A DNA stretch of 41,977 nucleotides, from positions 1 to 41,977 of the forward strand of contig JAURZI010000078.1 in NCBI GenBank assembly GCA_030653435.1, in the 5' to 3' direction. Below, piece after piece: positions 1-41,977 of the stretch (its first letter is position 1; each line of letters opens with the position of its first letter). This DNA is from Methylovulum sp. GTDB lineage: Bacteria; Pseudomonadota; Gammaproteobacteria; Methylococcales; Methylomonadaceae. Below the pieces are notes generated by a model that searched no databases, was not told the origin of the DNA, and saw only the letters and a program-made list of their open reading frames with translations. The position numbers and the translations under genes are program-made.

Positions 1-136
1 AACACGCATCGTTCACAACCTATACCCATCACCAATGTGGATGACTTAAACTGGGAGCCGGATGGTGTAACGCTCCAAGTCCGGTTCTGCGAGGGCGGTA
101 ACGCGTATCATGAAAATGAGATCGTTGCCGCTACTC
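1..136 (+). mobile_element. Probable 3' end of a group II intron (domains V and VI)
   Basis: A domain V-like hairpin is visible at about 55-89: a GAGCCGG arm carrying the catalytic AGC triad pairs with TCCGGTTC, followed by the TGCGAGGG run common after group II intron domain V. A second stem follows, GCGGTAACG near 95-105 pairing with CGTTGCCGC near 123-131 with one wobble, which would be domain VI. The CTACTC end is typical of such introns. It directly abuts a broken Tn3-type inverted repeat at 137, so the intron probably inserted there. The reverse transcriptase would lie left of the window. One forward frame is open from 1 to 162, so a short coding tail is the alternative reading. Confidence 0.5.
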
Positions 137-163
137 TCCAATGGTACGAAAACGTACGTTAGC
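137..163. repeat. Partial left inverted repeat of the first Tn3-family element
   Basis: The stretch beginning TCCAATGGTACG and ending ACGTACGTTAGC matches the inner part of the right repeat at 3961-3998 in inverted orientation, with one internal difference near its inner end. The outer bases (GGGGTTTGAAG at the other end) are absent here. Confidence 0.85.
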
Positions 164-201
164 GTCCAACATCAGTCAAACGATGTATTAATTCCAGCAT
201 C

Positions 202-921
<720 letters not shown>

Positions 922-3900
922 ATGTCCGTCGATTTTTTAACCGCAGAACAGAAGGCCCAGTACGGGCAGTTTGCCGACGATCCTAATGAAATCCAACTGG
1001 CAAGGTACTTTCACCTTGATGAAGCAGACCTGACATTCATTTTAAATCGCCGTGGTGATCAAAATAAATTTGGCTTTGCGTTGCAATTAACTTCGGTCAG
1101 GTTCTTAGGATGCTTCCTTACCGATCTGACCTTGGTGCCTGCCAACGTCCAAGACTTTGTGGCGAGGCAGCTATCGATTATAGATGTAGGTATTTTGGCG
1201 GAATATGCCCAAAGGGATACCACCAAACGCGAACACACCGCGCTTATCCGCGAACACTATGGCTACCGCGAATTTACTGATCCACCCTGGGCATTCCGAC
1301 TTAGCCGGTTACTTTATACCCGTGCCTGGATCAGCAATGAAAGACCCGGCTTGATGTTCGACTTTGCTACTGCGTGGCTGAATCAAAACAAGGTGCTGCT
1401 ACCAGGCACCACTACTTTATCACGGTTGATTTCTGAAATCCGGGAAAGGGCGGTTAACCGGCTATGGCGGCGGTTAGCCGCTTTACCAACAACTGAGCAA
1501 AAGGCCAAATTGGAAACTTTACTCAAAGTGCCAGACGGCACACGCTCATCGGCTTTTGACCGCTATCAGAAAGGCCCGGTAACCATCAGCGGGCCAGCCT
1601 TTAATGCATCCGTTGAACGCTATCTTGAATTAAAGGCATTGGGTATGCAATCAATCGATTTTTCCCATATACCACCGGTTCGCTTGAAGAACCTCGCCCG
1701 CCATGCCGGTGTCATCACGGTACCTAAAATAGCCAGAATGCCAGAGGACAAGCGGACGGCTATCTTGGTGGCTTTTGTGAAGGCCTTTGAAACGATTGCC
1801 CTGGATGATGCCTTGGATGTGCTCGATCAACTCATAACCGAGATTGCGGGTAATGCCAAAAGAATGGGTCAGAAAAATAGGTTACGGACACTGAAAGATT
1901 TGGATAAATCAGCACTGGCACTAGCCGATGTCTGTATGCTGATATTGAATGAAGAAACGCAGAACGACCAGTTACGCGATGTCATTTTTACCCAGATTAC
2001 TAAAGAGCGATTGTCCGAATCGATTGCAATCGTTCAGGATTTGGCCCGCCCCTATGACGATAAATTTCATGATGAGTTGATTGATCAATATGGTCGGGTT
2101 TGCCGATTTTTACCGCGACTTCTCAACGACATTACTTTCAAGGCCGCACCCGCCGGAGAAACGACGCTTTCGGCGTTCAATTATCTTGCCGCTTTGGGTA
2201 CATCACGCAAACAGACCTTAGATAAGCCACCCTTGGAGATTATTTCCGCTCCGTGGAAACGATTGATCTTTGATAAAGACGGGCGGGTCACTAAACGCGG
2301 GTATACGCTGTGTTTTCTCGACAAACTACAAGATGCCTTGCGAAGGCGCGATATCTATGTTGAAAATAGTGACCGTTGGGGCGATCCCAGGGCAAAATTG
2401 CTGCAAGGCGCTGATTGGCAGGCGAACCGAATCCAGGTTTGTCGCTCGATTGGACAGCCGGTACAACCCGATGAGGCCATTACTAATCTCACCCAACAGC
2501 TGGATGCCACTTATAAACAAGTCGCCGCTAACTTCGCGGATAACGCCGCCGTCAGGATTGACAATTCCGGCAAGCAACCGGCTTTAACCATCACCAACCT
2601 GGATAAACTCGATGAGCCGCCCAGCCTCATTCGGCTCAGCGGGCAGGTGACCGGATTATTGCCAAAAGTGGATCTCACCGAGTTACTATTAGAAATCCAT
2701 ACCCATACTGGCTTTGCCGATGAATTTACGCATGTGAGCGAAGCTAATGCGCGTGCCAATGATTTATCGGTCAGTATTTGTGCGGTACTCATGGCCGAAG
2801 CCTGTAATATTGGACTGGAACCCTTAATCAAGCACCCAATTCCGGCGCTGACCCGCCATCGCCTGAATTGGGTCAAACAAAACTACTTGCGGGCAGAGAC
2901 GCTGGTTCGGGCCAATGCCCGATTGGTCGATCATCAATCAACCCTTGCTTTGGCAAAAAAATGGGGTGGAGGCGAAGTGGCCTCAGCCGACGGAATGCGT
3001 TTGGTGACGCCTGTGCGTACGGTTAATGCCGGGCCAAACAGAAAATACTTCCCTAAGGGCATTACTTGGTATAACTTTTTATCGGATCAATTTTCAGGGT
3101 TCCACGGCATCGTCGTTCCAGGGACATTGAGAGATTCTATCTTTGTTTTGGAAGGACTGTTAGAGCAACAGACCGGCTTGAATCCAACGGAAATCATGAC
3201 GGATACCGCTGGGGCCAGTGATTTGGTGTTTGGATTATTCTGGCTGCTTGGCTATCAATTCTCACCGCGTTTGGCCGATGCCGGTGAAGCGGTTTTTTGG
3301 CGAATCGATAAAAACGCGGATTATGGTGTACTCAATGATTTGGCCAGGGGTTCTGTCAATACCCGCCGGATCGGACAGCATTGGGATGATATGCTGAGGA
3401 TAGCCGGGTCGCTTAAACTGGGTACCATACATGCATCGGAACTTATCCGTTCCCTTTTGAAAAGTGATCGGCCATCCAGTCTGGCTAAAGCCATCATCGA
3501 CGCGGGTCGCATCAACAAGACGTTGTATCTGCTGAATTATATTGATGATGAAGACTACCGCCGCCGGATATTAACACAGCTAAACCGGGGGGAAGGACGG
3601 CATGCCGTTGCCCGTGTCATTTGCCACGGGCAACGGGGAGAAATCCGTAAGCGCTACCGCGAAGGACAGGAAGATCAATTGGGGGCGTTAGGGTTGGTAA
3701 CCAATGCCGTCGTATTATGGAACACCCTATATATGCAGGCAGCGCTAGATCATTTGCGGCAACGGCAACAAGAAATCAGGGAAGAAGATGAAAAAAGGTT
3801 ATCGCCTTTGCTGCATGGACATGTCAATGTGCTGGGGCACTACTCATTCACCCTGGCGGAACAGGTCATGATGGGTCAACTCAGGCCGCTAAACCAGCTT

Positions 3901-3927
3901 CCAGAAAATATTATCATCCTTCCGTAG
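922..3927 (+). CDS. tnpA: Tn3-family transposase TnpA
   Basis: This protein carries out replicative transposition by binding the 38-bp ends and joining them to target DNA. At 1001 residues it is full length for the family. The N-terminal third is the DUF4158-type DNA-binding region (LTAEQKAQYGQF onward). The C-terminal half carries the Tn3 DDE catalytic domain: an aspartate in SADGMRL (about 690), a second in EIMTDTAGASD (about 755), and a glutamate within the conserved block after NRGEGRHAVARVICHGQRG. The start follows GGAG. No frameshift is seen, so the gene appears intact although the left end of the element is damaged. Confidence 0.95.
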   Translation: MSVDFLTAEQKAQYGQFADDPNEIQLARYFHLDEADLTFILNRRGDQNKFGFALQLTSVRFLGCFLTDLTLVPANVQDFVARQLSIIDVGILAEYAQRDTTKREHTALIREHYGYREFTDPPWAFRLSRLLYTRAWISNERPGLMFDFATAWLNQNKVLLPGTTTLSRLISEIRERAVNRLWRRLAALPTTEQKAKLETLLKVPDGTRSSAFDRYQKGPVTISGPAFNASVERYLELKALGMQSIDFSHIPPVRLKNLARHAGVITVPKIARMPEDKRTAILVAFVKAFETIALDDALDVLDQLITEIAGNAKRMGQKNRLRTLKDLDKSALALADVCMLILNEETQNDQLRDVIFTQITKERLSESIAIVQDLARPYDDKFHDELIDQYGRVCRFLPRLLNDITFKAAPAGETTLSAFNYLAALGTSRKQTLDKPPLEIISAPWKRLIFDKDGRVTKRGYTLCFLDKLQDALRRRDIYVENSDRWGDPRAKLLQGADWQANRIQVCRSIGQPVQPDEAITNLTQQLDATYKQVAANFADNAAVRIDNSGKQPALTITNLDKLDEPPSLIRLSGQVTGLLPKVDLTELLLEIHTHTGFADEFTHVSEANARANDLSVSICAVLMAEACNIGLEPLIKHPIPALTRHRLNWVKQNYLRAETLVRANARLVDHQSTLALAKKWGGGEVASADGMRLVTPVRTVNAGPNRKYFPKGITWYNFLSDQFSGFHGIVVPGTLRDSIFVLEGLLEQQTGLNPTEIMTDTAGASDLVFGLFWLLGYQFSPRLADAGEAVFWRIDKNADYGVLNDLARGSVNTRRIGQHWDDMLRIAGSLKLGTIHASELIRSLLKSDRPSSLAKAIIDAGRINKTLYLLNYIDDEDYRRRILTQLNRGEGRHAVARVICHGQRGEIRKRYREGQEDQLGALGLVTNAVVLWNTLYMQAALDHLRQRQQEIREEDEKRLSPLLHGHVNVLGHYSFTLAEQVMMGQLRPLNQLPENIIILP

Positions 3928-3960
3928 TGGCATTTTACTGCAAATAGAATTAAGTTGGCC

Positions 3961-3998
3961 GTTAACGTACGTTTTCGTACCATTGGACTTCAAACCCC
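3961..3998. repeat. Right 38-bp inverted repeat of the first Tn3-family element
   Basis: Read on the minus strand this begins GGGGTTTGAAGTCC and ends ACGTACGTTAAC. That fits the Tn3-family end pattern of an outer GGGG and an inner ACGAAAAC..ACGTTAA block. It marks the right boundary of the element, 33 bp after the tnpA stop. Confidence 0.9.
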
Positions 3999-4068
3999 TT
4001 TAAGCAACCCCCCAATAGCAACCAAGCACAGGCGTTAATTTTAATAACGTCTAATAATCATAGCGCTG

Positions 4069-6555
4069 TTATTTACGCTGCAAACGAAGGGAATTAAGAA
4101 CAACGGAAATGGAGCTGAACGCCATCGCTGCTGAGGCTATCATCGGATTGAGTTTGCCTAGGGCCGCAACAGGAATCGCCACGGTATTGTAACCTAAGGC
4201 CCAAAACAGGTTTTGCTTGATCACGCGAAGCGTCGCACCACTTAATTCCATGACATCGGCGACTTTGCTGATGTCGCCGCTGACCAGCGTGAGGTCAGCC
4301 GTTTCGATAGCGACATCGGTGCCGGTGCCGATGGCAAAACTGACATTTGCGGCGGCTATGGCCGGTGCGTCGTTGATGCCGTCGCCGATCATGCCGACTA
4401 TCGCGCCCCGGCTTTGCAAGTCGCGGATAATATCCAGTTTTTGTTCCGGCGCGGCATGCGCGATGACGTTGTCAATACCGACCTGCTGCGCAATATAGCG
4501 CGCCGTTTGTTCGGTATCGCCGGTAGCCATCATCGGCTTGACACCAAGCCGGCGCAGTCGTTCGATGGCTTTTCCGGCGTTGGCCCTGGGTCGGTCGGCG
4601 ATGCCGAACAATGCCGCCGCGTTGCCGTCCACGCCGACATAAACCGGAGTTTTGCCTTGTTCGGACAGGGTTAATGCCTGTTGCACGAAGGCGTTCAAAT
4701 CAATCCCCGATGCTTCAAGCCAGCGGCGGTTTCCGATAAGCACGTTTCTGTCCTCTACACGGGCGCGTATGCCGTGGCCGGGGATATTGGCGAACTCGTC
4801 GGCCTTGCCGGGGTTGATATGACGATCCTGCGCGAAGGCTACTATCGCTCTCGCGAGAAAATGTTCCGAGTCGATTTCTGCGCCTGCTATTAGCGTTAAC
4901 AGGCGTTCCTCATTTTCTTTCGCAGACGCAATAAAATCGGTCACTCGAGGTTTGCCCTCGGTGATCGTCCCGGTTTTATCGAACACGATGGTCGTCATTT
5001 TCGAGGCCATTTCCAGGCTTTCCCCGTTACGGATATATACCCCGCGCCGTGCGGACTGACCAGTACCAACCATGATCGCCATCGGTGTCGCAAGTCCCAG
5101 CGAACAAGGACAGGCGATCAGCAAGACGGCGATGGCATTACTGAAAGCAGTTCGAAAACCCGCACCGGCAGCCATCCATACCAGAAAGGTCAGCGACGAT
5201 ATGGCTATCACGGAAGGCACGAAAACAGCGGAAATACGATCCACCGTTTTCTGGATGGGTAGTTTGGAAGACTGGGCTTGGTCGACCATGTGGATGATAT
5301 TGGCCAGCACCGTATTAGTCCCGACAGCGGTGACCTGCATCTTAAAAACGCCGTTGCAGTTGATGCAGCCGCCAACGACACTATTCCCCGCCCCTTTGAC
5401 AACCGGCAGGCTTTCCCCGGTCACCATCGCTTCGTCAACGGTGGTCATTCCGTCGACGACGATACCGTCAGTTGGAATCTTTTCACCGGGACGCACCAGC
5501 AATAGATCACCGATCTGAAGCTGTTCGACGCCGACAGTCACTTCGTTGTCGCCTTGCAGAATCGTCGCGTGTTGCGGCTGCAAATCGACCAGTGTGCGTA
5601 TCGCGTCATGGGCTTTGCCTTTAGCCTTTTCTTCCAGATAACGGCCCAGCAATACGAAGCTGATTATTCCCGTCGCGGAATCGAAGTACAGACCGGGCTG
5701 TCCCGTCAACAGGGAAAACACGCTGTAGCTGTAGGATGAACCGACGCCTAGCGCAATCAGGCTGTCCATATTGGTCATGCGTTGCCGGGCGAGTTTTGCC
5801 GCTTTGACAAAGAATGGCCATCCTGCCCACAGTACGACAGGCGTGGCGAGCAAATGCTGCGCCCAATGCCAGAACCGGGAAGAGGGCGCAGCCATGCCGA
5901 TCATCATGACCGGAAGACTCAGGACGCCGGCCAGCAGCGCGCGCCTCCCGGCCTCGGCAAGTCGCTGTTTTTCACGCTCAATCAAAAGCTTGCGTTGTGT
6001 CAATGTATCGCAAGCCTGCGTCTGGTAGCCCATGTTATTGATCAGGGTGCACAAATCGTCTTTACTGAGACGTCCCCTCACAGTAGCGGTTTCTGTTGCG
6101 AAATTGACCTGCGCGGAAGCAATGCGCGGATCCCGCTTTAACAGCATTTCGATTAACAATGCACAGGATACGCAGGTCATGCCGCCAATAGCGATGTTAA
6201 ATTCCTGTTCGGACAGGCAAGTCTGGCCGGAGAGCCTTAATGGCAATGGCTTACTGCTGATAGCTGTCGGCTTTCTTCTTTGGCCCAGATTGCCCAGCAA
6301 GGTGTCGAGGAATCTGAGTAAGTCCACTTTCGGCAGCGTTTGCGGATCGAAGTAGATGACGATCGAGCCAATATCGGCAACCGTCCTGACCTGTCCTATT
6401 CCAGGGCGCTTTCGTAACAGGATTTCAAAAATATAAGCCCGCTCGGGATCTTTGAGCAGAATCGGTGAAATAATACGAACTCGGCGATTCAATGCATGAA
6501 CCACTTTGCCATGAGCCAGATTGCCGGTATGAGATAGCTTCATTTCAGTGTCCAT
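4069..6555 (-). CDS. copA: Copper-exporting P1B-type ATPase (CopA family)
   Basis: This inner-membrane pump would export Cu(I) from the cytoplasm at the cost of ATP. Visible motifs are an N-terminal region resembling a degenerate heavy-metal domain without CxxC (about 15-90), a true HMA domain with GMTCVSC (Cys128, Cys131), TGES at 379-382, the membrane CPC metal site (482-484), and DKTGT with the phosphorylated Asp526. GDGINDAP and the final transmembrane pair are also present. The length of 828 residues is normal. One oddity is that the nucleotide-binding HP motif, normally SEHPL, reads SEHFL at 563-567. It lies beside other copper-related genes, which supports copper as substrate. Silver or another soft metal cannot be excluded. 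Confidence 0.92.
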   Translation of the reverse strand: MDTEMKLSHTGNLAHGKVVHALNRRVRIISPILLKDPERAYIFEILLRKRPGIGQVRTVADIGSIVIYFDPQTLPKVDLLRFLDTLLGNLGQRRKPTAISSKPLPLRLSGQTCLSEQEFNIAIGGMTCVSCALLIEMLLKRDPRIASAQVNFATETATVRGRLSKDDLCTLINNMGYQTQACDTLTQRKLLIEREKQRLAEAGRRALLAGVLSLPVMMIGMAAPSSRFWHWAQHLLATPVVLWAGWPFFVKAAKLARQRMTNMDSLIALGVGSSYSYSVFSLLTGQPGLYFDSATGIISFVLLGRYLEEKAKGKAHDAIRTLVDLQPQHATILQGDNEVTVGVEQLQIGDLLLVRPGEKIPTDGIVVDGMTTVDEAMVTGESLPVVKGAGNSVVGGCINCNGVFKMQVTAVGTNTVLANIIHMVDQAQSSKLPIQKTVDRISAVFVPSVIAISSLTFLVWMAAGAGFRTAFSNAIAVLLIACPCSLGLATPMAIMVGTGQSARRGVYIRNGESLEMASKMTTIVFDKTGTITEGKPRVTDFIASAKENEERLLTLIAGAEIDSEHFLARAIVAFAQDRHINPGKADEFANIPGHGIRARVEDRNVLIGNRRWLEASGIDLNAFVQQALTLSEQGKTPVYVGVDGNAAALFGIADRPRANAGKAIERLRRLGVKPMMATGDTEQTARYIAQQVGIDNVIAHAAPEQKLDIIRDLQSRGAIVGMIGDGINDAPAIAAANVSFAIGTGTDVAIETADLTLVSGDISKVADVMELSGATLRVIKQNLFWALGYNTVAIPVAALGKLNPMIASAAMAFSSISVVLNSLRLQRK

Positions 6556-6650
6556 AATATTGATAATTCAGAAATTTCAAACCGGCAGTGTCTTTAATTA
6601 AACAAAACAGCACTTTCGAATGCTCCCATTGCTACAAAAAATACCTACTT

Positions 6651-7016
6651 TTATTTTTGTGTTTCACCAGAAGTCGAGATGATAGACTTGCGGTATTTAT
6701 AAACACAGCAGCCCACGATGACACCGAGACCGAAAAGTACCGCAGGATGTGTGAAGATTTTTCTGATTACGTTTTTCCCCGCGCTGGAACCGGTGTATAC
6801 AGCGACACCTGTGGCAACACCCGGAGTTTTCATCATTGAACCCATACCCTCGTTCATCAGTGAGCCCATGCCTCCCTTCACCATGGAACCCATACCACCC
6901 ATCATCGGCTCCATGTCCATTTTCCCCATCGTTGAGTCCATCATTTTTGCTGTTCCAGCACTGGCAACGGACTTAATTTGACTGGCTCCAGTGTTTTCTG
7001 CATTGACATGTGACAT
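6651..7016 (-). CDS. Methionine-rich single-pass membrane protein
   Basis: I do not recognise a named family. The 121-residue protein has a run of methionine and glycine repeats at about 27-62 (MMDSTMGKMDMEPMMGG and similar), then a Gly-rich linker, one hydrophobic segment (about 88-107) and a basic YKYRKS end. Methionine-rich stretches of this type often bind Cu(I), and the gene sits just upstream of copA on the same strand, so copper binding at the membrane is a reasonable inference. An AAGGAG ribosome-binding site precedes the start. Its C-terminal half resembles the next gene upstream (7224-7583), so the two look paralogous. Confidence 0.75.
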   Translation of the reverse strand: MSHVNAENTGASQIKSVASAGTAKMMDSTMGKMDMEPMMGGMGSMVKGGMGSLMNEGMGSMMKTPGVATGVAVYTGSSAGKNVIRKIFTHPAVLFGLGVIVGCCVYKYRKSIISTSGETQK

Positions 7017-7223
7017 AACTCATTACTCCTTTCCAACATTGTTAAAATAGAATTCATAAAAAGCCACTTATTTTGCATAGCCTGAATTGGGCATTAATCA
7101 GCTTTTTCAGCTTTAATTACAAGAAAAGGACATTTTATTTTCATGAAGCGACGTATAGATACCGGTTTTGAGAATGATAGCCTCCCATTTGATAGTTTAA
7201 ACGAGCAAGTACAAGAGCAAGGT

Positions 7224-7583
7224 TTACTTCGAAGCGTCCTCTTCTTCAGCACCTTCTCGGCTTTCAGTCAGCGTGCCTATGAGACATTCCTTTTGACGCA
7301 CTATAAAATCCTTGCTTTGTTCGACGGTTTTATGGGTGGCCCTGATAATCTCTTTGCGGTATTTATGCGTAAAGTAGCCGGTAGCAAGACCCAGACTGAA
7401 CATAAAAAGTGGATTTTTGGTCAGTGTGCGGATGGCGCCTCTACCGACTTGGATAATTGTTGATACGGCGACCCCGCTAGCCACCCCTTTTGCAATCATG
7501 TCAAATTTTGGCGTTTGGTTCATTGGCTCACCTCGCGCTTGCTCACTCTTGGCCGTATTGATTTCGTCAGTTTCGTTTTTCAT
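7224..7583 (-). CDS. Small membrane protein, paralogue of the methionine-rich protein
   Basis: The family is unknown. The protein of up to 119 residues shares with its neighbour the pattern KGVASGVAV, a short linker, a hydrophobic segment (NPLFMFSLGLATGYF) and HKYRKEII. It lacks the methionine-rich part and has an acidic C-terminal tail. A stronger ribosome-binding site (GAGGTGA) lies before an internal ATG at 7523, so the true product may start there and be 99 residues. It lies on the same strand as copA and the methionine-rich gene, and divergent from the TauE/cupredoxin gene. A membrane-associated partner in metal handling is possible but unproven. Confidence 0.65.
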   Translation of the reverse strand: MKNETDEINTAKSEQARGEPMNQTPKFDMIAKGVASGVAVSTIIQVGRGAIRTLTKNPLFMFSLGLATGYFTHKYRKEIIRATHKTVEQSKDFIVRQKECLIGTLTESREGAEEEDASK

Positions 7584-8034
7584 AATATACTTTAATAGTT
7601 ATGTGGTTTTTAGGCATTGTTAAGTATTTTTAAGTGTGAAGTCAATTAAAAATACTTTGACATTTCTAATAATGCACAGCTTTAATACTCATCTGCACCT
7701 CGCTATTTTGCAGAATAATTGGCACATCACTTTGTTTCTCCTGATGACGATAAACAAGTCAAGGTCAACAGCCCGCTCGATTTATCCGTTGCTCGTTCAT
7801 GCCTGAGTTTAATGCGCTTGGTATGAAATATTACCGAGCAGCTATAAATAAACGCAATATTTATGCCAAATAAATAGTTAATTGATTTTAAAGGCATTAG
7901 CTTTTTCTCTGGCGCATGCTCTACTGATAACTGCGGCAAATCACCTAGTAAAGCGTGTGATTTCACATACTTTTACAAGCACTGTTTTTTATGTCTGTGT
8001 GACTGCATCCACCATTTATACACAAGGCTCAATA
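7584..8034. other. Divergent intergenic region between the copA side and the TauE/cupredoxin gene
   Basis: AT-rich sequence separates two divergent transcription units. On the minus strand a TTGACT followed 17 bases later by TAACAA is a possible promoter for the gene ending at 7583. I saw no clear CueR-type dyad. The forward frame is open from 7882, but the ATG at 8035 gives the better protein start. Confidence 0.4.
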
Positions 8035-9336
8035 ATGAACGCTTCCCACGAGAATTCGCCTCCTGCCTCAAAGCATCTGCTGCTGACGACTTTCAGAAAA
8101 ATCTTTGCCGTGGCGCTTGCACTAACAGGAATCGGCATCATCCTCTGGCTCGATAGCTGGTTCATGGATCATGCCGATATGCCCAAGCTGGGACGTGACA
8201 TGAGTTACGGTTTGTTGATCCTGATCGGTTTTTTGACCAGCTTTCATTGTGTCGGCATGTGTGGGCCGTTGATTATGGGCTATGTTGCGAAAAGCGCCAC
8301 CAAAGGACACAAATCATATAGTGCACATGTTCTTTACGGTATCGGCAAAACCCTTTCCTATACCTTTATCGGCGCGGTGTTTGGCGCATTCGGCTCGGTC
8401 ATCGCCTTCACGCCTTACACACAAGGCGCAGTCGGCGTGGCGGCAGGGGTTTTTCTGATCCTGTTCGGCCTGCATATGCTGGAAGTGTTTCCTGCGCTCA
8501 GTCATTTCCAGTTCAAAGCTCCGGCTTTTGTTATGCGCTTTGTCGGCAAGGAATACCGCAAGCACAGCAACCCCTTTTATATTGGTCTTTTGAACGGGTT
8601 GATGATTATTTGCGGCCCGCTGCAAGCGATGTATGTCATGGCGGCCGGCACCGGCAGTTGGTCGGAAGGCGCTGCTATCCTGTTCTTTTTCGGTATCGGT
8701 ACCTTGCCGCTACTGATGGGCTTCGGGTTTCTGACCAGTATGCTGTCTGCGAATCTGACACCCAAACTGTTAAAAGCTTCCGGAGTCATTGTTATGATTC
8801 TGGGCGCGATTATGCTTAACCGGGGGCTGGCGGTAACGGGCACAGGCGCCGATTTCAACACCTTGATTGCACGCGTGTCGCAAAAACTGTCGCCGACGAT
8901 AGCTGACACACCGTATTGCGAAACCGAACAAACCATTGCGATGGACGTGCTTAGAAAAGGTTACTTCCCCAGTCAATTTACGTTGCGTAAAGGCGTACCG
9001 GTCAAATGGGTGATCAACGGCAAGGAATTGAATGAGTGTAATAAGGCTATCGTGGTGCCGCAATACGGGCTTGATATTAAATTGCAGGCGGGCAGGCAAA
9101 TCATTGAATTTACACCGCCAGAAGTCGGCGTAGTGCCTTGGAGTTGCTGGATGGGGATGATTCCCGGCACCTTTATCGTCGTTGAAAACACGCCGGTGCC
9201 CGAAGAGCGGAAGTCGCCTGAACCGCAGCCTGTGGAGGGCATTCCGGCAACAGAAACTGACCGGCAACGCTTGATCCGCGAATTGAAGCAGATGTGGCAG
9301 CGGTTGGCGTCTGCCGTTTATGGGGCATTGCAATAA
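8035..9336 (+). CDS. TauE/SafE (DsbD_2-like) membrane protein fused to a cupredoxin-like domain
   Basis: The 433-residue protein begins with an N-terminal anchor, then about six membrane helices of the DsbD_2/TauE-SafE type, including HCVGMCGPL (Cys72, Cys76) and a matching ICGPLQAMY segment. The last ~120 residues form a cupredoxin-like beta domain with candidate copper ligands in NECNKAIVVP and PWSCWMGMIPG. Proteins of this architecture occur in copper-handling loci and probably move or sense copper across the inner membrane, with the cupredoxin part in the periplasm. The ATG at 8035 is preferred over an upstream in-frame start at 7882 because upstream residues look non-coding. Confidence 0.8.
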   Translation: MNASHENSPPASKHLLLTTFRKIFAVALALTGIGIILWLDSWFMDHADMPKLGRDMSYGLLILIGFLTSFHCVGMCGPLIMGYVAKSATKGHKSYSAHVLYGIGKTLSYTFIGAVFGAFGSVIAFTPYTQGAVGVAAGVFLILFGLHMLEVFPALSHFQFKAPAFVMRFVGKEYRKHSNPFYIGLLNGLMIICGPLQAMYVMAAGTGSWSEGAAILFFFGIGTLPLLMGFGFLTSMLSANLTPKLLKASGVIVMILGAIMLNRGLAVTGTGADFNTLIARVSQKLSPTIADTPYCETEQTIAMDVLRKGYFPSQFTLRKGVPVKWVINGKELNECNKAIVVPQYGLDIKLQAGRQIIEFTPPEVGVVPWSCWMGMIPGTFIVVENTPVPEERKSPEPQPVEGIPATETDRQRLIRELKQMWQRLASAVYGALQ

Positions 9337-9774
9337 TAAATGCTTGCAGCGTCATCGCCGGCTCTTTTGCTTCGAGCTTGGGTAGCGTGAGCATCATTTG
9401 CCTGCTATTGAGCGATTATTTATAGATGGCGTTTAATTTGCCACTTAAAGAATATGTTAGTATTTTTATTAAATTAGGTTATTTGACACGATAAGTATGG
9501 GATATAACATAGTTTAATTATTTTAAGGTACGGTGTTATTTTTAATACTCTGATTAATAATCATTAATTTATCGGGCATAGATTGTGCTTAATTATTTTT
9601 TTTAGCGATGGTCTGATAATGTTTGAGTTAATAAGTTGTTGCCCAGCCTGAATCATTTCCTGATAATGCAGTAGACGAAAGATTGAACCGCCTTAGCAAC
9701 TGGCAAATCCTGCTGTCGGACATTATCGGCATAATAAACCCTGAACGACTGTCGCACTTTTTTGAACATTGCCG
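9337..9774. other. AT-rich intergenic region upstream of the ABC/NosL operon
   Basis: About 440 bases without a convincing gene. The sequence is AT-rich and should hold the promoter of the operon that starts at 9775, but no unambiguous promoter or operator could be picked out by eye. No repeat or RNA structure was recognised. Confidence 0.5.
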
Positions 9775-10083
9775 ATGAGAAAATCCTCGTTATTTTTTTT
9801 GTATTTATCGACCGGCGTTTTTTTGCTGAGTGTACTTTTGGTACATGCTTCTTTTAGCGAAAAGGCCCGGCAGGAAAACCTGATGGAAAAAGCGGCGATG
9901 ATCAAAGTACTGAAGCTTACCGATCTGTGCCTTTTCACCGAAGCCCGTTACACCAGAAATTTATCCCAGGCCGATTTGAATACCGCGTTTCAGGACCACC
10001 CGCTGTCGCTCGAACATTTCCCGTCCGGTTCTTTTACCCAGCCACCCGAAGGAATTACCCAACGCCATGAGAGCCTGGATTGA
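9775..10083 (+). CDS. Small membrane-anchored protein heading the ABC/NosL operon
   Basis: Unrecognised 102-residue protein. It has a basic start (MRKSS), a hydrophobic signal anchor at about 6-22, and a conserved-looking periplasmic part (LCLFTEARYTRNLSQADLN) ending in a proline-rich stretch. The ATG at 9775 is chosen; a TTG two codons upstream is possible. It overlaps the start of the ABC permease gene by 17 bases, so the two are translationally coupled. It probably works with the transporter at the inner membrane, possibly as a periplasmic accessory. No function can be assigned from sequence. Confidence 0.7.
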   Translation: MRKSSLFFLYLSTGVFLLSVLLVHASFSEKARQENLMEKAAMIKVLKLTDLCLFTEARYTRNLSQADLNTAFQDHPLSLEHFPSGSFTQPPEGITQRHESLD

Positions 10084-11326
10084 AAAGCAACGTTACATTA
10101 TAGATTTCACGATCTCCTCGCTGCTGCGCAGAAAAGTGAAAAACTTCGGCTTGCTGGCCTTATATACGCTCATCGTTTTTATTCTGGCCTCGACGATGTT
10201 TTTCACTTACGCCATCAAAAAAGAAGCCTCGCTCATCCTAAAGAGTGCGCCGGAAATCGTCGTACAAAAAATTGTCGCCGGGCGGCACGATCTTTTCCCG
10301 GTCAATTATATTGAAACCATTAAAAACATTCGCGGTGTCGCCGCCGTCGAAAGTCGCTTATGGGGCTATTATTACGACAGCTTGGTAAGCGCCAATTACA
10401 CGCTGCTGACGCCGCCAAGCAATGCAGGCTCCGCAGATAGCGTCAAATCGTCGGCTACAACAACTGCGGTTGAAAGTGCATCCGGCGATCCGCAGTCAAC
10501 CGATGCCTCAAAACCTCTGTTTGAACTTAACGGTGCGGTGCTTGAGCCGGGAACACTGATTATCGGCAACGGCATTGCCCGTCTTCGCCATATCGGCAAG
10601 GGCGATTACATGCCGTTTTTAACGTTTGACGGCAAGGTTATGAACCTCAAAATCGCAGGCACTTTATCTTCCCAATCGGAACTGGTTTCGTCGGATTTGA
10701 TGTTGATTACCGAAGACGACTATAGAAAGCTCTTCGGCATCGACAACAGCCATGTGACCGACCTTACTGTCGTGGTCAACAACCCCAGCGAAGTGGCTAT
10801 GGTGGCGTCAAAAATAAAAAAACGCCTGCCCGATGCCCGGCCGATTATCCGTGACGAGATCCTGAGAACTTACGATTCGATCTTTAACTGGCGCGGGGGC
10901 ATGATGATTGTCATTTTCTCTGCGGCCGTGCTCGCCTTCGTTATTTTCGCCTGGGACAAGGCCTCTGGACTCAGCGCAGGGGAAAGACGGGAGATCGGCA
11001 TACTCAAGGCGGTGGGCTGGGAAACCTCGGACGTGATTCAGATGAAATTCTGGGAAGGTGCGATGATTTCGTTGGCGGCTTTTTTCACCGGCGTGATTCT
11101 GGCCTACATTCATGTCTTTTTTACCGGCTCTATAGTATTCGAGCCGGCGTTGAAGGGCTGGTCGAATCTTTATCCCCATTTTGAGCTGACGCCTTTTGTC
11201 AATCTCGAACAGCTCACGACCTTATTTTTTCTGACCGTGGTGCCTTATACCGTGGCAACCATCGTGCCTATCTGGAAAGCTGCGACCATCGACCCTGATT
11301 CGGCGATGCGATTTACTGGAGAATAA
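10067..11326 (+). CDS. ABC transporter permease, MacB/FtsX type
   Basis: The 419-residue inner-membrane protein has one N-terminal helix (about 24-47), a large periplasmic domain (about 48-275) and three C-terminal helices, with the ERREIGILKAVGW motif typical of the FtsX/MacB permease family just after the second helix. The family usually does not import solutes. It passes mechanical force to periplasmic partners, extracting lipoproteins or driving efflux. The periplasmic domain contains a low-complexity Ser/Thr/Ala stretch around 122-148. The ATPase gene begins three bases after its stop. Genes downstream suggest a role in copper or redox protein maturation, which is inference. Confidence 0.88.
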   Translation: MRAWIEKQRYIIDFTISSLLRRKVKNFGLLALYTLIVFILASTMFFTYAIKKEASLILKSAPEIVVQKIVAGRHDLFPVNYIETIKNIRGVAAVESRLWGYYYDSLVSANYTLLTPPSNAGSADSVKSSATTTAVESASGDPQSTDASKPLFELNGAVLEPGTLIIGNGIARLRHIGKGDYMPFLTFDGKVMNLKIAGTLSSQSELVSSDLMLITEDDYRKLFGIDNSHVTDLTVVVNNPSEVAMVASKIKKRLPDARPIIRDEILRTYDSIFNWRGGMMIVIFSAAVLAFVIFAWDKASGLSAGERREIGILKAVGWETSDVIQMKFWEGAMISLAAFFTGVILAYIHVFFTGSIVFEPALKGWSNLYPHFELTPFVNLEQLTTLFFLTVVPYTVATIVPIWKAATIDPDSAMRFTGE

Positions 11327-11329
11327 GCG

Positions 11330-12010
11330 ATGATCGAATTGGTTAATGTTAAAAAAGTGTATAACGCCGGCAATCCCAGCGAATTTTCGGCGCTGAACAG
11401 CGTTAATCTGCATATAGCCGGGAACAGGGTCACGGTACTGAAAGGGCCTAGCGGTTCAGGAAAAACCACGCTGTTAAGCATTGTTGGTTGCATGAGCCGA
11501 CCTTCGGCCGGGCGCGTGAAATTGAACGGGCGCGAAATCACGAGTCTGCCGGAACGCTTTCTGACCGATATTCGCCGTAAAACCTTCGGCTTTATTTTTC
11601 AGCAACCCAATTTGATCAAGGGCATTACCGTATTGGATAACGTCATGCTGCCAGCCTATCCGTTGGGGGAAAAGCGTTCGCATCTGAAAATAAAGGCGAT
11701 GAAAGGCTTGTCCGAGCTTAATATTGCCAACAAAGCGGCTTCAAAGGTGGAATGGCTATCCGGCGGAGAAGCGCAGCGAGCTTCTATCGTGCGGGCTTTG
11801 ATTAACGACCCGCACATCATCATTGCCGATGAACCGACCGCCCATCTCGATACCAAATTATCGTACCGGTTCATGGAAATCATCGAGAAATTCAAGTCGG
11901 AAGGCAAAACGGTCATCATCACCAGCCATGATCCCCTGGTCTATGAATCTTCCATCGTGGACAGTGTAGTCAATCTCCGCGACGGGCAAATAGAGGGCGA
12001 GCAGGCGTGA
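11330..12010 (+). CDS. ABC transporter ATPase, LolD/MacB type
   Basis: The 226-residue ATPase would power the preceding permease. Visible motifs are Walker A GPSGSGKTT (about 42-50), the Q-loop FIFQQPN, the signature LSGGEAQRA, Walker B IIIADEPTAHLD and the switch histidine in TSHDP. Size and motifs match the LolD/MacB subfamily. It follows the permease by three bases, and its stop overlaps the GTG start of the next gene, so the block is one operon. The ATP-binding motifs are complete, which points to an active enzyme. Confidence 0.93.
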   Translation: MIELVNVKKVYNAGNPSEFSALNSVNLHIAGNRVTVLKGPSGSGKTTLLSIVGCMSRPSAGRVKLNGREITSLPERFLTDIRRKTFGFIFQQPNLIKGITVLDNVMLPAYPLGEKRSHLKIKAMKGLSELNIANKAASKVEWLSGGEAQRASIVRALINDPHIIIADEPTAHLDTKLSYRFMEIIEKFKSEGKTVIITSHDPLVYESSIVDSVVNLRDGQIEGEQA

Positions 12011-13020
12011 TCCTGCATCCCACCGTCATCGCCAATCTGTTGGCCGCCTATATCGCCAGCGGCATGGTGCTGTATGCCGTGTTTTATGGCGTGCAAATAC
12101 TTAAGTCTTGGGACATACAGAGCGGCCATGAATTGCAGCTCGTGCTTGAGCGCAAAACCTACCTGATTTCAACGCTGCTGTCGTATGTTTTCGGCTTGCA
12201 ACTGCTCTCGCTGTTTTTGTACATTTTTACCGCCGATAGCCTGACGCCGCTTTTTGTCGGTGCGATGTGCGCTGCGGGTACATTGAATGTTGGACATTTC
12301 GGCTATCCCGTGCTGGTCCTGAAAATTTTCAACTTTATTGTGGCCGGTCTCTGGCTGATATTGAATATTGCCGACAACCAGGGTTACGACTACCCGCTGA
12401 TCAAAAAGAAGTACCTGCTGCTGGCGTTCGTCGCGCCCTTTATCATCCTGGAGACGATTCTGGAGAGCGCTTACTTTTTGAGCATGGAGGCGGATGTGAT
12501 TACCTCCTGCTGCGGCAGTTTGTTCAGCAGTGAACGGGTAACGGGCATAGGTTCTGAAATGGCTTCACTGCCGGCCAGGCCGATGATGTGGATTTTTTAC
12601 AGCGCCATGCTGTGTACGTTGATGTGCGGGATTGTTTTTTATCTCAAGGGTATAGGCGGCTATCTTTATGCCGCGCTGAGTCTACTGATATTTATCATTT
12701 CATTGGTCGCTATCGTATCCTTCATATCGCTCTACATCTATGAATTGCCGACCCATCATTGTCCGTTCTGCATCATCATGGAAGAGTACCATTATCTCGG
12801 TTATCTGCTTTATATACTGCTGTTCGGCGCCGTCGTATCGGGTCTTGGCGTCGGCGCGCTGATTCCTTTTCGTCGGGTGGAAAGCCTGCAAGCTATGCTG
12901 GGTGGGTTTGTGTGCAAACTGGCCCTGGCCTCCGTTATTTTATACGCCGTATTTACCGCACTGGTCACTTATGAAATTGTTTCGTCAAGCTTGGTTATCG
13001 CCTATGAAGTCGTCTATTAA
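12007..13020 (+). CDS. Polytopic membrane protein with conserved cysteines in the ABC/NosL operon
   Basis: Unrecognised 337-residue inner-membrane protein with roughly eight hydrophobic helices. Two cysteine clusters stand out: SCCGSL at about 162-167 and HCPFCIIMEEY at about 251-261. The CPFC motif resembles a redox-active dithiol or a metal site at the membrane face. It begins at a GTG whose last two bases are shared with the upstream stop codon, showing translational coupling to the ATPase. With NosL, a TlpA-like thioredoxin and DsbD nearby, it could pass electrons or copper across the membrane. That is inference from the cysteines and the neighbourhood only. Confidence 0.75.
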   Translation: MILHPTVIANLLAAYIASGMVLYAVFYGVQILKSWDIQSGHELQLVLERKTYLISTLLSYVFGLQLLSLFLYIFTADSLTPLFVGAMCAAGTLNVGHFGYPVLVLKIFNFIVAGLWLILNIADNQGYDYPLIKKKYLLLAFVAPFIILETILESAYFLSMEADVITSCCGSLFSSERVTGIGSEMASLPARPMMWIFYSAMLCTLMCGIVFYLKGIGGYLYAALSLLIFIISLVAIVSFISLYIYELPTHHCPFCIIMEEYHYLGYLLYILLFGAVVSGLGVGALIPFRRVESLQAMLGGFVCKLALASVILYAVFTALVTYEIVSSSLVIAYEVVY

Positions 13021-13042
13021 AGCTGATCGCTATCCTGCATAC

Positions 13043-13095
13043 GTAGGGCGTGCTGCGCGCGCCGGAGCTCCCAAGGCGCGCGCAGCACGCCCTAC
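13043..13095. repeat. Perfect 21-bp palindromic (REP/MITE-like) element
   Basis: Arms GTAGGGCGTGCTGCGCGCG(CC) at 13043-13063 and its exact complement at 13075-13095 enclose an 11-base loop. A second smaller hairpin (AGCTGTTC and GAACAGCT) follows at about 13098-13123. The GC-rich palindrome looks like a dispersed repeat. It lies between two genes that otherwise belong to an overlapping operon, and the downstream reading frame stays open through it. No U-run follows, so it is not a classic terminator. Confidence 0.85.
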
Positions 13096-13165
13096 AGCAG
13101 CTGTTCTCAGGTCGGGAACAGCTGCGAGGGGAAAAATCGTTTCTGCACAACTATACCCAACAATA

Positions 13166-13630
13166 ATGCTTTGGCTATTTCTGCTTTTTAGTGTGAACGT
13201 TAGTTATGGCGACGAACCCGCCGTCACGATCAAAAAAACCGACCGTTGCCCTGTTTGCGGCATGTTTGTCTACAAATACCCGAAATGGGTAGCCGAAATT
13301 CTCTTTAAGGATGGTTCGTACTATTTCTACGACGGCGCCAAGGATATGTTCAAACATATCTTCGATACAGCGAAATATACGCCCGGAAAAACGGCGCAAA
13401 CTATCAAGGCTATTTATGTTACGGATTATTACGAAGTGGAATTGATTGATGCCAAATCGGCTTTTTATGTAATCGGTTCGGATGTACTAGGTCCGATGGG
13501 CCACGAATTATTGCCGTTCAAGGATCAGGAATCGGCGCAGGAATTCCTCGAAGATCATGCGGGTAAATCCATTATCCGCTTTCAGGATGTGACGCCGGTC
13601 ATCATCGAATCGCTGGACCACCGGACATGA
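13166..13630 (+). CDS. nosL: NosL-family copper protein
   Basis: NosL-type proteins bind Cu(I) in the periplasm and deliver it to copper enzymes. This one has a hydrophobic N-terminus (MLWLFLLFSVNVSYG), then the diagnostic CPVCGM motif (Cys28, Cys31, Met33 from this start), then YKYPKWVAEILFKDG. Unlike many NosL proteins it has no visible lipobox. The start is uncertain. From 13166 there is no basic n-region and no clear ribosome-binding site. The frame is open back to an ATG at 13004 that overlaps the previous gene and encodes a basic MKSSIK start, with the palindromic repeat lying between the two. Its stop overlaps the next gene by 4 bases. Confidence 0.8.
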   Translation: MLWLFLLFSVNVSYGDEPAVTIKKTDRCPVCGMFVYKYPKWVAEILFKDGSYYFYDGAKDMFKHIFDTAKYTPGKTAQTIKAIYVTDYYEVELIDAKSAFYVIGSDVLGPMGHELLPFKDQESAQEFLEDHAGKSIIRFQDVTPVIIESLDHRT

Positions 13631-14160
13631 GAGAAATCAAGTGTCGGACTGTGCTGCTGGGCTTGCTGGTCGCGGTAAGCCTCAGCGGATGCCATAAGCG
13701 GGCGGGCCTGCAAATTGGTGACGCTATACCCGCTGTTACGCTAAGCGATTTTCACGGCAGACCCGTCATTTTGTCGGACAACATCAAGGGCAAAGTCACG
13801 CTGTTACGCTTTTGGTCACTGGATTGCGGATTTTGCGATAAAGAGGTTCTTTTATCCCTGGAGCCGCTTTATCAAAAGTACAAAGACAAGGCATTTATGC
13901 CGGTGGCGATCAATGTCAGCCGGGTCGTTAAAACCGATCAACGGCTCAGGCAGTTTGACAGCCTGACTTACCCGATGCTGGTCGATGAATACGGCGTGGT
14001 GGCCAAAAGTTTCGGCGTCATCGGCTTGCCGGCCACTTTTGTTATTGATGAAGAGGGTTTCGTACGGAAAAAAATGACCGGGGAAGCCGGCATCCAGGAA
14101 ATTGAAAAGCTTTTTACAACCATCCTATACAAAGAGGAATTTTATGAAGACGGCCATTAA
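13627..14160 (+). CDS. TlpA/ResA-like thioredoxin lipoprotein
   Basis: The 177-residue periplasmic thioredoxin-fold protein has a signal peptide ending in the lipobox LSGC (lipidated Cys22). It also has the redox motif CGFC at 67-70 and a cis-proline segment GLPATFVID. Family members reduce specific disulfides, for example in cytochrome c or copper-site maturation, and are usually re-reduced by DsbD- or CcdA-type membrane proteins; a DsbD gene lies about 1.7 kb downstream. The gene overlaps the preceding nosL stop (ATGA) and the next gene's start, so it is cotranscribed with both NosL genes. A role in keeping copper-ligand thiols reduced is likely. Confidence 0.9.
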   Translation: MREIKCRTVLLGLLVAVSLSGCHKRAGLQIGDAIPAVTLSDFHGRPVILSDNIKGKVTLLRFWSLDCGFCDKEVLLSLEPLYQKYKDKAFMPVAINVSRVVKTDQRLRQFDSLTYPMLVDEYGVVAKSFGVIGLPATFVIDEEGFVRKKMTGEAGIQEIEKLFTTILYKEEFYEDGH

Positions 14161-15583
14161 ACTACCGTGGGTTCTGGCGTTATTTTTGCTGACGTTGATG
14201 TCCGCTCGGATATCGGCACATGAGCAGCACGAACCGCAGGCGCGTGAAAGCTGCCGCGTGTGCGGCATGTGGATTGATGAATACCGGAAAAGCGCCGCCG
14301 AATTGGTTCATAAAAACGGGCATAAGGAATATTCTTGCGGGGTCGCTTGCATGCTTCGCATTATCGACGACGAAGGCGGCATGTCCGCTTTTGAATCGGT
14401 CAAGGTCCATGACTGGGTTTCGGGCGAGCTGGTCGATGCACAAACCGCCACGTATGTGCTGGGTAGCAACGTGATTCCCGACATGGTGCCCAACTACATC
14501 GCCTTCGCCAAGCGTGAGGAGGCCGAAGCGTTTGCCGCCAAGGAAGGCGGTGAAGTGATCGACTTCACTATCGCTTATGATGATGTTTCACCGGTAGGCA
14601 CAACGGCACCGTTCCGTATCCGTACTGCGGTCACTCCGGGTAAAGGCAATTTCAGCGTCGGTATCGTCTATGGCTACGCACAAAAAGATCAGGTCAAGAG
14701 CGGCGACAGCGGTATTGATCCCAGTGCATTCATCAACGCCAACAAGGCGCAGCCGAAGGTTCCTAATGAAAGCCAGATGATGCAGCAGGCGATAACGCTG
14801 AATTACTCGCCCACCGATAATCTTGCATTGTTCATGAATCTGCCCTGGTTCGAGAAAAGACAGAGTACGCTCGAAAGAACTCCGCCAGCCGGCGGTCCTG
14901 TCGGTGAAAGCATTGCCAACGATGACGGGTTTGGCGATATTGTCCTGGAGGGGCGTTATAACTTCTGGCGCAGCACCCGCTGGGATCGATTTGCCAGCGT
15001 ACTGCTCGGCACAACTTTGCCGACCGGCGAATTCGACGGCACACGCGATACTGCGGTTAACGCATTGGCTAAAACGAATCTAATCACCAAAGGCACCGGC
15101 TTGCAAATGGGCAAAGATACCGCGACCTTTACTGGCGGACTGCTGTATTCCCAACGCTGGAAGGATTTCTGGCTGCATACGTCAGCGCTTTACAACGTCA
15201 ATCCCGAAAACGGCGATGATTTCGCTTACGGCGACGTCGCTACGATTGGCCTGGCGCTGCATTACACGCCGAACTATAACTTGATGCTCGGCGTTGAGCT
15301 GGATGCGAGCTATACGGAGAAAAACGAAGACAGGAGCTTCAAGATAGGCAACAGCGGCGGTACGGTCACTAATCTGGCTGTTGTTTCCGATTGGCGCTTC
15401 CTTAATGCCTTTGGTGGTAATTTCAAATTGCGCAGTTCGATCGGCTTGCCGATTTATGAAGATTTGAACGCCAGAGATGTCAAGAATGCGCTGGGTATGC
15501 CTTACAGACAGGTGCAACTAGGTGAGGGCTTCTTCGGCAATCTTTCAGTTGTCTGGACGTTCCGTAGCGCCCCGGAGTATTGA
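14144..15583 (+). CDS. NosL domain fused to a predicted outer-membrane beta-barrel
   Basis: From the ATG at 14144 (preceded by AGAGGAA) the 479-residue product has a signal peptide (about 1-25). A NosL-like domain follows, with CRVCGM (Cys37, Cys40, Met42) and a second cluster SCGVACM (Cys65, Cys69, Met70), reaching to about residue 150. The remainder is rich in alternating hydrophobic residues, aromatic girdles and Asn/Gly turns. It ends in an aromatic-rich strand (LSVVWTFRSAPEY), as expected for an outer-membrane barrel of the MetA/transporter type. This fusion would place a copper-binding domain on the periplasmic side of a barrel. It overlaps the TlpA-like gene by 17 bases. Confidence 0.8.
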   Translation: MKTAIKLPWVLALFLLTLMSARISAHEQHEPQARESCRVCGMWIDEYRKSAAELVHKNGHKEYSCGVACMLRIIDDEGGMSAFESVKVHDWVSGELVDAQTATYVLGSNVIPDMVPNYIAFAKREEAEAFAAKEGGEVIDFTIAYDDVSPVGTTAPFRIRTAVTPGKGNFSVGIVYGYAQKDQVKSGDSGIDPSAFINANKAQPKVPNESQMMQQAITLNYSPTDNLALFMNLPWFEKRQSTLERTPPAGGPVGESIANDDGFGDIVLEGRYNFWRSTRWDRFASVLLGTTLPTGEFDGTRDTAVNALAKTNLITKGTGLQMGKDTATFTGGLLYSQRWKDFWLHTSALYNVNPENGDDFAYGDVATIGLALHYTPNYNLMLGVELDASYTEKNEDRSFKIGNSGGTVTNLAVVSDWRFLNAFGGNFKLRSSIGLPIYEDLNARDVKNALGMPYRQVQLGEGFFGNLSVVWTFRSAPEY

Positions 15584-15611
15584 TTTTTTTGTAATTTACT
15601 CAGTCCCATCG

Positions 15612-15813
15612 CGTTCCCACGCTCTGAGTCACTGTCATTAAGTTATTGCAGGCGCGGGCCATGCCGGCGCTGGGCGATGATGCCAGCACTGATCGCGGGC
15701 ATGGCCCGCTCCTGCAAGGTTTTTAACCTGTTTACTTTTTAAGGTTATATTAACTATTTGAATTTTAATAATTATTGTATTAACTGTGGGCAGTGGTGCG
15801 GAGCGTGGGAACG
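15612..15813. repeat. MITE-like intergenic repeat with nested palindrome
   Basis: Terminal inverted repeats CGTTCCCACGCTC (15612-15624) and GAGCGTGGGAACG (15801-15813) bound about 200 bases. Inside lies a second palindrome with 20-bp arms differing at one base: TTGCAGGCGCGGGCCATGCC at 15646-15665 and its complement at 15698-15717. Both motifs look like dispersed repeats. The element separates the NosL-barrel gene from dsbD, so it may carry a terminator-like fold or affect dsbD expression. Confidence 0.75.
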
Positions 15814-15849
15814 ATAGGTAAACTGCTCTATTTCAAGGAAGGTGGCTTT

Positions 15850-17646
15850 ATGACCAGGTTAACACTATTAATTTGCCTGCTGATTCTGGGGGCCAAGCCG
15901 GTATATGCCGTTGACCCGGACAGTCTCTTACCGCCTGAGCAGGCTTTTCAACTGACGTCCAGCGTAAAACAGGCGGACAGGCTGCTGTTGTCGTGGGATA
16001 TTGCGGACGGCTATTATCTTTATCGCGACAAAATCAAATTCATTTCTCTGACCCCCGGTATTAAAGCGCAGGATGCTATCTTTCCCGCAGGACAAGTCAA
16101 ACGGGATCAGTTTTTCGGCGAAGTGGAAATATACCGGGATCATCTGGCGGTCGAAATTCCTCTGTTGCGTGAAAATTTGGAAAATAACACATTGGTTTTG
16201 GAAATAAGCTTCCAGGGCTGTGCTGCGGTCGGTGTTTGCTATATGCCGGTTCGACAAACCCTTTCTTTCGATTTGTCAGAAAAAAAATTTAACTGGTGGG
16301 GATTGTTTTCCGCTTCCTACGGCAATTTCACGCCCTTTATGTCGGAACAGGATAGCGTCGCCGCCTCGCTGGCGGGCCGGTCGTTGTGGCTGATTATTCT
16401 GAGTTTTCTCGGATTCGGTTTGCTGCTGGCGTTTACACCGTGTGTGTTTCCAATGATTCCGATTCTTTCCGGCATCATTGCCGGTCAAGGCGCGCGCATC
16501 ACGACACGAAAAGCCTTTGTACTGTCGCTGGTTTATGTATTGGCTTCAGCCATGACTTATACGCTTTTCGGCGTATTGGCGGGTCTTTTCGGCAGTAACC
16601 TGCAAGCTTTTTTCCAGAAACCCTGGGTGATTATTGCTTTCAGTGCAATCTTTGTGATGTTGGCGTGCTCAATGTTTGGAGCTTTCCATCTACAAATGCC
16701 GTCCTTTATACAAACCAGAATCGTGCTTATCAGCGCCAAACAACAACGTGGAAATCTATTGGGCGCCGCAGTAATGGGCACGCTTTCCGCTTTAGCCGTA
16801 GGTCCCTGCGTTACGGCGCCATTAGCAGGCGCGCTGATCTACATCGGGCAAACCGGTGATGCGATAGTCGGGGGATTGGCGTTGTTCTCATTGGGGCTTG
16901 GCATGGGCATACCGTTACTGATTATCGGGACTTCCGCCGGAAAACTGCTGCCCAAAAGCGGTGTCTGGATGAACGGCATGAAAGCGGTGTTTGGCGTAGG
17001 GCTGCTGGCCGTTGCAGTATGGCTGTTGGCGCGCGTCATGCCGCCTATGGTTACCCAATTGCTTTGGGGGGCTCTGCTGATTATTCCTTTACTGTATATG
17101 GGTTGGAAAAAGCTCTGGAAAGGAGTCGGACTGGTGGCGGCGACTTACGCGATCCTTTTACTTGTGGGGCTTGCCACGCATCAACAACGCGACGCGATGC
17201 AGCTTTTGTGTGTCGCGGCAATCGCTTGCGAGGAGCCAGCAGCGCTGCCGTTTAAAAAAATAGAATCAGTTGAAGGACTAAAAAAAGCATTGATTGAAGC
17301 ACAAGGACGATGGCTTATGCTTGATTTTTATGCCGATTGGTGTGCATCGTGCAAGGAAATAGCGCTTTATACCTTTTCCGATCCCAAGGTCAGGGAGGCT
17401 CTATCGCCTGTTGTGCTGGTGCAGGCCGATGTGACGCAAAATTTACCCGCTGATCAGGCATTGCTGAAAAAATTTGGCCTGATCGGCCCGCCTGCAATAC
17501 TTTTCTTTGGCCCCGATCAACGGGAACGCGACTCATACCGGGTTATCGGCTATATGAAAGCCGAACAATTTCTGGCTCAGCTTGGCCAAGTTTTTTCGGT
17601 AAGGCATACACAGGGATCTGTCAAAATGCCAATACCCAAAGATTAA
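15850..17646 (+). CDS. dsbD: Thiol:disulfide interchange protein DsbD
   Basis: This inner-membrane protein takes electrons from cytoplasmic thioredoxin and passes them to periplasmic thiol proteins. From the ATG at 15850 (ribosome-binding site AAGGAAGGTG) it has 598 residues. It has a signal peptide, an alpha domain with Cys124 and Cys130 (GCAAVGVC), eight membrane helices with TPCVFP (Cys198) and GPCVTAP (Cys320), and a C-terminal thioredoxin gamma domain with WCASC (Cys498, Cys501). All six redox cysteines are present. It likely re-reduces the TlpA-like lipoprotein and possibly the copper-binding cysteines of the NosL proteins encoded upstream. Confidence 0.95.
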   Translation: MTRLTLLICLLILGAKPVYAVDPDSLLPPEQAFQLTSSVKQADRLLLSWDIADGYYLYRDKIKFISLTPGIKAQDAIFPAGQVKRDQFFGEVEIYRDHLAVEIPLLRENLENNTLVLEISFQGCAAVGVCYMPVRQTLSFDLSEKKFNWWGLFSASYGNFTPFMSEQDSVAASLAGRSLWLIILSFLGFGLLLAFTPCVFPMIPILSGIIAGQGARITTRKAFVLSLVYVLASAMTYTLFGVLAGLFGSNLQAFFQKPWVIIAFSAIFVMLACSMFGAFHLQMPSFIQTRIVLISAKQQRGNLLGAAVMGTLSALAVGPCVTAPLAGALIYIGQTGDAIVGGLALFSLGLGMGIPLLIIGTSAGKLLPKSGVWMNGMKAVFGVGLLAVAVWLLARVMPPMVTQLLWGALLIIPLLYMGWKKLWKGVGLVAATYAILLLVGLATHQQRDAMQLLCVAAIACEEPAALPFKKIESVEGLKKALIEAQGRWLMLDFYADWCASCKEIALYTFSDPKVREALSPVVLVQADVTQNLPADQALLKKFGLIGPPAILFFGPDQRERDSYRVIGYMKAEQFLAQLGQVFSVRHTQGSVKMPIPKD

Positions 17647-17719
17647 TAACCCGAGTCTTATTGTAATGTTTGTTCGTGGCCAAGCGGCCAATCTTGAAAC
17701 CTTTCCCGTCACCTATATC

Positions 17720-17761
17720 GGGTACAGCCGAGATACGTGTAAAAATAGGACATAGCGGCTA
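17720..17761. repeat. Left inverted repeat of the second Tn3-family element
   Basis: Begins GGGTACAGCCGAGATACG and matches the complement of 21907-21948 with a single difference (G versus A) near the inner end. Confidence 0.9.
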
Positions 17762-17772
17762 AACTTAGTTGA

Positions 17773-20079
17773 TTATATCGGCAATGTCGGGTCTATAGGT
17801 TCTGGAATGGCATTTGAATCGATAATGTAATCGCCAAAACGCTTGATATGGCTTGTGACGTAAGGACTTAAAGTTGCAACATCCTCGCGGTTTATCGGAA
17901 CCCCCTCTTCTTTGAGCATTCGCAGTATCCGCGTCTGATCTACCACATTCTGGAAGATAACGGCATTAGCCACCAGATCATTATACTTGATGACTTTTTC
18001 CTGCTCTTCGGGATCGTTGTCGGCGATAACGCCATCACCACCGAAAAACAGCCATTTGGAAAATCCGTTGTACGCTTCCACCTTATTTGTGGTCGCCGTA
18101 ATCTGTTCGCGTAATTCAATATCGGATATGTAATCCAAAAGGAAGAGGGTACGAACCACCCTGCCTAATTCCCTGAATGCCTGGTATAGGCGGTTTTTAC
18201 GGCTATAGTTGCCCAACTTGCGTAACAAGGTCGATGATGAAACCTTTCCGGCCTTGATCGACAGGACTACCCGCAGCAAATCTTTCCAATGGGTTTCGAT
18301 CAACTCCCAGTCGACGTCATCCTTGAACAGTATATCGATATGTTTGTAGGTAATGTCCTTGCCGGGCCGGAAAAATACCAGATCATGCCAATTTCGGATG
18401 CGGGGCATTAGTTTTATGCCCAACAAATAAGACAATGCAAACACCGGCGCCGACTGGCCTTGGGTATCGGCATGAACGGTATCAGGCTGTATGTCTGATG
18501 TATTTTGCAGCAAGCCTTCAATGATGTAAATGGCTTCCCATACCCCGCAAGGTATAAAATGGCTGAACAGCGCCACATAGGTGTCGGCAATATGGTGATA
18601 GGCAATGCCGCCATAACCGCCGTAGCGGATATGGTATTCCGCCAGTAGGTTTTGAACGTAGATGTCTAATTTCGTGCCGTCTGCGGCAACTGATTTTCCA
18701 GTGCCCCACAGTTTTGGCAGTTCAAACGTATGGTAGTGGTTGATAATGTCCTTAATCGCTGCATTTAATTTATTGGTATTGGCATGTCGGCGGTTGATGA
18801 AAGACAGCATGTGTGGTGTGACCGTACCGCGTAAATGACGTGAGGCTTGTGCTGGCCCTAGATTGCAACCATAGGTGAATGCGGTGAGGATATACCGCTC
18901 TCCAGGGTTTTCAATCTTGGGATCAGAACCTGATAGCGGCCCAAAATGACGATTCCATCCTGTCCAATGGGCAACATTGCAAAGCACGTCGATGACGTTA
19001 CGTTCATCCATCCGTTGCAGTAAAGCCGCTTCGAGCGCACGGGCCGAGGCTTTAGATTCGCGGGGTTCGTTCCGTTTCAGAATCGGCATGCCGCTTTCAT
19101 GGAGCCCTAGTGCTTTATTGTTCGGAAACCCTGCATCGACTTCTGCGGCTTTCTGGGTTAACACTTCACGCAGGTTGTTAACAAATGCCTGCGCGTTATT
19201 TTGTAAAGCCGTGTGTTGACAATAATCATCCACCAAGGGTTCGCATTCTTCCCAACTCAAAAGTTGTTCACGATAATCGGCATAGGCTTCCGAACCCCGA
19301 ATTGCCACATCTCCCGATTTTATTTCCGCAGCCAATGCCGAAAAGACGCACACTTCGAAGTGTTGGCGGTTGATTCGTTCGCCATCCTCGGTTTTCACCT
19401 GGACCGTGCGTTTCCAGCGCTCGTTTGTGAAAGAGAAATCCACCGTATCGTCGATCAAGACACTTTTTCGGTGCTCGTGCTTCAGCAAGACATCTAAAGC
19501 CTGCATCAGAGACTTGTCTTCCGTTGTCGAAATCATGGTCAACAACCGCAACATTCGGAATAATGTTGAGCGGTGGCTACGATAAAAACGCCACAGAAGA
19601 GGGAAATAGTTGTCACCGCTATAAGCGCTGATGGCCGCGCAATCGTCATGCAAGGCCGTAGCGCCGCCGCGTTTAGTCAGCAAAGTGCGTATGCTGCGCC
19701 CGGCCTCCTCATCTTCAGGCTGCGTTTCCAACACATCAATGACATCGGCCAGCGTTGCAACCAGATGCTCGGTTTTCTGGCGGAATTTGATGCGTAGCCG
19801 TTCCAGTTCATCTTTACCTCGTCGATGGATTTGGCTGATACGCTTGATGAACAGGTTGGCAAGATCGTCGCGGGCCTGGATGCGTGCACGATGGATCATG
19901 CTGAGGATCAGTACATACCGCTTTGGCGGCGAAAACTCCTTTATCTCAGCAGCATCCAGGGCCTTTGCTTCTGCGGCAAAATGCTTGATCTTGGCATAAG
20001 GAATATCCTGCAAATGCTGGTCGCTACCTACCGTATCGGATAGATTGACAATATGATCCAGCAAATCCTGTAGATGCAT
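17773..20079 (-). pseudogene. tnpA: Tn3-family transposase TnpA, C-terminal part (split by MITE)
   Basis: This 768-residue piece contains the catalytic part of a Tn3-family transposase: an aspartate in AADGTKLD (about 455), a second in VHADTQGQS (about 523), and a glutamate in NKVEAYNGFSKW (about 670). The N-terminal ~217 codons lie on the other side of a 253-bp MITE at 20098-20350. If the MITE and one copy of its 8-bp duplication are removed, the frame runs straight through (KQLPKR then SSLMHLQD) and gives a 984-residue protein. An internal ATG at 20079 could still start this fragment, but it would lack the DNA-binding N-terminus. Confidence 0.88.
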
Positions 20080-20089
20080 CAGGGATGAG

Positions 20090-20358
20090 CGTTTAGGGGT
20101 AGTGGGTCAAATCTGTTGATAATAAAAAGTATTAAAAATCAATAAGCTGTATCTTATTATTTTTCATTATTTTTGAATCTTAGAAAAAATATTGCTCGGA
20201 ATGCTGAATTCTTTATAGCTATTAACTTAAAAATCAAAATGTTACTTTTACCACCTATGTCTAGGAGCATATTCATCATCCTAGGTGATACTACCCTGAA
20301 CCTCAGGATTTATGCGGCTTGTAGCACAATAACAGGTTTGACCCACTACCCGTTTAGG
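20090..20358. mobile_element. 253-bp MITE with 8-bp target duplication inside tnpA
   Basis: The element at 20098-20350 has terminal repeats GGTAGTGGGTCAAAtCTGTT and GGTAGTGGGTCAAAcCTGTT (inverted, one difference). It is flanked by perfect direct repeats CGTTTAGG at 20090-20097 and 20351-20358. It encodes nothing evident and is AT-rich in the middle. The 8-bp duplication and GG-starting ends fit mobilisation in trans by a DDE transposase of an IS family with 8-bp duplications. The parental IS was not identified. Confidence 0.92.
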
Positions 20359-20988
20359 CAATTGTTTGATGGCAAAAAACAGGGATTTTTTTTGGGGATT
20401 AGTGCCGACTTCCAGCAAGGTATCGAGTTCTTTTCGCTCTGACGGCGATAAGCGTGTCAATACTGTCTCGAATATGCGGCTATTGGCCAGGGTACGAATT
20501 CGCCGTGAATGCCGGTCAAGCGTACTGAAGGCAGGTAGCTCGATACGCTGCCGCACCAGCTCTTCAATGGCAACGTTGATCAGGTCAGCCGGGTTATCCA
20601 TCACTTCGGCAGCGGTAGCCATGGCATCGCTGGCTACCCGCAGTCCATCATCATTCCAGGCCGCTACGCCTAAGTGTTGCCGGATAGCCTGATGATGCCG
20701 GTACAGTGTTTTTAAGTCAGAATAAACCGGTGAAACTTCGCTACTGATACCGCTGGCAGTACGGATATGCTGCACGATGTCCGAAGGTATAACCGCTACG
20801 TCCGGAAAGTAACCAAGCCGTTGAAAGGCCTTAAGCAGCAATAGGATACAAAACCGTGTCGGTTCTTTACGTGACAGGGTATTGGCAAAATGCAGCTCAT
20901 CCTCTTTTGGAGTGTAGAGCGCATCCAACTCATTGGCTAGCGGATTTCGCTTGAAGCGTGGATAAGCGGTACGTTCGATGGATGCCAT
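20281..20988 (-). pseudogene. tnpA: Tn3-family transposase TnpA, N-terminal part (split by MITE)
   Basis: The first ~217 codons are the DUF4158-type N-terminal region of a Tn3-family transposase (ERTAYPRFKRNPLANELDALYTP onward). After KQLPKR the reading frame enters the MITE and ends after about 20 foreign residues at 20281. It must be joined to 17773-20079 to rebuild the original gene. The start at 20988 is in the normal family position, facing the recombinase gene across a 266-bp regulatory gap. Confidence 0.88.
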
Positions 20989-21254
20989 ACTGGAAAGGTC
21001 AGCTGAGTATAGGGCTTTATTATTTTCTTACAGTGGTCATCGTCGGTGAAACTAGGCAGCAGCCAGTAAAGATCATCGGTTTCACTTTTCAGGGAGTGCA
21101 GAAAGTACACTTTTTGCACTCAGTGTTTGTATGGTCTTTCCAAGTGCCATTCCTTTGATTTTTAGTGCAAAAACCTTTGCAAGAATCATAGTGCATTTAA
21201 CTGTACACTGTGTTAGCTTTTTGCACTATTAAACTCCATTTTTGCTTTATAGAT
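20989..21254. promoter_or_regulatory. Candidate res/promoter region of the second Tn3-family element
   Basis: The gap between the divergent tnpA and recombinase genes holds repeated TTTTTGCACT motifs. TAGTGCAAAAA at 21163-21173 and TTTTTGCACTA at 21218-21228 form a perfect 11-bp inverted repeat, and another TTTTTGCACT lies at about 21111-21120. This layout fits recombinase-binding subsites. A TGTACACTGTGTTAG segment between them could be the crossover core, which is inference. Confidence 0.55.
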
Positions 21255-21833
21255 ATGATTTCTCATCGAATCGGTTATGCACGAGTCAGTAGTACTGGCC
21301 AAAATCTAGATTCTCAAATCGATGCATTACAAAAAGCAGGGTGTGAAAAAATCTTTACCGACAAAATGACGGGTTCGCACATGGATCGACCTGGCTGGGA
21401 TCAGTTTTTGGAATATGCTCGCCCTGGTGATACTTTTGTCGTCAGTGAATTAAGTCGAATGACGCGATCACTAATGGATTTACTGACAACAGCAAAGGTA
21501 TTGGAACAGCGGCAAATTAACTTGGTGTCATTACGTGAAAATATTGATACCACAACGGCAACTGGCCGTAGCTTCTTATCAATGATGGGTGCCATTCATC
21601 AAATGGAGCGAGAACTTCGAGCAGAGCGGGCAGCAGCTGGCCGTTCATCGGCTAAAGCGCGTGGCAAAACGGGTGGAAGACCTAAAACCGACCCAGAAAA
21701 ATTGGAAAATGCCAGAATCTTATACGAAAACTCTGAAAAAACCGCTGCCGAGGTTTGCGAAATTGCGGGTGTAGGTAGACGAAAGTTTTTTTCCCATATC
21801 GCAGAAAAACGAAGTGCTTCTGGTGAAAATTAA
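21255..21833 (+). CDS. tnpR: Serine recombinase (resolvase) of the second Tn3-family element
   Basis: The 192-residue serine recombinase would resolve cointegrates of this transposon. It has the N-terminal motif IGYARVSSTGQ with the catalytic serine at about residue 11, then SELSRMTRS and the MMGAIHQMERELRAERAA helix. A C-terminal helix-turn-helix (TAAEVCEIAGVGRRKFF) follows a basic linker (KARGKTGGRPKTDPE). The ATG at 21255 is chosen because it places the YARVS motif at the usual distance. It is more like Pin/Hin-type invertases than the first element's TnpR. The gene is intact. Confidence 0.92.
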   Translation: MISHRIGYARVSSTGQNLDSQIDALQKAGCEKIFTDKMTGSHMDRPGWDQFLEYARPGDTFVVSELSRMTRSLMDLLTTAKVLEQRQINLVSLRENIDTTTATGRSFLSMMGAIHQMERELRAERAAAGRSSAKARGKTGGRPKTDPEKLENARILYENSEKTAAEVCEIAGVGRRKFFSHIAEKRSASGEN

Positions 21834-21906
21834 AATTTTCGATGGAATGGATAGATAGTCGGAGCTGCCTTCAAATTTTGAATGAACCCTGATATGCAGC
21901 TCATAC

Positions 21907-21948
21907 TAGCTGCTATGTCCTATTTTTACACGTATCTCGGCTGTACCC
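21907..21948. repeat. Right inverted repeat of the second Tn3-family element
   Basis: Inverted copy of 17720-17761 with one mismatch. The outer edge on this side is CCC followed by GGGTTAGACG of the flanking DNA. Confidence 0.9.
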
Positions 21949-21949
21949 G

Positions 21950-22024
21950 GGTTAGACGTTTACGCCATTGCGCGATGTGATGTTGCCAAAAGTCGTGGAC
22001 GGTGTTGTTTTCTGATGATGTCAT
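21950..22024 (-). pseudogene. Truncated 5' end of an IS66-type accessory gene (tentative)
   Basis: From an ATG at 22024 the minus strand reads MTSSENNTVHDFWQHHIAQW and a few more residues before running into the transposon end at 21948. This resembles the start of small IS66-family accessory proteins (TnpA type), but only about 24 codons remain. The rest was lost when the Tn3-family element arrived or by a later deletion. The identification is weak because the match is short. Confidence 0.35.
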
Positions 22025-22324
22025 GGAGAAACCCAAAAATGCTAGTGTTGGGTAACTTTGACATGGTTGACAGTGGGTTGTGAATTATGCTGAGAATTGA
22101 GCGCTTACCAATTTATGAAAAAGGGGTAAGGAACTGTGGTAACGAAAAGACAGCCCTGGAGCTAAAATTGGAGCGCTCATCTACCTTAAGCTGGTGGGAT
22201 ATAACAATTCAGCCTGAACCGGTATTTTAATAAATGCCCTCTCCCTAAGACCTATTCCAAGGCTTCGACTTACCAAGACAATCACATTGTCAAGAACGAC
22301 AAATTTCTCATTCTGAGTGCTTCT
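22025..22324. other. Intergenic region between transposon debris and the KAP operon
   Basis: About 300 bases without a recognisable gene, terminator or repeat. It lies downstream of the convergent end of the KAP operon, so any terminator for that operon should be here, but no clear stem with a T-run was found. Confidence 0.4.
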
Positions 22325-23677
22325 TCATCCACGAATTTCCGCTCCTGCTCCTACAGCTCTGATATCTGCACACAAGCGTTCTGCTTGGTTTTTCGTAACA
22401 GAAGTAGCAATAACCGTGGGCACATTATTCAGTTTATTTTTAGCGTCTGATTGACTCATACCGGTAAACTTTCTCAAGGCCCTTATGATCTCGGTCTCCC
22501 TCGCTCCACCACTTGTCATCCATACATCCACGAGATTTTCTTCGACTGAACTGGTTCCAGACAAAAAGATATACGGATACCAATTAATATCTTTAACCTC
22601 TTTGAAATGCAATAACACATTTACTAGGTTTTCATCACCGCCTATTACCGTAGTTATATCGTCCTTCTCGCGATGATTTTTCGAAAGTAAATTCCTCAAT
22701 CCATTATCGCCTTTTATTAAACTTATATACGCGTCGGGCGCGCGCTGCTGGATCAATAACAAAAGCCCTAGTATCTCTTTATCAATATCTACATCATCTA
22801 ATGACTTTGCCAATGCATATGTAAGTATATAAGCGTTTATAAACCTTTTTATTTTTCTCGGATTGCCTTCCAACCCACCGACAAACAATTCTGCCACAGA
22901 AGACAATTCTGACGGCAAATGAGATTTAATATATTTTTCTAAATCCGCTTTCCCAATCGCAGGAACATTGAACGGCAATTGAATAAGTTTGTCCAAATAT
23001 TCTCCTTCATAACCATCAATCCCCTTAAAACTTGCCTTGATACTTTTCTCAACGATCACCCTGTCAATGCCGACAACATAAACACAACCCTCATGAGAAA
23101 GATACAATTTCAGCGAATCCAATATTTTAAGTATTGTGCTTGGACTGCATCTATCAAGGTCATCAATAAATATTACTAGCCTTTTAGTGCCGTTGCTGGT
23201 AATTAAATCTATAAGCTCACCAAACTTATCCTGCAACCTCGCCTGTTTCTCCCTCAATTCAAACATCTCTTCTTCGTATTGTGTTCCATACTCTTTTATG
23301 TCCTTAGCACTGATGCCTGTAAAAGTCTTAAGGACTGCTGCGCCTAAAGAAACACCAATCACACCAAGCAATTTTCTTACTGCCTGTTTTTTTTCTGCAC
23401 CATTTATATTTTTAACCATTGCATGCAATAGGGCTATCTCAGGGTTATCATCAAATTGATGAAACCAGGGATCGAACCAAATACTTTCTACGTTTTCCTT
23501 GCCTACTAAAGAGTCTTCCATAAGCCTCATGAGACTTGTTTTTCCAACACCCCAACTACCGTATATACCAACTACTAAAGGAGTCTTTGCGACCAAAACC
23601 GCATCAGTTAGAGCATTAGCTACTTTTTCCCTACTGAGCATGTCGACGTTCGAAGGCTCGTCATTGTGCAAATTCAT
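22325..23677 (-). CDS. KAP-family P-loop NTPase, last gene of the four-gene operon
   Basis: The 450-residue protein has Walker A GSWGVGKTS (about 40-48), a WFDPWFHQ segment, Walker B LVIFIDDLDRC (167-177) and IKRFINAY in the C-terminal helical part. All of these are typical of KAP NTPases, a STAND-related group often found in antiphage systems (for example QatA). One hydrophobic helix at about 102-120 may touch the membrane; the usual pair of inserted helices is not evident. The C-terminus has an extra GMSQSDAKNKLNN region, perhaps a small helical domain. A ribosome-binding site (AGAGAGTAG) precedes the start, 29 bases after the upstream stop. It is likely the energy-using switch of the system. 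Confidence 0.88.
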   Translation of the reverse strand: MNLHNDEPSNVDMLSREKVANALTDAVLVAKTPLVVGIYGSWGVGKTSLMRLMEDSLVGKENVESIWFDPWFHQFDDNPEIALLHAMVKNINGAEKKQAVRKLLGVIGVSLGAAVLKTFTGISAKDIKEYGTQYEEEMFELREKQARLQDKFGELIDLITSNGTKRLVIFIDDLDRCSPSTILKILDSLKLYLSHEGCVYVVGIDRVIVEKSIKASFKGIDGYEGEYLDKLIQLPFNVPAIGKADLEKYIKSHLPSELSSVAELFVGGLEGNPRKIKRFINAYILTYALAKSLDDVDIDKEILGLLLLIQQRAPDAYISLIKGDNGLRNLLSKNHREKDDITTVIGGDENLVNVLLHFKEVKDINWYPYIFLSGTSSVEENLVDVWMTSGGARETEIIRALRKFTGMSQSDAKNKLNNVPTVIATSVTKNQAERLCADIRAVGAGAEIRG

Positions 23678-23706
23678 TTTCTACTCTCTATTAAATTGAA
23701 TCAATA

Positions 23707-24786
23707 TCAGAATTTCATTTCTTCTGCCAAATGCAACTCAGTCTCTATGTACGACTTCAATGTCTTCATCGTGCTTTTTAGTGCGTCAAGATAATACTCA
23801 TTCCTGTCCTCCGAATCAATAGAGTTCCACGCACCTAAAAAAACCACACGCCCTACATCTGAATAACGAAAAAATAAATCTGAAATAGTGCCGAGTTGGA
23901 GGCTAATGTTTAAGTCGCTCAAATCAATGGGGGCAGCACCCCGAGCATCACCGCTCTCATTCGTAATAACCATGGACTTCACGGCGGTATCCGCATACGA
24001 GGGGGATATCCCCCTTTCCCCGGTAATGATCCCACGCATTTCGCAGAAATTCATTAGCTGCATTTTTATACTTAATGGAGCACTAGATCGGAAGTCACCA
24101 ATTCCTGTAGTTGATTTTCTTACTTCCGACTCTGGAATCGTTACGTCGAATCCTATGACAGTTATTCCATTCTTAGAGCCAATATCTTGATCGTTTGCAA
24201 GACCTCTAACGCCTAAGTAAACACCTAACGTATTCCTCATAGCCAAATACCATTCTCTCTGCGTCCTGCCCTTCGTAATTTCTTCGAGATGCCTTCCGCT
24301 TAGAAACAGTATTTTCAGTGTCTTCCTCATTCGGGAGCTCAGGACCTCACCAACAAAAACATTTATCCCTCCTAGAGTTTCGTCTGTGTATTTGATACCG
24401 GCTTTTCGCAGAATATTGCCGAATGTATCGTTGGTGTATCTTTCATCAACTAAAACAACCATAGAGTAATTCGTGATTACCGTATCTAGTCGGTCAAGCT
24501 TTTTTTCTCGAAGTCGTTCTACAAGCATTTCCGAAGTGATTTCCAATCCGTTTGTGAAGCCTATGCTACCCAATCCTTCTGGATCAACAATTTGCCGATA
24601 CTTATCGTTAAAATCAGCGATCATAGCATCCTTAATCAAACTTGATGCTTCTAAACATGTTTGATCTACATGACTAAGAACATCGGGCTTTTTCCCAGCT
24701 AATGACCTCTCATACTCACGTAAGAGTAGCAATATCGATTTGCAGCTATCCCGAGGATCTTCTGAGTTAATATAGTTCGGGTACAT
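23707..24786 (-). CDS. Unrecognised protein, third gene of the four-gene KAP operon
   Basis: I do not recognise this protein of about 359 residues. From an upstream ATG at 24801 it would be 364 residues and overlap the previous gene by 35 bases; the ATG at 24786 overlaps by 20. It looks soluble, with mixed alpha and beta content. Features include a helical N-terminus, a central region with VITNYSMVVLVDERYTND and GGINVFVGEVL, and a conserved-looking NGITVIGFDVTIPESEVRKSTTG block. The ISLQLGTISDLFFRYSDVGRVVFLGAW block may form a beta sheet. It has no zinc cluster or membrane helix. Its fixed place between the phosphoribosyltransferase-like and KAP genes suggests it is a core component, possibly sensor or effector. 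Confidence 0.8.
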   Translation of the reverse strand: MYPNYINSEDPRDSCKSILLLLREYERSLAGKKPDVLSHVDQTCLEASSLIKDAMIADFNDKYRQIVDPEGLGSIGFTNGLEITSEMLVERLREKKLDRLDTVITNYSMVVLVDERYTNDTFGNILRKAGIKYTDETLGGINVFVGEVLSSRMRKTLKILFLSGRHLEEITKGRTQREWYLAMRNTLGVYLGVRGLANDQDIGSKNGITVIGFDVTIPESEVRKSTTGIGDFRSSAPLSIKMQLMNFCEMRGIITGERGISPSYADTAVKSMVITNESGDARGAAPIDLSDLNISLQLGTISDLFFRYSDVGRVVFLGAWNSIDSEDRNEYYLDALKSTMKTLKSYIETELHLAEEMKF

Positions 24787-26479
24787 ACTTTGACACCCCA
24801 AGACTATAAAGTGGGAAGAATGACTCTATTGCTATGTCATTATTATGTTGATTTACATACATAAATGGCACAGCCGCAGCTGCTATTTTATCTAGGCCGC
24901 TCAATATCTTATACATCCCTCTTATCGAACCTCCTGTGAAGACAAGATCGTCCACCACAATACAATTACGGATTGGTGATTTCACTAAAGTCCTATACCA
25001 ATCTTGATTCTTTTCCGAATCTGTGAACCCAGTCTTTTCATGCGAAAAACGATTAATAGTAGATCTCGGGATAGGCACAGAATCCAAGCTCAAAATTAAT
25101 TCTAAATAGTACGCATACCACCCAGAGCCTTCGTTTCCTTCAGGATAAATAATAGTTAAGTCCGGTGGCAAGCCAAGCTTATGAATCAACTGGTCTACTT
25201 TGTAGGCTATAAATCCACCATTCCCCTTGATCAGGTTAGCGGAAATAACGGAATTAACGATTGGATTCTCTGGTACTCGATACTGGGGAGGATCATTTTC
25301 AATTCCTACACCGGAATCAAGTACCATTGACCAAAAATCCAGTGATCGAATGCCAGTGCTCGGATGTACATCAGGAAGTGATTCGAATGCTAAAGGCAGT
25401 TTACAAAGATCACACGGCATTTCCCCGATCCGGTGATAGTTCGCTGTCGAGATGTACTCTATAGAAACCTCGCGGTCGGCATTCTTCAATACCCTTGTAA
25501 ATTCTTGGCCAAGAGCAGACTCTTTAGTTTCATGATCATCATTTACTGTCGAAAGGATCGCAATTACAGAAGATGGGAAGATGTTTTTCTCGATCAGATA
25601 TTCTAACAACGTTTTCCCTGTATCGACAAAATCTACCACAATGTGGATATCATCAACATCAGGAACTGGAACAAACTCATTAGCCATGAGTACTTTACAA
25701 GGTGACAATTTTGACCACAGTGATGTAATTGCGGTTTCCAACCAAGGGGACCTTACCGAGTGGCACAAAACAATCGATCGCTCCCCAACAATTCTATGTA
25801 ATTTTATCCAAAGATAATCAGCAATCTCTCTAATACATCTAGATCCATCATAAAAGTGACGAAGGCAAACAGAAGCACTGCCATCATTTTTTGTAAAATG
25901 ACCTATTTGTCGTATTAACTTCTCCCTTATCCTATTTGCAAGTTCTTCTTTAGATAAGATTCTTTTTTCGCGTATTTCTTTTTCTGAAACATGCTCCGCA
26001 CCAGATGCAAAACCATTTTCATCCACTGTGACAACTTTAATCCCAGTTTTTTTTATATTATTTACTGCCGATAGCAGCAAATCACCAGGCGGAAGAGAAT
26101 CTTCTGATAAAATAACTATATAAGAAGGCTTAACCGAGAGGTTTTGAACTGCGTCATGCAACTCCTTAAGCATAATTAGATGTATTTTTCCTCTCAGCGT
26201 GGCTTTACTATATAAATCTATATCTACTACTAGAGCAGAGCCAACTGGAAATTTACCGTATTCTGAGAAAGTATCCCGTATTGTATTTTTTATCGCAGCC
26301 CCACCGACATTAACCTCATCGTTAGTAATAGGCTTGGTCTCGCCAGGTTTTATTCTGCATTTTTCTAGTTCTTGACCAAATACTCTTGAACACAACCAAC
26401 TATAAAAATTCAACTCGTTAGGCACAATCGGCACCGATACAGTGCTGCCGATTACGAACTTAAATGGATAGATATTCAT
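24767..26479 (-). CDS. Protein with two phosphoribosyltransferase-type domains
   Basis: The 570-residue protein contains two copies of the type I PRTase signature: IVVDFVDTGKTLL at about 280-292 and IVVDDLVFTGGSI at about 507-519. Each is the acidic pair plus TG loop that binds the ribose-phosphate of PRPP. Between them is a CDLC motif (Cys356, Cys359). The N-terminal ~190 residues form a separate region. PRTases swap a base for pyrophosphate on PRPP; in conflict systems such domains may make or break nucleotides. The second motif is closest to consensus. In the first, a Phe-Val pair replaces the second acidic residue, so that domain may be non-catalytic. Its start overlaps the upstream stop (ATGA). 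Confidence 0.82.
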   Translation of the reverse strand: MNIYPFKFVIGSTVSVPIVPNELNFYSWLCSRVFGQELEKCRIKPGETKPITNDEVNVGGAAIKNTIRDTFSEYGKFPVGSALVVDIDLYSKATLRGKIHLIMLKELHDAVQNLSVKPSYIVILSEDSLPPGDLLLSAVNNIKKTGIKVVTVDENGFASGAEHVSEKEIREKRILSKEELANRIREKLIRQIGHFTKNDGSASVCLRHFYDGSRCIREIADYLWIKLHRIVGERSIVLCHSVRSPWLETAITSLWSKLSPCKVLMANEFVPVPDVDDIHIVVDFVDTGKTLLEYLIEKNIFPSSVIAILSTVNDDHETKESALGQEFTRVLKNADREVSIEYISTANYHRIGEMPCDLCKLPLAFESLPDVHPSTGIRSLDFWSMVLDSGVGIENDPPQYRVPENPIVNSVISANLIKGNGGFIAYKVDQLIHKLGLPPDLTIIYPEGNEGSGWYAYYLELILSLDSVPIPRSTINRFSHEKTGFTDSEKNQDWYRTLVKSPIRNCIVVDDLVFTGGSIRGMYKILSGLDKIAAAAVPFMYVNQHNNDIAIESFFPLYSLGVSKYVPELY

Positions 26480-28329
26480 AATGCGCCACCGATCAATAAC
26501 TCCACAGTGAGAAGATTTCCGTTAAAAGTAGCCCAGTCCCCTGCGTGTTCTTCTATACGAGCTGAATACCTACTAACACGACCGTCTTCCGCTGTAGATA
26601 TTTCAGCTGAGATATTGCCCGTTCTAAATTTAACACTACCCTTAAAAACGTCGATTGCGCAGTTGAGGAGATAGGTCAATCCATACCCTGGCTCGGTTAT
26701 CTCTATTTCTTCATTTATAACTTCTTGTGACGGAATAAATGACTTTCTTTCAATATCTCTACTCACCCCAGGAAACAAGCAGGCCAGAAACAGCACGTAT
26801 CTTTCTGCGTCTTTTGAGAGCTCAATATCCGTAGCCAATTCAAATATTTGCTCACCGGATACTCTGTTCATGCGCACATCAAAAACGTAGTTTCGTTCCC
26901 TTTCCGCACCGGAGGATCTAACGTTTCGCCCTGCAAGTAGCGCGCTACCAATAGTATCGATCATAGATTGACCGTTATCCCAAAAGGTTATAGTTAGCCT
27001 TTTCTTTTCACGGTCTATCTTATTTTCGCAAAAAGACGCTGCTATTATTAGAGTTGCGCCAGGATGTCTTATTGCATTTGTCATCGCCTCAAATACAATT
27101 CTAGAAGAGACAAGCCCAGCCCCTTGCATCCCTTCAAGGTTCATAGCAAGAAACTCCTTAATTAGCGGCCCTTTCCAACGCTCTGTCTCCACAGTTGTTA
27201 TTGTTTCTCCCGCATATCTCCTATTTATCGGATAGGTAGATATCGAAAAAAACCGATCATTTATGAGCTGACCTTGTACCTTAGATAGCGCGTTGTTATA
27301 TGTAAAATTCTTAATGACCTTATTTTCACCAAAGAACTTGTCGATATCTTCATCAGTACAAAAATAAGAAAAAGGATAGCCAGTACAATCCTTTACAGCA
27401 TCATGAAACCCCCATAGCCTCATAAAATCTCTAACACTTTTATTCTCTGGCAAAAGCAATATTGTACGAAGTGCACGCGATGATCGCCACTCTATAAATG
27501 ACACTAATGCGACTAGTGCAGATACTTCTATGAAACGAACACTTCGGAGATCTAATGTTATGGTTCCCACTCTTGGGCCACAATTGATTGTTCTGCTATC
27601 AATCGCTCTCTCAATTTGAGAAAGCTGAACTTTAGTGGGCAATATCACTTTTGCCGAGCCAAAAGCCGAGATGGATCGAGCAACAAAAGCCGATACTTTA
27701 TCTCTATCTTTAAAGCCACTCGAATCTTCAACTCCTGTGTGACTATCAACACCACTTGGTCTGACAAAGTCAATTGCAGCGTGAACATTGGAATGGTCGA
27801 GCCCCCCGGCCAAAATAACTGGCTTTCTCGAATTGTTAACTAGCTGTTTACTTATTTCCCAGTCATGGGTTAACCCGGTAGCCCCATCAGCACCGGTAGT
27901 AGGATCGTGCGTATCTGTTATAAATGCATCAACTATCGTCTCGAATTTTTCTGCTTCTGCGAATAAGTTCTCAGTGCCAGTTTGCCGGACCACCAAGCTC
28001 TTAATTATAAAACTTCTCGGCTTTGCATTTTTTAACTTTACTAGCTCGGCAAAATCAATTGGCCCATGTAGCTGTATGTGCCCCACACCTAAGTAATCAC
28101 TTAGTTCGATAATGCTCTCAGCAGAATCGAGATAGGTTATTAGAACACCGAACACACCGGCAGGTAACCGGCTTATGACATCTCTAGCATCTTCCTCAGA
28201 AATATCTTCTTTATGCACTGGTAGCCGAAGCGGAAAGCCCAAAAATTTCACACCACAGTCAATTAGCAGTTCAGCTTCGCCCCAATCTCTTATTCCTGCC
28301 ACTTGTACATCTGGGAATGGTAAGTTCAT
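26476..28329 (-). CDS. TrpF-like / STAS-like / GHKL-ATPase fusion, first gene of the KAP operon
   Basis: This 617-residue protein appears to join three modules. Residues 1-225 resemble phosphoribosylanthranilate isomerase (TrpF): HIQLHG (84-89), an aspartate in FITDTHDP (Asp139), and PVILAGGL with GVDSHTGVE (170-200). The catalytic cysteine of the usual KICG motif is replaced (VAGI at 10-13). Residues 250-315 look like a STAS fold (GTITLDLRSVRFIEVSALV). Residues 380-617 are a GHKL ATPase with N-box VFEAMTNAIRH (412-422), DNGQSM (451-456) and GYGLTYLL (548-555). A GGAG ribosome-binding site precedes the start. A ligand-sensing ATP-dependent regulator is plausible; isomerase activity is doubtful. 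Confidence 0.85.
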   Translation of the reverse strand: MNLPFPDVQVAGIRDWGEAELLIDCGVKFLGFPLRLPVHKEDISEEDARDVISRLPAGVFGVLITYLDSAESIIELSDYLGVGHIQLHGPIDFAELVKLKNAKPRSFIIKSLVVRQTGTENLFAEAEKFETIVDAFITDTHDPTTGADGATGLTHDWEISKQLVNNSRKPVILAGGLDHSNVHAAIDFVRPSGVDSHTGVEDSSGFKDRDKVSAFVARSISAFGSAKVILPTKVQLSQIERAIDSRTINCGPRVGTITLDLRSVRFIEVSALVALVSFIEWRSSRALRTILLLPENKSVRDFMRLWGFHDAVKDCTGYPFSYFCTDEDIDKFFGENKVIKNFTYNNALSKVQGQLINDRFFSISTYPINRRYAGETITTVETERWKGPLIKEFLAMNLEGMQGAGLVSSRIVFEAMTNAIRHPGATLIIAASFCENKIDREKKRLTITFWDNGQSMIDTIGSALLAGRNVRSSGAERERNYVFDVRMNRVSGEQIFELATDIELSKDAERYVLFLACLFPGVSRDIERKSFIPSQEVINEEIEITEPGYGLTYLLNCAIDVFKGSVKFRTGNISAEISTAEDGRVSRYSARIEEHAGDWATFNGNLLTVELLIGGAL

Positions 28330-28425
28330 TATTTCTCCATTAAATGCACTACGGATGCTGTTTTTAGCATATCTGTTAAATTAACTTTTCCTGGGTAAGC
28401 GTAAAATCGTGCGGAAAACCAGAAA

Positions 28426-28512
28426 TTAAGAATTTTTAGCCTCGTGTGGAAACTCGACACCATAATTAAAAAAGTCATCATCAAAATCAGAATGTCCAGT
28501 AAACTTTTTCAT
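28426..28512 (-). other. Short possible coding remnant between the KAP operon and the ISAzo13 fragment
   Basis: The minus strand encodes 28 residues beginning MKKFTGHSDFDDDFFNYG and ending at 28426. The same frame is open about 16 codons further upstream. The composition looks protein-like but matches nothing I know. It may be the 3' remnant of a gene lost when this junction formed. The rest of 28330-28700 holds nothing else I can identify apart from the presumed promoter of the KAP operon. Confidence 0.3.
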
Positions 28513-28699
28513 GATGCCTGATTTGAACGGTTTGGGTCTTATCTTGTGTAATTCAGCTTGAAATTTTTACCACTAATCAGCAGCATCTTTTCCAGTAAAT
28601 TTCGACTACGAGATTTTTAAAATCAATGGGATAACAAAATGTGCTGGTAAGTTTTGACGCTCTTTTCTTGCTAAAACTGGCAAATTTTCCACGCTGTTT

Positions 28700-29269
28700 T
28701 ACAGGCCTCTGCATTCACTCGCCTGATGTTTTCAAAGATGGCATCGGTTTCGGGTGTTTTTTTTGGACTTTTGTTTTCGCCACCGTACGCAAGCGATAGC
28801 CCTGACGGTTCAGGATGTTTGAAATCGTGCGTACCGTCGGCAACGCCTCAACTGCCCAGCCTTTTTCCAGCAGGGCATCGTACACGACTTTTGCCGTCAT
28901 ATGGGTATACAGCAAAGTCGTCCGCAAGCTAGATTCTGACTCGCTTTGTGGTTCCATGATCGCAATGATGTCAGCCAGCAGCTTAGGGTGTTTCACTTCC
29001 GTCGAAGGTTTAAGCCGAAGAGATAGGTCATTTATGCAGGTAATGCCGGTCTTAAACTCGTTGATGCCTACCTCAACGGTGGCTCGGTTCCAACCAAACA
29101 CATCTTCGGCGACACGGTGCTTTCCGTCCAGCAGGGACAAGGTGACATCGCCCATTGCACAGCGCCTGCCAGAGCCAGGGATCAAGTCAACCAAGCGTGA
29201 AACCAAAGCCACCACTTCTTTAGAAATTCCGTTTCGTTCAATGGTTGCTGTTTTCATCTGTGGGCTCAA
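28700..29269 (-). pseudogene. ISAzo13-family transposase fragment (frameshifted and truncated)
   Basis: The reading frame from 29269 encodes 184 residues that look like the N-terminal half of an ISAzo13-type transposase (INDLSLRLKPSTEVKHPKLLADI, TLLYTHMTAKVVYDALLEKGW, TISNILNRQGYRLRTVAKTKVQKK). At a run of eight A residues (28755-28762) the frame slips: the open frame ends HPKPMPSL, while the other frame continues TPETDAIFENIRRVNAEA, as expected for the family. Sequence similarity then stops near 28700, so the catalytic domain is missing. The slippery A-run could in principle allow translational frameshifting, but the truncation makes the gene non-functional. Confidence 0.8.
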
Positions 29270-29385
29270 TTATTACATTTAGTTGTCATTGTACGCGGTA
29301 TCTTGGTTATTGCTGCTTCCCTTACATAAAAATAACAAACATACTTCGTTAGACGTTACCAAAGCAGACAAATTTCTTGATTTGT

Positions 29386-30894
29386 TCAACCCTCATAAAC
29401 ATCATCCTGCATAATCAAAAACAACACCCAAGAAAACTCTCCGGTGCTGATTTTTGACCCGCAATAACCGCATTCGGCGGTTTGCCCCATATTGTCGGCG
29501 GGTGCGCCGCATTGAGGGCAACTGGTCAGGCTATACGTTGAAGTGTGGGCGGCTTTACCCGTGCGGCGGACGAATGTCCAGTATTCGCTATAACTGCGGC
29601 GGTTGCGTTTGGAACCGCCGATGATTTTGCCATTGGAATCTTCGGTGTAATCGAAACATGAGGCAAAAATTCTCACGGTGATGGCTTCGTAATATTTATC
29701 CAGATCGATTTTGGCGGGCACGACTTGGCTGATGGTGATGTCGTCCAAACGGTTATGCCAATCATGCTCGGCGTATAAAGCCAGCCAAAATGAATTGGCT
29801 TCATACAAACGATCTGACAACAAATGCCGCACACCTTGCCAATCGCGCTTGCTCCAATGTTCGTAAATGCTCAGGAAATAGGCTTTCACGATGTCATCGG
29901 CAAAGGGTCGCCAAAAACTGTCCCAATCCGGTAATGATTGCTGTTGGATGAAACATTGCATTTGTTCCGCCAAGTCGTCCTGCTTGATGGTCAGGCGTTG
30001 TGTGCCTTGTTCCTCGGCATAAGCAACCAAATCACTCGCCGCTAAGGCAGTCGCCCGAAGTACCACGCGCTTGCCTAAATACCATTGTTTTTCACCTTTA
30101 TTGATGACCGTGCCGCAATGTCCGCATTCGCCGGAATCAGTGAAGTGCGCGGGTGCACCGCATTGTGGGCAGCATAAGGTTTGCATTTTGTCAGGTTCGG
30201 CGGACAGCAAGCCTTTTTGCCGATAAAACAACCAGCGTTCGGTGACGGCGTAGCGCGTGGCTTTGTTTTGTTGATGAAGGGTGTAATTGGCATCGATGAC
30301 TAAGCTGATGCTTTCGGTATCCATGCCTTGGGTGCTGATGCTTTCCCATTGGATACCATTAATGACGATCTCGTTGACCGTCCACAACGCAGCCTTTTCA
30401 AAATGCTGTTGCAGTTCGGTGCTGAGGAAGGGGCTGATATAGCTGTACTCAGGATGAGTGGAGTAGCCGTAATACTTGGTGTATAGCGAATGGACAAAGT
30501 CGATAAATATAATGGCTGAGAAGTTGGGGTCGTTTTGTTTGAGCAAGTCCAATGCTTGTTTTATAGTGCTTTGTTGCCGTGCCTTGTTAATAATCGTCGG
30601 GGCGGCAACAAAGGATTGTGTGGCGTTTTGGTATTTGAAAATGATGACGATGATTATCACTAAAATAACCAAAACAACGAATAAAGTCGCGGGATTACTG
30701 TTACCTGAACCCATGCTATGGCTAGCACCATTCGAGAAAGAAGGTCTGTAGGAAAATGAACTTGAACTATGTGAATGGGAGCTAGATGAGCTATGTCCCG
30801 AACTGGAATGCCCTCCGCCAGGCCGTGCTTCAGCAAAGTTAAAACAGGTCATAAGACTCAGCAATAACAACCAAATAAAAACCATCGCTTTCAT
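29386..30894 (-). CDS. Zinc-ribbon membrane protein with Tim44-like region
   Basis: The 502-residue protein has a signal peptide (about 1-23), a Ser/His-rich low-complexity linker (about 27-65) and one strong membrane helix (about 70-87). A cytoplasmic part follows that resembles a Tim44-like domain, then a zinc ribbon (CPQCGAP..CGHCG near 243-260), a second alpha/beta region and a second zinc ribbon (CPQCGAP..CGYCG near 462-482). Such proteins occur next to TPM-domain and SPFH-domain genes and may form a membrane quality-control or stress module. Its start overlaps the upstream TPM gene stop (ATGA), so they are one operon. The function is otherwise unknown. Confidence 0.75.
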   Translation of the reverse strand: MKAMVFIWLLLLSLMTCFNFAEARPGGGHSSSGHSSSSSHSHSSSSFSYRPSFSNGASHSMGSGNSNPATLFVVLVILVIIIVIIFKYQNATQSFVAAPTIINKARQQSTIKQALDLLKQNDPNFSAIIFIDFVHSLYTKYYGYSTHPEYSYISPFLSTELQQHFEKAALWTVNEIVINGIQWESISTQGMDTESISLVIDANYTLHQQNKATRYAVTERWLFYRQKGLLSAEPDKMQTLCCPQCGAPAHFTDSGECGHCGTVINKGEKQWYLGKRVVLRATALAASDLVAYAEEQGTQRLTIKQDDLAEQMQCFIQQQSLPDWDSFWRPFADDIVKAYFLSIYEHWSKRDWQGVRHLLSDRLYEANSFWLALYAEHDWHNRLDDITISQVVPAKIDLDKYYEAITVRIFASCFDYTEDSNGKIIGGSKRNRRSYSEYWTFVRRTGKAAHTSTYSLTSCPQCGAPADNMGQTAECGYCGSKISTGEFSWVLFLIMQDDVYEG

Positions 30895-31514
30895 AAATCC
30901 ACATCCAAATCATTAGGCAGTTCGTTGATGTCATTTGCAATAGGTGGCAAATAACGGTTAAACACGGGCTGGCTTTTTTCCAATCGGGCGATTAGCGCAT
31001 CTAACGGCTTGCGTTCACGAAAAATACCCTGAAAATCAACGCGTAAATCTTGCCATTCCGAAGCGGGCAAGGCCATTTCCGCGCCTTTGTCTGCCAGTAA
31101 AACCACCCGTTTTTCTAACCACGACACATAAACCAACATACCCATTTTGGCTTGGGTATGTTGAATGCCCCCTTTTTGAAAAATCGCCCGCGCCATGATC
31201 TCGACGCTTTTTTCCAATCGTGCTTTTTTAATGCTTAAGCGTGTCAGCAAGGGCAGATGAGCGAGTGCAAAACCGGACAAAAATGCGGCGATAGGTGTGG
31301 CATACACTATTTCATCGTTAAATAATTCGGGTGCGAACATTACGTAGGTAAAGCCTAACCAAGCACCAAAAATCCCCCAAATCCAAGCAATGTCAAGGTA
31401 ATCCGCCGAGCGTGGACGCAACACTACGACCATTTCAATTTGGGAGTTTTTTTCAATGAGCTTAATGGTTTCCCAAAGCTGTGTTTGCAGTTCTGTTGTT
31501 AAGGCTTTTTTCAT
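30891..31514 (-). CDS. TPM-domain membrane protein
   Basis: From the ATG at 31514 the protein has 207 residues. An N-terminal TPM (TLP18.3/Psb32/MOLO-1) type segment (LWETIKLIEKNSQIEMVVVLRPRSADY) is followed by two membrane helices (about 44-92). The second TPM-like half then contains the characteristic VSWLEKRVVLLADKGAEMALP. TPM proteins in bacteria often sit beside zinc-ribbon or LemA-type membrane proteins, with unclear function. The longer open frame reaching 31682 overlaps the divergent SPFH gene and is not protein-like at its N-terminus. The gene is coupled to the zinc-ribbon protein gene downstream. Confidence 0.82.
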   Translation of the reverse strand: MKKALTTELQTQLWETIKLIEKNSQIEMVVVLRPRSADYLDIAWIWGIFGAWLGFTYVMFAPELFNDEIVYATPIAAFLSGFALAHLPLLTRLSIKKARLEKSVEIMARAIFQKGGIQHTQAKMGMLVYVSWLEKRVVLLADKGAEMALPASEWQDLRVDFQGIFRERKPLDALIARLEKSQPVFNRYLPPIANDINELPNDLDVDL

Positions 31515-31572
31515 AGGTCTTAGGCACCGTAGGCTATAATCACAATTTTTTACGCTAGTGAGGAATCCAACA

Positions 31573-32595
31573 ATGGGACTATTTGACGGTTTAAAACGCC
31601 AATTACGGTCGGTGATCGAATGGGAAAATCCAGCACCAAACGCCTTGTTTGAACAATGGACCGACAACGGCGATGAAATCAAAAACGCTTCAACCTTAAT
31701 CGTCGGTCCAGGCCAAGGCTGTATTTTTGTTTACCAAGGCAAAGTGCAAGCAGTTTACCAAGACGAAGGTTCGGTCAATCTCAAAACCGATAATATCCCA
31801 TTTTGGACGACCATCACCAAATTCATGCAGTTTTTTGAAAGCGAGCATAAGGTCGGCATTTATTTTTTCCGCAAGACCGTCATTCTCGATCAAAAATGGG
31901 GAACAACGTCGTTAATCAAATACTTAGACCCTACTTACAAGTTTCCGGTAGGTCTCAGGGCGTTTGGTAATTATAGTTACCGTATCAAAGAAGCCGGGAG
32001 TTTTTTCGTTAATGTCGTAGGTAGTCATGGTGTGTTTACTACCGAAACCATGCGTAGCGTCATTGTCTCGCGGCTCAATCAACCATTAGCGGATTTTCTC
32101 GCCACCAGCCATTTTGGTTATCTTGATATTGATGCCAACCGTGAGGAAATTGCCGAAGGCGTGCGCGAAAAAATGGCGGCGATATTTGCCGATCTGGGAT
32201 TTGAAATCACCGACTTTAGAATCGAAGGCACGGACTTTGACGAGGAAACCTTAAAACGCATCAACCGCATCGCCGATATGACCGCCGAAGCACAAGCCGC
32301 GCAAGCTGTGGGTTTGGATTATGCAAAAATTCAGCAACTGGAAGCTTTGCGGGAAGCCGCGCGTAACGAAGGCGGCGGGGCGGGAATGGGCATGGGTTTA
32401 GGTGCGGGTATCAGTTTTGGGCAAAACATCGCCCAATCTATGAATCCCAACATGACAGCGTCAACTCCAGCATCGACAACTGCTGCTGTTGATCCAGCGG
32501 AAAAATTGGCGCAATTGAAAAAACTGTTTGAAGCAGAATTGATTACCGCTGATGAATACGCAGCTAAGAAAAAGGCAATTCTTGACGCGTTTTGA
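31573..32595 (+). CDS. SPFH-domain protein with C-terminal SHOCT motif
   Basis: The 340-residue protein starts MGLFDGLKRQLRSVIEWEN with GAGGA just upstream. It has an SPFH/prohibitin-like domain (about 30-240), a Gly/Met-rich linker (GAGMGMGLGAG), and a C-terminal SHOCT motif (EKLAQLKKLFEAELITADEYAAKKKAIL), a short domain often linked to oligomerisation. This architecture matches bacterial proteins annotated as SPFH or virion-core-like. It is divergent from the TPM/zinc-ribbon operon across only 58 bases, so the three genes probably share regulation. It is likely a membrane-surface scaffold; there is no membrane helix, so the location is inferred from the family. Confidence 0.88.
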   Translation: MGLFDGLKRQLRSVIEWENPAPNALFEQWTDNGDEIKNASTLIVGPGQGCIFVYQGKVQAVYQDEGSVNLKTDNIPFWTTITKFMQFFESEHKVGIYFFRKTVILDQKWGTTSLIKYLDPTYKFPVGLRAFGNYSYRIKEAGSFFVNVVGSHGVFTTETMRSVIVSRLNQPLADFLATSHFGYLDIDANREEIAEGVREKMAAIFADLGFEITDFRIEGTDFDEETLKRINRIADMTAEAQAAQAVGLDYAKIQQLEALREAARNEGGGAGMGMGLGAGISFGQNIAQSMNPNMTASTPASTTAAVDPAEKLAQLKKLFEAELITADEYAAKKKAILDAF

Positions 32596-32635
32596 TGATG
32601 GTAGATAAAAATGGCTTAAATTCTTCCGCGCTGAA

Positions 32636-32662
32636 GCCGACGAAGCAATGCACTTCGTCGGC
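32636..32662. terminator. Hairpin after the SPFH gene, possible terminator
   Basis: A perfect 10-bp stem, GCCGACGAAG and CTTCGTCGGC, encloses a 7-base loop between the convergent SPFH and CBASS effector genes. No good T-run follows on either strand, so intrinsic termination is possible but weak. Confidence 0.45.
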
Positions 32663-32771
32663 ACTAGCAAAAACAGACTATCGATTTGGCATGGAAAGAT
32701 GAGCTGCCATTGCCACCAACAAACTAACACTGGTGGCTAAATTGTATTCGCATTCAGTGTAAATGGAAGCT

Positions 32772-34376
32772 TTATACTTGATTAATTACACATCGATTCT
32801 CTGAATTTGCAATAAGTAGTATTGGTTTCATTGATTGCTCGCAGAAATCATACACAAGCATATCTGCATGATGACTGTCAAAAGCTTGGCCGAAGAAGAC
32901 ACATGCGGCATTCGACGCGCATGGGAAAAGGTGAATTTTACTCACAGACTTCTTGTCTTTTAAAAAGTGCATTAGTCCTTGCACACTACTAGTAAAAGCA
33001 CACCCATCGTCCGGATGGCCTAATGCACCATTACCCATATACTCAGGATATGCCTTAATAATAATGTGTTTTGCGCCAATTGACTCAGCAATTTCCTGTC
33101 GAGCTCTTATCAAGCTTTCAGGTTCTGCTGTTAATGCTAAAGTGATTAAGACTTCATTCTCGCTATCGGCTAAGTCTTCCAATCCGTTAATGGAGTAAAA
33201 ACTTCCTATGGGTTTTTCTAGCGGCCAGCACCATTGACCACTATCCCTATATTTGAGCATAGGGATAATATTATTTTTGTTCCCGAGCATTGCACCGAGC
33301 GCAATCAAATACGGCATCAATCCGAATGCAAATAGCCCGGCCCTATATCGAGAGGAATGCGTTTGACTTAGAATTTTTTCAGCCGTAATCGAAACACTGT
33401 GTCTAAGAACTTGCTGCGCAACTTCCGGGTTTGTTTCCCTCAATATCGTCTCATTGTCACTTATGTCATTTAATTGAGAGTGCATACGGCAACGGATAGG
33501 GGCAAGCGATTGAGCAATTTGTAAATTTGATGGTGCGGAAATTACTTGACGATGAACGGGCCAAAGTACAGAAAATACAGGAATGGGTTGATAGCCGAGT
33601 CCATCCAAGAGATTGTTAGCAACAGCGCAAAACTCTCTTCGCATTTCCGAAAGGCGATAGGCAGGGTAATCTGCTGCTGCAACTTTATCAATTAAGCGAT
33701 GATGCTTATCGCATAGTAGTAATATGTTGCCAGGATCATCAGACAGCTTTTCAGATAGTGCAATTACACCTCTAGCACCTTGCTCCGAGGAAGCAATATT
33801 ATGGGCCAAGTAAGAAAAGTTCCCTTCCGTATTGGTAAGATCGTCAATACCAAGGTTTTGCCCACACCCAGCAAACATACATCTTCCGTGACTATCGAGC
33901 ATTACTTTTCGTTTGGTATCAGCAGAAAATGAATCCCCTCGACCTACTTTTTTTGAGTTTTTCTCAATCCGATCAAAAAAAACTCTAATATCTTCAAGAG
34001 TAAATTTTGTAGTTTGACCTTGAACTCTACTCCAAATATTATTTATTTTTTCTGTTGATTGTATTTCTTCTTGACTAAATACGTTACCCTGATAACAGCA
34101 AAATAGAATTTGGCCATTATTTCTAGCTAAAAATTCAATTGCCTTAACGCTATCATTAACGGATAAGCAAAATCTCAGTATCGATAGCACATGATCATCA
34201 TGCAGCAGCAATATTAAAATAGCTTTTACACCTTCATCAATTAGAATCGCTACATCCGACCACTCAGAAGTAGATGACACTAATCTGATATGAGTTTCAA
34301 CGAGCGCCAAGTCTTCGATTGGGGCATGCAAAGCTTGATTCATTAAGTTTTTAGTACTGTTATCCATGATGATCAC
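32772..34376 (-). CDS. cap5: CBASS effector: HNH nuclease with SAVED domain (Cap5-like)
   Basis: This 534-residue effector would degrade DNA when its SAVED domain binds the cyclic nucleotide made by the CD-NTase. The HNH region is at about 150-235, with Cys166 and Cys171, His192 (LAHNI), Asn217, Cys222 and His225-His226 (LLCDKHHRLID). The SAVED domain fills about 270-534, ending with IHLFPCASNAACVFFG and DMLVYDF. Unlike the usual ~400-residue HNH-SAVED proteins it has an additional ~145-residue N-terminal region. The GTG start shares bases with the upstream stop; an ATG at 34367 is an alternative. It is the last gene of the operon. Confidence 0.9.
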   Translation of the reverse strand: MIIMDNSTKNLMNQALHAPIEDLALVETHIRLVSSTSEWSDVAILIDEGVKAILILLLHDDHVLSILRFCLSVNDSVKAIEFLARNNGQILFCCYQGNVFSQEEIQSTEKINNIWSRVQGQTTKFTLEDIRVFFDRIEKNSKKVGRGDSFSADTKRKVMLDSHGRCMFAGCGQNLGIDDLTNTEGNFSYLAHNIASSEQGARGVIALSEKLSDDPGNILLLCDKHHRLIDKVAAADYPAYRLSEMRREFCAVANNLLDGLGYQPIPVFSVLWPVHRQVISAPSNLQIAQSLAPIRCRMHSQLNDISDNETILRETNPEVAQQVLRHSVSITAEKILSQTHSSRYRAGLFAFGLMPYLIALGAMLGNKNNIIPMLKYRDSGQWCWPLEKPIGSFYSINGLEDLADSENEVLITLALTAEPESLIRARQEIAESIGAKHIIIKAYPEYMGNGALGHPDDGCAFTSSVQGLMHFLKDKKSVSKIHLFPCASNAACVFFGQAFDSHHADMLVYDFCEQSMKPILLIANSENRCVINQV

Positions 34377-34858
34377 GATTCCATAATCAATTTTGTAAAA
34401 CCAAAGCTAGTTCGGACGAACACACGAATCTCCTTAGTCCCGACAATTACGAAAAATAACTGTCTGCCGGGATTTTTTCCAATGCAAGACAACCAATCCA
34501 TCTTGTCGATTAGTGAAGGCGTAGGTATTAGTTCTGGATGTGTGTGCCAAGTACCCAAATAAATTGATGTACCGCCTGATTCAACAAAAGCTAGGTCAAC
34601 AGCTTTTTGATGATTTCTGTCTCGCAACAAGAAACTATATCTTGTGCTTCTGTCGTTGGGAAATGGAGTGGTTATAGATTCGACCCAGTACTCATCTTTG
34701 ATTTCCGAGCAAGAGCCTATGATTACCCCAAATTTCTCGTGATCCCTTGCGTTGATCTGTCTGTGGTTTTTCCATACTGCCAGCGCGTCTTTGGAAATGT
34801 TCAATGAGATGCCACCATTTTTAAAGATTGCGTTTTCATCACCCATGGCAGATGTCAC
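34373..34858 (-). CDS. cap3: CBASS JAB/JAMM isopeptidase (Cap3)
   Basis: The protein of up to 161 residues is a Zn-dependent protease of the JAB/JAMM type. Glu41 lies in EKFGVIIGS, and the HxH..D motif is in GTWHTHPELIPTPSLIDKMD (His105, His107, Ser115, Asp118). In type II CBASS, Cap3 removes the CD-NTase from its conjugation partners, opposing Cap2. The start is ambiguous: the ATG at 34858 overlaps the cap2 end by 20 bases and the ATG at 34846 by 8. Its stop overlaps the effector start. Gene order and motifs leave little doubt about the assignment. Confidence 0.92.
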   Translation of the reverse strand: MTSAMGDENAIFKNGGISLNISKDALAVWKNHRQINARDHEKFGVIIGSCSEIKDEYWVESITTPFPNDRSTRYSFLLRDRNHQKAVDLAFVESGGTSIYLGTWHTHPELIPTPSLIDKMDWLSCIGKNPGRQLFFVIVGTKEIRVFVRTSFGFTKLIMES

Positions 34859-36539
34859 AATCTTCGTTATATAGCGGTAAGATTTGTAACGATTTATCGA
34901 AAGCAGTATATCTGTGAGTCACCGAAAATCCACGAGATACTACGTCAGAACAATCGCCTTTCCAACTGACTTTCGAAGAAGATGTGATTTTCCTTAGAAG
35001 GGTACCAATCGCGAGGTTTGTGGCAATTAAAGCTGTTTGTGCTGCACTGACTGAATTGTAAGGCAAAAACAATTCTCCACATCCGGCATGATTTACGGTC
35101 AAGTTCTGATCAGTTTCTAAAAAATTCAAATTTGACGAAAGCCCACGCGCACCTGTCTGCAAATCGACGTATGCACACCGCAAACACCCGTTGGCATTTT
35201 GTAGATCAAGGACTGCATGACCACCAATTCCGTATCCTTCTAACCACGTATTAATGACTGGTGTTTTAATATGATTCTGAACCAGAAAATCGTGAAAGAG
35301 ACGTTCATGCGTAGGAGAGCCGATAGCGATGACAATTAAATCAAATGAATTCAGATGATTTGTGTTTCTTAAGTCAAGAAGTTTTCTAATCTCGTACTGA
35401 GTTTTGATCCATGGGAATTTACTATCAAGTTCAAGGCTAAGCGCGATTGCTTTATTACAACCAAGAAAATGATCACTCAATACATGGCGATATATGTTGT
35501 CCATCGTGTAAATATCTGGGTCACATAAAACCATGTTGCCTATACCTGCGGCCCCCAATTTGTAGACAATTTCACCGCCAACAGACCCACAACCAACCAT
35601 AAGCACCGATTTTCCTTCCAATCCAAGGTTTGCGCCACTACGGGGCATAATCTTTTCTTTGTTGAATATCTTTACCCTAATAGGAGAAATACTCCAGTTC
35701 TTTAAACTTTCTTCATTTTTCGGTAATGATTTTTTTCCATTGCCTTTAATGCTTAACTGTATTCCAAACCAAGTCCGACCAGATGGAGTTTGAGCATTAA
35801 ATATTAACCAGAATCGTTTCCCCTTTTTTTGTTCAAATTTAGAAGAAATGTAATTATTTTTAATCGTTTGCAGATACCATTCGCCAAGAAGCTCTGATGT
35901 TGTCGGAGCTGGCTTCAGATTATTTAAAGGTATTATGAAACCTTCGCCCGCTATAGATCGATTTTTATCCTGTTGTGCAATATATGAAAATTCAGCCAGA
36001 GATGATGCACAGTGGGTAATCCCTAGATACTTAGACCCAAAACCCCATTTCCGGCCAGAAACCGGACTGAACACCTGAACTTCTTCCAAGTCACCACTAG
36101 CAGCGCATATAAAATCCGCACTGGAATCGTCGCAAATTCGCAACCAATTTGCATAAAATTCTCGAAGCAACTCCTCTGTATTCCACGCAACCTTTAATAT
36201 TGTCTTTGTTAGGAGGTTGATATGGCGCTCTAACGATTCTTGAAATGCGAGTTTTGGTTGTTCAAAATTGACTGATACCGAATCCTGATCACCAACACAA
36301 ACACTTCCAAGGTCAAATTTTTCTAACGGTAGAACATGTGCGAGATTTCCATACTGGCTAAAATTACCTAAGAAAAATGTTGGTAAGCAGTCAATTTCAT
36401 CAACACAAAAGTGGATTAATTTGAGGTTTCCGCCCTCAAAGTCGTGGCTCACCACTAAACAATCTAAGTCACTAACATTTTCCAACGTTGCTAAGTAACC
36501 TTGATCACAAAGATGGCTAACTATTTCCTGATAATTCAT
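34839..36539 (-). CDS. cap2: CBASS E2-E1 fusion conjugating enzyme (Cap2)
   Basis: The 566-residue ubiquitin-like machinery protein primes the CD-NTase by conjugating its C-terminus to targets. The N-terminal ~160 residues are E2-like, with a candidate catalytic Cys81 in GSVCVG. The C-terminal half is an E1/ThiF adenylation domain with the nucleotide loop VGCGSVGG (315-322), Asp340, Arg351 and a candidate catalytic Cys487 in HAGCGELFLPY. Zinc cysteines are Cys452/Cys455 (CLRC) and Cys561/Cys564 (CDIC) at the very end. The ATG overlaps the CD-NTase stop (ATGA), so translation is coupled. Confidence 0.94.
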   Translation of the reverse strand: MNYQEIVSHLCDQGYLATLENVSDLDCLVVSHDFEGGNLKLIHFCVDEIDCLPTFFLGNFSQYGNLAHVLPLEKFDLGSVCVGDQDSVSVNFEQPKLAFQESLERHINLLTKTILKVAWNTEELLREFYANWLRICDDSSADFICAASGDLEEVQVFSPVSGRKWGFGSKYLGITHCASSLAEFSYIAQQDKNRSIAGEGFIIPLNNLKPAPTTSELLGEWYLQTIKNNYISSKFEQKKGKRFWLIFNAQTPSGRTWFGIQLSIKGNGKKSLPKNEESLKNWSISPIRVKIFNKEKIMPRSGANLGLEGKSVLMVGCGSVGGEIVYKLGAAGIGNMVLCDPDIYTMDNIYRHVLSDHFLGCNKAIALSLELDSKFPWIKTQYEIRKLLDLRNTNHLNSFDLIVIAIGSPTHERLFHDFLVQNHIKTPVINTWLEGYGIGGHAVLDLQNANGCLRCAYVDLQTGARGLSSNLNFLETDQNLTVNHAGCGELFLPYNSVSAAQTALIATNLAIGTLLRKITSSSKVSWKGDCSDVVSRGFSVTHRYTAFDKSLQILPLYNEDCDICHG

Positions 36540-37573
36540 GCGCCTTGAGAAGTTCCTACTGCACCTGAGGAAGAAAATATGGCTTTCCTAGTACTTGCAG
36601 AATTGTTTGATTTTTCAGGTACAGGAAAGTCATCCCCAAACACTTCTCTTAAAATTTTGCACTTTTCAATTTCATCAGTCTCCGAAATCGCATCCTGCAA
36701 TTTTCCTTCAAGAGTACTTAGTTTATTTCTGAACTGAGTTCCAGTGTTTACACTACTTCCATCGAAAATGTCCCGCCAAGGTTTCTTTGGAAGAAATACC
36801 GATACTTGATATTGGCAGTTTGCTTTTGCAGTAAAATAACCATGAATCAACATTGCTGACACAGTTGTTTTAAGCGCGATTAAATCATCAGGTTTCCCAT
36901 CACTGTCAAATGACGGCGAAAAGCACTGTTTGGCCATGACCGTAATTCCAATGGAATGTATCTTTGCCGCAACACCCTCACTGAACTTTTCATCGCGCCA
37001 GCGCTTTAAGTAGCGAACTAGGCGGTTGAATTGACTTAGTTTGTCGCTTGCCGATCCAATGTATGATGACTTGTCTTTAATCCAATCTTTCAAACCCCTT
37101 GGGTCGGCCTCCTCCCATTTTCTGTTGGATTCATCAGCGTTTCTTTTCCCTATAGCCAGCTCATATTCAGCACCATTCTTTCTATAAATAGGGAAGTCTA
37201 TATGAAGATTTTCATTCTTGTAATCCGCGGTAACACAAGGCTTCTTAATTTTGGCATTTTGAAAACCTCGTTTTTCCAGAACATTCTCACATAGTGTAAT
37301 TTTTGGTTTAACACAGTTATCTGGAGCATTATCGCAATCAATAACGATAGCTCTGTCAATGTCGAAATCACCAGATTTTTTGAGAATGGCCGTATCGGTA
37401 GAAATTGATCCTTGAATAAAGTCCTCAATTACCGGATATCCAGCATCTTTGAAAGCATTACGAACCTCGTTAGTTATGCTATCGTCTCGTTCCCTTGCCG
37501 TCTTATAAGCATCATCCTGCTTCGATAACTTAATAGCATCGTGAAAAGTGTTGAAATGTTTTTGTATACTCAT
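36536..37573 (-). CDS. cdn: CBASS CD-NTase (cyclic oligonucleotide synthase)
   Basis: The 345-residue cGAS/DncV-like nucleotidyltransferase would make a cyclic oligonucleotide signal after phage infection. The active site shows QGSIS (Gly55, Ser56), the acidic cluster GDFDID (Asp69, Asp71, Asp73) and a further Asp126 in HIDFP. The product cannot be read from sequence; HNH-SAVED partners in studied systems respond to cyclic di- or trinucleotides. The C-terminal tail is flexible (SSSGAVGTSQGA), suitable for Cap2-mediated conjugation, although it ends in Ala rather than the Gly best known in Cap2 substrates. The gene leads directly into cap2. Confidence 0.94.
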   Translation of the reverse strand: MSIQKHFNTFHDAIKLSKQDDAYKTARERDDSITNEVRNAFKDAGYPVIEDFIQGSISTDTAILKKSGDFDIDRAIVIDCDNAPDNCVKPKITLCENVLEKRGFQNAKIKKPCVTADYKNENLHIDFPIYRKNGAEYELAIGKRNADESNRKWEEADPRGLKDWIKDKSSYIGSASDKLSQFNRLVRYLKRWRDEKFSEGVAAKIHSIGITVMAKQCFSPSFDSDGKPDDLIALKTTVSAMLIHGYFTAKANCQYQVSVFLPKKPWRDIFDGSSVNTGTQFRNKLSTLEGKLQDAISETDEIEKCKILREVFGDDFPVPEKSNNSASTRKAIFSSSGAVGTSQGA

Positions 37574-37648
37574 AATACTCCTTAGATGCTTTAAGTTTTT
37601 TTGATAATATAAATTCAGAGAAAAATTAGGATTGAAATCGGAATTACT

Positions 37649-37942
37649 TCAATAACGATGCTCTCTATTGAACGCTTGATATGACTTCGCGCCAAAAATG
37701 AATGCGAGAACAGCAGTCATCAGAGGAAGCAGAAAATATACCCAGCCAAAGCTTTGAGTTAATGGCCCTAACAGAGGTGATGTTGATGCTCTTGCATATT
37801 GGTCAACTGCCCAGTCTAAAGTCCAAAATGACCCAAACGTCAAAACAGCGCAGACACTCGCACCAACTTGCCAAAACATATCTGTTAAATCAAACAAAAC
37901 ATCAAATAATTTCTCCGAAGAGGATTGTCTTCTGCGGCCCAT
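37649..37942 (-). CDS. Small two-helix membrane protein upstream of the CBASS genes
   Basis: Unrecognised 97-residue protein with a basic start (MGRRRQSSSEKL), two hydrophobic helices (about 23-46 and 66-84) and a basic end. Its start resembles the N-terminal membrane segment of some membrane-linked Mrr-type restriction proteins, but no nuclease domain follows. It could be a natural short protein or a remnant. A strong GGAGG ribosome-binding site precedes the ATG. It lies 75 bases upstream of the CD-NTase on the same strand, and 72 bases downstream of another small gene, so it is probably transcribed with the CBASS operon. Confidence 0.7.
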   Translation of the reverse strand: MGRRRQSSSEKLFDVLFDLTDMFWQVGASVCAVLTFGSFWTLDWAVDQYARASTSPLLGPLTQSFGWVYFLLPLMTAVLAFIFGAKSYQAFNREHRY

Positions 37943-38014
37943 AGGCCCTCCAAATATTGAGTTAGAAATGCGGCTTTATAAAGATCTTTCAACCTTGGTA
38001 AAGCAGCAAGTTAA

Positions 38015-38185
38015 TTACTTATCTCTCCTTACGCCTTTGAACGGCTTGCCGTCGGATTTCACATCCATGAATCGACCAGTATTCGTGTCACGCTTGACCC
38101 AATGCCCAGAGGGTGTTTGAGTTTGCGAGCGTTCACGCACGGCGCCATTGCGATGACCATCGCCTGTGGGTGGATTTGTAGCCAT
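38015..38185 (-). CDS. 56-residue basic protein, first gene after the CBASS promoter
   Basis: A short gene with an excellent ribosome-binding site (GGAGGTGAT) and the ATG at 38185. It encodes a Gly/Arg/Lys-rich protein beginning MATNPPTGDGHRNGAVRERS, with a central HWVKRDTNTGRFMDVKSDG and a basic end (GVRRDK). I recall near-identical small hypothetical proteins from other bacterial genomes, but no function is known to me. It is the first gene after the predicted promoter at 38224-38252 and is followed by the 97-residue membrane protein gene and then CBASS. It may be an accessory of the system or a passenger that commonly occupies such sites. Confidence 0.75.
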   Translation of the reverse strand: MATNPPTGDGHRNGAVRERSQTQTPSGHWVKRDTNTGRFMDVKSDGKPFKGVRRDK

Positions 38186-38223
38186 ATCACCTCCTATAGG
38201 TTATAAACAGCAATCAAAAAGGA

Positions 38224-38252
38224 ATATTACATCATCTTTATGATGATGTCAA
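38224..38252 (-). promoter_or_regulatory. CBASS-side promoter with embedded palindromic operator
   Basis: On the minus strand a consensus -35 TTGACA (38247-38252) is followed by exactly 17 bases and TAATAT (38224-38229) as -10. A perfect palindrome, ACATCATC-N5-GATGATGT (38229-38249), fills the spacer and touches both elements. A dimeric repressor bound there would block RNA polymerase. The divergent WYL regulator gene starts 51 bases away, so it is the obvious candidate binder. Confidence 0.75.
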
Positions 38253-38302
38253 TTATTCAATAATGATTGCTTTATGCGGCAAATTCTTTACAATGTGTCA
38301 TC

Positions 38303-39208
38303 ATGAATAGCACTAAACAAATCCAAGCAACTATCGATGCGCTGAATTATGCTCAGCGTGAACGTTTACTCTTTATCGAATTTCGTTTGTATTTTTTGGG
38401 CGACGTGGGTCGACAGGATTTAATGCAACGATTTGGCGTAGCTCCCGCCGTAGCGACGAGAGATTTCTCGCAATATAGAGAATTGTTCCCGGACAATATC
38501 CAATTCGATAACAAATCTAAATGCTATGTGATTGGAAAAGACTTTTCGCCGGCGTTCACTCACTCCGCCGAACGCGTATTGACAGCATTAACACGCGGAT
38601 TTGGTGAAGGTAACGTGCCAGGTAGCGACTTTTTGCTGACTTGTGAATTACCGAAGCTGCTTAACCAGCCATCCGTGGCGATACTGGCTCCGATTACCCG
38701 GGCGATACATCAACAAAAAGTCATCAGTATTGATTACACCTCGCATAGCAGCGGATTGTCGACCCGAGAAATTGTCCCATTCGCTCTAGTGAACGATGGT
38801 TTACGCTGGCATGTCCGCGCTTTCGATAGGAAGAGGCAAACATTTCTGGATTTTGTCATTACTCGTATTTTGAGAAGTGATCTCGTCGAAGACGGTCTGG
38901 TTTTGCCTCAAGAGCAACCAAGTGCAGACATCCAATGGAATCGAATCGTTGAATTAAATCTCGTACCGCATCCAAATCAGGAGCATCCCGAGATCATCGA
39001 AAACGATTATGGAATGGCGGACGGCTTGCTGCATCTCAAGCTAAGAGCTGCAGTCGCCGGATACGTATTGCGACAATGGTTGGTTGATTGTTCAGCTGAA
39101 CATAAACTAACAGGAAAGGAATATCGATTATGGTTGAAAAATCACTTGGCTCTCTATGGTGTATCCAGTGCTGAGTTGGCCCCCGGTTATGAAGCTCCGA
39201 AGGTTTAA
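38303..39208 (+). CDS. capW: WYL-domain transcriptional regulator, CapW/BrxR family
   Basis: From the ATG at 38303 the protein has 301 residues. It has an N-terminal winged helix (about 10-85, LLFIEFRLYFLGDVGRQDLMQRFGVAPAVATRDFSQY), a WYL domain (about 120-195, with HSSGLSTREIVPFALVNDGLRWHVRAFDRK and FVITRI) and a C-terminal dimerisation region. This is the CapW/BrxR architecture; such regulators repress CBASS or BREX operons until infection. It is divergent from the CBASS operon with a perfect palindrome in between, which strongly supports a role as its repressor. The ligand for the WYL domain is unknown. Confidence 0.9.
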   Translation: MNSTKQIQATIDALNYAQRERLLFIEFRLYFLGDVGRQDLMQRFGVAPAVATRDFSQYRELFPDNIQFDNKSKCYVIGKDFSPAFTHSAERVLTALTRGFGEGNVPGSDFLLTCELPKLLNQPSVAILAPITRAIHQQKVISIDYTSHSSGLSTREIVPFALVNDGLRWHVRAFDRKRQTFLDFVITRILRSDLVEDGLVLPQEQPSADIQWNRIVELNLVPHPNQEHPEIIENDYGMADGLLHLKLRAAVAGYVLRQWLVDCSAEHKLTGKEYRLWLKNHLALYGVSSAELAPGYEAPKV

Positions 39209-39237
39209 ACAGTTGGTCAACACAAGCATAAAAATAT

Positions 39238-39660
39238 ATGAGCCAAATAGCGATGATTGATGTGGTTCTACGCAATCTTAATCAGGAAGCAATGACGCTT
39301 GAGCAAATTTGGCTAGACCACGGACAGGCGTGGCAGCAACTGGGTTGGAATTTGGCGCAAGTTAAACTTTGGCTGCTTTGCCAACCCAGCGTGCAAATCA
39401 AGCAGGTCTCGAACGGCGAACAAGCCTTTCAAATACAGTGCGCCCAAACTAACGAAGAAACGAATTTAAGTGACGAATTGGTCGCCTTATTAGAAAAAGC
39501 CGGTCGCCCAATGCCCCTGTCGCAGCTGATTAGTAAATTACCGGCTGGCAGAGTGGTTACCGAGCCGATGTTGCGCGCTGCGGCACAACACGATGCTCGT
39601 TTGGAATTAAAAGGCCCGCTGCCGTACAACGAAGTATTATTGGAACTACGAATAGATTAA
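39238..39660 (+). CDS. Unrecognised small protein downstream of the WYL regulator
   Basis: The 140-residue protein matches no family I know. It is soluble and probably helical, with two similar-looking helical halves: DVVLRNLNQEAMTLEQIWLDHG, and ELVALLEKAGRPMPLSQLISKLPAG followed by TEPMLRAAAQHDARLEL. Both resemble winged-helix segments, so DNA binding is possible. It follows the regulator by 29 bases on the same strand and is probably cotranscribed with it. It may modulate the regulator, but nothing proves this. Confidence 0.7.
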   Translation: MSQIAMIDVVLRNLNQEAMTLEQIWLDHGQAWQQLGWNLAQVKLWLLCQPSVQIKQVSNGEQAFQIQCAQTNEETNLSDELVALLEKAGRPMPLSQLISKLPAGRVVTEPMLRAAAQHDARLELKGPLPYNEVLLELRID

Positions 39661-39718
39661 TTCGACTATTTAAAGTCAATGGGTTAAGGAAATAAATATT
39701 AGTATTGTTCCAATTATA

Positions 39719-40505
39719 GGTAGTCCTGCAATTATCATGATTTGAAAAAAGTCAATAGGCTATGATATGCGCATTTTGCCCCGATGAATTGTCCCCACTG
39801 CCACTCCACCGCCGTCGTCAAAATCGGCATCCGCCCTTTGACAGGACGCCAACAATACCGTTGCCAGGACTGCCAACGGCAGTTTGTCGCCAACCCGAAG
39901 AAACCCAGGGTTTCCCCGTGACAAAAAGCCATGATTGGCCGCCTGCTGCTGGAGCGCATCGCCCGCGTGGTCGGGGTGTCCGAGCGGTGGCTGCAAACCT
40001 ACGTGAACCGGATTTACCAGCGGGTGCCACGCCGGGTGGCCAAGCACCGCTCCGGAGCCGGCCTGTGCCTGGAATGCGACGAGCTGTGGTCCTTCGTCGG
40101 CAACAAAGGCAACAAGCAATGGGTCTGGCTGGCCCTGGACAGGAAGACCCGCGCCATCGTCGGCGTACATGTCGGCGACCGCAGCCGAGCAGGCGCACAG
40201 GCCTTGTGGGACTCCCTGCCGGAGGCCTACCGCGAGTCCGCCATCTGTTACACCGACTATTGGGAAGCCTACGCCTTGGCCTTCCCGGAAGACCGCCACG
40301 TCGCGGCGGGCAAGGACAGCGGCTTCACCAACCACATCGAACGCTTCAACAACACCCTGCGCCACCGGGTGTCGCGTCTGGTCAGGCAATCGCTGGCCTT
40401 TTCCAAAAAGCTCGAAAACCATATCGGCTCCATCTGGCTTTTTGTCCACCACTATAATTCTTCATGGCTTGACTTTTCATAAATCATGACAATTGCAGGA
40501 CTACC
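39719..40505. mobile_element. IS1-family insertion sequence
   Basis: A 787-bp element with ends GGTAGTCCTGCAATTaTCAT and GGTAGTCCTGCAATTgTCAT (inverted) encloses an InsA/InsB-type transposase. Size and ends fit the IS1 family. The 8-9 bases on either side do not match, so no target duplication is visible. An in-frame stop in the transposase suggests it is inactive. Confidence 0.88.
39784..40482 (+). pseudogene. IS1-family transposase with an in-frame stop
   Basis: The InsA-like start (MNCPHCHSTAVVKIGIRP, with a C2C2 zinc finger including CQDC) runs 45 codons to a TGA at 39919-39921. The same frame continues without shift through QKAMIGRLLLERIARVVGVS to the IS1 DDE domain, with a likely aspartate in CDELWSFVG, YTDYW for the second, and NHIERFNNTLRHRVSRL near the end. 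So a single nonsense codon splits zinc finger from catalytic part. The helix-turn-helix segment also seems about five residues shorter than usual (LLLERI directly followed by ARV). An ATG at 39931 could start the catalytic part alone. Confidence 0.82.
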
Positions 40506-40718
40506 GATTTTTGTATTTTGATCTTCGCATGGTTAAAAATAATAATGGATTATCGGTTATCTCAAACTAACCGAAATTTTCAGCTTTGCTTTATGTTGGG
40601 ATAAAGTTATCCACAGCATCGTAAACAACTGTCTTGGTTATAAAAAGGTTATATAAGGTTATCGGTCGACAATAACCCGTTTTTGTTTTTTAAATTTAAT
40701 GGTTTATATGATTTTTAG
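40506..40718. other. AT-rich intergenic region with one DnaA-box-like site
   Basis: No gene seen. A perfect TTATCCACA (DnaA box consensus) lies at 40607-40615, with several GGTTAT motifs around it (for example 40647-40664). One box is not enough to call an origin. Confidence 0.4.
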
Positions 40719-40824
40719 TGTTCCTCCAAACCCGTTATTCCGTTCCTCCAAACCCGTCATTCCCGTTCCTTCAAAGCCGTCATTCCCGTTCCTCCAAACC
40801 CGTCATTCCGTTTCTTCAAACTCG
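40719..40824. repeat. 23-bp tandem repeat, about four and a half copies
   Basis: The unit CGTTCCTCCAAACCCGTCAT (plus TCC) recurs at 40719-40740, 40741-40763, 40764-40786, 40787-40809 and partly at 40810-40824, with a few substitutions. Copies two and four are identical. It is non-coding and gives no sign of a CRISPR (no unique spacers). Confidence 0.85.
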
Positions 40825-40906
40825 TAATAAATTTCGTGATTTTCTCGATTTTTTAGCAATGTGTTTGAGTTGACTTTGGCTTAGGTTCATTATGGCTTTA
40901 ATGGTC

Positions 40907-41588
40907 GTCAATTGAAACAAAGTTGTGCTAATTCTAGGAGAATATATTTCTTTATATTCAATATCTTAAAAATTACAGACCTAAAATTAGCACGCTTTTG
41001 TTAGAACTATAAACGAAATAAAGTCATGCTAACATTGTAAAAAGAAATAAAGTTGTGCTAGTGTAATAATCATAGTAACTTATTGTTTTAATTAATAATT
41101 GTTAGAAAACCTTTTTCAAGGCTAACGAGACGAATTTCGGAAAAGAGCCTTGAGAATAAGGAGGTGAACTTGGTTTTATGAGCTGCTTTGGACAACCTAT
41201 TTTTCCTAAAGTCGGCCTTATCGGCCACCGGTTAGAAAGCTTCAGTCCCAAGCTCAATCGCCGGATAATATGCCAGCAACTTAAAAGGCTTAACCAGTTG
41301 GTTTATCGGGATACCCTCTAACTTTTTTCCAGCATCGCCGATTTTTCACTTTAGGTCTGGACGATTAGCAAAAATTAAGGGGGCGCAAATGCGGTGCAAA
41401 CCGATAAATATCCGCATGGAAAAGAAATCGATTTCTTCAAACTATCAACATTAGTGCAAATTTACTTCGGAAATTAGGTAACTCTCTATTTTATAAATAA
41501 AATTATAAGTTATTTTTGACAATTTTGGCTAAAATTGGAGATTAGCACAACTTTACTTCGCTTTTAGCACAACTTTGTTTCGATTGAC
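40907..41588. mobile_element. 682-bp gene-poor element with Tn7-like repeated end motifs
   Basis: Inverted ends GTCAAT(T/C)GAAACAAAGTTG bound the element, with the 4-bp direct repeat GGTC on each side (40903-40906, 41589-41592). An 18-bp motif, GAAATAAAGTTGTGCTAA or close variants, recurs. On the left side it is at 40913, 41015 and 41044, with a related inverted copy near 40987. On the right it occurs twice in tandem (41541-41582), with a degenerate copy near 41450-41470. Multiple transposase-binding repeats at both ends resemble Tn7/TnsB-type transposons. No transposase is inside, so it would be a non-autonomous derivative. It has truncated a NifX-family gene. Confidence 0.7.
41178..41321 (+). 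CDS. Possible 47-residue protein inside the 682-bp element
   Basis: An ATG at 41178 follows AAGGAGGTGA, although at a rather long spacing. It encodes a short basic protein beginning MSCFGQPIFPKVGLIGHRL and ending at 41321. No family is recognised. It is the only candidate gene in the element; chance is a real alternative. Confidence 0.3.
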   Translation: MSCFGQPIFPKVGLIGHRLESFSPKLNRRIICQQLKRLNQLVYRDTL

Positions 41589-41837
41589 GGTCGGCCCGTC
41601 GCCGATCTTGGCGACAAAAACCGCATGGCAATCTTTGATGCTTTCCAGAATGCCGGCCATTGCGGTCTGGTCGGAATGCTGGCCCAGGCAGTAATGGGCG
41701 ACCTCGCGGGTCTCCAGCAGCTCGCAGCAATCCGGATCCGCTTGGTAAATCCGGAACTGTTTGGCATGGCCGAAGTGTTCGCTGATCGCCAAGCCTTCCT
41801 TGCTGGCCACCGCCAGTCTTATCGGAAATTCAATCAT
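41553..41837 (-). pseudogene. NifX-family (dinitrogenase cofactor) protein, 3' end lost
   Basis: From the ATG at 41837 the protein reads MIEFPIRLAVASKEGLAISE, then HFGHAKQFRIY and finally VFVAKIGDGP. This is the N-terminal three quarters of the NifX/NifB-associated FeMo-cofactor domain, used in nitrogenase cofactor assembly. After GDGPT the frame enters the mobile element end at 41588 and finishes with foreign residues. The sequence left of the element continues in frame for about 33 codons but does not look like the usual NifX end. A small gene upstream overlaps its start (ATGA), suggesting an operon that continues beyond the window. Confidence 0.8.
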
Positions 41838-41947
41838 GATTGGATAGTGTCTCCGTATCGCCACAACAGTTGGTTTGTCGGGCAAGTTTTAGGCACCGCA
41901 GGTTCGGTGAAAGGATCATCAAAATTAGTAAGTTCGTCGGTTTTCAT
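41834..41947 (-). CDS. 37-residue protein coupled to the NifX-like gene
   Basis: The minus strand from the ATG at 41947 encodes MKTDELTNFDDPFTEPAVPK followed by TCPTNQLLWRYGDTIQS. It stops in an ATGA overlap with the NifX-like start. The tight overlap supports a real gene, though no family is recognised and the ribosome-binding site is weak. It could also be the 3' part of a longer reading frame that begins beyond the window. Confidence 0.45.
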   Translation of the reverse strand: MKTDELTNFDDPFTEPAVPKTCPTNQLLWRYGDTIQS

Positions 41948-41977
41948 GGTGTTTTGGGAAGTGAATGCAGTGGATAT

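Follow-up and report, generated by a model that had tools for sequence, protein, structure and literature searches.

What is the function of four tightly packed genes that combine TrpF-like, STAS-like, GHKL-type, PRTase-type and KAP NTPase parts? The question was raised by positions 22325-28329 of a 41,977-nucleotide stretch of Methylovulum sp. DNA (contig JAURZI010000078.1; hereafter the window), where the minus strand carries four ORFs, P1 to P4. All ORF positions of the initial annotation were reproduced, as were its overlaps of 4 bp between P1 and P2 and of 35 bp (TTG start) or 20 bp (ATG start) between P2 and P3, and its gap of 29 bp between P3 and P4:

26476..28329, minus strand: P1, 617 aa, TrpF-like domain, STAS-like region and GHKL-type ATPase domain
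24767..26479, minus strand: P2, 570 aa, PRTase-type motif protein
23707..24801, minus strand: P3, protein without family match, 364 aa from TTG or 359 aa from ATG at 24786
22325..23677, minus strand: P4, 450 aa, KAP NTPase and ribosomal L7/L12 C-terminal domain

The four-gene operon is real, conserved and under protein-level constraint. An uncultured Alteromonadaceae MAG (locus L069) carries these genes with their order unchanged, at identities to the window of 62% for P1 (full-length), 48% for P2, 32% for P3 and 54% for P4 (over 449 residues), and in all four genes conservation at third codon positions (0.32-0.39) lies far below that at second positions (0.58-0.81). The shared order and the codon-position contrast together argue that the set is more than a chance arrangement. 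The proposed check for this gene order elsewhere beside defence genes found support in L069, which carries a ParE/ParD pair and the PADLOC candidate PDC-S62 (E 4.4e-129) within about 1 kb. Promoter and terminator scans gave signals not above those of shuffles, Rfam gave no match, and repeats were unremarkable.

Complete copies were found only in the window and L069. An order-level search among 311 genomes and a class-level search with a four-row profile among 143 genomes both returned only the genome of origin. Exact-peptide scans of the viral_contigs collection with P2, P3, P1 and P4 yielded 3, 4, 3 and 9 candidate stretches, respectively, none of which was confirmed; motif-bait alignments in the same collection gave 0/148, 0/40 and 1/64 matches, and profile A13 gave 0/17. 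The single viral_contigs match (L063) has 23% identity to P4, and its ORFs matched no core profile. In genome_contigs, motif-bait alignment gave 0/26 with a scan insensitive enough to miss L069 in that same collection. Plasmids and phages held no match to P2, plasmids none to P3, L069 P2, part of L093 gene B or L093 gene A (a distant relative described below), and phages none to gene B of a second relative, L096.

P1 divides into three parts:

27679..28308, minus strand: TrpF-like (PRAI) domain of P1, residues 8-217, Pfam PRAI 7.6e-20, PDB 1lbm 5.9e-20, Cys replaced by Ala
27397..27612, minus strand: STAS-like stretch of P1, residues 240-311, Pfam STAS E 0.03, under cut-off
26605..27117, minus strand: GHKL-type ATPase region of P1, approximately residues 405-575, with N-box EAMTN, WDNG and GYGL

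The TrpF-like assignment is firm, with the PRAI barrel above the Pfam cut-off, and the likeness to TrpF is one of sequence-inferred fold. P1 differs from TrpF in its fusion to STAS/GHKL parts and in having alanine in place of the KICGI-motif cysteine, which we take to be the catalytic residue; its best NCBIfam equivalog score is 101.2 bits against a cut-off of 215, and the host genome keeps a separate, cysteine-containing TrpF. P1 was consequently rejected as a true TrpF enzyme. Judged by its sequence, the domain belongs to a newly defined Cys-less TrpF-like subfamily, in which the cysteine is replaced by alanine in 26/26 rows (4/5 outside rows keep it) and which elsewhere is found mainly in indigoidine/minimycin-like clusters (16 of 23 TrpF-like loci). 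The cluster proteins share 45-52% identity with the P1 domain; unlike the fused P1 they are single-domain and stand in NRPS/PsuG/Upp clusters, and in the tree the fused pair from the window and L069 groups with six standalone TrpF-like genes, not with the cluster genes. The accessible literature text yielded no tested role for the Cys-less gene in such clusters.

In the GHKL-type region, all four aligned rows agree at the motif columns E192, N196, H200, D229, G231, G326 and G328, counted along the P1 fragment of alignment A15. The Pfam scores for STAS and GHKL lie under cut-off (HATPase_c E 0.012, with L069 P1 likewise under), and the fourth row, L096 gene A, matches no Pfam family, HATPase_c included. 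The STAS-GHKL family phrog_3364 matches P1 residues 226-460 (E 1.8e-8) and is too general to discriminate, being found in 60/143 class genomes; when the C-terminal part of P1 was compared with the ORFs of the phrog_3364 loci, only its own ORF matched.

P2 had been described as a double PRTase:

25610..25639, minus strand: first PRTase-like motif VVDFVDTGKT of P2, residues 281-290, by eye, no family match
24926..24958, minus strand: second PRTase motif VVDDLVFTGGS of P2, residues 508-518, inside a Pfam Pribosyltran match (469-526, E 1e-4) under cut-off

Of the two, the second has sub-threshold profile support and the first is recognised by no family. Neither P2 (22.1 bits) nor L069 P2 (23.8 bits) reaches the type I PRTase cut-off of 26.3; the PRPP motif DDxxxTGG is present in P2 and reads TGK in L069, and in L093 and L096 erosion has affected both PRTase motifs. 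P2 resembles PRTase-containing defence systems (Pfam PRTase-CE and the DefensePredictor PRTase system) in that a PRTase-type protein belongs to what is probably a conflict operon; the match of L069 P2 to PF24390 (PRTase-CE, E 0.0017) is under the family cut-off, and for DefensePredictor the likeness is one of description, its figure legend naming a PRTase (PMC13092281). The AF2 model of P2 has a mean pLDDT of 44 and is fair only at approximately residues 1-180. P3, annotated as lacking a recognisable identity, indeed has no match in family profiles or PDB, and its AF2 model (mean pLDDT 36) is unusable; a relationship to the L096 phosphorylase protein was rejected at an hhalign probability of 0.2%.

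P4 contains the annotated KAP NTPase, well above cut-off (129.8 bits against 20), and a fused ribosomal L7/L12 C-terminal domain (41.5 bits against 25.9) that is absent from the initial annotation:

22811..23629, minus strand: KAP NTPase domain of P4, residues 17-289, Pfam KAP_NTPase 1.6e-37
22334..22531, minus strand: ribosomal L7/L12 C-terminal domain of P4, residues 383-448, Pfam Ribosomal_L12 1.7e-10

The second domain is also found in L069 P4 (Ribosomal_L12 2.1e-13), and profile A10 matches the L7/L12 domain structure 1ctf at 1.8e-8. The presumed factor-contact positions, which in E. coli L7/L12 we take to be I69, K70, R73 and K84, are occupied by I, R, R and K in both copies. P4 matches the defence KAP models QatA, PifA and PDC-S20 of PADLOC, with which it shares the KAP NTPase within a likely conflict operon.

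Distant relatives of the first two genes were found as adjacent pairs in L093 and L096, where gene A directly precedes gene B, so that the core gene pair is present in four genomes (window, L069, L093, L096). In hhalign comparisons, each of a single pair of shallow profiles, L093 gene A matches P1 at E 8.4e-12 over 311 columns and L093 gene B matches P2 at E 2.5e-12 over 482 columns. The B genes of L093 and L096 match each other at E 8e-22, the A genes only at 6.6e-6. The P1 relatives correspond to the C-terminal part of P1; PRAI is not matched by L093 gene A, and neither gene A nor gene B of L096 matches any Pfam family. In both loci the pair is joined to a nucleoside phosphorylase (in L093 and L096, respectively, Pfam PNP_UDP_1 9.4e-11 and 2.7e-11; PADLOC CBASS PN-superfamily effector 2.3e-22 and 4.5e-18). 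The effector parts of L093 and L096 thus match the nucleoside phosphorylase (PN) effectors of CBASS, but no cyclase lies on the short L093 contig (5.7 kb) or among the L096 genes examined, and the window operon has no phosphorylase. Flanking ORFs, including those of L096, L107 and L069, were scanned with Pfam; the L096 neighbours are housekeeping-like (rubrerythrin and leuS-like genes on one side of the core, an rpe-like gene on the other, and an M48 peptidase gene), with no known defence gene seen among the flanking genes examined. A further candidate, G803 (E 1.9e-4, limit 0.01), was rejected, as its ORF is an ordinary PRTase (Pfam 2.3e-17, above cut-off), read as a putative adenine PRTase. 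G835 was found at E 2.6e-4, a level also reached by a housekeeping PRTase in another search. The comparison suggests a P1/P2 core with exchangeable effectors across lineages.

The CBASS locus that had been placed about 4 kb away was found at 32772-37573, 4.4 kb from the operon, as a separate gene set; the operon itself was rejected as a CBASS, with no cyclase among P1-P4. P1-P3 had no PADLOC match at E 0.1, QatB, QatC and QatD included, and the accessible text of open-licence papers held no description of the four-gene set, in line with the annotated lack of resemblance to a known system. The unit looks like a defence system outside PADLOC-DB 2.0.0, and from the neighbourhood we infer a putative anti-phage activity.

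Our preferred explanation, held tentatively and at somewhat less than even confidence, is a conflict system that is rare and probably spreads by horizontal transfer; it would most likely act against phage and arrest growth, its core sensing a ligand and releasing an effector. The GHKL-type P1 and the PRTase-fold P2 would form a switch binding a nucleotide- or phosphoribosyl-like ligand, with the TrpF-like barrel as an added ligand-binding module that presumably no longer acts as a normal TrpF. We consider binding or sensing more probable than catalysis because the TrpF cysteine is lost, the host TrpF is separate, the first PRTase motif is unrecognised and the motifs are eroded in the relatives; of the phosphoribosyl theme in the initial annotation, the PRAI fold is firm and the enzymatic reading is weakened on these same grounds. 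The putative effector arm differs in gene content between lineages, with a nucleoside phosphorylase domain in L093/L096 and P3 plus KAP-L7/L12 here. Infection would change the ligand level, the core would free the effector, and the L7/L12 domain may bring the KAP NTPase to translation factors, so that growth stops; this translation step is the least certain element, and the part of P3 is likewise conjectural. Against the conflict reading stand the two complete copies only, the housekeeping-like setting of L096, the short contig of L093, the lack of Pfam matches in L096 genes A and B, the modest match between the A genes, the E-value at which G835 was found and the shallow profiles behind the hhalign values. 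A fully specified version, a new kind of immune switch in which the GHKL ATPase, fused to a catalytically dead TrpF barrel, and the PRTase-fold partner read a phage-disturbed phosphoribosyl metabolite, the KAP motor docks to EF-Tu/EF-G via a captured stalk domain and halts translation, and sister systems deliver a nucleoside phosphorylase, is distinctly unlikely to hold in all its parts.

It is unlikely that the operon is instead a regulatory or stress unit not directed at phage, in which a GHKL/STAS partner switch would sense phosphoribosyl metabolites and control the NTPase. GHKL and STAS parts also occur in anti-sigma partner switches, and the L096 setting fits such a role; the patchy occurrence, the mobile and defence-type genes near both complete copies and the effector-type phosphorylases of the relatives speak against it. 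Messenger synthesis, whereby the second PRTase site of P2 and the TrpF-like domain would produce a phosphoribosylated signal to activate P3/KAP much as in CBASS, is about as unlikely: the second motif counts as intact in the window and L069, and pigment-type clusters also pair a TrpF-like gene with an adjacent uracil-PRTase gene, but the TrpF cysteine is absent, P2 scores under the Pfam PRTase cut-off and both motifs are eroded in L093 and L096. Highly unlikely is a role in sensing of, or protection against, a minimycin-kind C-nucleoside antibiotic whose phosphate the TrpF-like domain would bind. The frequent occurrence of the TrpF-like gene in indigoidine/minimycin-like clusters favours it, as does the self-resistance conferred there by the uracil PRTase MinD, according to the available text of PMC8724604; yet nothing in L069 matches NRPS, PsuG or Upp genes, the core is kept where the PRAI match is missing (L093 gene A, L096 genes A and B), and KAP and phosphorylase arms are ill-suited to simple resistance. 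A divergent Qat (QatABCD) system, suggested by the QatA matches of P4 (PADLOC 1.3e-45, NCBIfam 1.7e-54), is scarcely tenable and already largely refuted, as P4 reaches 185.6 bits against an equivalog cut-off of 600, is shorter than the QatA models, ends in the L7/L12 domain and has other partner genes, none of P1-P3 matching a Qat model.

If the conflict-system reading is right, it would add an immune core beyond those in PADLOC-DB 2.0.0, in which metabolic enzyme folds (TrpF, PRTase) have been turned into sensors and an NTPase effector is aimed through a ribosomal-stalk domain, and it would supply a testable rule for the family: a constant GHKL plus PRTase-fold core with a variable effector.

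An ORF check recovered the four minus-strand genes of the initial annotation with all coordinates and overlaps unchanged (P1, 26476-28329; P2, 24767-26479; P3, 23707-24801; P4, 22325-23677). In Pfam searches, the TrpF-like part of the architecture proposed for P1 was borne out (PRAI/TrpF, E 7.6e-20), while its STAS (E 0.03) and GHKL-type (HATPase_c, E 0.012) parts stayed sub-threshold; the two PRTase motifs proposed for P2 were reduced to one sub-threshold match (residues 469-526, E 1e-4), and P3 matched no Pfam family. P4 is a KAP NTPase as annotated (E 1.6e-37), fused to a ribosomal L7/L12 C-terminal domain (E 1.7e-10) that can be aligned with its E. coli equivalent over the full domain. Opposite E. 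coli I69, K70, R73 and K84, the residues taken here as translation-factor contacts, P4 and its counterpart in L069, a second complete operon copy, align with I, R, R and K. Excerpts of PMC4592705 describe the L12 C-terminal domain as interacting with translation factors and as a proposed recruiter of EF-Tu and EF-G. No further KAP-L7/L12 fusion was present among the matches listed for 185 genomes or in 25 of 194 plasmid records; two plasmid records covered at least 80% of P4, with matches ending at residue 373. The operon had been described as resembling no known system by gene order, and P1-P3 indeed had no PADLOC match at E 0.1; the best matches of P4 were the QatA, PDC-S20 and PifA models.

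For locus searches, the TrpF-like part of P1 was aligned with three plasmid 'phosphoribosylanthranilate isomerases' (best identities 46-50%), and the alignment (A7) was used to scan genome_contigs, where 24 of 147 candidate stretches, spread over 23 loci, were confirmed. One of these, L069 from an uncultured Alteromonadaceae MAG, contains all four genes in unchanged order and with similar spacing, establishing a conserved four-gene unit; identities over nearly full length were 62% (P1), 48% (P2), 32% (P3) and 54% (P4), and the L069 P4 also bears the L7/L12 domain (E 2.1e-13). Identities at codon positions 1/2/3 were 0.72/0.79/0.36 (P1), 0.60/0.74/0.32 (P2), 0.51/0.58/0.32 (P3) and 0.65/0.81/0.39 (P4), and because of this pattern all four, including P3, appear to be under constraint as proteins.

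The following features of the window surround the operon:

922-3927, plus strand, Tn3-family transposase, both parts in a single ORF
17773-20988, minus strand, Tn3-family transposase in two separate ORFs (DUF4158 part 20281-20988, DDE part 17773-20079)
32772-37573, minus strand, CBASS set (SAVED-HNH effector, JAB, E1-E2 and cyclase models; PADLOC)
38267-39208, plus strand, WYL-domain gene divergent from the CBASS set (Pfam, 8e-13)

Both complete copies lie near defence-type genes. In the window, the PADLOC-matched CBASS set lies 4,442 bp from P1, in agreement with the annotated distance of about 4 kb. The predicted transposon setting was found as well: Tn3-family transposase ORFs and a resolvase flank the operon at one end, a transposase fragment at the opposite end. 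The WYL gene resembles a CBASS-associated WYL regulator named in PMC9122588. Tim44-like, TPM-domain and SPFH/SHOCT proteins are encoded between operon and CBASS (29386-32595). One L069 flank holds integrase-like ORFs (Pfam, 6.5e-4 and 2.2e-4, both below the cut-off); the other holds ParE (1.7e-14) and ParD (3.8e-9), followed by a 570-aa protein (10895-12607, 973 bp after P4) with a SWIM zinc finger match and a nearly full-length match to PADLOC PDC-S62 (E 4.4e-129).

The TrpF cysteine is catalytic. It is replaced by Ala in all 26 rows of the P1-like subfamily (window, 23 A7-scan loci, and the loci L064 and L065); of five outside rows, four have Cys, including the host's own separate TrpF (E 6.4e-44, adjoining an ORF read as trpB), and L100 lacks it. 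In a tree of 28 rows, which omits three of the 26 and carries a treekit long-branch warning, the subfamily forms one side of a single branch (support 99/98), within which the two P1-fused domains pair (100/99) and are joined by six standalone ones (100/98). Two standalone genes, L071:3915-4613 (Deltaproteobacteria by MAG label) and L072:8989-9684 (Calditrichaceae by MAG label), are nearly identical, with end branches of 0.078 and 0.055, reflecting recent transfer or a binning error.

Among the 22 A7-scan loci other than L069, 16 surround the TrpF-like gene with matches to genes of a Streptomyces plasmid cluster (Upp and EamA, plus one or more of NRPS, PsuG and alkene reductase); in six (L070, L071, L072, L076, L083, L091) it stands without such neighbours. 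In L064-L067 and these 16 A7-scan loci, the Cys-less gene lies directly 5' of a uracil-PRTase-like gene. A gene set of this type is also present on C. aurimucosum pET44827; PMC2830990 compares its orf18 with indigoidine NRPSs, and names the TrpF-like orf20 by homology, guessing that it may help NRPS activation. In minimycin clusters, as described in PMC8724604, an NRPS and a C-glycosynthase are accompanied by MinD, a uracil PRTase that serves self-resistance. Such indigoidine/minimycin-like clusters with the Cys-less gene occur in Actinomycetota and Pseudomonadota.

The four-gene system is rare. A profile of P2 and its L069 partner (A8) found the host genome alone among 311 genomes of the order, and the host plus G776 (E 9.8e-8) among 398 of the phylum; single-sequence searches, which can miss distant copies, found the host alone with P2 (1/369 genomes of the class) and P3 (1/101 relatives). 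In G776, locus L093 has gene A (3703-4830; HATPase_c 1.4e-4, PRAI absent in Pfam) directly followed by gene B, P2-like in its first part and ending in a nucleoside phosphorylase (PNP_UDP_1, 9.4e-11); profile comparisons matched P1 to A (E 8.4e-12, 311 columns) and P2 to B (E 2.5e-12, 482 columns). A three-row profile found G776 and G835 (E 2.6e-4) among 48 genomes of G776's class, the latter with locus L096:

4753-6135, gene A
6138-8471, gene B
8450-9673, separate phosphorylase gene (PNP_UDP_1, 2.7e-11)

No Pfam family was found in L096 A or B; the B genes share 24% over 638 columns (E 8e-22) and the A genes match weakly (6.6e-6). Both phosphorylases match the PADLOC CBASS PN-superfamily effector model (L093, 2.3e-22; L096, 4.5e-18). 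One core pair occurs with two different arms. A four-row profile found the host alone among 143 genomes of the class and, at E up to 0.01, four of 299 in the phylum (host, G776, G835, G803); G803 was rejected, its matched ORF being an ordinary PRTase. On one side L096 adjoins leuS and rubrerythrin-like genes, and its opposite flank carries rpe and an M48 peptidase. These neighbours count against a defence setting; a phage-lysozyme ORF lies further on.

The PRTase motifs read VVDFVDTGKT and VVDDLVFTGGS in P2, VLDFIDSGST and VIDDIVITGKS in its L069 partner, ICSMVATGKK and VILEEFHCGGTT in L093 B, and LWDLIDDGKD and VLAEEFSCSGTT in L096 B. Because they differ across these loci, PRPP catalysis is, judged by motif, no constant of the core. 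Of the annotated phosphoribosyl theme, the chemistry is weakened by Ala for Cys in 26/26 rows and by the inconstant PRTase motifs.

The operon is real, rarely found, and has no PADLOC system behind P1-P3. The initial reading as a defence operon is kept as our best guess, with its phosphoribosyl part shifted from chemistry towards sensing: the TrpF-like and PRTase folds would sense a ligand, the GHKL part would act as an ATP-driven switch, and the effector would be released to attack translation. P3, seen only with the KAP version, may for that reason be an adaptor or second effector. The outcome would be phage defence.
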